Source: Tamarix chinensis
Lineage: Eukaryota; Streptophyta; Magnoliopsida; Caryophyllales; Tamaricaceae
Length of the DNA: 64,000 nucleotides
Direction of reading: 5' to 3'
Assembly: GCA_030549775.1 (NCBI GenBank)
Contig: CM060175.1
Span: forward strand, 3,782,564-3,846,563
Shown: one piece after another, positions 1 to 64,000 of the stretch
Layout: every line of letters begins with the position of its first letter
Position numbering within the stretch: the first letter of the stretch is position 1
Made by a program: the position numbers and the translations under genes
Notes under the pieces: model-generated
The model's input: the letters and a program-made list of their open reading frames with translations, nothing else
What the model was told of the DNA's origin: nothing
Databases searched by the model: none

Positions 1-681
1 TGGGGTTCCCGCACTCTCATGGGCTCATAACGATTATGATGTGAATCGACTATAATTATCAGAGTTATGAAAGAAGAAGTTGGATTGGACCATAACCGAT
101 CCTCATCATCCATAGTATTACATGTTGCTTATGTGTTTGTGTTATGCATGTTATGTTGTATGATGGTATGCTTGGCCTTAGCGCACCTGCGTCCTTACTC
201 AGTATTGGACTCATACTGATACTACCTTGATTGAATGGGTCCTGTGATGATCCACCGATGGTGGAGAGCAGATCTCCTATGCAGGTTGATCGATTACTAA
301 TTTGGGGTGGAAGGCTTGACTTGAGTGAGCAGGCGGTCCGGATATTGGTCCATTGGGATCTGTTTTATTTAGCTATAATTCGTACTACGCTTCTTGTTTT
401 GAGACCGCACTTTTAAGCTGTAATCTCAAACGATATTTTAACTGTTGTTGCCTCGTGGTTTTCGTGAATGATCTATGTTAACTATGTACCTATGTTTTGA
501 TGATTCTTACTTAATGATTGTTTAGTTTAGCCTTAGCACTTAGTATCGGAACGGTAGGAGTGAACCAGTCTGGTACTAAGTGTGGCGGTAATACCCCCAA
601 GTTTACGGTTTTAATTCTTTCGCTTCCGCTAAACCTTTGGATTTAAACGAATTTTTCAGTAGTAAATTTGGGGGTGTTACA
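1..681 (+). mobile_element. 3' part of a family-A LTR, sense orientation
   Basis: The right edge GGGGGTGTTACA at 670-681 is the sense-orientation end of the large LTR family seen repeatedly in this window. The preceding 140 bases (CCTTAGCACTTAGTATCGG, GTGTGGCGGTAATACCCCC, CTTCCGCT, TTTTTCAGTAGTAAATTTG) are the reverse complement of the start of the copy at 14624. The TTACTCAGTA block near 200 is also shared with the other copies. The LTR continues off the left edge, so its target duplication cannot be checked; the flank is gtaat at 682-686. No coding potential is convincing here. Confidence 0.75.
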
Positions 682-689
682 GTAATTTG

Positions 690-1745
690 TAAGTAAAAGG
701 GTATTATGGTAATTTTATAAGTAGAAGGGTGAAATGGTAATTTTAGAAATAAGGGATAAAATGGTAACCTTATAAATAAAAGGACATTATGGTAAATTTG
801 GAAGTAAGGGGTAGAAGGGTAATTTTGTAAATAAAAGGATATTATGGAAAATTTAGAAGTAAGTGGTAACTTGGTAATTATGATAACAACGAAGGATAAT
901 TTGATAATTAAATTATGATTATAGAAGGGCAATTGGATAATTATGATAATAGATAAGGGTAATTTGGTAAATTAACCAACAAAAGGGTATTATGGTAATT
1001 TTAATAATGGAGAAGGGCAATATAGTAATTATAATAATAGAGAAGGGTAAATTAATAATTATAATTATGGATAAGGGTAAATTGGTAATTATAATTATGG
1101 AGAAGGGTAAATGGGTAACTATAATTATGGAGAAGGGTAAAATGGTAATTATGATAATGGAGAAGGGTAATTTGGTAATTTAACCAACAGAAGGGTAATT
1201 TGTTAATTATGATAATGGATAAGGTCAATCTAGCAATTATGAGATTTTAGAAGGGTAATTTGGTAATTGACCACCTAAAGGGAAAATTGATAATTATAGT
1301 AATAACGAAGGGTAATTTGATAATTTATCCAACTAAAGGGGCAATTCGGTAATTATGATAATGAAGAATGGTAATTTGGTAATTTAACCGACTAAAGGGT
1401 AAGTTTGTAATTATTTAACCAACTAAAAGGGTAATTGGTAATCATGATAATAAAGAAGGGTAATTTGGTGATTTATCCAACTTAAGGGCAATTTAGTAAT
1501 TATAACAAAAGAGAAAGACAATTCGGTAATCTAACCAACCAAATGGGAAAAATGATAAGTGTAACAATTATGAAGGGCGAATAGTGATCTAAAAAGCGTA
1601 GGAGATAACTTGGTAACCTAAACCGATTAAGGATAATTTGGTAATTATGCAACCTGAAGGGTGATATGATAAATTGGCAAGTAAGGAATGGATGGGTTAA
1701 TAACTATGCAAGTAAGGGGTATATCAGTAATTCATATCTAACATG
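690..1745. repeat. 30-bp degenerate tandem repeat array
   Basis: The unit is close to GAGAAGGGTAAATTGGTAAT followed by TATAATTATG. The period is exactly 30 bp in the best-preserved part (about 1010-1180) and loosens on both sides, with interspersed TTTAACCAAC segments. Because 30 is a multiple of three, a short ORF at 992-1183 shows a 10-residue periodicity (EKGKLVIIIM). I regard that as a by-product of the repeat, not a gene. Confidence 0.8.
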
Positions 1746-1989
1746 TTGATGGGACAATGGAGGTTCGTAATAAGACTCAAGTAACACTAAATAGTAAGGT
1801 AAGAGTATTTGACGATTAGTAAGTATCACGAGAACAAATCCTAAATCAGAATTGGATGAGATTATGATAGCCTTAATGATTCCTCTGTGTTATCTTGGAT
1901 AACCATATGAATAAGAAATGCCTAATCATATCAGAATAATAGAAAGTGAATAAGCATCAAATTGTTGTTCTCTTTGTGTTCACCTTAAT

Positions 1990-3590
1990 TAAGACACTAA
2001 TACTTTAAGTGAAAGACCTCGAGATCGGGAATAGTGGCTCTTTAGGGGTCGATACCCTAAAGATGTGGTTTAGCCCACGATTATTCTGGTATTTGCTGGT
2101 GTGCCTCTATGCCCCAGGTAAGTCCTATATCTTACTCTATATAGCTCTACGAACCTATTTAGAGGGTATACATACTTATAGATTAGGTGTCCTTATCGGT
2201 AGGGTACTGAGTAGCTTTATGCACCAATACGACCAAAGTACATTTGCGTCTTTGGGTTGATGGTTGAAGGGTACTGAATAGCTTATATGCACTAGTACAA
2301 CTGGTGTACCCTTGTGTCTTGGGTTTTTGATCTCCCGTCTGAGGCAAATAAATGGAATTGTTGTACTAATTAAAAAAGGAAAAAACACTAATCATGAAAG
2401 TGAAGGATACATGAGTCGAGCCTAGTTAAATTATGATATTGAGTACCGATCCACCGATTATAATAGTGGCCCAGGAGCGTGTTGCCCTGGCAGATGATTA
2501 TGAGTACCGGTCCACTGGATATAATAGTGGCCCAGGAGCGTATTATCCTGGAAGATGATTATGAGTACCGATCCACTAGATATAATAGTGGCCCAGGAGC
2601 ATGTTGCCCTAGATGATGTTGATATATATTTCGATCCACTGGCGATAATAGTGGGGGTCCCGAACTTAGAAAAACCAAACATGGATGTGAATAAATTATG
2701 GAAAAATACCAATCACTTATAGTGGAACACCATGTGAGTCGGGGCCAGACCGGTCCACCGGCGAATAATAGTGGTTAGGAGCGTTTTGCCCTATATGACT
2801 GGTCCACTGGCCAATAATAGTGGCCAAGAGCGTTTTGTCCTACATGACTGGTCCACCGGCGAATAATAGTGGGGTTCCCACACTCATATGGATATAAAAT
2901 CTGAGAGATGATTAAATAATGATGGACTAATGGCTTAAGGCCTGAAAGTATTGATTTTGTACTACGGCATGGCTTAAGGCCCGAAAGTATCGATTTGCAT
3001 TATGACTCATTAACATTTATGGACTCGTTAAGGATGTGAATGTTAAGTATGTAAATGTTATGTATGCACATCTCGTTATATATGTATATAGCTTTGTATC
3101 ATGTGTTGCATTGCGGGTCTGCTTTTAAGTGTGTTTTTAAAGGGTTACTCAGTACCATAGTACTGAAGGGTTCCATTTGTGGGGCCCCTACCTATTCAAT
3201 AGACAGTGTCTCTTTCAAGTCCTTGTTCTAGAGCTATTCAAGTAGGCAATGGGAAATAGTGTAAGGATTGTCCGGAATTTGATAGGGTTTTACTACTTCC
3301 CTTTCTAACTCTTGGTTTGAATATAATCTTCATTCTTGTAACCACCATTGGTGGATTTTATTTTGCAATAAGTTTATCTGCGCTACTCTAATTTAAATAT
3401 GGTTTAAATTTCTAGCAATTGATATTTTATTCTTTAGCCTTAGCACTTTGTACCGGGACGGTATGAGTGAATTGGTTTGGTACTAAGTGTGGCAGTAATA
3501 TCCCCAAAATTCATAGTTTTGTTATTTTGCTTCCGTTAACACTTTTAATAAAAACAAAAATTTTCAGTAGTGAATTTTGGGGGTGTTACA
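1990..3590 (+). mobile_element. Diverged family-A LTR relic, sense orientation
   Basis: It ends GAATTTTGGGGGTGTTACA at 3572-3590, preceded by TACTAAGTGTGGCAGTAATA and CCTTAGCACTTTGTACCGGG, which matches the reverse complement of the LTR start at 14624. The internal block GAGGGTATACATACTTA near 2162 is shared with the relic ending at 28828. The minisatellite with ATAATAGTGG cores (2445-2880) is the family-A minisatellite in sense orientation. The 5' start was not identified; the 30-bp array upstream may occupy the place of the AAT-rich block of other copies. The flank after the end is gtcta, with no primer site, so this is a solo or 3' LTR. Confidence 0.65.
2445..2880. repeat. 61-bp minisatellite with CCAC...ATAATAGTGG cores
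   Basis: Three head-to-tail units start at 2445, 2506 and 2567 (ACCGATCCACCGATTATAAT, then AGTGGCCCAGGAGCGT), a period of 61 bp. Further units with altered spacing follow at about 2632, 2750, 2803 and 2857. Each core carries a short dyad, CCAC ... GTGG. The same core in reverse complement (CCACTATTATAGCCGGTGG) recurs at 15300-15370, 22545-22770, 52200-52320, 53100-53450 and 57520-57640. Confidence 0.85.
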
Positions 3591-3595
3591 GTCTA

Positions 3596-5330
3596 AGCCT
3601 TGCCCTTATTGAAAAGCAAGGGATCTCTGCATCCTCTACAATGGTGTAGTCCTCCTAGCTCTACTATTTATCAGCTGAGCTCTTTGAACTAGTGATGTTT
3701 GTGCCACCATACCCTACGAACATGTTTGCCCTTACAAAGCACTTCCCCCGATGGTATGACACTCGAACCAATGATACCCCAAACAACCATAAACATGGAA
3801 CTAAACTAGCTACCTAGCAATATCTTTCCTTAGGTGGTTCTTACTACACCATTGGTAGAAGAAACACCTCACACTCGACTGACTCAACTGCCCTCCAAAA
3901 TAAGGTACCACTCCCGACTAATGACTACCTAAGGTTTGGAACCTCTTCTCTCCCCTGTGGTGTTGACTGCTCTCAAACCTTCACTTGGCCCCTAACTAGG
4001 AACCATGAGCCTAAGAAATCGTTGATGCCTCCAAGGCATAATTATACAAAGCATATAAGTCCTATGCACGAGTCCCCATCAACATCTCTTGGAGCCTCAA
4101 GCTCAACCCTAACTAGAAATGATGCACCTTCATCCTCTTGTCAGTGTCAACCTCAAGAGCAAAGTGGACCAAGTCTGAGTAACAACTGTAGTACTCCTCC
4201 ATTGAAGACATCCTCTAACACAACACCATGAACTTGTCATACTGCTCCATCCTTAGGCAAGTCAGATAAAATCAAGTCCTAAGCATCTCAATGAAGGTCT
4301 CTCAATAGTTTACAGTGGCTCCTCTCAACTACTAACCTCTCCACCACTCCTCAACACGACCCCGTAGGTGGAATACCCCAATATCTACTTACCTACTCTC
4401 TAAGAAAGTACTAGCCACAAAGATCTTCTTAATATCTCTCAACTAACTCTCCAACATATTAGGGTCCTCTTGACCCTCAAAGACGAAAGGGCAATAAAGA
4501 TCAACCCGATGAAGCCAATCCTCTGGTGGCAGCACCAAAAGAGGAGGTGGAGGTGCAGTGGAGCCTTCTCATGCTGAATTTTCCACTCCATGAATGCTCT
4601 AACTATCTCCATGAAATTCTTAACACATTGGTTTGTAGCCATCAAAACCTTAGAATTCTAAGCCACATTAGAAAGGAATCGAATATTGATATGAGTTATT
4701 TGTGCAAATTAAAGGACTATGAGAGTATCATTATATGTATGATTTTAGCCACATAAGTGAGTGATAGGGTGTTTTTCTTTACAATTTTTCCACCCTTTGA
4801 GATCGTACATGACTCGCTTGAGGTTAATCTGGAAAGAGCTTTAATGTCCTATGAGTTGATAGTACCTGCACTCTTATGACAACTCATAGACTTAATACCT
4901 TTACTCAACCGATTGCAAAGCATGTGTAGGGATGGTTGTAACTTAGCATATCAAACAACATCCTCACCTTGCCAAGACTACAAAATTTGCCACCCAAGTC
5001 ACCATCAAGGTTCTATAGCATCGACAAAAAGAAGAATGCCCAAATCTCCAAATTTGGCAGCATTCACTAAGGAACCACTATAGGGTATTGCCACCTGACA
5101 TAGAGTACAGTCACTTGATGTAGTACCAAGAGAACCTGCATATTTTGCACTCTATAGATACCCTCTGGATAAAGAAGAAAAAGAGGGGGGCATAAGAGAA
5201 AAAGTAGCAATGAAAGAATAGAAGCAAAAAGGAAAAAGAAGAGGAGTTCTAGTAGGGCTATGTTGAGGGAGGAAAAAGAAAAAAGAGAGATTAAGCTAGA
5301 TAGGGGTTGAATTACCATGATCTATCTGGT
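3596..5330 (-). pseudogene. Decayed Ty3/gypsy gag region
   Basis: Read on the minus strand, about 4530-4390 gives a recognisable retroelement Gag stretch: EDWLHRVDLYCPFVFEGQED, then PNMLES, a stop, LRDIKKIFVASTF. This matches the plant gypsy capsid pattern F-x-G-x-x-D-P-x-x-A-x-x-W-L-x-x-I. Stops and frameshifts interrupt it, and no long ORF survives. It lies downstream, in minus sense, of the primer site at 6438-6451 and the LTR at 6454, as expected for that element's internal region. A possible degenerate zinc-knuckle region lies near 3750-3900. The internal region is cut short at 3595 by the neighbouring LTR relic. Short ORFs on either strand here are not credible genes. Confidence 0.55.
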
Positions 5331-5704
5331 CCCTTCCCTTCTACTATTCACTACTTTCTTGTTTTTCTAGAGGTGATTTAGTATTGGCTAAACTCCTTGG
5401 TGAGAGAAAAGATTGAGTATCCTTCTTTGTTGTAATTTGTGGCGTTGTAGTCGCGATTGGTTTAAATGATATATCATTTCGTTGAGCTTCATTTGTTGAT
5501 GTGTTGAATGTTGGCCGCATTAGGCATTCACATTATTTCTATATCAGTTGTGATTGTGAATAGAATTTATGATGACGAATGGTGATAGGGTTAGCAACGA
5601 AAGATGAAGTGACCTTGTCATTAATCTTCCAAAACTCACTACATGACATTGCCTTAGCTCATGCACCATGATGGAGACAACCTTAGAGTATATTTTTCCA
5701 TTTA

Positions 5705-5944
5705 GTGCTCGTTTGGTATAGGGGTAATTGGGGTAGAAAAATTACCCCCATATTTTATATATCTTGTATAATTTATTTAAAATTAAATATTTTTATTCTA
5801 ATAAATACCCATTTTAGATCTTAATTTGATCTAAAATGGGTATTTCATTAAAAATATATTTATTATTATTAGATAATTAATATAAAAGGTACAAAATAGA
5901 GGGAAAATTTTTCCACCCCTATTACTCCCATACCAAACAAGCCC
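5705..5944. mobile_element. Tourist-like MITE, 240 bp, TSD TTA
   Basis: Terminal inverted repeats are visible: GTGCTCGTTTGGTATAGGGG at the left and, in reverse complement, GGGCTTGTTTGGTATGGGAG at the right. They extend about 40 bp with a few mismatches. TTA lies directly outside both ends (5702-5704 and 5945-5947), the 3-bp target typical of PIF/Harbinger elements. The centre has its own palindrome (TACCCATTTTAGATC / GATCTAAAATGGGTA). There is no ORF, so it is non-autonomous. It is inserted between the gag relic and the primer site of the 6454 element. Confidence 0.8.
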
Positions 5945-6437
5945 TTAATGAAATCTAATGCATTTGGAAGGATTAATATCTCTTGAGCTTGACAGGCTAT
6001 GAATTTTCATAGGGTGCATGCATTCGGTGTTAAGCAATCTCCCTCTATTGACTCTACCTTCTGATTTCCTTTCCATCTATCTCTCATTAATATTAGTCAA
6101 CTCCTAAGTGCTCATTTACTTCATTATATTTTCATTGTCTCACTACTAATATTTAATTATATAGTTAATCTCACAGAACACTTGACTTTAGTAAAGTAGA
6201 TTTCATTCGATTCCCCTTGGGAACAATACTCACTCATCACCCTATTACTTAGATCAAGCGTGTATACTTGCACAATTCTGTTGTGCTACATTTATGTTTA
6301 TTACCCTATCAACGATTCTCAAACTAAGAACAAACCAAATACTAACTACACCATTAGTATACATGAAGGTAACTTACTGCACATAAGGCTAGAAGTTGGT
6401 CATATTCTATAAAACCACTTCAAGATTTAAAACTATA

Positions 6438-6451
6438 GGCTCTGACACCAA
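6438..6451 (-). other. Primer binding site, tRNA-iMet type
   Basis: On the minus strand this reads TTGGTGTCAGAGCC. That is one base away from the classic plant initiator-tRNA-Met primer site TGGTATCAGAGCC (A to G). It starts two bases after the LTR terminus GGGGATGTTACA (minus sense), exactly where a primer site belongs. It fixes the sense strand of the family-A LTRs as the one ending in GTGTTACA. Confidence 0.75.
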
Positions 6452-7229
6452 CTTGTAACATCCCCAATTTTTTAACTATAAAATTTTTCTTTTGAGACAA
6501 TGTGGAAGCATTTGAAAAACAATATTGGGGAATATTACCACAACATCAACTATAAGAAAGGTATAATCATCATATGACCCATGCTTGATGTAAGAAAAAA
6601 TGGAGTAAGAAACAAAAGAATGCATGATCATAACATTTATGTGACAATACAAGATAATAAAGGCTAGAACAATATTATAGATTGAATGGACTTAATAGTT
6701 TTACAAAACAAAAAACAAGAAATTGAGCTTAGAGTTTGACTAATTGAAAATATAAAAGCATCCCAACATAGTAAGTAAAATAGTAATAATTTGTTAGCCT
6801 AAATCTTAGGCATAATCATAAACCTCCAACCCCAAGTAATGGCCCGCTAATGATCTACGTCATCACTCTCAACATACTCTAAATGAGAGTTATAACCTTG
6901 AAAAATTTTCTCTACTCCCCAGACCATAAGTTGAATCATCATAGTAACCATACAAGTGTAGTATAAATATGGTAAAGTACTAGTAAAACATACTACCTAA
7001 AACATGGTAAGGGTCATGTAGTACATTGAAGTCATATACAACATGATGATATCATACCGATACAACTCAAGTACAATATGGCATGTGTGCATGGAAACAT
7101 GGAAGTATAAAAAAAAATACATGCAATTCATATGATATAAACCATACTAGAATTCCCCCTTTAGTGACCACACAATTTTCGTTTAATAAGATAACTCATT
7201 TGATCACACCCAATTCTTTATCATAAACA

Positions 7230-7560
7230 AAATCCATGGCAGCACAAATAATCATGATGGGATACCACACCCATCACACAAGGTTGGGATACATCAAAGG
7301 GGCTTTCTTCAAGGATACCAAACCCACCACACATCAAGTGCACCTGCCACAAATCTAGATACCACATCCACCACACATGGTCAAAGTACACCAAGGAGCT
7401 TGCATTAGGATACCTCACCCACCACACCTTAAATGTCTCTACTAAAAGGGCTAATAAGTTGGGATACCATACTCGCCTAAGAAATGGACAATACGAAGTG
7501 TCAGGGGGCTTGTACTGGGATACCTCACCCACCAAAAACAAATACCAATACTATGTCGAT
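7230..7560. repeat. Minisatellite of GGATACC-CACCCACCACAC units
   Basis: Six or more irregularly spaced copies (35-70 bp apart) of GGATACCxCACCCACCACAC, mixed with CAAGG and TTGGGATAC words. It occupies the same relative place in this LTR as the CCACTATTATAGCCGGTGG minisatellite does in the other family members. The 106-aa ORF on the minus strand is a read-through of this array, not a gene. Confidence 0.65.
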
Positions 7561-8149
7561 CTACTATAGTATAATCCTATAACTCAAAGATATGTACATA
7601 CCACCTACCAATCATAACCTGGTAGAGAAAGAAATAGGTACTGAGTGAAAAATATAACCAAGGGTGATCTACCCCCTAACTCCCTGTAACTACCCTAAGA
7701 GTCGGAGGAAAAAGCTCAAAAAAAATCTTAAACCATTAATTTATATCACAAGTGATATCACAAATCACCACAAAGTTCACACATAATCAAATTACGTGTT
7801 TCTATGTGATAATACCAAACACAATTAAATTATATTATTTAACTAAATTGGGTTTTTCCAAGTAATAACACCAAACATAATTAAAATCCATTATTTAACC
7901 AATTTGGGTGTTTCTAAGTGATAATATCAAGCACCACACAAGGCATTAAAGCCACAATTTATGTGTTTAGAGATGATACCAAACTTAACCCAAAATCAAG
8001 TCTCAAATACCATAATGGTTATTCATATTAAATCAAGTCAATCATAATTGAAATCATAATTAAAATGTTGTAAATGTGTGGAAGCAACAACATAAAAGGC
8101 CCTAGAGAAGCACAACAAAGTATAACAAGTGAGGTGGCTTCTAGCAAGA

Positions 8150-8490
8150 CTAGTTGATCGGTCCTTCAGACCAATCCACTAGTCTGGTCATACTAGACCT
8201 GGATCAAAACAATACCAAAGAATCAATCTACTGGTTAGCCTCACCAATCGATTGTTAATGAGAACTTGTTGAATGGTTTGATCCAATTGATCAATGGGTT
8301 TAAGTAGAGACCAAGCCATTTTGATCTATAGGGACACCAATCGATGGGTTTGACAAACCAATCGACTATTCATCGAAACTAGTCAACTGATTTGCTAACC
8401 AACCAATTAATCGCATGACCAATTGATCTAAAAATTTAAAACATTTGACTACTCGCATAATCAGTCAATAAGTTGAGGAACCGATCAACT
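8150..8490. repeat. Cluster of ACTAGTCGATTGG-type subrepeats
   Basis: Repeated words such as CCAATCGATGGGTTTGACAA, ACCAATCGACTATTCAT and ACTAGTCTGGTC occur about every 30-45 bp in both orientations. The same word family returns at 9730-9850, 10225-10345 and, as a longer array, at 36940-37580 inside intron 5 of the host gene. Confidence 0.6.
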
Positions 8491-9480
8491 AATTTGGGTA
8501 AAACACTATCCATACTTGCAAAATACACACTAAAATTTACCACACTTTACGATATTAATCCTAGTATGTTGCTATGTTGAAAAAACACATAAAATTACAT
8601 ATTGCATACATAGAATCATATGGATACATGGTAATGCACATACTTAAGCAATTCATGTTCAAATAACTAATTTTATGCTAAAAAACCAAAGAATTCCAGC
8701 AACACTAACTTGGGAAGAATTATTCCACATGCTTAGATCATGAAACACACTTAGATAATACTTATATAAGTAACAAAAACATGGAATCCGGATATACCAC
8801 AAAACCTATTTATGTTAAAGATAAGAATTCCTTACCTTAAAGTAATTCTTTTAGCACAAAACTCCTACTAGATGGCTTATCTAGCAATACTTTGATTCCT
8901 AAGAGAATAAAATTAAAAACCATTAAAATCATCTTTCAAAACTCAAATAAAATCAAAGAAAAGTTAGAATAAGAAGATGAAGAACACAAAACACCACCTT
9001 TGTCTCAAAAATAGTGTGTTAAGGAAAGAGCTAAAATATTCAACCTTTCTCAACCTTAATTCCTCCTTGCTTAAAGGAAGCAAGAGAGAACTAAAACTAA
9101 GATTAGAAGAAGATAAATGAACAAAATGATCACATAAGGAAGGGAGAAAATCAGAGAAAGACTCTATTTTTCCTCAACAGAAGGAAGATAAGGGAAAATA
9201 AAAGAATGCTCAACATTTGGGGAAATTTTCCACAAGGAAAAGGGAGAATAGAGTAAGAAAACAAGTGAAGAATGAGAATGGATAAAAAAATGAGAAGTAT
9301 AGAAGCAAGGTTGATTGACATTCTCAGGGGAAAGGGGGATGACACTGGTGAGGTTGAGTGTGGGCAAGCTAAGAAGTGAGGGTTAACTTGATGGGGTGGT
9401 GGGAGTTGAGTGCAATAAAAAATGAGCATGGTAGTGGGTTGAAAAGTTAGGGAATGGTGCAAAAAGTCAATTTCACGGCC

Positions 9481-10445
9481 CTAGCTACAAGAAGAGAGAG
9501 GGCACGGTGAGGGAAAAGATAAAAGGCAAAGCTTACCTCAAAAGTACCTTTTAGGAATATATTAGCTAATTAAAACTATGTAATGATCTAAATAATGTGA
9601 AAATAATCCCAAAGCACTAAACACATGATTATTAGCATAATTGGACTCTAATTGAAAGTTTTCATAAACATTAGGGAGAAATTTGAATCAAAATAAGAAA
9701 TAGATCTAAAATTGTACGATAACCTGTTGATTATTTTAGGTAAACCAATAGGCTAGCTTCTCAAGAACAAGAATGTTAATATTCCTAGTGTACCAATCAA
9801 TCAGTTATGTAAACCAATTGATTTGTACACCTGAAATTCACATTTTAATAAGAATTTCAAGTCCATTTCAAAACCAAAACACATTTATTTTATATCAACA
9901 TAGTTTCTAGATATAACATGAAGGATTTGGGGATAGGGTATTATAGTTAGTGAGTTAGAGAAAAGGTTCACAAATTCAAACATGTAGCATGGTTGCCAAA
10001 AAAGAGAGAGGAAGGTGAGGGAGAAAAGAGAAAGTGAGATATGTCTCAATAAGTATTTTTTAGGGTAATTTAACTAAATAAAATTATATAATGATCTAAA
10101 TTATGAAAAAATAATCCCAAAGGACCAAAATATACTCACTACCATAAATGGATTATAATTAGAAGTTATGAAAATGAGAAAGAGATTTAGATCAAAATTA
10201 GAAAAGAATCTGAAATCACAAGATAACTAGTCGACTAGTTTAAACAAACTAGCCGACTGATTCATCGAGAATAAAATTGTCAATCTCTAAGCATACTAGT
10301 CGATTGGTTAAGTAAACTAGTTGATCGATACACTTAAAATCCATATTTTTATTAGAATTTCAAGCCCTTTTAAAAACCAAAACTAACTTATTTTATATCA
10401 AAATAATTCGAAACACATTTTAAAGGATTTTAAGATGGGATATTA
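9481..10445. repeat. Diverged tandem duplication of about 460 bp
   Basis: The segment 9481-9948 (AAGAGAGAGGGCACGGTGAG ... GGATAGGGTATTATA) is repeated in the same orientation at about 9985-10445 (AAGAGAGAGGAAGGTGAG ... AGATGGGATATTATA). Order is collinear throughout, including AATGATCTAAATAATGTGAA / AATGATCTAAATTATGAAAA and the TTTTATATCAA block. Divergence is substantial, so the duplication is old. It lies inside the LTR at 6454-10796. Confidence 0.75.
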
Positions 10446-10769
10446 TAGAAACACACTCTATGAGATGTGGGAGGTAATGATTAATGTAGGATAGGTAGGT
10501 CTAGGGGTGGAAGCTAATACAAATGAAATTAGATGGGACATAAGAGAATCATGTAGTGAAAGGAGGAGGAGGAAGAAGAAAGCTAGGGAGAAGAAGAAAA
10601 AGGGAAAAAGAAAATAAATTTAAGGTTTGGATTAAAATTAGGTTAAAATGTAGATTAGGGAATTTGGGTAGGATTGAAATATAAATAATCTAGGATTAAG
10701 GTTAGGTTAAAATATTATTTTTTGGGATAAATATTAGGATTAGGTTAAGCTATTGATTTCTTAGGATTA

Positions 10770-10896
10770 AAGTTAGGTAAAAATTGAGGTATTACAATAT
10801 TTCCTTATGTTTTTTTTTTTGCCCACAAGATTGGATGACCGAGGTAAAAATTGAGGTATTACAATATGTCCTTATGTTTTTTCTTGCCCACAAGAT
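10770..10896. repeat. Tandem duplication of an LTR-flank junction, about 62 bp
   Basis: AGGTAAAAATTGAGGTATTA through TTGCCCACAAGATTGGATGACC occurs twice head to tail, the second copy starting near 10832. The copies differ by one substitution (ATATT/ATATG) and by T-tract length. The unit includes the presumed LTR terminus GAGGTATTACA plus about 40 bp of flank. Confidence 0.85.
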
Positions 10897-13800
10897 TGGA
10901 TGACCGTGTGTGGTAGAAATATCATACCCTTATGTTTTGTTAGCCGAGAGAGTTTCCATGTCATTTTTGTTCATAATAGAGAATTAGTGCTTGTACTTAA
11001 AGCTCTTAACAAATCATATTTATGTGATTGAGATCTATGAAAAGATAATAATTAAATTTGAGCTTAGATATGACTTAGGTAGCCTTATTGTTTATCTTAA
11101 GTGTGATATTGATATCATATGATGTTCCTTGATCGTGATTCTTATTGTATGCATGTGTTATGAATATTTTTGGATGAATGTGTAAGGTTCATTATCATCT
11201 ATAAATTCAAATTCAATATTTCTTGTGCTTAACACGATTATTATTGCATGTATACTTTGAGTATGTTATAACATGATTTTGTCATACCATGGTTTTATGT
11301 TTACCATGAGCCTTATATGTTTATGATAGATTTAATCAATAGTTGGATGCACGAATGCTATACTTGTTGTTTGGTCACTCTAATGATCTCAGCTTTTATC
11401 TAGTGGAGATGATCATGTGTGTAGGAGTTTGATGATAGTTAGTAGATGATCTTTCCTTAGAGAGTATTTTGAACTATCAAACTTGATAGTTTTTTCCCTT
11501 CATTTGAGGATCTTTTGTTTGTATTATTGAATGCTTAAACTCTATGTTATTATTTCTGTGTATTTTAATTAAATTTTGATAACAAAGTATTGGTTTGTAT
11601 AACCATTAACGATTTATCAACCTTACCACATCTCTTTGTGATAACTTTTCATGTTAGCTACTTCTCATCATTTTAGCCTTACATATAACCTTAGATCAAT
11701 TTCATACACTTATCTTTAGTTAGGTGTGAACGGGCTATTCAAATCATATTTGATGAATCTCATCACTGATATTTTCTTTTAGGAATTTATATTGCTAAAT
11801 TCATAGACGTGTTAATGTAGGTATACATATTTCTAAGTTTGTTTATCAACAAGCTCTCTTTCATTTGTTTTTTAAGTGGTTATATTCTTAGTGGAGATTG
11901 AACATCGATTACAGTATGGCATGTCATCCATACTATTTTTACTTTAAAAGTGGTGGTTATTTAAAATCTTTCATAGCGTGTATGTTAAATATATTATATT
12001 GAATTCTTAAAAAATTAATAATAAATACATCCTATGTATAAAAAAAGTTAAAATATATCAATGAAATAAAAAATAAACTTAAAACACATTAAAACTATAC
12101 TAGTGAAATAAAGAAAGAAAGAAAGAAACAATCCAAATAAAAAAAATATTCTCAAATCATAATACTCCATCTAATTCAAAATATATGTCATCATGAATTT
12201 TAATGATAAACTTTGATCATTAATATTTATTAATGTATATTGATAAAAATTATAAAAAATAATATTACAAAAATATTTTTAAATATGAGTAGAATTGTAA
12301 TATCACATTCTCTCAAAGCTTAATTACCATATGTTATTGGTCTAGTAACACATCTTTAATATATATATATATATAACAATAAGTTTCATTCTATTCGTGT
12401 TAATTTTTAAATATTTCATCGATTATTTCTCTCATTTTTGGAAAGCAAATTTATCAACATTTTTCTGATTTCCTTATTTTTGCTCTTTTCAACCCGTTCA
12501 AAATTTTTAAATCAATTCAAAAATATTTTTGAGTTCATTCATCCATTATATTAGTTTATATTTCACTATTTTCTTCCAAATTATTAAATTGCAAAAAACA
12601 ATTCATTTATGCAATTAGATGATTTTAGCCATTTTTGTTATTTTTAATCCGTTAGTCATCAAATAAACTTTAAAACCAAATATTTTTATATATTTGGTTT
12701 TCTAAAAATATTCCACTTAAATCTATGGCAAGTTGAACCCCTAGTTATTTATTGTGGCATTTGCAGAAAAATAGGCTTTTGCAACTTATTCGTTTTTGCT
12801 CGTTTTCCGTTTGTCGAGTTTCAAACCAACTCTAATACTCAATATTTTTATATATTTGAGTTTATAAGATTATTCTATACCTTTCCATAATTTTTTTATG
12901 ATTTTTAGATTCAATTGATATTTTTCCTAATAAGTGTGTATTATTGGACTTTCTTGCAATTTAATTAATCAAAATAAATTGTAACAAATCCTCTAATTAA
13001 TGCTTCAATTCTAACTAGTCTCATAACCAAACTATATCAGATTTGTAACTTGGTTACATTTCTTCTAACAAAAAAATGCAACTAGTACCATCATCATGAT
13101 TTTATGATATTTTTCTTACACACTTAATCATAGTCTACCATCTTTGTTATACCCTTAATCCTAGCACTCAAGTGAGGCTAAATTCAAATAAAAAATTCAC
13201 TCAACACTCCAACATATTATATATTCCTCTATTTTTTGCCTAACCATGTGTTCCAGTTGCAAAACACACGTAGAATAATAAAATTTCAATGAAGTTCAAA
13301 GTTGATTTCTTTCCAACTTGCACCAACTCGTTATCTGTCTCTAATAGTTCCTTTTCTTTGGTTTTTGTTTCTTTTAAAATATTGCATTGCATAATAAAAC
13401 TCTATACCATTTTTGTCTCTTAAGTCAATCTTCTTTAAGCTTACTCTTAACCAAATATTTTATTTCCAACCAGCTTTACAATGGTAAGTATAATGATTTT
13501 TTTGTGAGTTGCAGAAGCTACCACACATTGACCTTGGTTAATTTACTTTTTACTCTTGCTGGATTTTGTTCCTTGCATGTTATGATTCATCTAAGAACTA
13601 TTTTGATCCAAGAAATTGTGCCCCTACCCTATTCTTTTTCCTCTATTGTGCCTTATCGAGTAATCTTAAAAATTTAACTGTAATTGTTGTGTGTGTTATA
13701 GCAGATCTTTTGTGCCTTTCCTCTCTTCTTTTCTCCTTTTTTTCCTTTCCATTAGCCCTCCAAAACCTTAATTTGTCATCCCTTGGAGGTTGTTGGTTGT

Positions 13801-14618
13801 TTTTGTGGTGGTTTTCAAGCCTCTATATTTAAGATAATCTTTTTCATTTCACTTTTTCCATTTTAATTCTTTTATTTTCCATTTTTCTTATTTATTAATA
13901 TTGGTTTATCTAACTCTTTTATCTTGAATTCTTGAAGGTAACCAAGTGGGTTTAGAGAAGGAATTTATAAAGTCCTTATTTTAGCTCAGCTAAGGTGCTT
14001 AGAAATTTTAATAACTGAACTAACCTTTAGAAATAGGATTTTGTGCTAAGTTTTTTATATGTTATTTTATATATGATTAGTTTTATTTTAATTATAAGTA
14101 TGAAATATTATCTTGAAAAATATTTGATGACGTGTGTATGTTTCTATCTTATGTACTTAAGCATGAAAAATTAATAAGAAGATGAAATGTGTGATTTTTA
14201 TATGTTCTTATATCTATTGGAAAAGTGATAAATATTTAGTAGAGTAGTGCATAATATATTTGTAGCATTGTGATGAATATACCTGGATTTAAAGTTGTTT
14301 AGCTCTCATCCTTGTTATTTTATGTGAGTTTTGGTTGTTTTAAATTTATCTAAGTATTCCATTGTATTTATAATAGGGTATAGAAGCTAGGTCATGAATG
14401 TTTTTATCATTTAATGTTGAAATAAATTTATTTAAGGATCGAACATATTCCAACATGGGTATATTGTGCATAACATATTGTTTATGAAAGTTTTAGGTTT
14501 ACCATTTTCATCATTGGATCTTTTATATAAAATTTGGTATATGATATGTTTGGGTTTGCTTTTGTTTAGAGTAAGTTATGCATTTTAGAAATTTAAGATA
14601 AGTTTAGGTGAATAAAGA
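10897..14618. other. AT-rich gene-free stretch, possible old LTR DNA
   Basis: No credible gene. The two ORFs at 13387-13832 are hydrophobic and phenylalanine/leucine-rich, with no recognisable domain. A pyrimidine-rich tract at 13720-13760 and the block around 13930-14060 resemble, in opposite orientation, sequence of the 6454 LTR near 8800-8900. I infer that 13.4-14.6 kb plus 27.08-28.83 kb were once a single + sense family-A LTR, later split by the solo LTR at 14624. A (GAAA)n run lies at 12110-12127 and a (TA)n run at 12361-12375. Confidence 0.35.
12148..12300. repeat. Stowaway-like dispersed repeat, copy 1
   Basis: TACTCCATCTAATTCAAAAT begins near 12163, followed by ATGTCATCATGAATTTTAATG and ATAAACTTTGATCATTAATA. 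The copy at 28873-29085 matches over about 140 bp in the same orientation, and its right end GATGGAGTA supplies the inverted complement of TACTCCATC. The TA-flanked TACTCCATC end suggests a Stowaway/mariner-type MITE. The flanking word TTCTCAAATCAT is shared too, so a small segmental copy is also possible. Confidence 0.5.
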
Positions 14619-15294
14619 CATTTTGTAACACACCCAAATTTACTACTGAAAAATTTCGTTTACTTTAAAGGAGTTTAACATAAGCAAGCAGATAAAACTG
14701 TAAATTCGGGGGTATTACCGCCACACTTAGTACCAGATCGATTCACTCCTACCGACTCGATACTAAGTGCTAAGGCTAAAAAGAATAGAACCAAACGAAT
14801 CATTAGTAAAGCATAAGTTTTACGGAATCAGAGTGCGAAAGTCAAGAGTTACATTCCGAAGTACAATTTAAAAATTCTAAATGTCAGAGGACTTAAAATA
14901 ACGGAATAACAAAGTACGATAATGCAAAAAAACAAGATAGGGGAAGCTCTCCAGCCACGTCACTCTCGGCCCCCAAGCTAGATCCAGACTCAACTCTTGG
15001 CCCTAAAAATGCCACAGACATCGTCCCCTACCTGCAAAACTCAGACGAGACTTCTGCTCGTGGGAATGAGCAGCACCCATAAAACGGGTGATCAGTACGC
15101 TACGTACCGAGTAAGGGAACAGACACACTAGGGCCCACATACACAAAAATACATGAACAAGCAGACATAACATGTGAATAATAAATAATAACACAGATGG
15201 ACAATGCTGGTTACGGATTAGATAACTTTCTCATAAGATCTCAGATAATTATAACGATTCACATCATAGTCTTTATCGATCCATGTGAGTGCGG

Positions 15295-15375
15295 GAGCTC
15301 CACTATTATAGCCGGTGGAACGGTCGTGAGGGCCATGCCCTGCCACTATTATAGCCGGTGGAACGGTCGCGAGTG
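15295..15375. repeat. CCACTATTATAGCCGGTGG minisatellite, left part
   Basis: Two near-identical units (CACTATTATAGCCGGTGGAA, then CGGTCGYGAG), interrupted by the nested element at 15378. The array resumes at 22545 with CACTATTATTTACCGGTGG and continues to about 22775. Each unit can fold on itself through CCAC/GTGG. Confidence 0.8.
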
Positions 15376-15377
15376 TA

Positions 15378-17132
15378 TGGTGCGACCGTAGCCGGCACGC
15401 AATTTAAACCCTCTTGTCGTCAATTGTAGCACTGGTAAATAGGGTATCGTTCTAGCCGGGGATTGAGAGGGCTCACCTCTATCTAACTAGCTTAAACTAT
15501 AAATAAAATAAAAACACTAAATAACCTAAAATAAATAAATAAGAAAAATACTAATGGGGGTTTATCAAAATAAGAATAAAATAATAAAAGGATTAAATAA
15601 AATAAAATAAACTAATAATGAAAATAATGGAAAATAATGGGAAACTAGCAGATAGGAGAAATATGTTAGGGAAATAAAAATCCACCACTAGATTAGATCG
15701 AGATATAATATTTATTTCTAAGTCATCTTTTAATCGTGAGAAAGAGATCGACCAAGTTGCACACCAAAAGCAGGTCTATACACCTTATATTACTTCCCTT
15801 AATTAAATTAATACGACAAAGCGCCAATATTAACCCTATTAAATACTAGCAGTATAGCAGCAACAAGCGGCTCCTATATTTAACTAGATTTAATGCATTA
15901 AGTGTAAGTGGAAGGCTGTCAATCTAAGTACCCAGACTAGTACAAAAAGCATGTCTAGCTGTATTTCCTATTCTTGACCCACACGTATCGAAACGTTTTA
16001 CCACTTCGGTTAGAATCACAAAACGATTAGGTGAATTGCTATCTAACCTAGCTGCAATTTATACATATAAATTCTAGTATATTTAGATGGCCACCTAGCA
16101 AGCAATTTATCCTACATACTGTCACTTATGAGGTACCAGAACAAGGCATGCACCAAATAAATTATACTGGACAGAATCACACATATAAACGATAGCAATT
16201 AATATAGAGTCAAGAAACAATCTCACGAAACAAAGAAAATAAAATTATAAATCAAACCATAATCTAGGGTTTCAAATTAATCCCTAACAATAAATAATCA
16301 GCCACTCATAATTAAAGAATTAATTACACAGAAATATATATCTAAAATATAAATTAAAAATAAGAGAAAGAAATAACCGGAATTAATTTTGAATTAAAGA
16401 TCAAGAATTTATTCAGATAAAAATTAATTTTATCTGAAATAAATTCTACCGGGTATTAAATCTTCCTCTAATTTTTCTTCCTTCTCGGCCTTTATTTCTG
16501 TGCAAGAATTTCTTTCTCTTTTTCTTTTTCTTCGGCTGGCGGCTGATGGCGCGTCGACCTCGTGCGTCGCTGTGCTGCCTCGATTTCCGTGCGTCGCTGC
16601 TGCTCGTCCGTGCGTCTGGCTTCTCTGCGGCTCTCTCTCTCCGAGCCTCCTTGCCTTGAAAGCTCTCGTGCCGCGCGCCTCTGTCAGAGCCTGACGGCTC
16701 TGTCTCCTGCCCGTCTCTCCTTCTGCGTCGTTTCTTTCTGCCGCTCCCGTCTTTATAATTTTTCTTTCGTCCGTCCACGTCAGCCCTCGCTGACTCTTCT
16801 TCCCATTTCGTGCGGCTCCGTTTGGTTGATCTTGTTACAGACCTTTGGGCCTTCGGCCTTCGGCCGTTGGTCCAAAGGTCTTATTTCTTTTTTCTTTTTT
16901 TTAATTTTCTTTTATTTAAAAACAAAACCTGCAAAATAAAATTTAATAAATATTAATAAATAATATTTATTCTAAATTTACTTAAATTATATCATTTTAG
17001 CTCAAATAATAAAATTTATGCAATTTTTACCACTTAAGCATAAAACAATAATTATTCCCCTATATTAGTTAAATAAACTACCAAAAACTAAGATTATAAG
17101 GGTATAAAATGTGTCAAAATATGAACTCATCA
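15378..17132 (-). repeat. 3' LTR of the young element
   Basis: It begins TGGTGCGACCGTAGCCGG and ends ATATGAACTCATCA on the + strand (minus sense TGATGAGTTC ... CGCACCA). A GC-rich block at about 16450-16880 stands out in otherwise AT-rich DNA. It carries a TATA-like AATTATAAAGACGGG on the minus strand at 16746-16760, a plausible U3/R promoter. The lysine/arginine-rich minus ORF (16446-16778) and the + ORFs over the same block are side effects of that composition and appear identically in the other LTR. Confidence 0.95.
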
Positions 17133-17145
17133 CACCCCCACACTT
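17133..17145 (-). other. Polypurine tract
   Basis: Minus strand AAGTGTGGGGGTG abuts the 3' LTR start TGATGAG. Upstream in minus sense is TTGAGGACAAGCAAGAAGCT, a motif usual before the polypurine tract in Athila-like plant elements. It would prime plus-strand DNA synthesis. Confidence 0.8.
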
Positions 17146-17364
17146 AGCTTCTTGCTTGTCCTCAAGCAAGTTATTACTCTAAACAAATAAAATTAAATTA
17201 ACTAGCCACTTTCGTAGGTCTCACGATTACACTTAGCATGTGTAACAAGCCCTTTAAACCCCTAGGTCACCCATCGAGGACGAGTAAGGTCTCGTGAGGG
17301 TTTCGCAGATGATATACCCACAAAATCACACACAAATAAATATAAAAAAAAAATCACACCTAAA

Positions 17365-17405
<41 letters not shown>

Positions 17406-19132
17406 AACTAAAACCATATACCTAACGCCCTTAACCATATTTGTCTCAGAATCTTTTACTTTCAAATGTCAAGATTAGCAATCAATCAAAATTCAGCATT
17501 GGGAGATTTAAAGAATCAACTTCAACATATGGTTCACACATAAACATGACAGGTATGAACAGATCAATATTATGGATAAAAATCTACCACGCCTTAGTCA
17601 CATCAAGATCCATCCTCACTATGGATACCCTCTATTTTTTTCTCTCTTAGATTCATGGCTACAAATGTCTAAGAACACTCATGTATGTGAGCTAAGATGA
17701 TAAAGATAACAAACGACTCACATATATAAACAAATAAGGCTCATGTTCTTGTGGATAAAACCTCATGAAAGATACCAAATATTTGCCAAATGGACCGAAC
17801 CATATGCTTAACTCTTGTGACTAATCTCCAACAGATCAAAGGCTGCTCATCTCAAGAATCAAATAGGACTTACTTATTGGTTGTAATGGGGTTTAAGGTA
17901 AAGAAGGGTATGGATTATTTTAGGTGTGTGGTGCTAAAAAGATCAAGAGCTAGTGGAATCTAATAATTAGATGAAATATAAGCATATCTCCACATCAATG
18001 ATTAATGATACACCTCTCCACCTTCAAAATAAGATGTAACATGAATAGAAAATTCTCAACATCATCTCTATAACTCCCTCTCTTCCTTATATCCCAACAT
18101 TTTTTTTTTCATTCAAATTTTTTACTTCTTTTTTTTTACTTCTTTTTTTTTCATTTTTTTTTTCCACATAACCAATCCCTTTTCTTAGCATGCATATATT
18201 TCTTTCACACACACATTCACAACCACTTTTTATATCCATAATGATTTGATTTCCTTCCACTAGCTTTAAGCAATGGTAAAGATATTAAGGCCCGAAGGTT
18301 GTTGAATGTGGGTAATAACGAAAAAATGTATGCTCCATGTATAGGCTCAAAAGGGTTTCTATAGGATGTGCATCATGGATACACAAATTAGGTTAAGCTA
18401 TTTGGTCATGTGATGGATAATTCCTAAGCTGCCTTTATCATTTTCTCAATCAGAGCATGTTTTGACTATAAGCTTTGACTAGCACAAGAGTAAGTTCTAG
18501 TAATCTCTATAGTCCATTACAAGATCTATGGCAAATAATTTGATCAAAGCAATTAAACATATATGAGGTTTACAAAGAAAATTTTGAAGCCAAGAAAAAT
18601 AGTAGATGATTTTATGTAAATTCGCTCAGAAAAAGAAGGTACATATGGTTCAAATGATCACTGAGGAATGTGATGAATCTCAACATGCCATGTCGGTGGT
18701 TAGAAAATCATACACGTTCTTTCTCCATTCACATTTAGGCACATATATATGTGTTCCCTATATCAAAATCAACACAAAAAATCTCCACTTACTTTATCTC
18801 GATTTCATGATCCTCTTTTCCATTAGATTTCAAAGATATATTCCTCATTAACTAGTTAAGGGTTCCTACGACTCTAAAAATACTAAACATTCTAAAATTA
18901 TTAAACACTCTAAAAAAAATTTTTTATATAAAACACACGCACCCCCACACTTAAATCACACATTGTCCTCAATGTGTAAACAACTAAAGAAACATGTAAT
19001 TTTAAGTATGGAGAAAACAAAATAAATAAATAAATAACTAAAGGATAGAAAAACTCCCTATTGACATTGGGTTGCCTCCCAAGTAGCGCTTGTTTTTATG
19101 TCTTTAGCCTGACATGATCTCGGTTTACTCGT
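17146..19132 (-). other. Non-coding 3' half of the young element
   Basis: This lies between the gag-like ORF and the polypurine tract, where an autonomous relative would carry pol or env sequence. I see no RT, protease or integrase motif in any frame. It contains an (AAAT)n run of about 45 bp at 17362-17407, a T-rich stretch near 18100-18170, and a second polypurine-like motif at 18943-18984. The block GGGTTGCCTCCCAAGTAGCG at 19068-19087 is a word often seen in plant gypsy elements. The small ORFs 17262-17650 and 18606-18851 look accidental. Confidence 0.6.
18943..18984 (-). other. Second polypurine-tract-like motif
   Basis: Minus strand reads CACATTGAGGACAATGTGTG, then ATTTAAGTGTGGGGGTGCGTG. 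This copies the layout of the true tract at 17133-17170 (TTGAGGACAA ... AAGTGTGGGGGTG). It could be an internal tract used for plus-strand priming, or the relic of an ancestral 3' end. Which one cannot be decided from sequence. Confidence 0.5.
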
Positions 19133-20608
19133 TCAAGGTGGATACGTCCACTTGAGAGCTGCTTCACCAAATCCTTCCTTGTGATGATCATCTTTATCTT
19201 GCAAGGAAGAAAAAGACAATATGTTAGATTTAATGAAAGATTTGATCCAGCAAGAACGTAACTTACTTAGCATAGAGTTTAAGCTGGTGTGTAAATAGAG
19301 AATATTTTGTCCAATATCCATGTATCTTGATCTCTCTATTGAAGGAACATATTTTTCCATCTCAAAATCTTTAAACACATCCTTCCAACATAACCTCTCC
19401 TTTGGAGCATCACGCTTCTTATTAAATGTATCCAAGGTGATTTGATTACTCTCTTCACTCTTGGATCCATATAACCTGCTAAAAGAGGGAAAACAAGGAG
19501 TGTAGTTAGCATAAATAAAATCAGAGTGGTTCAAAGGCTTACCTTGTGTCTTATGGTTATCTCCAAGAAAAATTGGGGAATAAATGTTCAAAGATGGTAT
19601 ATGATAGGTGAAAGTGACAGTCTTGTCATCCATATACTTCTCTTTGTTCACTTGATCCTCATTTTGATGAGATTCTTCTTCTACTTTTATAGGCTCTTCT
19701 TCCACTTGATCTTGCTCTTCAATGTTTTTCATGGAAACCTCCTCAACTAGCTCATCCTCACATTCGGATATGGCATCATCATCCTCATAACTCTGACTTG
19801 AATTTGGAATTGAAGTACTAGAGAGCTCTTCTTGTGCTTGTGATTGATTCATTAGGTTGACCATATAACCTATTTTCTCCTCTATCACTGACATCCTTTC
19901 ATTTTGCATAATCTGACGTTGCACCAGTTGATTTAGGTTGTTTGTCAGTGCTTCAAAAATCTTATCCATTTTTTCTGAACTTGAGGGCTCTGAAATTGGA
20001 GAAGATTCTTGTTGAGGATATTGATAATGTTTTGACGCTTCATAATCACATATGTAAGGGTCTTGATATGGCACTGAATAATGATCATTCATTTGTATCA
20101 GTTGATTTTGGCTTTCTGCCAACTGGTTTTGACCATTCATCAATTCTTCAAGAATCTTATCCATTTTTTCTGAACTTGAGGGTTCTGAAACTGGAGAAGA
20201 ATCTTTTTGAGGATATTGATAATATTTTGAAGCTTCATATTCGTGCATGTAAGGGTCTTGATATGGCACTTGATACTGATCATTCATCTCCCATCCAAAG
20301 TTGGGTTGATGACTCATTTCCGAATAGTATGTGCTTGTATAGGGATCATGTCCTTGAAAACCATTGAAAGATTGAGCACCAGATTGTGTCCATCCTCCTC
20401 CTCTCATAGCTTGTTCATGGCAGGCATATGGATTTCCTTGCGTATGACACACTCCACTTGTATTAATAACTATAGCTTCAGCTACCTGCAAAACAAGAGT
20501 AGTGAGTTTGTTAAGTTTATCTTCAAGACTACTCATACTTACCTCATTTACTCTTGCGTTAAGATTCGAGTAAAGTTGTCCATAACCAAAGGATCCTCTC
20601 ATAGCCAC
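19133..20608 (-). CDS. Gag-like protein of non-autonomous LTR element (491 aa)
   Basis: This is the only long ORF of the 7.15-kb element, starting about 140 nt after the primer site in sense direction. Residues 12-35 (LYSNLNARVNEVSMSSLEDK) look like a coiled segment. Residues 53-110 (GVCHTQGNPYAC ... HDPYTSTYYSEMSHQPNFGW) match the layout of the Gag C-terminal region of Athila-like elements, in which a CxxC-like knuckle is followed by NPYSNTYNPGW-HPNFSW. Only parts of the zinc ligands remain. Residues about 109-235 contain a duplicated 65-residue unit (VPYQDPY ... SEPSSSEKMDKI). Residues 280-330 are strongly acidic. The C-terminal part has no recognised domain. No capsid core is obvious, so this may be a truncated Gag. 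The intact frame fits the young age of the element. Start choice is the first Met; an internal Met at residue 3 is possible. Confidence 0.75.
   Translation of the reverse strand: MAMRGSFGYGQLYSNLNARVNEVSMSSLEDKLNKLTTLVLQVAEAIVINTSGVCHTQGNPYACHEQAMRGGGWTQSGAQSFNGFQGHDPYTSTYYSEMSHQPNFGWEMNDQYQVPYQDPYMHEYEASKYYQYPQKDSSPVSEPSSSEKMDKILEELMNGQNQLAESQNQLIQMNDHYSVPYQDPYICDYEASKHYQYPQQESSPISEPSSSEKMDKIFEALTNNLNQLVQRQIMQNERMSVIEEKIGYMVNLMNQSQAQEELSSTSIPNSSQSYEDDDAISECEDELVEEVSMKNIEEQDQVEEEPIKVEEESHQNEDQVNKEKYMDDKTVTFTYHIPSLNIYSPIFLGDNHKTQGKPLNHSDFIYANYTPCFPSFSRLYGSKSEESNQITLDTFNKKRDAPKERLCWKDVFKDFEMEKYVPSIERSRYMDIGQNILYLHTSLNSMLSKLRSCWIKSFIKSNILSFSSLQDKDDHHKEGFGEAALKWTYPP
19919..20284 (-). repeat. Internal 195-bp duplication within the gag-like ORF
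   Basis: Two tandem units encode VPYQDPYMHEYEASKYYQYP and VPYQDPYICDYEASKHYQYP, each followed by SSP-V/I-SEPSSSEKMDKI. They are spaced 65 residues (195 nt) apart, so the duplication kept the frame. Nucleotide similarity is high but not perfect, so it predates this insertion. Confidence 0.85.
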
Positions 20609-20750
20609 CTGAAAATACTAACACTTCAAAGGAAAAGGTTACTATCAAAACACACCAAAAAAATCCTAAAATAAAACTAAAACAAAACTAAAAAAAAAAT
20701 AAAATGAAAACACACTAAAAATACTAGCAAAATAAAGGTGAAGTTACCAA

Positions 20751-20768
20751 TCCCCGGCAACGGCGCCA
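20751..20768 (-). other. Primer binding site, tRNA-Asp type
   Basis: Minus strand reads TGGCGCCGTTGCCGGGGA, complementary to the 3' end of plant tRNA-Asp. It lies five bases from the 5' LTR edge at 20774. This primer is the usual one for Athila-like elements. Confidence 0.9.
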
Positions 20769-20773
20769 AAAAT

Positions 20774-22528
20774 TGGTGCGACCGTAGCCGGCACGCAATT
20801 TAAACCCTCTTGTCGTCAATTGTAGCACTGGTAAATAGGGTATCGTTCTAGCCGGGGATTGAGAGGGCTCACCTCTATCTAACTAGCTTAAACTATAAAT
20901 AAAATAAAAACACTAAATAACCTAAAATAAATAAATAAGAAAAATACTAATGGGGGTTTATCAAAATAAGAATAAAATAATAAAAGGATTAAATAAAATA
21001 AAATAAACTAATAATGAAAATAATGGAAAATAATGGGAAACTAGCAGATAGGAGAAATATGTTAGGGAAATAAAAATCCACCACTAGATTAGATCGAGAT
21101 ATAATATTTATTTCTAAGTCATCTTTTAATCGTGAGAAAGAGATCGACCAAGTTGCACACCAAAAGCAGGTCTATACACCTTATATTACTTCCCTTAATT
21201 AAATTAATACGACAAAGCGCCAATATTAACCCTATTAAATACTAGCAGTATAGCAGCAACAAGCGGCTCCTATATTTAACTAGATTTAATGCATTAAGTG
21301 TAAGTGGAAGGCTGTCAATCTAAGTACCCAGACTAGTACAAAAAGCATGTCTAGCTGTATTTCCTATTCTTGACCCACACGTATCGAAACGTTTTACCAC
21401 TTCGGTTAGAATCACAAAACGATTAGGTGAATTGCTATCTAACCTAGCTGCAATTTATACATATAAATTCTAGTATATTTAGATGGCCACCTAGCAAGCA
21501 ATTTATCCTACATACTGTCACTTATGAGGTACCAGAACAAGGCATGCACCAAATAAATTATACTGGACAGAATCACACATATAAACGATAGCAATTAATA
21601 TAGAGTCAAGAAACAATCTCACGAAACAAAGAAAATAAAATTATAAATCAAACCATAATCTAGGGTTTCAAATTAATCCCTAACAATAAATAATCAGCCA
21701 CTCATAATTAAAGAATTAATTACACAGAAATATATATCTAAAATATAAATTAAAAATAAGAGAAAGAAATAACCGGAATTAATTTTGAATTAAAGATCAA
21801 GAATTTATTCAGATAAAAATTAATTTTATCTGAAATAAATTCTACCGGGTATTAAATCTTCCTCTAATTTTTCTTCCTTCTCGGCCTTTATTTCTGTGCA
21901 AGAATTTCTTTCTCTTTTTCTTTTTCTTCGGCTGGCGGCTGATGGCGCGTCGACCTCGTGCGTCGCTGTGCTGCCTCGATTTCCGTGCGTCGCTGCTGCT
22001 CGTCCGTGCGTCTGGCTTCTCTGCGGCTCTCTCTCTCCGAGCCTCCTTGCCTTGAAAGCTCTCGTGCCGCGCGCCTCTGTCAGAGCCTGACGGCTCTGTC
22101 TCCTGCCCGTCTCTCCTTCTGCGTCGTTTCTTTCTGCCGCTCCCGTCTTTATAATTTTTCTTTCGTCCGTCCACGTCAGCCCTCGCTGACTCTTCTTCCC
22201 ATTTCGTGCGGCTCCGTTTGGTTGATCTTGTTACAGACCTTTGGGCCTTCGGCCTTCGGCCGTTGGTCCAAAGGTCTTATTTCTTTTTTCTTTTTTTTAA
22301 TTTTCTTTTATTTAAAAACAAAACCTGCAAAATAAAATTTAATAAATATTAATAAATAATATTTATTCTAAATTTACTTAAATTATATCATTTTAGCTCA
22401 AATAATAAAATTTATGCAATTTTTACCACTTAAGCATAAAACAATAATTATTCCCCTATATTAGTTAAATAAACTACCAAAAACTAAGATTATAAGGGTA
22501 TAAAATGTGTCAAAATATGAACTCATCA
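20774..22528 (-). repeat. 5' LTR of the young element
   Basis: Same 1755 bp as 15378-17132, shifted by 5396, with no difference in the stretches compared (starts, GC-rich block, AT-rich end, all ORF boundaries). The TATA-like motif on the minus strand is at about 22142-22156. Transcription would run leftward into the primer site and gag-like ORF. Confidence 0.95.
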
Positions 22529-22533
22529 GTGTA

Positions 22534-24060
22534 ATATACCCTGCCACTATTATTTACCGGTGGACCGGTCTGGCCCTGACTCACAAGGTATTCCACTATA
22601 AATATTAGTATCTTTCCATGTCTTATCACTTTTATGTTTGGTTTGTTGAGCACAAAATCCCCCACTATTATAGCCGGTGGAACGGTCGCTAGGGCACATG
22701 CCCTGCCACTATTATAGCCGGTGGAACGGTCGCGAGGGTAAGATACCCTGCCATTATTTATAGCCGGTGGACCGGTCTGGGTTCGGCTCAACATCTTTCT
22801 CTGTAAGTAGTTAGTGTTTTAACGTATCTTATTCGAGGGCATTTCACCTTTGTCATGCATGGCTTGAGACCTCAACACATCACATAAAAATTGATGACAT
22901 ATTCGTACTATCACATAGTAATGAGGACACAAGCACACTTCTTGATTCCAAGCCACGTTACACATGGAACGGATAAGATAATGGTGTTTAAAACACGACA
23001 CATAACTCATATAGAACATCCATGGTACGTAGGATACATGTCACACATTCAGCCTTAGCTATATCCCTACTCGGTTTAGGTTACCGAGCTATCTCCCGCG
23101 CTTATATTAGGCCACTAAACACCCCTTGTAATTATCATACTTAACACATTTCTCGCATTGGAAACCCAACCTCTAGGCATATAGGACAGGGCCCACCACC
23201 TTATACCCCGAGGTCTACTCATACTATTTTAACACCCCACGTATCATGACCCTCAGAACCAACTCTCTCTCATACTTCGCTCCTCCTCGATTATTCCTAT
23301 TATTTTTCTTTTTCTTTTTCCTCCTTCTCCAATTAGGGTTTCCTTCCCAAACCCTAGGTACCCATATATGACCCTACGTACTATTTTCACCTCGAGCCTC
23401 CAGACTCCCAAATAGACCTTCCATTACTTTCCTTACGTCCCAAGGTAACTTTTCATTTGTAAGGTTCGCCCCCATACGGACCTTAACCTCCCCATGCAAA
23501 CCCTATCATTTCCACCATGCCAACTCTATCATTCCCATGCAAACCCTAGTTTCTCCCATGCAACCTTATTTTCTCCCACTCTTCTATTTATTTAATTCCC
23601 CTTTTTTCTCATCATTTCACAAATTACATATTACCTAGGTCGCCCATACCTACGTTAACCAGCGTACTTCCCCTTGGTTATTTTAGTTGCTTATTTTTCT
23701 CTTTCAAGCCCCCACTCCACAACTCCTCATCAAAACACCTAGCATGCATGTCGTAGGGGTCACATCACATCACATCATCTTTGTACCATACCATATTAGT
23801 ACATACAGACAAGAGCACGAGAACATACCTCGGTTCCACGCTGCGCTACATAAATACACAGATAACATACAGATTATAGCATACAACCGCACAAGGCATA
23901 CAAGACAGGTAAAACATGCAATACACACAGGTGGCCTTAGTTACGTCCTTACCTAAATCGGCGTCGGGCTTGGAGCACGCTCCTACGCCTCCTGGGGGCT
24001 TTGACTCGGTTCACCTATAAGAGGGAAATGCTAAGGGTTAATCTCCCTCTATCGGAATTA
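22534..24060 (-). repeat. Solo LTR (continued): minisatellite and unique part
   Basis: The CCACTATTATAGCCGGTGG array resumes here (22545-22775), with spacer TTGTTGAGCACAAAATCCCC shared with the copies at 53290 and 57500. About 1.1 kb of cytosine-rich, gene-free sequence follows (CCCATGCAAACCCTA words near 23500). Then comes the conserved block GGAGCACGCTCCTACGCCTC at 23970-23989, present also near 54788 and in altered form near 58871. No convincing ORF. Confidence 0.7.
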
Positions 24061-24229
24061 CCATAAATTTCCTATCTTACCCCTATCATGGCCTAACACT
24101 AAGGCTAATATTAATAATAGGGGTTTATAAATAAAGGGTAGGGTTATTACTATTATCACGATAGTTTAAACGGATTATCACTAATTAAAGTAGGTTTTAG
24201 CAAAATCCAGAGTATTAAGGTGAGGGTTT

Positions 24230-24838
24230 CAATATTATTAATAATAATTACTAATAATACTAACAATAATAAGAATACTACTAATAATAATAGTACTCAT
24301 AATAAGAATAATAATGGCTATAATGATAATAATGATGATAATAATAATTGAAATCGTAGTAGCATTAGTGATAGTAATATTACCGATAATAATAAAATAA
24401 TAACACAACCATAATCATCCTGATGATAATATCAATAATAATGATAATAGTAGAAGTAGTAATAGTGATGAAAATAATAATAATAATAATAATAATACAA
24501 ATAATGGTAAGAATACTAATAATAATAATAATAGAAATAATAGCAATGAGAATAATAGTTAGAAAGATAAACATAATGACACTAGTATTAACCATAGTAA
24601 TAATAATAGTAATGATAGCGATAATGATAGTAACAATAATAACGATAATAACAATAAAAATAAAAATAATCACATTAATAATAATAATAATACAATAGTT
24701 GTGGCAAAACTAAGCATAACAAAAATACTAAGGTAATAATATTAAATTATAATGTTAAGGATAATAACGATGGTAATAATCGATAAAATAATAAATGCAT
24801 TAAATACAACAACGACAACAACAAAAATAATAACAAAG

Positions 24839-24896
<58 letters not shown>

Positions 24897-25134
24897 TAGT
24901 AATAACAATAATAGTAATGTTGATAATAATAATAATAATGATAATAATAATAATATTAGCAACAACCTCATAACCATGATAATAGTAATAGTAACGATAA
25001 TGATAATAATAATAATAATGATGAGGATAATAATAATAATAATGTTAATCATACTAATAATAGTAAGAATACTACCATAATAATAATAACAAAGATAATA
25101 ACAACATCAGTCATAGTTAGAGTAATAAACATGG

Positions 25135-25215
<81 letters not shown>

Positions 25216-25280
25216 CAATAATAGTAATAATGATACTAATACTAATACTACTACTACTACTACTAATAATAATAACACTA

Positions 25281-25355
<75 letters not shown>

Positions 25356-25362
25356 CTAATAC

Positions 25363-25400
<38 letters not shown>

Positions 25401-25615
25401 GTGATAATAATAATAATACTAATAGAGATAATCATAATAACTTAACAAGGTTTTAGTATCAACTAATACCATTAATTAGAAGTTCTTGGGGGTAATATTA
25501 GGACCTAAGAATAATAATAAGGGTAGTAATAATAGTAATTATGATAGTAGTATTAATAATAATATTGATTACCATATCATTAATAATATTGGTTAATAGT
25601 ATTAAAATTTATTAA
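24230..25615. repeat. 1.4-kb (AAT)n-rich low-complexity block
   Basis: Long runs of AAT/ATA trinucleotides occur, including near-pure stretches at 24838-24895, 25135-25215 and 25280-25355, interspersed with AGT, ACA and GAT variants. Equivalent AAT-rich blocks sit at the same place in the other family-A LTRs (54900-55720 and 59080-60000). The long isoleucine- or leucine-rich ORFs on both strands are artefacts of this composition. Confidence 0.9.
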
Positions 25616-25619
25616 CACT

Positions 25620-26665
25620 TTTATTATTCAGGATCTAGGGTTCAACTGTTCAAGGAATTTGGGGCAACCTGGCTGAGGTGGTGGCGGCACCAGCGGCGGT
25701 GGAGGAAGAATGGGAGAGTTGGATGTGGAGGCTAGGGAAGAGGAAAGTAGGGGAAAATGGAGGTGCAGGGTGGTAGGGGAGGAACCCCTGGTTGTTTTGG
25801 GGGGTAGTGGCGGTGCTGCAGGTGGCGGTGGAGGCGGCGCTGGCAGCACGAAGGTGGTGCGAGGGGGGGTCGAAGGGCTTGTTCAGGAAGGTAATTTCGC
25901 ATGGCCGGGGCGGCACTTGCGGGGCAAGGCAGGGAGGTCTAGGGGGTTGGTTGTGTAGAGGGTGGTGCAGGGAGGATGTTGGTGGCGTAGGCAGGCGGCA
26001 ACGGTGGCCGAAGGCGGAGGAATGGGCGGTTGAAGGTGGGGCGGCGTGCGTTGGGATTTCTCTGGGTTCCAGATTTTCGAACCCGATTCAGGCGGTGGTT
26101 AGGGCTATTTATAGGAAAATTGGGATGGGAAACGACAATGCTTTGAGGGAGGTTAGGGGGGTTAGGTTCTTGCATGTCCGACGAGGCTGGCCGGCGCAGG
26201 TCTGCTGTTGCAGACCGAAATTCGTCGGAGAGAGAGAGAGAGAGAGATTTCGTGTGGGAGAAACACTGAACCGATTGGTCAAATCCATAGGGGAGACAAC
26301 GAGGAGGAGAGGGGCAAAATGACCGGTGTTGTGGCTGCTATTGCAGGATTTCCTTCCCAGCCATGGTTTTTGTGTTGTAGGCGGCGAAGGACGACAACGT
26401 AGGGAAGAAGAAGAAGAAGAGGTTGGACCGACGGTCCAGCGGAAAAGAAAAGAAAGGAAAGAAAGAGGCCGAACCGGCCGGGAGAAAAGAGGAAGGAGGG
26501 TGCGCGGGAGAGGGGGCTGGGCCGCGAGGGGTGTTGGGCCTAGCAGGCCGGCCTAGTCGGGGAAAAAATAAGGAAGAGAAGGGGAAAGAAAGAAAAAGGA
26601 AAAAGGAGGGAGAAAAAGGAAAAAGGAAAAAAGGAAAAAAAAGGGAAATTAGTGGTTGGATTAAT
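25620..26665 (-). other. GC/GA-rich block of the solo LTR (putative leader)
   Basis: Strongly purine-rich on the + strand, so pyrimidine-rich in the LTR sense. Overlapping ORFs in all frames give glycine/arginine- or proline/serine-rich peptides with no domain, so I do not call genes. Counterparts are at 55800-57070 and 60020-60375. A (GA)n run lies at 26231-26247 and AAGAAG runs at 26405-26650. Confidence 0.6.
26102..26114 (-). promoter_or_regulatory. Putative LTR TATA box
   Basis: Minus strand CTATAAATAGCCC lies about 965 bp from the LTR sense start (27076). The equivalent CTATAAATACC occurs in the 52383-57482 copy at 56409-56419, about 1065 bp from its start. Conservation of motif and place in two LTRs supports a U3 promoter; the start site is not shown. 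Confidence 0.55.
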
Positions 26666-27081
26666 TAGCATAATTTGGGTAATTGAGATGTTTAATAAAA
26701 TATAAATATTACAATAGTAATTAAATTATCTTTTTAGGTTAATTTAGGGATTTTTGAAAGAAATTTCTTAAATTCCATTTTAATTAACAAAACACTCTAA
26801 TTTTCTCCAATTAAATTATTTATAAAATTTATATTAATTGAAGCTATTTTATCCTTCTTATTTTAAATAAAATAATTTACTTAATTAATTTCTAAAATAA
26901 AACCCTTAATTATCTTAAAATACCAAAAGTCCTCCTATTTAAAACACTTATAAATTCCTTCTTGATTTATCCTAATTAATTCCCTTTTTTTCAATAAAAG
27001 TAGTTTATTTTAATTAATTTTCTAATAATTCCCTATTCGGCCATGATTTCCTAAATTAGGGTTTTGGGGTATTTCACATTT

Positions 27082-28828
27082 TGGCTATTATATGTAAATT
27101 CTAAAAATTTTGAGACCTAAGTGAATATTATGTTAATAAAATAAGTTAAAATTGATAAGTTTGATACTTGGATGACATTTGATGAGTAGACCTAGAGACG
27201 TTAAGTAAAATAATTGGTTAAGTAAGAAAAAGAAAAGAGAAAGATATACTTTAGGTACATTGAGCAATTTAAGCATTTAATATTTGGTGTCCATATTTAT
27301 ACTCTATCATAAGAAAATCATTATCTAATTATAACCTATTTAGCATGAAATAAACCTCTCATAATATTAAGGTAAGTTAGTTGACGTTGAAGATATTTTA
27401 GTCATTTTATGTCCTTTTAGACCAGTTATTTTAATTAACCTTATATGTGAACCCTTGGCTAACTTAAATGTTGGCTATTCAACCTTGTCTTGAATAATTA
27501 GAGTTAATGTACATTGATATCAAATTTTATTGCATCTTTTATGGAGTGGAACTTGAACTTTAATGTCTTATTAATTATGTTTAGACTTAATACCTTGATC
27601 ATCTTCATTGAGCTTTAATGCTTCATATATTCAATTGGGCATTAATGACATGTTAATGGGTCTCTGTGCTTTAAATGGTTTGGGCCTTGATTTCTCTATG
27701 GATCAAGTGTAGGGATAATATAGAAAATTTACTAAGATAATTAGCTTATGTTTATATAAGTGATTAAGTGATATGCTATGGACCTTTGTTCTTATGTTGA
27801 CCTAAATATTTGATAAGACATTAATCACTTAAAAGTGAAATATCTTGAGTCAGGACTTATACTACTCGGGGTAGCTATCTGAGTCAGGTTTGGTATTCGC
27901 TTGGTACCATTTCGGTATTTTCTATTCTGCGATATTGGGCGCCTTACAAGGTTTGGGAGGTCTTATTCTACTCTACAGGTTTCTCGATATATTTCGGTCT
28001 TATAGAGGGTATGCATACTTAAGTGATCAGGTATTCTATTATTTGGTGGTGTGGTTATATTTCTAGGTAGGCTGACTAGGGTTAGTATCGTTCGAGTACT
28101 AGATTAGTTTTTATGATTTCTTCGGGTCTTTGTCTTCAAGTTAATATAATGTATTAGTTGCAATCACGATAACAAAACATAATGATCAATGAATCCCATT
28201 TATTCGTATATTTGTATTACATTATTTCATGCTTGATGGTTGAGTTTTTTATTCTTAATTGACGTACATATGTAAGCATCGTACCATTTTGTTATTACAT
28301 GTTCTATTGATTTCTTCACATGGACCTCGTACATAATGCCATTTCTGTAGGATAGTTGTGTTACTCAGTATAATATGCGTGCTGATACTACACATTTGTA
28401 GACATTGGGTCGTAGGTATATGATGATGATCCTACTGACTTCGAGTAAGTTCCTTAAGGGGAGTGATATGAGCTTATTCCATTAGGTTAGGGCATAGAGC
28501 TATATTTATTCGATGTTGCACATGATATGTACTCTAAAACCTGGATAATTTTTTTTAGACTCTTTATCCCTTTTATCCCCCTTATTTTTTTTTATGTATT
28601 ATATTATTTAGAGTATGTACTCTATACTTTGTCATTACGCTAAATTATTTAAGTTTTTTTTACTATCTATATCTATTTTTGTAAGTTTTAATTTATTTGT
28701 CATAACATTTTAATCTTATACTTAGTACAATAATGATATGGACCAAATTCGCGCTGAGTGTGGCGGTAATACCAACTATATTATTTTAATGCTTCCATTT
28801 TTTTTGTAATTATTTTTGAGGTGTTACA
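27082..28828 (+). mobile_element. Old family-A LTR relic, sense orientation
   Basis: It ends TTTTTGAGGTGTTACA at 28813-28828, preceded by GAGTGTGGCGGTAATACC and GCTTCCATTTTTTTT, which is the family-A terminus with much divergence. AGAGGGTATGCATACTTAAG near 28006 and TGTTACTCAGTATAATATGCG near 28359 match the relic ending at 3590. It was split by the solo LTR inserted at 14624/27076. No gene. Confidence 0.5.
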
Positions 28829-30180
28829 ATAATGACTATACTTTTATATAAAAAAGCATTATACTTTAATTGTTCTCAAATCATAAACTTTGATTCAAAA
28901 TATATGCTATCACATTATTTAATAATAAACTTTGACAATTAATATTTATTAATTTATATTGATAAAAATATATAAAAAATAATTCTACAAAAGTATTTTT
29001 AATATATATATATATATTTTAATAAATTAATAGTCAAAATTTATCCTTAAAATTTATGGTGAATTATATTATGAATAAGATGGAGTATAATAATAATAAT
29101 AATATACTAATAGATAAATAAATAATCTTATGAAAGGAGGCATCACTGATGTTTCATAGGTGCAAAAACAAGAACCGACAAAAGAAGAAAAATACATTAA
29201 AAAGCATTATCATATATATATATATATATATAAATTAAAAAGTATAAAATTTTTATTTTTGTGCATCAAGGAGGGTAAATTGAGTGCCTGATTGTTTAAC
29301 ACATAATTATCTATAACATTATTTAAATGAATTTAATTATACTATTTTTAAAATATCATTAATTATATTACCTATCATATTATTATTTCATAAGTAGATC
29401 CAACTACTTTTTATTAAATATTTAAATTATCTTATACTATTATACTTATATCTTTATTAATTAGACTCATCCACCACTATTATTAATATTGTCATTATTA
29501 TTCAATATCATTTATGTTAATATTAATATTAACATAATTTAAGAATAATGATTTATAATTATTAATAGTAATTATTTATATATTATTTTTGATAATAATA
29601 ATAAGCTCATAATTATTAGTACTATTATTCATTTATAATGAATAATATTAATAATTAATAATTATGAATATTATTCACCTTTAATATTTGTAATTAGTAA
29701 TATTAATAATTATTATGATTTTCAATTTTGATAATAATATTTAATATTAATAATTAATTAAAAATATTAATTAATATAAATTAATGTTATAATTAATTAT
29801 TAATCAATATATCTTATTAAAATTCAACATATAAACAAATAAAAAAAATATTATAAGAGTATATTTTATTAAAATAAAAAAAATATTCAACACTGTCAAT
29901 ATATATTAATTATTTTGACATTAGATGTGATACTAAATATGATTTTAAAAATGTTTAGGTGAAGTTAATTTACACTTTTATTTTTTTATTCAAATTAATC
30001 ATATTATTTGTGTTATATATGTCAGTTTTTTAAGTTTAATTTCTTGTATCTTTTTGGGATTAAATAGTGTTCTTTTAATTAGCCATAGTTAGTTGTACAG
30101 TACTTTTTACATAATTTTTCCGTGTAATAAAAAATTAAAATTTAAAACTGATCTAATTAATGTAAAAAAATATAATGAGT
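28829..30180. other. AT-rich intergenic region, no gene seen
   Basis: Very AT-rich, with TA and AAT runs (28998-29020, 29092-29105, 29214-29232) and a second copy of the Stowaway-like repeat at 28873-29085. It has short dyads of AATTATTAATA type around 29520-29820. It separates the TE block from the host gene promoter. Confidence 0.7.
28873..29085. repeat. Stowaway-like dispersed repeat, copy 2
   Basis: Matches 12148-12300 (TTCAAAATATATGCTATCAC, AATAATAAACTTTGACAATT). It extends to a right end AATAAGATGGAGTA at 29072-29085 that mirrors the left end TACTCCATCT of copy 1. An expanded (TA)n tract sits inside at about 29000-29020. Confidence 0.5.
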
Positions 30181-30646
30181 TTAATAGTGTTTTGTTTTTG
30201 TTTTGTTTTTTCTTTTTTCATTCAACCTGAGTCGGCAAAACGAACGGCCGTTTCGTCGGTTACCTTCCGCCGTTTGTAACTTTCATCCGTTGCCCCTGTT
30301 TCTTGCCCATTCCATTCCTCTCTTTTTTCCCCATCGATGTCCCTTCTTGTCTTTCCGTCTCGTCTTTCCCCTCGCAAGTCGTAACCCCTCGTCTCTCTCC
30401 TCAAGTTAACGCGAGCAACCTCTCCCAGCTACTAGCAAATACGGAAACACCTGACCTGGTAGAGAGAGAGAGAGATAAAAGCATAGAGGAGGAGTGGGAG
30501 CTGGTATGATGGTCCATATCTCACGTTCTCTCTCCTCTGATTATAATAATTAATACTTGTAACATTCTTAATTTCTTGTAAACTTTTCCCAAAGTACCGT
30601 TGATTTTCCCTCTTTTCTTCTCCAAATGCAAATTTGAAAACAATCC
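30180..30646 (+). promoter_or_regulatory. Promoter and 5' leader of the DDT-domain gene
   Basis: Composition shifts abruptly from AT-rich to CT-rich with CpGs (GGCCGTTTCGTCGG, GTCTTTCCGTCTCG), as is usual for plant 5' leaders. A (GA)n run lies at 30462-30475. Several upstream ATGs occur (for example 30203, 30303). If they are within the transcript they could dampen translation. I found no firm TATA box, and the start site is unknown. A leader intron is possible but not demonstrable. Confidence 0.5.
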
Positions 30647-31183
30647 ATGAATGATCTCTTAATCTGCCCTAATCCTCACAGTCTCAATCTCTCCGTCATG
30701 CGCGAGAACGTTTCCTCTCCGATCCATCAGTCTGAACCTCAACCCACCTGCATTGAAACTGTTCGCAACGACGAGAGCACCCAAAACACGGAACTCATCG
30801 AAAATAGAAAAGACCCAGTTGAAAATGGAAGCGAGAAGAATGAAAACAGCAAAAGTAATGGTAGCAGGAGTGATCCCAGGAAAAGTAGGAAGGAGAATAC
30901 TAATAAAGTGTATCATATAGTGAGACGGGAACGGCCATCTCGGGCCTGTACTGTACGGGCAGCTCAAGCTAAGCTTTCTGTGGTGCAGCCAGTGATCGAG
31001 AGGAAGACGAGGGCGCCGAAGAAGGGTAAAAATCAGAAGATTGAGGAATTAGAGGAAGAGGAGCCTGAGGAGCAATGCAGTAAAATTGTGACGCCCCTCC
31101 TCAATGAGCCGTCGCAGGCGCAGTTGCCGCGGTGGAAATTGAGGTCTATGTGGGAATTGGCTTCAATACTTAATTTTTTCAAT
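30647..31183 (+). CDS. DDR4: DDT-domain gene exon 1 (179 codons)
   Basis: Charged N-terminal region including a basic RRERPSRACTVRAAQAKL stretch and an acidic IEELEEEEPEEQ stretch. It ends in the first DDT helix (RWKLRSMWELASILNFFN). Donor is AAT|GTTAGT, phase 0. Without splicing the frame runs on to 31270 with no domain sense. Confidence 0.85.
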
Positions 31184-34100
31184 GTTAGTATGATAAAGAA
31201 TTTATCTATTCCTTTGTGTTTTGGTTGGTATTTGGTGGTATGCTTGAATTTTAAGGTGACTAAAGTTTGATTCTTCTTTGTTTTGGCGGTTTAGGTATTT
31301 AGGCCACTTTTAAATATAACGGTGGACTTCACGGCAGAAGAGTTGGAGACAGCATTGTTGACTCCTAACATTACGTTGGGTGACGTTCATATTCCTTTGC
31401 TAAAGGTTGGTTCCTTGAGTTCATGTGTTTGTATTGGATAGGTGTCATGTTTTGATGGGTTAGTCAACAAACTAATATTTAGGAGGTTGAATTCTTAATA
31501 CTTGTGATCCACGACGGATGTTAATGTACATGTTTTCCGAATCTCTCATAAAGTTGAGCTGAACAGAAAGTTTTTGTGCTAGCCATTAAATGTACGGAGC
31601 AAGCATCTGTTGACTATAGTATGTAAAAAGGGGCGATAGATTCCATCTTGTGGGCATCGCCATTGTGGTGGAGCTGTTTTTGGGCCCTTCTCTGTTTGCC
31701 CTAGCTTATGTGAAGGACCCAGAAATCCTGCATAATTGTGGTTGTTGTATGGACCTATGGCAGCATATAATAGATGATCTGCATTTACATTTTCCCTTTG
31801 AAATCTTTTTTCTACTCATATAATGATACAAATATTGAACTGATCACTAGAATCATGATGTTGGACAATGCAATTCTACTTGATAGAGTAACCAGTTGTT
31901 TTATGACCAGTCTGTATGCTTGAAATATGGTGTCATTCTATCAGAAAAACAAGTTTGTCCTAAAATATATATTCATCGATCTCCTTTTTTAACTCATTCT
32001 CAGGTTTCTATGAGGAAAAACTAGTAGCTGTCAATGAAATATTTAGTGAATGCAGGAGCGGTACACACATACAATAAATGAACACTACTCTCTTTTGGTG
32101 AGAACTGAGAGCTCAATATTAACCGGTAGATCAAAGATAAATGGATGGGATTATCGATACTGCTAAAGTAGAAATTACTCTGACAAAAAACTATCCCTAG
32201 GTGGCTAAGGATATGATTAAACATATCATATAATCAAGTATGCACAACTCTGTCACATATGATCAAGTTAACATCCGCGACAAGCACATTTGAAGTAAGC
32301 TCTTTAACTTCATGAGGTTCAACATTTAGCTCAAAATCCTTGTTAGTGACAGTTTGTTTTGCTGTTAACTTTGAACTCGGTTTCTGACTATACAATGGCT
32401 TTTAACATATCATCTCTAAAGCTCGTCTTTAAATATACTTTATCTTGTTCTACCAGACCTTAGTGATTGGTGAGAACTTGATGATTAGGAAGTCCAAGAT
32501 AACACTCTGGGATCTAGGATGGTCTAGGGCAAAGAATGATGGGAACATGACAAACTTAAAGTTGAAGGCTATGAATTTCTGAATCATAGAAAATAAATTT
32601 GACTCAACAGCCTCTTCAGAATCTAATTTGCCCTTAGCTGCAACTTGAAGCACCTCTTGTCCTTGATCTTTATGGCATTTTAGTTCAAAAACTCTATCGC
32701 ATATGCTCAGCAACTTGGAGCATGCACGTGTGATCAGGTTAACATTTGCTGCAAGCACACTTGAGGCAAGCTCTTTAACTTCAATGGGCTCTACATCTAG
32801 TGCCTGGTCCTTATTAGTGAAGGGCAAGCTTGTTGTCTTTATAATTAACTCGAATGCCTGTTTGAATGTTATGAGAATCCTCAAACGTTGTGATTTTCTC
32901 CTAATTGTTGTGATGAAAAAAATACTTGCTTCAGGCTCTTAGACGTCAAGGATAATACATGTTAACAATTTACTCCAACAGTGACCTATGATTGAAATCA
33001 TGAAACTCCTTTTATTCAATTTTGAATTTTTTTTCCCATTTCATTCTACCTTTTCCCCATTTTTTTTTAAATAGTCATCACAGCTAAAAAACTGACAAAT
33101 CTGAATGATTAAAAGAAAGAAATGAATTATAGAATTTTCCATTAGAAGGATTTTGTGGACTCCTTGAGAAAGCAACAGTTATGAGCCATGACTGACAAAG
33201 AGGCTAATGCCGTCGTAGCAGATGATGTCAATGGGCAGGGAAGATGAGCATTGATTCATGTTCACAGAAACAAACTGCGAAACGCCATATAGGAGTGCGA
33301 AAAAAATATTTTAGAGGGAGGCTATGTTTAGGCAGTGTTATACGTCCGTTGCAGGCCAAGAGGTCCCACAGCATCTAGTCTATATCTATTATTAGTTTAT
33401 TATGATTTTTATTTATTAGCAGAACTTTTTTATTAAATAGGCAAGTCTTATAATAATAAATAGGCGTAGATATTGAATATTCAATTTAGGAAACTAGATT
33501 TAATGTAGTCACTATTTTCTTTAGGAGGAAAGAATATTTATCTTATTTAATAATGGCTTAACTTGTTAGTTTGTTGCCACTTGCCAAGTATAAATAAGAG
33601 GTTGAGACCTCAGTAATAAACAGGTTGAAAAATTAGTACTCTCTAAACAACCGAATCTCCTCTCTTCTTCTCTCACCTCTCTGTTGTTCAACATATATGC
33701 ATACACATGCATCCCCAATTGTCCTAATTAGTCTTACTCAATTCATGCTTTATTAATTCTAATTAGCTATAGTTGATTGCTATGGTGTACAGACACAAAT
33801 AACAAGAAAGGTATTAATAGAAATAGGAGACTAAGGACCTATCCAATAACAGGTCCTGAACCTGCTGTGGCTAGATCCTCGAGTGATTAATCTTAACAAT
33901 TAGACTTCAATTAGGGTTTGAGCTGTGATGAAGTAGATGACAGTTGAAGGCAAGCTGTATAGGTGGAGCACCAGATGCTATAGTAAGGATGGTCTCTCAG
34001 CGAAGCTTCTGCTGCTTTCTTTTTTGATGGCTAATCAACGATGGGCAAAGGCAAGGTTGTACCATACATAGAAGTTTGCTAGATTTGGGAGAATTTATTT

Positions 34101-37100
34101 TTGAGGATAGACTGTGAGGGTTGGACAGTGGACTCAGGAGTTATGCAATTTAGTTTTAGGACTAATTTGGTTTATTCTGGTGGTGGGTGGTCGAGTGCGG
34201 TACTGGTGGGTTGATGATGATAACTGTGTTGTCTGTTATTGTTTGCTATTTGGTGGTGATTCATTTTGGCACTATTGATGTGGTGGTTTTTGGAATATTG
34301 GTCTGCTGGTGGGGTTCGGCTTTAGGTGAGGTTCGTTCATTGATGGGTTGTTATGTGGTGGTGGTGTTTTGATTCACTGTTTCCGTGAATTCAGGTGATG
34401 GTGCAGTAGATGTGGTTATGTATGAAAGCTGGGATTTAAGACTCTGCAACTGATTTTGGCGAATGTTTTTGTGGGCATGGAGATCAAATTTGGGCTTTAT
34501 TGCTAAAAATGTTTTAGGGTTGGCAATTAAAGTTGGAGTCTAGAAAAGAAGATGGGATTTGAGAAAGGGAATGAGAAGAAAGAATCAGGGAAGAGGGAGA
34601 GGAGCAAATTTAATTATTTATTGAACCTGAAAGATGTAAGATGCTCTTGTAATTCATCATATTGATTTATGAAGTGGCAAACTATGTTTGCCTGTTCTTG
34701 TAATTGAGGTTCGGATGAAGCATGGAGCTAGCAAATTGAGTGAATTATTGAATCTGAAGGATATAAGATGTTCTTGTAATGCATTAAATTGATCTATGAA
34801 GCGGCAAACTATGTCTGTTCTGTCATGGTTGCTAGGCGACGACTGTTTTGTTGTTGATTGTCTAGCCTTTTCTCACACCTGACATGTGCAAGTATGTTGG
34901 TTCAGAATAACAGAAAAAAATGCCTTGACATTGTGCCCAAATCTCTCTCTTGTATGAAAATTGTAGGTATATTTTTTTCTGTAGCTGTTTATAATGCATC
35001 TAAGATAAAAAGGTGTATCAAGAATAGGAAACTTATTGTGTTTGAGCTGCTTGGTTTGCCAGTAGCTCTCTTCACCAAGTCTCATTATTGAGGATGCTGA
35101 CAGCGTTGAGTGAACTTTTCCTGTTGTGTAGCATTCAGCAACTTCACCCTTGCCTCTCTCTTTTTTGACCCCCTGGGGGGGGGGTTGCTGTGTATTCCAG
35201 TGCTGTAATCTCTTGCAGGACCCATGCTGATGTGGCATGCTTTGGAAATAGCAGAGTTTGATATTCCTGGAATATAAACAATGTACATCATTTGAACCAT
35301 ATAGTTGGTGATTCAATCTCTGCCCATTTGTTGAAAATGGATGCGAAATTTGTGTGATAAATTGAGTTTTTAGTTGTCATTCTTTGTTTTTTGTTGAATA
35401 TGACTCATAATTTAATATCAAATCTCCCAGGTTTGGCGCTTTACGTCGAAAGACTTTTTGTGGGGCTTTGGGCACTAGGCTTAGGGTGTGAACTATGATT
35501 CTCTCTGTGGATTTTAGGCTGCTCTGCCTCCCTTGTTACCTAAATAGAGCTTCCACTTAAAACACCCTCTTCTGCTCTCTATTATGCACTTAATTTTTAT
35601 AGCTTTACTTGCTCTATCAATATTGTGCCAACAGTTTGCCATAAGTTACGCTGAGATGAAGCATAACAAATTTCTTTTCTTTTGTTTTCTTTTTTGTTGG
35701 TGATAGTCAATACCACCAGTCACTAGGATGGCTTGTGGACGTGACACTTGGATCACGGTTTTGTGTCGAAAATTGAGAGACTGGTGGATTTGGGTGAGTT
35801 CTGTTCTTGAAGTTTTTTTTATAGACGATGACATCTTACCATAAGCTGGTCCCTTTTGTTTCACACCCTGTCCTTGGTACATGTGTTCTTGTTGCAGGTT
35901 GCTGAAGGAGAGGTTCCCATTGTTGCTTCTCATGGGTTGGTATTCAATTGATTTCATAGTTACTTGGTCTTGGTTATCTGCGAATAAAAAATTTCAATGG
36001 CTGATCTGTAGTGTGGAGATTGAAGCATACAAGCTGCTTGATCCAGGTTTTCGTGTCAAGATTTTGAAAGCACTATGCGACATTCGGGTTGAGGTGTGCT
36101 TTTAAGGTTATTAGTGTACATTTCTATCTTTGCTGTTTTGACTTCAAGTATTTTCTGATGCCTTGAATAGCACTTGAAAATAAATATTAAATCACTAATA
36201 CTTGCTGCAAAAAGAAAGAGAAATCCTTTGAACATCATGATCCTTACAAACATGTGAAAGAACCCTATAGGCTATAGGGGGTGAATAGGATTTAACAGAA
36301 TAGAAATGACAAATAACAAAATTTACACACAATGTAGTGGTTCAAGAGTAAATTACTCTCTATATCTACTACCCAAAGGTTCTTCCTTTTAAATTTTGAA
36401 TAAATGATGTGTTTTTATTGATGATCAATTTTCTCTTGGTTTATAAGTCTTACAATTTCAATGACCTTCTTAGAGAGGATTTATTACTTGACTTATTTAT
36501 CTTCTTTGTACTCTTAATAAGAATATCTCATTAGGCAAATATTCCCTAACCTTTTTATAATAAGTTTTGTAAGGTGGTTGTGATTACAATTGATTTTCCC
36601 TAAAAACTCAAGATATGAAAGTGTAAAACTTTAGATGAGATGTAATATAACTAGATGTAATCAAATATATTACAATTGTATAACAACTCTAGTTGAGAGA
36701 AGTAGGAATGAGCACTTTTCAATAAAAAGTTAAAATTTAAAAGTCGAGAGAGTTTGAATGAGCAATTGAATGATGTAAGAGTAGATGATTAATTGCATAG
36801 TAAATGTAGTTGAAATGTTATTTAATAAATGCCGAGGGAGTTTCTTTATATAGCTCACTCCCATCAGGTATTCATTGGACATGAAATGGCCAAAAAGCCG
36901 TATTGCCCAATGGATACTAAATCATCATTTAATACTTACCATTAAATTGGTATAGGCAAACCAGTTGGTTAATTGTACGATGGTCAAGTTTCAAACTAGT
37001 CGACTGAATATGTTCAAATCTGAGATGAGTAAGTTATTGTTACACAAACTAGTCAATTGGTCTCATGTTGTTCTTAGTCTTATGAATATATATAAATAGT

Positions 37101-40100
37101 GCCATGGTTTAGTAAATTGGTTGATGTGTCCTTTAGACCACTAGATTGGTTTAGCTAACCAGTCGATAAGTTTAAATAGAGAAAAATGGGTTTCGATAAG
37201 ATTGAAACAGTGGACTAGTTGGTCAAACTAGTCAATCGATTTTCAAGCTAGTCGATCGGTTTGGTAAAACCAGTCGATGAATTTAAACAAAGACAAATGG
37301 GTTTTTGGAGGAGCAAAACTTATGGGCTAGTTGGTCAAATTAGTCTATTGGTTTGGTAAAACCAATTCATAAGTTGTAATAGAGGCAAATGGGATTCTGT
37401 AAAAGCGAAACCTATGGACTAGTTGGTCAAATCAGTCATTCAATTTTGTGAAACTTGTCGATGAGTTTTAATATAGATGAATGGGTCTTTGCAGAAGCAA
37501 AATTCAAGGACTAGTTGATCAAATCAGTCGATCAGTTTGATAAAATCAGTTGATCGGTTTGCTGCACCGGCTAATCCATGTTAAGTTTTACTTGTTTTAA
37601 TGCCCTATGTTTAAACTAGGCTAGTCAATTGACTGGTTTTGACCGGAATCAAACAGGATTTAAAACACTTTGGAAGGATATAGAAATCTAGATCAATCAT
37701 GAATTCACATAAAGTGAATCCAAGTCAAGTGCTTAGAAAACTTTTTAAAAAGTTTTGATTAAAATATGAAATTGTTCAACTTGACTCTTTACATCAAAAC
37801 CTAAGACTTAGAAATATAATCGTTAAATCTTAAGTTTTGGTTATCTTCATATGATCATCTCTTATGCTTTAAAACTTGATTGCGCTTTTAAAATTTGAGT
37901 AAGTGTGATTTGGTCTCTTTGTTTGTCAATCATAGCTCATTCACACTTAAGCAAATACGTTACTTCTCTAAATTCATTTGTTATCATGAAATCAAGGACA
38001 AGGACATTATTCGACTTACGAGGTCAACAACATCCGTTCATATGGTAGCTATATATGCATGCTTGTTTCAACGGTAGTGTTGTTTAGGTCAAGCATATCC
38101 ATGACCAAGTATATTTGCTTGTAAAATCAGTTAGGTTTGCATGCTGGTCAAATCGCCTATTGTTAGTTGTCAACTATGATTGTTTCTATGTGATTCACCA
38201 AAATAGGGTGATTTGTTTCTTGTTTAAGGGAGCCTTTCAGCTCAATATCTTAAGTGGCGGAGCATGAGCCAATGATATTTTATTCTGCACTCAAGATGTG
38301 TTTGACAATCAGGATTAATGTGATGTCAAGTGCTTGTCAGTAGTTTGCCATCTGGATGTTTAGAAGGGCCACTTCAATTACAATTGTAGACGTAACCTGT
38401 AAAGCTTAAGTTGTGGGTTGTAGAGCTTGAAGGACAAATATTTGTTTATCTTTTCAGGATGGTAAGAATCATTGCGCATGAATCACTGTTTTTGAGGAGC
38501 GGGGAGTGGAGGTGGTGGCCGTCCCTTGTCATATTTGTTCGTAATTGACAAAATCAAAGGCTTACCAGCCGACGTATCTTTGTAAATATATTTAGTTAAA
38601 TGTCATTAAACAAATAAACATTAGGGTTGTGTCAATAAAGGAGGGGCTCTTAAGATATTGATATTAGGCTTTTCGGTCAAGATTATGAGGACCGCCACCA
38701 GATTCTTAGTTGCTCCATCAAGGCCAAAGAGTAGGCTGATTTATTGTGTTGACTAAGCCTTTTTGATTAACGTTTGCCAATTCCTGAAGTTGATACTGAA
38801 GATTTGATAGTTTTGCTGACAAAATGTGCAGCAAGAAGACATCAGGAGCTATATTGATAGCTCCATCAAGCATGGTGCTCAACTTTCGGTTTTCCGTAAA
38901 GAAAGAATTGGTGGTGATTCACAAGGGATTTCCTACTGGTAAAATAATGTAGTTTGTTATAATACAATATTTTTGTGCTTGCAACATTTCTGTTTACTAC
39001 AGTGTAGCTAGGCAGACATCAGTTGGTTTCTTCTGTAATGTTTGAACATAAGCATGACTGTATATCATGATTTTTCAACTTTTGACTCATTTTTTATAGG
39101 TATGAAGATGATCCCACTATTGGTCACAGGTTGTACAGGGAGATAAGAAAAGTTGAGGTGAAAGTAGTAAAGAGTGGGAAGACAAATGATTCACCGGTCC
39201 TTCCCAGCACAACTTATGAGTGGCAAGCAGTGGCCACCAATTTGGATGAGTTTCTAGATGTTTCTGTAAGTGTTCTATAAGCATGCTTGTGTTACATAAG
39301 TCTTCTCTCTCTGTTTGACGGCCTTTTATTATTGGACATGAATGTTTTACCTGTCTCAAGCGTCTACAAATTGATTCTTTTGTTGTTTCCATCAAGCTAT
39401 TGTTTATATGTTTTGAATTTTCAACATGTTGTGAGTCTTCACATCTGATGACCATTAGTTTTATTGATCTATCTTTTTGAGCATCCATGTTTCCAATCAT
39501 ATCATCTTTCGTCCTCTCCCACTTTTTTTCTCTTTTTATTGTTTCCGTATAAGACAGTTTTTAGGCAGCTTGCCAGACCACTTGAAAATTTTGGTATAAT
39601 GGTGCTGGTCTGAAATGTTGGATCCTTAAATGTTTTCATTGATGGCTTAGTGTTAAGGCCTTCTAATTAATAAGAATGATTGCATATGCGTTTGTCATTT
39701 GTCATTGTATGAATTTCTGTTCACACTTTCAGCTTTGTAGAGGACATTTTTCTCTGTACTATTGAAGATGGCATGAATTGTAGTGGGTATGGGCATCAGG
39801 ATGTATAGTTGGTGTTCCTTTCACAATGCTTTTCTGACTTAAATTTGACATCCCAAAATAGCAGTTCCTTGTTCAAATTAGAGTTTTTCCTGTTGAGCAG
39901 TATTTATTGATGTTACATGGACTGGATCTTGTATATACTTTTCAGTAAAAAATTGTTTTTATTACTCTGCTCTTATTGAGAAAGCACATGCAGTAAGGAG
40001 GAAATTCATGGGTTCTAAGATTGTTTTCTTGTCATGCAAAGCGTTTTTTTTTGGGGAGTTGATACATTTTTCTGTTGCTGCAATCTGGCAATAATATTGT

Positions 40101-41374
40101 TGTACTAAAATATGACATTTTTGGGGTTAGTATTGGAATATGACAAGTTAGATGAAGCATAGGTGAGCAAGTGGATTGTTCTTTTTTTTGGTATAGGGGA
40201 GGTCCAAAGTGTGGGGTATGGCAAGTGACCCCTTGTTATGCTGTATCTGAAACATGTCTGACATGGAAACGCGTATAGAAACATGATTTTCCATTTCCAA
40301 AATGTTTTGGGCAAAAAACATTATAACTTCAACCCAAAACAACAAACATAATGCTACCTATATTCCAATTTTGGTTTGACATTGCTCCACACCCAAAAAA
40401 ATAAAAAAACCAGCGATGTCTGAGTTCAACTTGGAGATGGAAATATTCTTTTGTTGCTCGGCAGTAATGTGAGTCAGAACAGGCTGATAGGATCTCCTTT
40501 TTTTTGCCCTGTCATCAGGCTAGTAGTTTGAGTCCATAAGCTTATTGGAATGTAGGCCCACATGCTTGTAGATATACGTCTTTTTGGAGGTCTTGTAGGA
40601 TCCAAGAGTGTTATTTAGTAATTGTTATCTTTTACCATCGACCTTAGTTTATTTTTTAGTGCTTAGTCTATTTAAATATATGTCATTATTTTTAGAGTTG
40701 AAAATTTTAGTATGTGGTTTCTAAGAAACCAACGGCTAAGGCTGTTTGGACGGAGAATTTTAGAAATGAAGGGATTTGGAAAATGATAGAATTTTTAAAG
40801 TGCTTCACTTTTAAAATTCTATGGTTATAAATCCATTGTTTGGATAAAGATTATGAATAAAAGATTTTTAAACTTCCTTGTTTGGATATTTTTATAAATG
40901 GAATTAGAATAGAGAATTTATAATACTACCTAGTTTTTTTCAAATTTATTGTATAATATAAAATTACCTATAGAAGTAATATAAAATTACCTATCTAGTT
41001 ACCGACAGGAATTTATATATGGATATTTTTACCTATAAAATTATGTAAAAATATTATAAACTCATTGTATGAATCTAATCAACCTGTTACCAAGGTTTGT
41101 AAAATCGTTGGTCACAAATAAAAGAAGTCGATGTTTCATATCAGCGGTGGCCAATGATTATTATGCTTGCGACAATTCTATCGATAAACTAATAAAAAAA
41201 AATAACAGTAACATAGAAAAAAATGCGTTAATATAATAATATTACTTAAGAACACTATATATATATAAATTAAAATTTTATCAAGCTTTTAATATAAACC
41301 TTCTTGGATATTTTCATACCACAGATAACACTATACATATATACATATACATATATACATATACGCACACACAT

Positions 41375-41407
<33 letters not shown>

Positions 41408-41890
41408 TACATATATATGCATATATATATAAGTATATTAAAAATAAATTAAAATTTTATCAAGCTTTTAATATGCTCATTCTTTCGTAAAAAATATTCA
41501 AAATCTTTCTCGGATTATTTTCAGACTATATATATATATAAGTATATTAAAAAAATAAATTTAAATTTTATCAAGTTTTTAACACACGCATTCTTTCGTA
41601 AAAAAGACTCTGAAACATTCTTGGATTATTTTCATACCACAGATAACACTATACATATAAATACACATACATACACACACACACGCGCGCGTGCACACAT
41701 ATACATAAATACATACATAGTATATATATTATATATATATATATATATAAAAGTATATTAAAACATAAATTAAAATTTTATCAAGCTTCTAATATACACA
41801 TTCTTTCGTAAAAAGTACCCTAAAACTTTCTCGGATTATTTTCATACTACAGATAACACTATACATATATATACACAAATGTGTATTCAT

Positions 41891-41937
<47 letters not shown>

Positions 41938-44900
41938 AGTATATTAAAAAATAAATTTAAATTTTATCAAGCTTCTAATACACACATTCTTTCGTAAAAA
42001 GGATTATTTGCTGATAAATTAAAATTTTCTCGTATTATTTTCATACTACATATAAAATTTAGTTGTAACATCTGTCGGATTTTTCTCACCATCTATTTGC
42101 TGCAACATCTGTGTGTCATTCTACACACACACAACCCATCTGTACTGGAAACATTCTATTTGTAATATATTCATCCAGCTACAATATGCATATCAAGAAT
42201 TCGTGAAATATGCATATCCAGCATATACTTTCAAACAGCCTTTAAGAACAAAATCTTCCATTCATTGCTTCATGACAGAGTTAACAAAGGTGTTAACTGT
42301 AATATTAACAACACTAGAATTAGTATGAAAGATAGAAATCAACTCAATATAGTCAAAATGGTCTTCAACAAGTTCATAACATTTTGAGACAAATACTAAG
42401 GATTATCATTTGTAGATACGAGTAAGAATAAAACCTTTCTTCCTCTCTGGCATAAGTTGTTTCAGCAGCTTAAACTTGCTTTCATTTTCAAGAAACCACT
42501 CACATGCCAATTCTTTATCATCATCATTTAATCCTTCGATATAATTTATTTCTTCAAAAATCTCTTCTACTTCAATCTTCTGGACACACTTTTGAAAGGA
42601 GAGAGCTACTGCTGCCATAGATTGTTCAAACGAGTCATTGAATTCCTTTCTTTTTGCATTTATCAAATAAATTCTCCATCCATTCCTAACACTCCTCAGT
42701 CCAATTAACCTAATCAAATACATATTTTCTACCTAAAGGCAATGTGACCTAACTCTCTAGATAAGTTACAACCTACAGAGCACCTAGTAGTTTCAAAACT
42801 TGAGCAATTGTATTCCCATGTTAGCATCATGATACCATCGACTTCAAAAAGAAAATTATGATCACACACAAAGCAAAAGTAATGAAAAAATGTAATTTAA
42901 TTTCAACAGTTGGAAAGTATATATAATTTACATACCTCAAAAAGGTATATACAGAAAAAAAAAGAAAAAAACCTCTTCAATCAAGTAGCACGTCTAGCTT
43001 GGTATTCTTCAAACATGTTCATTGCCAAAGTATCACGAAATGTAGTCCACTCATTAGTTACTCGTAAGTGTGTGATTTCTTCTTGGTTGCTCTCATTTAT
43101 CGTTGTGGGTTCTAGACTAGCAATCTCATGATCAACATCGTCCAAATTTTGGCACTCTTGATTTTCTAATATTGGGTCAATTGCTTGTTCTACCCGCACA
43201 AAATTATGCAACACACAAGCAGCATTGATAATTCTTATCTGCATCTTTATATCGAACCCAAAAGTATCATTCAAAATAGCCCATCTCTTTTTCACCACTC
43301 CAAATATTCTTTCAACACAATTCCTTGCTTTTGCATGGCGAAGGTTAAATAACTCTTTGAAGTTTTGTGGAGTATTTCCTTTACATTCATTAAGATGATA
43401 TCTAGTCCCTCGATAAGGAGCTAGAAAACCCGGTCCATTCGCATATCCCACATCCACAAGATAATATTTATCTACATGAAAAAAAGTATAATTTCTTATT
43501 CAATTGTAAGAATATAAATGTCGTACATATATAAAATAATAAGTTGTCAATAATTACCGGCTGGAACGTGCATCCGATTCCGTCTAGTTAAGACGTCACG
43601 CAAAACTCGAGAATCAGATGCAGAACCCTCCCATCCAGGTAAGACTTATACGAATTTCAAGTTAGGGTCACACACTCCTAATACATTGGTTGTAATAGTG
43701 CCCTTTCTATTTCGATATCTTGATTGGATGTTAATTGGTACATTAACCGGCACATGAGTCCCGTCAAGTGCTCCAATAGCATTCCATAGAATATATATAA
43801 AAGGAAACAATGATATAAGCATCATGAGAAGGGAGATTTATTTCTATAGGAAACTGGATATGAGTAATACCTCAAATCACTTCCATCTTTCCACATCAGG
43901 ATTGTTAAGGACATAGTCACGCCTCCTTATGTAACGACCGTTCACTTTCATAATTGCTAGCAATACTCTATGAAACTGTCGACTAATTGTTTCAATAGAC
44001 CGCTTTAGACACTTGTGCATTAACCTATACTTCAAGTTATGAGCAAGGATGTATAAGAACATTGCCACTGCGTCTGTGATGGACACATGCCTTGTTTGAA
44101 CCAACCCACCCTCCTCTTCCAAGACTTTGCACAAGTGCAAAAATGCTTGTCTACTCATCCGCAGTTGTTCAGTAGCATCAATATCAGTCCTGTACAAGCT
44201 ATAGATAAAACTTCTCCTTGTATTCTCACGCCCAGGTGATGGTTGCCTTATGATAACTCTGCAAGTAGTAAAGCTCTCAGTATAATAACGTTGGGCAGCA
44301 GAAATAATAGTCATCATAGCCAAAATAATCACTTCCTTTTCCTGATTCTTCTCCTCAACTCCACGTTTCCTTTGAATTATGTCCATATCTTCTAAGACAA
44401 ATTAAAAACATAGTGTTTCTCAGACAAAATTATATATATAATATAAAATGTAGTTAGATATTAAGTACCACCATATTTTTCTCACACTCTCCCCATTGTT
44501 CTTGACCTCTATATTTAAACCTCAAAAGCTACATTTCATGATCTTTTCTCAGTATTTACTTCCTCCTTCCCCTCCCCCTTACCATACCATACCAATTCTC
44601 TCTCTCTCTCTCTGCATTTTAGAGAACCTTGATTAACAGAGAAAGGTTCAGTGATTTAAGTGATTCATTTATATATACAAATGCTGGTTATAGGTGGAGC
44701 AATTAAGAATCACATAATCGTATATCCAAAAATCCAGCAGCAAGCATATATAACTTTAATCAGTCATACGAGCACGACTACACGGCCAATCATCAACCAA
44801 ATCAATATAGTGAGAAAATAGAAGCTAAGTATCGAAACTAAACTGAATATGTGAACACACCTTACATAATTAAGTGCTTTTAATATCAATTAAATGCACT

Positions 44901-47900
44901 TTTATTAACGATCGTCCAGCAAATATGGCTCATGTGCACTTCAATTGACTAGATACACACAATCAATAAATTGGCCAAACAGTGAAAGAGTTGATATCGA
45001 TCGAGTAGATGAAATTCATGGCAGTGGTTGGTTGGTTAGGGTTTTCTATATGCACACCCCTTCCTCTGCTCTGATTTGTTTGGTTCAAACACCCCTTAAA
45101 TCCTGCTGGTGGAGTCGCCATTGGCTTGGGTTTAAGGGGTGTTTGAACCAAACAAATCAGAGCAGAGGAAGGGGTGTGCATATAGAAAACCCTAACCAAC
45201 CAACCACTGCCAAACCCTAACCTGCATCATTTGTCGCTGTCGGATTTTCACCGATCGTTAGATCTCGCTACCACTACTATTTTTCCTTTGTCCTCTAGGT
45301 GCACATTGGTACTCGAGGGAATGTTCTTTCATCCTAAATGCTATTTACCCATTTAGTTATTAGGTTTTCTTTTATTTTGTAAAAAAAAAAGGTCAGATCT
45401 AGAAAAAGTTGGGTATTTTTTTATTGTTATTATCATTCCTATTGTCAAGATGGTAAAATATGAGGTTTTGATGTTGCAACTTAAGGTTGAGAAATTAGTT
45501 GTAGGCTTGACTTGATAGACTGAAGGCTACCATTATTGAGATCACTAAGTTTGTTCGTAATCTGGCAAATAGGTACTGGTTTGCTTCCTACCAGTTTTGC
45601 TCGGCTACAATTTAGGATTAGAATGCTCTAGCTCCAGTTCCAAATACTACACTTATTCATCAACCACAATTCCCTCCTAACTATGATGAATATAATGTTC
45701 TATCTAATTTTGATGGAGAGGAAGACTTGGATAAGCTTTTTGAATGGTTAAACATGGCTGAAAAAAAATCTTTACATCCATAAAAGTTCGGGATGAAGAA
45801 AATATTTCTATGACTGCTACTTGTTTCACTAGATATGCTAGTATGTAATGGAGCAACCTGAATTATTGGTGCAGGTTCCAAAGTCTTGTTCCAGTTGTTG
45901 ATTAGGGTCAACTACGACAATTAATGGTTGATAAATTCACATCTGTCAGCTAAGAGCAGGAATTGCACTTTTGGTTTTGCAAGTTGTGTATGGACAATCT
46001 GGATGTTGAGACCTACACTTGGGAATTTCAGAAGCTTGTTGTAAGATGTGCTTTTGAAGAAAATTTAACATAGCAGGTTGTCAAATACTTAGGAGGCCTT
46101 CGTGAGGATATTGGATTCGAGCTGAATGATTAAGCCTCCTCTTAGTTGACCATACTGCTTTAGTTAAAAATGAGGTGGACTAGCTGAGTCCTCCCATAAG
46201 CCTAATGGTTCTGAGTGTATGGGATGGTATATCTGCTACAAGCTCAGTCATATGCATCAATATTTGCCCTGTCTAACATGAAGAAGCTATTAATAAGATT
46301 GGGATGGTTTAATCCAAGTCTCTAAAGCATGGAGCACAAGGAGATAACAATCAGAGAATTGAGGATGATGTTGTGGATCCATACGAGTATGCCGATGATG
46401 AAGTCGACATGGATCATCATTGTGCTCTCTTGCTTTGAAGTTTGTGGTCGAACTTTTCTTAAGTGGGAGAGAATGATGCAATCTATATTCCACTCCATCA
46501 TTAGACTCATAGATTCAGTCCATTAGTTTATTGGAAAGCAGGCTCATGTACCCACAGATATACCTTTTTTAATAGGCCACGTAGGTCTAAGAGTATTATT
46601 TGGTAATTATTATCTTTACTAATTACTTTATTTTTTTGAGTGATTATTCTATAAATAGGTACATAATGGGAACCTATGTGCATTATTATTTTCAGAGTTG
46701 AATATTATTAGTGTATGGTTTGTGAGAAACCGAAGGTTAAGAGTAGCTTACATCATAGTAGAAGTATACAATTAAACATCGGTCCTGATATGCAATATTG
46801 GCTAATATTTATTGGCACGGAATTAATGATACGCAACTGTTTTAGAATTTCACGTATTTATTAGTGATATATCGGTTATCAACCGATATTTATCAATATT
46901 TACTAATATTTGTCAATATTTGCTGGGACAAAAAAATTTGTCGCAACAACTGGGACATTTAAAATATTGTTTGCTGCACCTGATACCACGACACAGCGAC
47001 CACAACGTCAGTTCTTGCTGGAGGATCTTGCTGCCACAGTGCCGCTTGTTGCTTGTTTGTTTATTCCCAGCTTTAGGTTTCTTCTACACTAGGCGTGCTG
47101 GTAATTTTCATCTTTGCTGGCTTCTTCTTGGTGCCTACTCACAGATACTCTCAAAAGCGGTGAGTGCTCCGCCACCTTCACTGTCACAGTCCCTCCCTTG
47201 TTGGAAGTTGGTGATAGTTTTGTGATAGAAATCTAGAATGAAGGAAGCAACAGCAATGAGGAGGATGAAGACAGAAGCATTAAGGGGGCAATTTTGAGCC
47301 TTTGGGCAGGGGAATCATATGAGGTTTCTTAAATTAGGATTCAGAGTATCGATGGAGCCCACAGACACTGCTATCTTTAATTTTTTTTATTTTATTTAAT
47401 TTGCTTTTCTGTGTCATTTATCTTTTAAATTCTCTAGTAGCAATATTGAGTTATGGTAGAACCATATTATTGGGTTAGTTCATGGACTAGAGTTTTATTT
47501 ATAGGAAAATTTACATAGTAAAGTAAAAACCTTAAATTTAACATACAGAGTAAGTTTTTCCCTGCATTTTCTATCATCCTCGTTATCCTCATTTCTGTGT
47601 CCCCATCCATGTGCAACCTAAGGGGTAGGTTAGGCTTGTACTGGTTTTGAGATAGTGTCTGCTGCTTGCAGGAGAAGCTTTTTGCGAGCAAAAATCGGAC
47701 AGAAGCATCCTTGGGGAAGAAGTTGAAGAATGATATGCTTCCAGAAATTGAGAAGGAACATAAGGTGAGTTATGCAAGCTTCTCTTTATGTTCACAGCTT
47801 TGCTTCCTGTGAATGTTACCAGGCTTCCTGCACTGCACAGATACTTCTGTATGTCTTTTATCTCTCTTCCCAGTAAACTGGATCATGGTTTTGTTGTGCA

Positions 47901-50124
47901 GAGGAGGGAGAGGCTTCTTAAAAAACAACACAGGCAAGCTCTCATGCTCGATAATTATGTAGCCATGGACGGTTTAGCTGGTGGACGCTCTCTTCGTGAT
48001 AGGAAGCCTGTAACTTACACATTCGGTAAGGCTTTTATGGCTTCTGACATATAAAATTTGTAAATAACAACTAATGGTTTGTAGTTTCTTTGATCATACT
48101 ATTGATTTTGAGTTGTTGGTTGATGTGATTGATGTTTAGGATAGCATTGGGAGTAGAATCCTTTTTGAGAGATTTATTTGTGTAACTATAAATATTCATT
48201 GGATGCAGTAGGGAAGTTTGATTGGTTGGGGATTTTTCCATGTCGATCATAGTTTGTTCTGTTTTTTGGATGGATCAAATGATAAAATTACCATTTTGGG
48301 CTCTGTATCTTTCAACTTGGGTATAATAGTTGGCAAAACTGTTTCATTGTCTTTTGATGTCACTCTTGCAGGCTGCATGACAGATTGAACTTCATCCACC
48401 ATTTACAATTACAAGTATATAAAGTTATAAAGGAGGTTCCTATTCCTGTTGATCATCTTAAAGAAAACACAGTAAAATTAATGTGCGGATACAATTCTAT
48501 ACTAACATTTAAAAGTTGTTTGGATGGATACGATATCTGTTCAAAAAGTAAATTTCTTATGAATGCTTCTGTTATTTCATGTGTAGTGTTCTGCATGTGT
48601 TGCTATTCAACTATTCATCTATGTAGCCTGGTGATTGGTTCCCTCTAAATAATCTGTTTATTTGTGTTCACAAATGTGCACTTTATTTTTATGTTTCATT
48701 TCGTTTGCATTATACTTGCTTTCTGCTCGATGTGGAGGCCCGTATGGCATGCATTACATAATGAGCATTGCCAAGGTCCCCTTCCCCTGAACCTTTCAGG
48801 CCCTAACCTGTATATTTTCTATCATCTTATAGATGATGGATATCTGACTGTTCTTGTCTGATTGTTATGCAGATGATTTTGATCGCTCCATCAATGAGGC
48901 TATCAAGATAACAAAGTATGGGTTTGTTCTCTAGGACCATGCATTATTTATGTTGATTGAAATTTTGTGCAAAGTTAATTTTAGTCGTGCATGTTTTTTC
49001 TTTCTTATTGCCCCACAAACAGGAAGAAGCAACATTCTCCGGAACCCACGTTTAGAAGAGAACCTGGAACTAGATCTGAGCCTTCTATGAATGGAAGATG
49101 GAATGGTCCTTTTCAGGCCCCCCAGGTTCTACGTTTTGATGTCCCACCTCCTATGAACTATGATGAATTTGAAGAGGATTCTAAACCACTACAGCCTTTG
49201 GATCGAAGGTTACTTCAGTTCATTGAGAATTTCTGGTTTTTCACCTTATGTTGTTATTATAACAATTATTATTCTCTTTTTTGATGGATTTGTTTCTTTG
49301 TTTTGATGTATAGCAACCGGAGAAGACAAAGACCACAACGTTATTCAGAGAAAGAGTTTGTTGAACTATTCGAGAATGAGCGAGAGGATTTTGATAGTGA
49401 TGATGATATTGTTGGGGAAGCAGTCTATGATGAGGAATATTTAAGGAAACGTAAACGGGTGAAAAGGCTATCAAGTTGCTCAGAAGGAGAGGATGAATAT
49501 CAATGGACTGATGAAAATATAGAAGAGGAACAAGTAGATATGTCGAGCATGAGCGAAGGCAGTGACAAGCCTCGAAGTTCTAAGAAATTGCCTTCCCGCC
49601 CCAGGAGAGAAACCAAATTGAGATCTGTTGGCAAGCTTCAGACAGAGTTGAGGCGCAGTAGACGGTCTACTAGAAACCGTATGGACTATCGCCAATATGA
49701 GCTGTCTGGATCAGATACGGAGTGTATCAAACGAGAGAAAGCCAATGTATCTTACCAAAATTTAGATGCAAGTGATCACGTAGAAGAGTGCTTGGTGGGG
49801 AGCCCAGAAAGAGATTATTCTGAAGGCGAAAAAGAGAATGATAGGGAGGAGGCCCAGCAGCAGCATCCAATTGGAGCTGACCAGCCACCGTTTGGTGGCA
49901 ATGGGTACGGCCCAGACACCAGCAGTAGTATGGCTGAGAAAAAGCAGGAAGGGTAGCCAACCTCTGCAGGTGTAGTAAATAGTAATAGTCCAAGTGAAGA
50001 TGGAGGTGGTAATCAAGTTGGGAAGAGACGGTTTCTTGACCTCAATGAGCTAGCACCTGGTTCTGGTTTTGATGATGGATCCAGTGCATTGATGAAGGAT
50101 AAAGAAGTTAAAGGCGACTTCTAA
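30647..50124 (+). CDS. DDR4: DDT-domain chromatin protein, DDR4-like (12 exons)
   Basis: Hand-built model: 30647-31183, 31295-31405, 35707-35793, 35898-35935, 36012-36093, 38832-38938, 39100-39265, 47672-47764, 47902-48025, 48873-48915, 49023-49208, 49314-49956 (to TAG) or to 50124 (TAA). All introns are GT-AG and all phases join. The frame gives 738 aa to the TAG, or about 793 encoded residues if it is passed. N-terminus: low-complexity, charged. Residues about 160-216: DDT domain (WELASILNFFN-VFRPLL ... TAEELETALLTP ... VHIPLLK). Residues about 217-380: WHIM-like region with RDTWITVLCRKLRDWW, ILKALCDIRVEQEDIRSYID and GHRLYREIRKVE. Then a basic segment (LLKKQHRQALMLDNYVAMDG, GGRSLRDRKPVTYTFDD) and an acidic/basic tail. 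In Arabidopsis, DDR proteins are described as ISWI (CHR11/CHR17) partners in nucleosome spacing; nuclear location is inferred. The TAG before a conserved-looking LDLNELAP tail is odd. An alternative start is Met18 (30698). Confidence 0.87.
31295..31405 (+). CDS. DDR4: DDT-domain gene exon 2 (37 codons)
   Basis: Acceptor GCGGTTTAG|GTATTT, donor CTAAAG|GTTGGT, phase 0 at both ends. It encodes VFRPLLNITVDFTAEELETA and then LLTPNITLGDVHIPLLK, the core of the DDT domain. Confidence 0.9.
32244..32865. repeat. Diverged direct duplication in intron 2
   Basis: ATGATCAAGTTAACATCCGC ... AAGTAAGCTCTTTAACTTCA (32260-32311) is repeated as GTGATCAGGTTAACATTTGC ... AGGCAAGCTCTTTAACTTCA (from 32728). Both are followed by a GACAG/GGGCA-AGTTTGTT segment. 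The spacing is about 470 bp. The second copy lies in a 144-aa minus-strand ORF (32450-32884) whose product, with ELASSVLAANVNLITRACSK, I do not recognise. It may be a fragment of a processed host sequence. Confidence 0.6.
33340..33790 (+). mobile_element. Possible solo LTR or LTR fragment (Copia-like)
   Basis: GTATAAATAAGAGGTTGAGA at 33590-33609, followed by CCTCAGTAATAAACAGGTTG and a CT-rich leader (CTCCTCTCTTCTTCTCTCAC), is the usual look of a plant Copia LTR promoter and R region. A TGTTATACG start at 33337 is plausible. I could not place the other end or a target duplication. Confidence 0.3.
35707..35793 (+). CDS. DDR4: DDT-domain gene exon 3 (29 codons)
   Basis: Acceptor TTGGTGATAG|TCAATA, donor GGATTTGG|GTGAGT, phase 0. 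It encodes SIPPVTRMACGRDTWITVLC then RKLRDWWIW, the start of the WHIM-like region. Confidence 0.9.
35898..35935 (+). CDS. DDR4: DDT-domain gene exon 4 (38 nt)
   Basis: Acceptor TTGTTGCAG|GTTGCT. Donor CATGG|GTTGGT, chosen because it alone keeps phase with exon 5 (phase 2). It encodes VAEGEVPIVASH and most of a Gly codon. An alternative donor 4 nt downstream (GGGTTG|GTATTC) would break the frame. Confidence 0.8.
36012..36093 (+). CDS. DDR4: DDT-domain gene exon 5 (82 nt)
   Basis: Acceptor GATCTGTAG|TGTGGA, donor GTTGAG|GTGTGC. It encodes VEIEAYKLLDPGFRVKILKA then LCDIRVE, a well-conserved motif of plant DDT/WHIM proteins. Confidence 0.85.
36094..38831 (+). other. Intron 5, 2.7 kb, repeat-filled
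   Basis: No host exon. From about 36253 (CCCTATAGGCTATAGGGGGT then GAATAGG) to about 38240 (TTTAAGGGAGCCTTTCAGC) it has the look of a dispersed plant repeat inserted in the intron. CTATAGGGGGTGAATAGG is a common start of such elements. Its middle is the ACTAGTCGA-type array at 36940-37580. Ends and target duplication are not established. Confidence 0.5.
36940..37580. repeat. Tandem ACTAGTTGGTCAAACTAGTC array
   Basis: Units begin GGACTAGTTGGTCAAACTAG at about 37213, 37327, 37416 and 37509 (spacing 114, 89 and 93 bp), with partial units before. Each carries AGTCGATCGGTTTGGTAAAA and an AAATGGGTTTTTG-type spacer. The words CTAG, TCGA and GATC make each unit rich in short palindromes. Related words occur at 8150-8490, 9730-9850 and 10225-10345. 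Confidence 0.8.
38832..38938 (+). CDS. DDR4: DDT-domain gene exon 6 (107 nt)
   Basis: Acceptor ATGTGCAG|CAAGAA, donor CTACTG|GTAAAA, phase 2 at the end. It encodes QEDIRSYIDSSIKHGAQLSV then FRKERIGGDSQGISY and part of Trp. Confidence 0.9.
39100..39265 (+). CDS. DDR4: DDT-domain gene exon 7 (166 nt)
   Basis: Acceptor TTTTTATAG|GTATGA, donor GTTTCT|GTAAGT. It completes Trp and encodes YEDDPTIGHRLYREIRKVEV ... TTYEWQAVATNLDEFLDVS, the second WHIM-like motif with its conserved GHRLYREIR. Confidence 0.9.
40520..40740 (+). repeat. Left copy of a diverged direct repeat (probable old LTR)
   Basis: TGAGTCCATAAGCTTATTGG ... AGAGTGTTATTTAGTAATTG ... TTTTAGAGTTGAAAATTTTA ... TGGTTTCTAAGAAACCAACG parallels 46500-46740 in the same order and orientation. 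With the gag relic just before the right copy, the pair fits an old LTR element of about 6.2 kb that received later insertions. It ends next to GGCTGTTTGGACGGAGAATT at 40740, which may be the end of a separate Harbinger-type insertion (TAA just before it). Confidence 0.5.
41265..42058. repeat. Five-copy tandem array with embedded microsatellites
   Basis: A core of about 90-110 bp (TAAATTAAAATTTTATCAAG, CATTCTTTCGTAAAAA, CTCGGATTATTTTCATACC, AGATAACACTATACATATA) starts at about 41266, 41445, 41556, 41766 and 41953. Between cores lie dinucleotide tracts of different make-up: ATAC/ATAT, TA, CACACGCGCG, and pure (CA)n at 41896-41930. The cores are clearly related; the tracts vary freely in length. 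Confidence 0.9.
42406..42723 (-). pseudogene. PIF/Harbinger ORF1-like fragment (Myb/SANT-type protein)
   Basis: A 105-aa frame. Its end (EGLNDDDKELACEWFLENES then KFKLLKQLMPERKKGFIL) resembles the C-terminal segment of the Myb/SANT-like accessory protein of plant Harbinger elements, where a helical DD-x-x-L-x-A-x-x-x-L-x-x-N pattern precedes F-x-x-L-x-x-x-x-R. The N-terminal Myb domain was not found. It lies 258 bp after the transposase remnant on the same strand, the usual pairing. Confidence 0.45.
42981..44386 (-). pseudogene. PIF/Harbinger transposase, broken
   Basis: Three pieces in order on the minus strand. 44386-43877 is the N-terminal part with a helix-turn-helix region (LRMSRQAFLHLCKVLEEEGG; ITDAVAMFLYILAHNLKYRL). 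About 43786-43558 carries the first catalytic Asp in GALDGTH, then RYRNRKGTITTNVLGVCDPN. 43471-42981 carries the second Asp in YYLVDVGYANGPGF and the Glu in NCVERIFGVVKKRWAIL, completing the DDE_4 triad. Probable introns lie between the pieces (donor GCCG|GTAATT, acceptor CATGTAG|ATAAAT). Two stops interrupt conserved positions: TGA at 43877-43879, where a Trp is expected after RWK, and TAA at 43646-43648, inside KFV-x-VLPGWEGS. The catalytic residues survive but no full protein can be made. Confidence 0.85.
45020..45211. repeat. Perfect 81-bp inverted repeat with 30-nt loop
   Basis: The left arm 45020-45100 (GGCAGTGGTTGGTTGGTTAG ... CACCCCTTAAA) and right arm 45131-45211 (TTTAAGGGGTGTTTG ... 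CCAACCACTGCC) are exact reverse complements over all 81 bases. The loop 45101-45130 is TCCTGCTGGTGGAGTCGCCA followed by TTGGCTTGGG. The host transcript would carry it as a long fully paired hairpin in intron 7. The two ORFs over it (44945-45220 + and 44963-45199 -) share residues because of the symmetry and are not genes. Confidence 0.97.
45440..46410 (+). pseudogene. Decayed Ty3/gypsy gag relic
   Basis: Read with frame changes it gives PPNYDEYNVLSNFDGEEDLD-KLFEWLNMAEK, VRDEENISMTATCFTRYAS, RQLMVDKFTS ... EQELHFWFCKLCMDNLDVET and YLGGLREDIGFEL. These follow the order of the plant gypsy retrotransposon Gag domain. Numerous stops (for example after KKSLHP and in the ASM-stop-WSNL stretch) mark it as dead. 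It sits immediately 5' of the right direct-repeat copy. Confidence 0.7.
46500..46740 (+). repeat. Right copy of the diverged direct repeat (probable old LTR)
   Basis: TCAGTCCATTAGTTTATTGG ... AAGAGTATTATTTGGTAATT ... TTTTCAGAGTTGAATATTAT ... TGGTTTGTGAGAAACCGAAG matches 40520-40740. A TATA-like CTATAAATAGG at 46650-46660 followed by a leader is consistent with an LTR promoter. It lies directly 3' of the gag relic, so pol is missing. Confidence 0.5.
47672..47764 (+). CDS. DDR4: DDT-domain gene exon 8 (31 codons)
   Basis: Acceptor CTGCTTGCAG|GAGAAG, donor CATAAG|GTGAGT, phase 0. It encodes EKLFASKNRTEASLGKKLKN then DMLPEIEKEHK, a helical charged segment. Confidence 0.9.
47902..48025 (+). CDS. 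DDR4: DDT-domain gene exon 9 (124 nt)
   Basis: Acceptor GTTGTGCAG|AGGAGG, donor ACATTCG|GTAAGG (phase 1). It encodes RRERLLKKQHRQALMLDNYV then AMDGLAGGRSLRDRKPVTYTF, among the most conserved stretches of the family. Confidence 0.9.
48873..48915 (+). CDS. DDR4: DDT-domain gene exon 10 (43 nt)
   Basis: Acceptor GTTATGCAG|ATGATT, donor AACAAA|GTATGG. It encodes DDFDRSINEAIKIT and part of Lys. The 847-bp intron before it carries no recognisable element. Confidence 0.85.
49023..49208 (+). CDS. DDR4: DDT-domain gene exon 11 (186 nt)
   Basis: Acceptor CACAAACAG|GAAGAA, donor GATCGAAG|GTTACT (phase 2). It encodes KKQHSPEPTFRREPGTRSEP ... PPPMNYDEFEEDSKPLQPLDR, a low-complexity linker. Confidence 0.85.
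49314..50124 (+). CDS. DDR4: DDT-domain gene exon 12, with internal in-frame TAG
   Basis: Acceptor GATGTATAG|CAACCG, continuing phase 2 from exon 11. It encodes NRRRQRPQRYSEKEFVELFE, an acidic DSDDDIVGEAVYDEEYL motif, a basic LRRSRRSTRNRMDYRQYELS stretch and a Gln/Pro-rich tail. TAG occurs at 49954-49956. The same frame then stays open for 55 codons (PTSAGVVNSNSPSEDGGGNQ ... GKRRFLDLNELAPGSGFDDG ...) to TAA at 50122-50124. The LDLNEL motif is EAR-like, and a tail of this kind is expected in the family, so the TAG may be a truncating mutation, a base error or a read-through site. Confidence 0.85.
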
Positions 50125-50880
50125 ATATAGGTTTGCTCTTTCTCTGATTAACTAGGGTTTTCTCTCCTAAGAAAAAGTCTAGTTTAGGTGTATGATAATA
50201 CTAATATTGGAAAGTTGAGCTCAGCCACCACTATTTCAGGAGCGCTTCCTCCAGCTATTTTGATTCTTCATTTGAGTCAGCAGCGAGGCAAGGGATTATG
50301 TAGATTATGTAGTAACTGATTTTTGGTCCTTGAAGAAAATAGGAGAAAATGGGGGAAGAAAAAAGGAAGAAAAACCTACCACAGGATGGAGAAAATTGTC
50401 GGAAAGTCTGGACCGATGTGCAGTACAACTTATTTTGACTGATATCTGTAACCCAAATTTTCAAACGATATGGGCCGCGGGCTTCTTCAGTATCTATGTC
50501 ATGTTTGTTACGTTTCGGACGGTGATGAGAAAGTTCAGGGGATTGGTAAGGTCTCTATGGCGTGGATACATGTTGATCAGGTCCTTGTAACTGAGCTATC
50601 CTCCTAGAAAATTCTGTAAGGCCGGGTTCATCACATTTTTGTTCTCCTCGGCTTACTAGTAATAGTGGTGGACTACTTGCTATCAATTAGCTCGGTTTTG
50701 GTCATCTGTCTGTGTATGCTCTTTATCATCGTTTTTATAGCATTCATCTGTTTTCTCTCAGCCGCGGGATGTTGATCTTTTGTTCTTTTCCATGTCGCTG
50801 GATGCTCTCTATCATCGACATTATAGTGTGCTGTGATGCTAGGAAGAAACAACATAAAATAATAATTAGTTAATAAATTT
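50125..50880 (+). other. 3' untranslated region and gene end
   Basis: No further ORF with domain content; the 86-aa frame 50330-50590 shows no family signal. Possible polyadenylation signals are AATAAT/AATAAA-like words at 50857-50878 (AAAATAATAATTAGTTAATA). The true end is unknown. Confidence 0.45.
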
Positions 50881-51194
50881 TAAGTACTGACATAATTTTC
50901 TATTTGTAAGTGTGTTGATAGAAATTAATGTACAGGGGACATCTTCGAGTGGTTATTGTTATATAAAAAGATTTTTTTTAACTCCAAAATCGGACCAAAA
51001 TATTTTCAGCCACACCGCTATTTTGGTTGCGTTTTTTATCTCCAAAACATTTTTGGGTGAAGGACGACGCTAAACTGTTGTTTATGTGCTAGCTCGGTGT
51101 TCAACCTCATTCTTGACCTAATTTTCTCACCTTATTTACAAACGAGATTTAATATGAAAATATCAAATCTTATATGATATGATTTTAAAGTAGA

Positions 51195-51200
51195 TCAAAC

Positions 51201-51240
<40 letters not shown>

Positions 51241-51472
51241 TGTATAATAATATTTACAATAATGATAATAATAATTATTACTATTATTATCTTTATCATA
51301 ATTATACTTATAGTTATTAAAATTATAATCATAATATTATTATTTTACTTATTATAATGAAATGATAATAATACTTTTATAACCATTATTACTATTATAT
51401 ATTACTACTACTACTACTACTATTAATATTATCTTTATTTGTAATAGTAATTTTTATTATAATTATTGTTAT
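51195..51472. repeat. (AAT)n / (ATT)n microsatellite region
   Basis: A near-pure (AAT)n run lies at 51200-51240, followed by mixed ATT/AAT/ACT triplets up to the LTR start at 51473. 50880-51195 is AT-rich and carries no gene. Confidence 0.85.
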
Positions 51473-53099
51473 TGTAATACCTCCAAAATTTACTACTAAA
51501 AAAATTTTGTTTAATGAAAATGTTTAACATAAGCGAAATAACAAAACTGTAAACTCTAGGGATATTACCGCTACACTGAGTATCCGATCAGTTTACTCCT
51601 ACCATTCCAATATCAAGTGCTAAGGCTGAATAGGATTAATATTAAACACAAGTCGATAATTAAAACGAGCATTCATAAAAGAATTGAATCGTTCACTATA
51701 CAGAAATCAGAGTGCAGTAAAAAAAGAGTTACAACCCAAAAGTAAGGACTTAAAGTACCCAACGATAGAAAATACCGTACAATAGAATAAAACTAAATCA
51801 AAATGATACAAGAAAAACGAAACAAAAGATAGAATTTGGCCAGGTCACTCTCGATCCCTAGGCTAGGTCTAGGCTCAACTCTCAACTCCACCAAATGCCT
51901 CGTAAGTGTCGTAGGCATCAAATATAGTATATCCTACTTGCACAAAGTCAGAAGGGTCTTCTACTCATGGGAATGAGTAGTACCCATGAAACGGGTGGTC
52001 AGTACGTTACGTATTGAGTAAGGTAATTATGCACTAAGGCCAACACATAAGGTCACATAATACAAGTACAATAACATGATAGCATACAATCTTTTAGATA
52101 AATAAAGGCCAAGCTGCAGTCCGAATAAACTGATTATTTAATCTCTGATCAGTACTCATTACACACCATACTTTTTATCGATCCATGTGAGTATGGGAAC
52201 TCCACTATTATAGCTGGTGGATCGGTCACATACAGGGCAACATGCACCTGACCACTATTATATGTCTGTGGATCAGTCTCCAGGGTAAGATGCTCCTAGC
52301 CACTATTATACAGGTAGATCGATCTAGCCCCAACTCTCATGGTATTCCACTATAAGTACTTACTGCCTTTTATATATCTTATTGTAACACCCCAAAATTC
52401 ACTATTTTTTTAAAGCGGAAGTAATTAAAATAGTTAATTTAAAACCCGTGAATTCTGGGGATGTTACCACCACACTTAGTACCAAACCGGTTCTCTCTGA
52501 CCGTTTAAGTACCAAGTGCTAAGGCTAAAAGATTAATATAAGACTTAAACCAAGATTTCATAAAATGAATTAACGAGATAATAACTTAGAAATCAGAGTG
52601 CGAAATCAAAATTCCTCGAAGGGAATAATCTTACAATTTATGAAAGGTTTAATCGAAACACTTAACACAAAGTAATAAATCAAAAAGAATAAATTCGAAT
52701 TAGAAGAATAATATAATGAAATGAAATCACATGAAGAGAAAATACAGCCACGACACTCTCAAACTTTGAGCCAAAATATGCTCAACACTCAGCCTCGATT
52801 GATGTCTCGCCCACCTGCACAAAGTCAGAAGGGCATACTACTCGTGGAAATGAGTAACACCCATGAAAAGGGTGATCAGTATGCTACGTACTAAGTAAGG
52901 TAACCGAGCACTAAGGCTAACACATAAGCACATAATCCATGCAGAATAATAACAGGGCATAATCACCAACACAATAACATAAAGGCAAATGAACGATCAG
53001 GTGAAAATGCCAAGGTCCAATATAGTTTAGATTTAATAACTTCATTAATCCTTTATCGAAATATTTTCACACCATACTCTTTATCAATTCCATACGAGT

Positions 53100-53450
53100 A
53101 CGGGAACCCCACTATTTTTGCCGGTGGATCGGTCTCTAGGGCACTTTTGGCTCTTGGCCATTATTATAGCCACTGGATCGGTCACTTATGTTACATGCCC
53201 TACCACTATTATATTCCGGTGGATCGGTCTAGCCCCTTCTCGCATAGTGTTCTACTGTAAGTAATTAGTGTCTTCCTACATCTTAACAACATATATGGTT
53301 TGGTTCGTTGAGCTCGGGATCCCCCACTATTTTAGCTAGTGGATCGATCACTAGGGTAACATATCCTACCACTATTAAGCTAGTGGACCGGTCTCTAGGC
53401 TACCGTAGTACCTGACCACTATTATGCCGGCGGATCGGTTTGGGCCCGAC
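53100..53450. repeat. CCACTATTATAGCCGGTGG minisatellite in the solo LTR
   Basis: Five to six units, CCACTATTxTxGCCxGTGGAT then CGGTCxCTAGGG, spaced 55-65 bp apart with a long spacer (TTGGTTCGTTGAGCTCGGGA). Unit centres vary (TTTTTGCC, TATAGCCA, TATATTCC, TTTTAGCTA, TAAGCTA, TATGCCGG) while the CCAC and GTGG arms are kept. Confidence 0.85.
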
Positions 53451-53779
53451 TCAACATTTTCCACTTTACGTAATTAATGTTTTAAATATCTTGTTCAGAA
53501 GCTTTCATCCTGGATATGCATGAATCATTCCCTTTATACTTCACACATCACAAATCATAAAATTCCACAATCATAATTACACTTTAATCACCAACACACA
53601 TGATAATACAAAAATTCCAAGCAACCACAACAAACCTTAATTATCCACACAAACCCTAGTTCGGTCTCCTACGGACCCTTATATAATCTCCACGTATTAT
53701 TTTTCGTTTAAAATATTCAAACACTCAAATAATACTTACATTACCGTCCTTACATCCCAAATCAACCTTTCATATGTAA

Positions 53780-54430
53780 ATTTCACTTCCATGCAAAACC
53801 CTTACTCCACCATGCAAACCCTAATACCACCATACAACCATTAATACCACCATACAACCATTAATACCACCATGCAACTATTAATACCACCATGCAAACC
53901 CTAATACCACTATACAACCATTAATACCACCATGTAACCATTAATACCACCATGCAATCCCTAATACCACTATGCAACCATTAATACCAAAAGATTCATC
54001 CATACCAAACCCTAAATTCAAACCATAAAGATTCATCCATACCAATCCTACATTCAATCCTTACAAAACCAAATATTCATCCTTACCGAACCCTAAATTC
54101 AAACCATATAAAACCAAAGATTCATCCATAAGAAAAAATAAGTTATATTCTCCCAAACAAAACCATAAATTAGATTATCCCTTATAAAACCATAAATTAT
54201 ATTCTCCCACACAAAACCATAAATTAGATTCTCCCCAATAAAACTATAAATTATATTCTCCCACATAGAACCATAAATTAGATTCTCCCATATAAAACCA
54301 TAAATTATATTCTCCCATATAACACCATGAATTGGATTCTCTCATATAAAACCATAATTTAGATTCCCTTATATAAAACCATAAATTATATTCTCCCACA
54401 CAAAACCATAAAAATCATAAATCATATTCT
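53780..54430. repeat. Two adjacent short-period arrays
   Basis: At 53800-53990 a 20-bp unit (CATGCAACCATTAATACCAC, alternating with CATGCAAACCCTAATACCAC) is repeated about nine times. At 54130-54430 a unit of about 27 bp (TATATTCTCCCACACAAAAC then CATAAAT) is repeated about ten times. Both arise from the CATGCAAACCCTA words present singly near 23500 and 58420 in the other copies, so the expansion is specific to this copy. Confidence 0.85.
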
Positions 54431-54899
54431 CCCACACGAAACCCTAAAATTCTCCATTTTATTCTTCCACTCATGAATCATTAAAATAATTAGGTCAACT
54501 CACATCCCTTGGTCAACTTCTTTCCCCCATACTCTTTTTTCATCCTTTCTCCCACACAAACTATATTAACATCCTCGCATGCATGTCTAAAGGGTCACAA
54601 ACAAATCACCACATATACATGATACACATGCCATGTAAATATATGAAAACATACTTCAACTCCACATCATACCATATACGACATAATTAATAATGATAAA
54701 CATATGATACATAGCATGCGAATCACATAATGCATATAAGCACACAAAAGGCCTTAGCACCCTTTACCTAAAATGGCACTGGTCTTGGAGCACGCTCCTA
54801 CGCCTCCTTAGGGCTTTGACTAATTTTACCTATTATGAGGGAAAAGCTAAAATTAGACTCCCTCCTATCAAAAATGCTATTAATCACTAGCTTAATATA

Positions 54900-55421
54900 A
54901 GACTAGGATTTTGATAAAACATTAAAATAATAGTAGCAAAAATACCAAAAATAATATCAATATTACTATTAACAAGAATAATAAAAATAGTAACAATAAT
55001 AATAAAAAGGACATTACTCAAAAACATAGTGAAATAAGGGCTTCAACCCCTTTACTAAAATAATACTAAAAATGATAATATTAGTAAAATAAATAACCAA
55101 ATTTAGTAATAATAATAGTGATGAAATAATAATAATGATAAAAGCCATAATAATATTACAAAATAATAAAAACCATAATGGTAATAATAGTAAGGATAAT
55201 ATTTGAAGATAAAAAGAAGTAGGGTTTCCACCCTACATTGAATAATAATAAATTAATAAATAATAATAATAATAACACTAATAAGAATAAATACTAATAA
55301 TAATAAAAATACTAATAACCCTAATAATAATATGACATGATATTTATAATAATACTACTAAAATTTAAAATAAGTACAATAGGGTTTCAGCCCTATATAA
55401 ATTAATAATACTAACACTTGA

Positions 55422-55462
<41 letters not shown>

Positions 55463-55740
55463 GCAAAACTAATAGTAAAGTAGTTGTAATATTAATAATG
55501 GGATAATAATAATAATAGTAATTTGAAATAATAATAATAATAACATATTAATATTAAAAATAAAGATAATAGCAATAATAATAATACTAATCATAATAAA
55601 ATCAAATTAAAAGTTACAATAGAGCTTCAACCCTCAACAGAATAATAATAAAAACCTTAATATTAATAACAATAATAATACATATTAAAAATGGAAATAA
55701 TAATAATAATAATAGGATTTATATTAGAATAAATAAAATA
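54900..55740. repeat. (AAT)n-rich block of the solo LTR
   Basis: Mixed AAT/ATA triplets with near-pure stretches (55428-55460), punctuated by four related GGGCTTCAACCC / GGGTTTCAGCCC words (about 55028, 55222, 55382, 55625). This suggests a larger 160-240-bp subrepeat underlying the triplets. Confidence 0.8.
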
Positions 55741-55799
55741 AAATAATTTAAGGCTTATAAAATTAGGGAAAAGGGTTGGGAAGGTCTAGGGTTCAACCT

Positions 55800-57070
55800 T
55801 AGGCTGGCGGGGATAGGCGACACTGGTGGTGGTGCACGGCGCGGCGGCGGTGGCCGGAAAAAGGGAAGAAAAGGGAGAAAGTTGGATGCTGGGAAAAAAG
55901 AGAGGCAAAATGGAGGTGGGAGTTGGGGTGTTTAAGAATGCTTAGAGGGAGAGGAGAAGAATGGAAGTGGTAGCACAACCAAAGGTGGCGGTGCACGGCG
56001 GCGGTAGTGGTGGCCAAATAGGGAAGAAGAAGAGGAAGAGAGGAAGAGAGGGAGAAAGAGGGAAATAAAGGTAAGGGGAGATAGAGGAGGGTCTCCAGCA
56101 CACTTTGGGAGGTGAAAGGAGTGGAGGAAGCGGCGGAGGAGGTGGCTAATGGTGGTTCGAAGGGTGGCGGTGGTAGAAAATGGTTTGGTTGAGGAGAGAA
56201 CTTTGCACAGCCGGGGTGGCTCGTGCAGGAAGAATTGAGGGAAGAGGAAGGCACAGTTAGTTAGGGGGCAGTGCAAGGAGTGCATAGGTGGCCAGAAAGG
56301 GCGGCGGTGTTGGCTGGAGGAAGCAAAATAGGTGTCTGAAGGGGCAGTAGTGGAAAGGCCGGGAAGAGTTGGGTTTCGGGGAAAAGCTTGATTGTAGACC
56401 GGGTAGGGGGTATTTATAGGAGGAAAAGGGTGGGTTAGGTCAAAAGGGGAGAATGGGAGGATCGGCAGGTTAGTTGGGCTCACCAGCGACGATAGTTGTC
56501 GGCGAAATTCAAAGAAAACATGGCAGGTAGTTGGTTGGGAAAAAGGGAAAACGTGCGAGGAGAGGGGAATGGCAAGCAGGTGTGGTCGACGAGTCAAAAT
56601 GGAAGAGAGGGGGAAGGAAAATGGCCGGTCAAAACGGACGTAACCGCCGACGAGATTTTTGGAGGTGGCAGCGGAGGTTGTAGGTCGAACGTGGCTAAGG
56701 AAGAAGGAAGAAGACGATGGGAGGGGGGGGGGGAAGAACCGGCGGTTTGGCGCAGAAAAGAAAGAAAGAAAAGGAGAGGAGACTGGGCGGTTCGGTGCTC
56801 ATTAAAACGGGCGTGCAACGAAGCGTTTAGAAGGAAGAAAAGGCTAAAACGTAGCACGTCATTAAAAGAAGTAAGTCTGGGCTGTGCGGGTTGGGCTTCG
56901 CCGAAGAAGAAAGGAAGGAGGGAGGGGACTTGGGCCACGAGAAGGAGGTAGGCCCAAACGGGGAGGGGAGGAAAAAAAGAAAAAGGAAAAGAAGAAGAAA
57001 GAAAAAGAAAGAAAAAGGTAGAAAGAAAAGGAAACAGGAAAAAGGAAAAATGGAAAAAGAAAAATAGGAG
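55800..57070 (-). other. GC/GA-rich block of the solo LTR
   Basis: Purine-rich on the + strand. Minus-strand ORFs (55799-56254, 55932-56597, 56594-56938) are proline/serine/leucine-rich. Part of the first (HRHLWLCYHFHSSPL) resembles the minus ORF at 60022-60396 (RCHLWLHHYLHSTPL). I take this as shared LTR sequence rather than a gene, as the frames are not kept throughout. TATA-like CTATAAATACC is on the minus strand at 56409-56419. Confidence 0.55.
56409..56419 (-). promoter_or_regulatory. Putative LTR TATA box
   Basis: Minus strand CTATAAATACC, about 1065 bp from the LTR sense start at 57482. It is the counterpart of CTATAAATAGCCC at 26102-26114. Confidence 0.55.
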
Positions 57071-58939
57071 GGTTGGGTTAAATAAATAAATTAAAATATT
57101 TGGGATAGTTAAAAATAATAATATTTAAATCCCTTTATAGGCTAAATTAGGATTTTAAAAAAAATTCCCATAAATTTTATTTTAATTAGCAAATCACTCT
57201 AAATTTAATAAATTAAAATATTTATAAAATTCATATTAATTTTGAAACTATTTTCTACCTCTTATTTTAAATAGAATAATTTATTTAATTAATTTCCAAA
57301 ATAAAATCCTTAATTAACTAAAATACCCAAATTTCACCCTAATTAAAATATTTATAAGATTTCTCTTGATTTGCCCTAATTAATTTTATTTTATCTTAAA
57401 TAAAATAATTAATTTAATTAATTTTCATAATAAAATCTTATTTAATAAGAAATAATAAAATTAGAATTTTCGGGGCATTTCACTTATCAAACTTAGGGTT
57501 TGGTTTATTGAGCTCGGGATCTCCCACTAATATAGCCGATGGATTGGTCACTTACAGGGCAGACCGCACCTAACCACCATTATATGCTGGTGGATCGGTC
57601 TCTAGGGCACCCTAGCACCTGACCACTATTATGCTAGTGTATTAGTCTGGGCCCGGCTAAATAATATTTTACTTTAAATGATTAGTGTCTTGCTGTGTCT
57701 TTTTCAATAGGTTTCACCCTAGACATGCATGACTAAATCCATCTATGCTTATCCTCCCAAGAGGGCCTTCCCCATATCTTGATACTCCTGTACCTTCTAA
57801 CTACCCCAACATCATCTCCTTATTCCACTACTCACATTGGAGGCCCAAATCCTAGATATATAGGTTAAGGCCCACTACCTAACACCACTAAGCCTATTTA
57901 CAATCTTCCCTAGGGTTTTATCCATAAAACCCTAATTTGGGCCTATGTGGCCCATCCTCCTTTGCCTCATGTAACCCATATTATTTTAACACCCCACACA
58001 TCACACCTCTTAGATTCATCCTTCTAATCTCACTTTACTCCCCTAAATACACGTGTGACCATGAAATCCTAGGCGGCCACACCAAACCCTAGCATCCTCC
58101 TTTCCACATGTCACACCTCCATTTCTCACCTTCCACTCTTACTTTTCCATGATACCCATGATCGTCCCACACATGACAATCCTCCATCCTCATCTCATAC
58201 TCCGCTCACCCTAATTTATTTTCCTTTTTCCACCTTCTTAAATTAGGGTTTCCTCCCAAATCCTAGCTCGGTCTCCCATACATCCTTATACTATCCCACG
58301 TACTATTTTTCACCCAAAGCCTCCAATCACCCCAACAACTCTTTTATTTCCTTCCTCACACCCCAAGGCAACTTTCAATGTGTAAAGTTCACCCCCATGT
58401 GGACTCTATCCATCCCATGCAAATCCTCAAATTTTTCATGCAAAACCCTAAAATTCTCATACAAAACTCTAGATTCTCCCATACAAAGTTCATCCACTTT
58501 ATTTTGCTTAAAGTTCCCTTTTATTCTTCCTCTCAAGGATCATGGGATATTTAGGTTAATCCCACATTCCTTGGTCAACTTACTTCCCCTTTGTCAACTT
58601 ACTTCCCCATTTTTATTTTTCATCCTTCCACCCCATATCACTACATTAATTATCCTAGCATGTATGTCCTACAAGGGCCATATCACATTATATCATAATT
58701 CACACACAAGAGCATACCTCAACTCCAAGCTGTGCCACACATAAAAAAGTTATAATAATAGCACAAGATATGCAACATATCATTATACATGGCATCTAAG
58801 GCATATAAGGCACATGTCATACCTAAGGCCTTAGCTACACCCCTAGCTAACACGACACCGGTCTTGAAGCTTGCTCCTATGTGTCATTAGGGTTTTGACT
58901 GGTTTCACCTATAAGGGGGAAAAACTAAGGATTAGTTTC

Positions 58940-60010
58940 TCTCCTACCAAAAATACTATTATTTCCTATTTTATTCTAAGATTAGGGCTACTATTATTAA
59001 AGGAAAATTTACAAGTAAAAAATAGGATTTTTATCCTCAAGTTAGCCTACTAGAGTATTACTAGTCAAAATAGATTTATGTTAATATTTATAACCATATT
59101 TATATTATTAAATCTAATAGCTTTATTTATTCTGATAATAGTACTAACACTATTTATAGAAAAAATAGTGATATTAATAATAATGGTAATACTAATACTC
59201 TTAGTAATAGAAACCCTAGTATTTTTAAGGCTAAGACTAATAATAGGGTTAGGGATAAAATAATAATTTAATAATAGTAATACTAACAAAATACTAATAT
59301 TGCTAAGGATAATAATGATAATAGTTATACTTGAAATAATGATAATATAAGGGTTCAAATATTTTTACCATAATAATAATAATAGTAGCAGTAGTAGTAG
59401 TAGCAGCAGCAGACGCAGTAGCAGCAGTAGTAGTAGTAGTAGGAGTAGTAGTAGTAGTAGTAGTAATAATAATAATAATAATTATACTATAATAAAAAAG
59501 CTAATAATAAAGGCATTAGAAATAATATTAGCAATATTTGAATAATAAATAATAATAATATTAAGGTTTGAGTATTCTTCTTTTATAGTAACAAAATGAT
59601 AACATGTCAAATCTAATATCAATAATAATAATAATAATGTTAAGAATAATACTAATAATAATAATAGTCGAAATGGTAATAGTAATGTAAGGGTTTAAAT
59701 ATTTACCATAATTATAAAGGTAATAATAGTAGGCTAAAGCTAGCATCAATAATAATAGTAAGAATAATAATGAGGATAATAATAATAGTAGTAGTAGTAG
59801 TAATAATAATAATAATAATCATCATAAAACTAAAGTTGTAGACCATTAATGATAATAATAATAATAATATTGGTTAGGAAATTTTTGAAATAAGGTTAAG
59901 TAATAATAATAATAGTAGTAGTAGTAGTTGTAGTAGTAGTAGTAGTAATGACAATAATAATAATATTATCGATAATACCATTAATACTATTAAAAATAGC
60001 TAATACTTGT
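58940..60010. repeat. Triplet-rich block of the outer LTR
   Basis: AAT/AGT/AGC triplets, notably (AGT)n/(AGC)n at 59386-59460 and at 59778-59800 and 59913-59945. AGGGTTTAAATATTTACCAT and AGGGTTCAAATATTTTTACC recur about 350 bp apart (near 59349 and 59690). ORFs here are isoleucine-rich artefacts. Confidence 0.8.
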
Positions 60011-60385
60011 ATAAAATGGGTTTAGGGGTAGTGAACGTTAGAGTACCACCTAGAGACAGTGGCAGCACCGGCGGCGACGCATGGTGGTAGTGGTGGAGGG
60101 AGGAGAGAGGTGGAGAGATGGTGGTATAGGCTAGAGGGGAGGGAATGAGGGGGTGATTGAGGTGGTGGAGGGTGCCTCAGGTGGAGAGGGGTGGAATGAA
60201 GGTAGTGGTGTAGCCAAAGGTGGCAGCGCATGGCGTTGGGTGTGGTGGCCGAAGGTAGTGGAGGGAGGAGAAAGGAGGAGGAGAGGGAGGAAGGGGGAAA
60301 TGAGGGTAGGGAAAGGTAGAGAAAGGTCTGTAGGTGCTTTTGGGAGGTGTAAGGGGTGGTGGTTCTAGCATAAGTGGTGGTAAAT

Positions 60386-60720
60386 AGAGCTGGCAATCGG
60401 GCAGATCAGGTCACTATCGGATCAGATTAAATAATAGTCGGGTTATATTGATTTTGGATAATATCGGATCATTTTATCGGATTGGGCTGGATTGGGTTTG
60501 ATTCGGATCATCTTGGTATCGGATAATCTCGGGTTATTCTAAGTTCTTGGATCGGGTCAGGGTGAGATCGGATGGACTCAAATTTGGGTAAATTTGGGTT
60601 ATTCTAATTTTGGTTCGGGTTCGGATCAGACTTGGGTGAGTTCAAATTATTATATTTTCGGGTTGAGTTTGGATCGGATTCGGGTCATTTCAGTTGCGAG
60701 TCATGCTTGTGTTATTTTTT
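60386..60720. mobile_element. Possible hAT-type element end with GGATCGGG repeats
   Basis: TAGAGCTGGCAATCGGGCAG at 60386 resembles the start of many plant hAT elements (TAGAGCTGGCAAACGGG type). It is followed by a GGATCGGGT/TCGGATCA-rich stretch to about 60700. The matching inverted end (CGATTGCCAGCTCTA) is not seen before the window ends, so the element is either truncated or longer than the window. The stretch ends the recognisable outer LTR. Confidence 0.4.
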
Positions 60721-62640
60721 TTATTCCAAAATGTTATTAAAAACTAATTATTTTAAGATTTTTTTATTTCAATTTATCTTATTCAATTAAAAGCAAATTA
60801 TTATATAAATTGTTTTGGGGCCTTAGAATTTTTTGTCATTATTTCATTTTTGGAGATGTATTTGATGTTCCAAATTTAAATTTCTTCAAATTGGATCACT
60901 TTTCTTTTTATGTTAAGGTATAACTTATAATTCAACTCCATTATTAGCTTGGTCATATCATATTGATTTCAAATATTATTTTAAGTGTATATTATATTTA
61001 TATCTTATAAAGTCCTTACACAATATTAACTTACAATAACCATTGATAATTGATAACAAATGAAGGTTTCTAAGGTTGTACTTCTCATATTATTTTTCAA
61101 ATAGATTGATCACATCATATCAACATAATTTTAATTAATATAATAATAATAATGATAATACAAAAATAATGTGAAAAATAATAGTAGTAATTATTGAATA
61201 TTAATTATCGCAATAATAATAATAATAACTCATTAGTATTTTTTCTATATTTTGATTCGATCATATCAAGCTAAATCAAATAAAAATTAGATAAAATAAG
61301 TAATAATGACCATTATTGATAAAGGACCTACTCATATTGAGTTCTTACTATTTAACATTGTTGATATAACAAAAACATTAATCTTTAATTTTTATAATGA
61401 ATAATTAACATCCTCACATTAGATTTTTCCTACTTTTCTATGATGTTATAGGTATTATATTGCTAGGTATAGATACTAACATATAGTGTTTAAGGCTACA
61501 AATTGTTATTTATATATACTTATAATAGAATTGATAAAAATTTTCCTTTGTTTGATTAGATTTTACTTATGATGCAATATTTATATATATATATACTTTT
61601 ACACAATTGTTCCCAAATATTTCAAATATTATAATTAGTATTATTGATAACTATATATTGAATAACTGAATAGGCTATGGTTATGTAATATTTGTTTAAA
61701 GCTAAAATGGCAATTAGTTCATATCATAGTTAATGTTTGGGTTTTGGTCACTAGATTGTGGACTTGAAGACTTTGTTGGAACTTTTGGTATACTTGATCA
61801 ATCAAAATGTGTTCGATATCATATCACTTGTGACCTATGGGGCATATTCTATAGTCACTAGGCTTAATATTGTAATGATTAGTTTTTAACTCAAACATCA
61901 TATTATATTATTAATTAGTTGGGGTAATTGATAATTCAAGCTTATTTTTTTAGGTTAGTGTATTAAGTTGGTTTCAACTGTGGACTATGTATTATAGTGT
62001 TCTTCTATAAGCTAAATTGCTCCTTACCAATTTCTATTGCATAGGATTGAAGTTATATATTTTGTATTTGGTCAACCTAGGGTTGAAAGAAATCATATGT
62101 ATTTGGTTCAACACGAACTATATATTGAAGCTATATATTAAAGTTTTGTTCTTTTTATGCCATTTAAATCTGGCAGAGTTATATACTCAATTTAGTTAAT
62201 GAAGGTTACATGCCATTGATTTTTCTTCTCTCTTCTCTTCGTCTCTTTTTGAACAGTGTTTTGCAAGTGAAATAATACAAATGATACTTGAATAAAATAT
62301 CTATCTTCAATATTAGTCCATAACATGAGTTGAGAAAGGTTTATAGTGGAGGATATTTCTTCCTATTATCTCTAATTCTTTAATTTTTTTTTCTGAACTC
62401 ACTTTGGTAATGAGTTGAATTTGACGAATCTTTTCCATATGTGTGGTTTTTTCCTTTAGAGATCTTCATCAGTACAAGCATATTAACAATAGTTATACCA
62501 CATATATATTATTACAAGTATGTTCTAATATTTGATAAATCGGATTATGATGTTGGCTTTACAAGCATTCATAAATCATAATCCCTTGACATTCCCAAAT
62601 TGAATAGATGATAAGAATATATCATTTAAGTTGGTAAACT
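60721..62640. other. AT-rich region, no gene seen
   Basis: No ORF above 62 codons and no recognised element. It has short AAT runs (61140-61225) and a (TA)n run at 61584-61596. Confidence 0.7.
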
Positions 62641-62644
62641 CAAG

Positions 62645-63330
62645 TAGTTTCATCTATGTTTGATAAGAATATATATGGGAGTGTATCTAGTAAAAAATAC
62701 TACTTCTAATGAGAATTGAGAATCAATAGTTTCATAGAACAATTATGGTAGTTTTATAAAACTATTACACTAGGTTCATCAACTAAAATGAGTATTTTCC
62801 TTGATAACTTTAAGTAGTTTAATAAGACAAGACAAGTAGTTTCATTATAAATTTAGAGTATTATGAATATAATGACTAGTTTCATAATATTACATGAGCG
62901 ATGTCATTAGAAACTTAGAATAGTTCCAATAGAAACATAGAATACTTTTATAAGGTGAAATGAGTTATTTCATTAGCCGAACTGATAGTTTCATAAGCTA
63001 AAGCATGCAACTTTATTATAATCTTAACCTAGCTTCATAAATAAATTTAGTAATTTCATTATAAACTTATAATAGTCTTATAGATCAAAATGAGTAGTTT
63101 TATTATAAACTTAGAGTGGCTTTTATTGATAGAAATTTGTAATTTCATTATAAACTTAGATTAGTTTCATAGATAGAAACTAGCAATTTCCTTACATTCA
63201 TAGAGCAGTTTTGTAGTTTCATAAACCTAGTGTAGTAGTTCCATTAAAAATTAGAGTACCTAGTGTAGTAGTTCCATTAGAAATTAGAGTAGTTTCATTG
63301 GTAGTATAGAAAGACTAGCTTAGTTTATTA
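62645..63330. repeat. Degenerate array of TTTCATTATAAACTTAGA units
   Basis: The best-kept units lie at 63050-63180 (TAATTTCATTATAAACTTA, then GATTAGTTTCATAGATAGAAA) with a period of about 43-47 bp. Weaker relatives go back to 62645. At 63226-63291 a 33-bp unit (CCTAGTGTAGTAGTTCCATT then AAAAATTAGAGTA) is duplicated with one difference. Confidence 0.75.
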
Positions 63331-64000
63331 AACTAAAATTAATAGTTTAATCAGAAACCTAAGGTCGTTTCACATATTTTATATGTTATTGTTGTATCTT
63401 AATACTTAGATTAATAAAAAATAGAATAAGTGTGTGTGTGTGTAAGTAAAATTAAGTTTTCTTTCTTATTTAATCATCAAAATAGCGATATACTTGTTCA
63501 ATAAATTAATTTTTAGTTTGGTATTAAATCAATATGCACATGTAATACCCCATTTATATAAACCTTGATTTCGATATCTTAATTTAAAATTTTGTTATTA
63601 TGTATAATTAAGTGTAAGTTAAATTAGGATTGGATAACAATAATAATAATAACAATAATCAAAATAATAATAATAATAATAACAATCATAATAATAGTAG
63701 TAGTAGTAGTAGTAATAGTAATAATCATCTTATGATAATAATAATAACAACAACGATAATAATAATGATGATAATAATGCTAGCAATAATAATACAGTGA
63801 GTTTGGATAGGATGTTTAGTAATTAATAATATCTTAAAATTAATTGACATTATTTTTTTTAATTAATAATATTAGTAATTTTAATTTAAGTCTTTTACTA
63901 TCATTTTATCTCAAATATAATATAAACTAAAATAATTTTCATAATTAATTTTAAACCAATCGGAATAATAATTATAAATTAATAATTATGTGTGATTAGT
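63331..64000. other. AT-rich end of window with triplet runs
   Basis: A (GT)n run at 63431-63442 and AAT/AGT/AAC triplets at 63635-63800. TGTAATACCCCATTTATATA at 63541 resembles the family-A LTR start on the + strand, and the triplet block soon after is suggestive, but the sequence stops before this can be tested. No gene. Confidence 0.5.

Follow-up and report, generated by a model that had tools for sequence, protein, structure and literature searches.

The question raised by this locus is how an intron of a plant gene came to hold a long inverted repeat whose arms do not differ at a single position, and whether the hairpin has any use. Within the window, i.e. the whole stretch of 64,000 nucleotides of Tamarix chinensis DNA that was analysed, two arms of 82 bp pair perfectly around a 30-nt spacer:

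Positions 45019 to 45100, + strand: left arm of the hairpin, 82 bp, from the inverted-repeat comparison.
Positions 45101 to 45130, + strand: loop, derived from a LINE.
Positions 45131 to 45212, - strand: right arm, the inverted copy of 45019-45100, ending in the complement of 45019.

Inward of the arms, one mismatch (45101/45130) is followed by two further pairs, which extends the stem to 85 bp at 99% identity. Over the 86 aligned columns formed by the arms and their inner edges there are two differences, at 45101 and at the unpaired 45104, and none among the 82 columns of the arms proper. The RNA hairpin has a computed folding energy of -183.2 kcal/mol, compared with -65.4 for shuffled sequences (sd 5.4; n=200), which corresponds to a z of -21.9. 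No second inverted repeat with perfect arms of 28 bp or longer and copy starts less than 2 kb apart was found in 225,494 scanned bases made up of the window and 24 fetched, partly overlapping loci (L009-L032), which represent the surroundings of LINE copies and not random DNA; arms with at most 10% GC or only two letters were left out of the scan. The window contains no N bases.

The gene around the hairpin was mapped by tblastn with three long relatives (P0092, P0093 and P0096), whose alignment gives approximate coding stretches on the + strand at 30650-31405, 35707-35799, 35898-36008, 38814-38939 and 39089-39265, and further ones at 47666-47764, 47899-48024, 48872-48916 and 49021-50121. The best long relatives are proteins of Ancistrocladus and Nepenthes, and several of the named relatives carry the name DDT-domain protein DDR4. 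Because the mapped coding stretches border the interval of about 39266-47665, the hairpin lies within an intron:

Positions about 39266 to 47665, + strand: intron of the DDR4-like gene that holds the hairpin, 8.4 kb, from tblastn.

The earlier note had described arms without mismatch around a 30-nt loop in intron 7 of a host gene. The flawless arms, the loop and the intronic position all stand, but the arms measure 82 bp and not the 81 given there, and the intron is the sixth by the visible coding exons; the number seven would need an additional 5' exon. Being an inverted repeat, the locus yields the identical hairpin from either transcribed strand. If the intron is transcribed, a double-stranded RNA stem of about 85 bp would form, and would make a plausible Dicer substrate.

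As to what the arms are made of, when the genome was searched with 45000-45230, the window and at least 39 other places came up, each in two rows (40 of 64 candidates scored). At all 39 other listed places only one unit is matched, within query positions 15-140, i.e. the left arm and the loop; the other row of each pair shows that stretch again, matched by the other arm. The two arms occur together at none of these 39 places. Twenty of them were fetched and aligned, and at none of the 20 is there an inverted partner of more than 60 bp within 2.5 kb; the remaining 19 were judged from the search rows. Instead of a target-site duplication, the left outer end of the hairpin is a microhomology junction between a PIF/Harbinger element and a LINE. 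Direct repeats of at least 14 bp are not reported in 44000-46200, and inspection of the hairpin ends by eye revealed no shorter target-site duplication. The outer flanks show no inverted similarity beyond chance: their best inverted score is 18, where shuffled sequences reach 35. Judged by the places listed, the hairpin is not a MITE, nor does it belong to a family of hairpins with many copies.

Similarity among the compared LINE copies mostly extends far past the unit, often for kilobases. The relative L021 carries frames matching DUF4283 (E 1.1e-30) and RVT_1 (E 7.6e-8), together with an endonuclease match below the cut-off. From these matches, we take the family to be a plant LINE of the L1 type, with the unit inside ORF1. 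Copies L020/L030, L021/L029 and L022 (on C12 and C1 of G000) are 98.9-99.6% identical over 3.2 kb, and ORF1 frames of 510 aa are present in L021/L029 and L020/L030, each pair being one place; this identity and these frames suggest that the family was recently active. In the window, the LINE contributes the following stretch:

Positions 45018 to 45131, - strand (LINE sense): LINE ORF1-derived stretch comprising the left arm and the loop, from the genome search and the alignment with 20 copies.

Its outer limits can be set at about 45014-45132, and 45131 is either templated by the LINE or the first copied base. The unit retains a stop-free ORF1 reading, PKPMATPPAGFKGCLNQTNQSRGRGVHIENPNQPTTAMN. 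The exact donor copy was not found among the matches listed, the closest of which are 91% identical over 117-118 bp. The arms differ from the nearest copies, L009 and L010, at 6 of 82 positions each and from one another at none; the 32 loop-side columns, two of which belong to the right arm, show 5 and 7 differences from the same copies, a rate above that of the arms. Every state of the arm and loop is present in at least one of the 20 aligned LINE copies except that at 45101, at the border of the loop: the left unit reads T there, and the right side C, like 19 of the 20 copies. Two sites stand out as private in the alignment, 45101 and 45132 (T), of which the latter lies in the right arm and is not counted for the LINE unit. 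As only 45101 lacks a counterpart in the 20 copies, capture and duplication were presumably close in time: the sequence comparison suggests one or no substitution since the duplication, and almost none between capture and duplication.

These results bear on three further points of the earlier note. Its view that no TIR-type element explains the hairpin and that flanking duplications are lacking agrees with the single-unit copies found elsewhere and with the want of direct repeats of at least 14 bp around it. The search for single-arm copies that it proposed has brought at least 39 of them to light, and with them LINE ORF1 as the source family. Finally, it had attributed the perfect arms to recent origin or active homogenisation. 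Recent origin is borne out by the absence of arm differences, and homogenisation need not be invoked because the 20 LINE copies between them show every state seen in the arms. Assuming substitution rates between 1.3e-8 and 4e-9 per site per year, neither measured for Tamarix chinensis, 0/82 differences would place a loose upper bound on the age of about 1.4-4.6 million years.

Two other readings of the repeat were considered and rejected. The inner arm ends (TTTAAGGGGTGTTTGAACC) are not a pair of PIF/Harbinger termini that point away from the loop, as their sequence is that of LINE ORF1; the PIF end in relatives reads AGGCTATGTTTGG, unlike the inner arm ends. Nor is the hairpin the remnant of a longer, decayed palindrome taking in the loop, which is unduplicated LINE sequence.

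The left flank belongs to a transposon of another kind, of which the following parts were recognised:

Positions 40739 to 45017, - strand: PIF/Harbinger copy that lacks its right end (5' with respect to the transposase); its left end is tentative.
Positions 42981 to 43499, 43646 to 43837 and 43877 to 44386, - strand: PIF transposase pieces, split over several frames.
Positions 42406 to 42732, - strand: presumed ORF1-like piece of PIF, labelled by eye.

The frame at 42981-43496 matches PF13359 (E 3.9e-13) and that at 43877-44398 has no Pfam match; 43646-43837 is presumably also a transposase piece, on inspection by eye. The left end near 40739 is marked by a weak TIR-like match only (E 0.70). 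Over its full 614 bp, the stretch 44400-45013 matches 13 other places at 87-95%, and parts of it match still others (31 candidates scored, the window included). We take it as the likely 5' side of a PIF/Harbinger element, with the transposase adjoining it on the - strand. All seven of the other copies read continue past the point at which the window copy breaks off: GATGAAATTC is followed directly by TC and by some 480-560 bp more, to end in CCAAACATAGCCT. After this end comes TTA in three of the seven copies, and TAA, TAG, TAG and AAC in the other four. In the window, GATGAAATTC is instead followed by ATGGCAG, so that PIF halts at ATTC and the LINE continues. At the corresponding point, 13 of the 20 LINE copies read ATTCATGG. 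As ATTC is common to the native PIF and LINE readings, it constitutes a 4-bp microhomology:

Positions 45014 to 45017, + strand: ATTC microhomology, followed by TC in PIF (7 of 7 copies) and by ATGG in the LINE (13 of 20 copies).

No convincing match to the missing PIF right end, of about 0.5 kb, was found in 45213-47600, where the best hit has an E of 0.013 over 17 bp. Three marks of a repair scar thus coincide here, namely sequence lost at the junction (the PIF right end), microhomology at the primer-template junction (ATTC) and an insert copied from elsewhere in the genome (LINE ORF1, at no fewer than 39 other places).

On the other side of the loop, two features are needed to follow the argument:

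Positions 45128 to 45131, + strand: GGGT, possible fold-back microhomology with 45100-45103, suggested by the alignment.
Positions 45213 to 45621, + strand: right flank, not recognisably the missing PIF end on comparison with PIF relatives.

The right arm ends 1 nt short of 45018, the first LINE-templated base, and does not enter PIF. A later duplication would have had no reason to stop at the edge of PIF, whereas the copying of a newly synthesised single strand up to the double-stranded end of the chromosome would. The reverse-complement tract itself is clear, but its GGGT microhomology depends on a wobble or on an ancestral C. Positions 45100-45103 now read ATCC, with one G-T wobble against GGGT, and would have read ACCC if 45101 was C; unless one or the other is allowed, the strict fold-back microhomology is 1 bp. 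At the far end of the right arm, AAACCCTAACC occurs at 45187-45197, within the arm, and again 25 bp further at 45212-45222, from the last base of the arm into the flank. These are its two + strand occurrences, with no others on that strand in the window. The repetition may mark the right junction or be due to chance. Farther to the right, at 45622-46200 on the + strand, a decayed stretch resembles a Ty3/gypsy gag as judged by eye; the frame at 45622-45780 has no Pfam match.

Observed directly are a hybrid of two transposons, a source family that carries the unit singly, a native PIF that runs on past the point of breakage, a microhomology at the join and an inverted copy that does not extend beyond LINE-derived sequence. 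We consider it probable that the hairpin is the scar of one DNA-break repair event that combined a deletion, microhomology-primed copying of a LINE and snap-back self-copying. The PIF/Harbinger copy in the DDR4-like intron would have been broken, with the loss of its right 0.5 kb or so, and the remaining end, terminating in GATGAAATTC, would have annealed through ATTC to LINE ORF1 sequence. Copying of the LINE might then have proceeded for about 114 nt before the strand was released. The new strand would have folded back on itself, GGGT pairing with ACCC or ATCC around a loop of 24 nt, and have served as its own template for 81-82 nt, as far as 1 nt from the PIF/LINE junction, before a final join to other DNA at 45213. 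What we infer from the structure is the order of these steps, the enzyme involved (polymerase theta, or a repair of the SDSA type) and the kind of join made on the right. A snap-back of 81-82 nt is long for polymerase theta, which counts against this account.

Parallels have been published. In human inverted duplications, a spacer accompanied by 2-8 bp of inverted microhomology is reported at 13 junctions (PMC3907307), and in yeast strains whose MRE11 and SAE2 are intact, the loops of foldback hairpins have a median size of 36 nt (PMC7467729). The Tamarix hairpin resembles such foldback inversions in the spacer between its copies and in the possible short inverted microhomology at the fold-back, and its loop size is near the yeast median. 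It differs from them in that only 82 bp were copied, confined to the templated filler and joined to DNA on the far side. The human duplications, as described in that report, moreover have spacers of kilobases, against tens of bases here, and a dicentric chromosome stage.

Closer to the present case, polymerase theta is described as copying both in cis, by snap-back, and in trans, with a median insertion of 7 bp in one assay (PMC4912351). In Arabidopsis it leaves templated fillers from other molecules (PMC10923293). According to a figure legend, snap-back accounts for a minor part of such scars (PMC5068794). The deletion, the microhomology, the templated insertion and the presumed copying in cis at our locus are all shared with fillers left in plants by theta-mediated end joining or SDSA. 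Unlike the fillers reported at rice transposon excision sites, which accompany deletions and measure 1-123 bp with an average of 13 (PMC4423477), the insert here is of about 195 bp and includes an 82-bp perfect self-copy. The combination of a LINE filler and a snap-back hairpin in an intron is not described in the titles and abstract openings among the matches listed.

Rather than in a single event, capture and fold-back could have taken place in two, a LINE fragment being inserted first and duplicated in inverted orientation separately and later. As the source copy was not found, some of the differences from known LINEs could indeed be changes that arose in place. Yet just one state of the unit is missing from the 20 LINE copies, and the halt of the inverted copy 1 nt from the edge of the captured piece would have to be a coincidence if the events were separate. 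We regard a two-step origin as unlikely.

A repair scar might nevertheless have been put to use, and a silencing function, which concerns use and not origin, is compatible with an origin by repair. The locus would then be a newborn Mu killer-like locus or proto-MIRNA, whose intronic hairpin is diced to 21-24-nt RNAs, silences LINEs in trans and has been kept for this reason, a proposal that we find doubtful. The position of the hairpin in the DDR4-like intron and its perfect stem (z -21.9) speak for it, as do the matches between the arm and its potential targets: 10 of the 20 LINE copies read have one or more exact 21-mers in common with an arm, 9 of the 20 have one or more exact 24-mers, and in all 20 copies some 21-mers match with at most two mismatches. 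The 98.9-99.6% identity of L021 to L022 and L020 suggests recent LINE activity. In addition, inverted duplication of transposable-element sequence has been described as one way in which plant miRNA genes arise (PMC3237417). On the other hand, the remaining 10 copies have no exact 21-mer in common with an arm, the arm covers only 82 bp of ORF1 and the window has no Rfam match. The perfection of the arms is uninformative about selection because the hairpin is young.

Transcribed endogenous inverted repeats are reported to resemble young MIRNA loci and to be processed by DCL2, DCL3 and/or DCL4 (PMC12825306). The closest functional parallel is the maize Mu killer locus, in which a portion of mudrA, duplicated in inverted orientation, brings about the silencing of MuDR; the authors of that work themselves argue that the active agents may be antisense transcripts that cannot form large hairpins (PMC3440606). 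Like Mu killer, the Tamarix locus is an inverted duplication of a transposon coding region, in this case LINE ORF1, and its potential hairpin RNA is complementary to its own family. Mu killer, however, as presented in that work, involves about 1.3 kb of mudrA and its silencing was established by genetic test, against 82 bp of a LINE here. With the MIRNA genes described as born by inverted duplication, the locus shares a near-perfect, young fold-back and arms that match other sequences of the genome (PMC3237417); unlike them, its candidate targets would be LINEs. A silencing function remains a hypothesis to which we give low credence.

The repair-scar origin and this possible use can be brought together. 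It is tempting to speculate, although we deem it improbable, that one snap-back repair provided a ready-made, Mu killer-like silencer in the intron, with arms as yet undecayed, which now gives rise to LINE siRNAs in trans. If so, a perfect hairpin directed against a recently active transposon family would have been created in one step inside a transcribed intron. The routes by which MIRNA or transposon-silencing loci acquire their hairpins are hard to see once the arms have decayed. The intermediate here is fresh and can be read stepwise, from the broken transposon and the microhomology to the captured LINE and its self-copy, and a repair route to new hairpin genes thereby becomes directly testable. 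Once an unexplained young MIRNA candidate, the locus is now best read as a repair scar whose steps are legible, and which is also a good candidate hairpin.

Of the other possible origins, twin priming of a LINE insertion is the one whose products the hairpin recalls, since it gives an inverted segment and then a sense segment, the very order found here in the LINE sense. A twin-primed insertion with overlapping inverted segments, trimmed later, is nonetheless very improbable. The match is internal to ORF1, with no adjoining LINE 3' end and its poly-A; the two segments terminate together inside ORF1; inspection by eye showed no target-site duplication; and the left side is a microhomology join to a PIF copy that lacks its end. 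An assembly or library fold-back artefact is hardly credible, because the flanks on the two sides are not inverted repeats of one another, the duplication is limited to the LINE-derived stretch and the left junction shows microhomology; the mismatch at the inner edge of the arms also speaks against it.

Other repeats are present in the window. A very young LTR retrotransposon at 15378-22528 has LTRs of 1755 bp (15378-17132 and 20774-22528) that are 100% identical, TG...CA ends and a 5-bp target-site duplication, GTGTA. An AAT array of 1.2 kb extends over 24231-25440, and minisatellite-like arrays with 20/60-bp and 27-bp units are found at 53789-53989 and 54138-54412.
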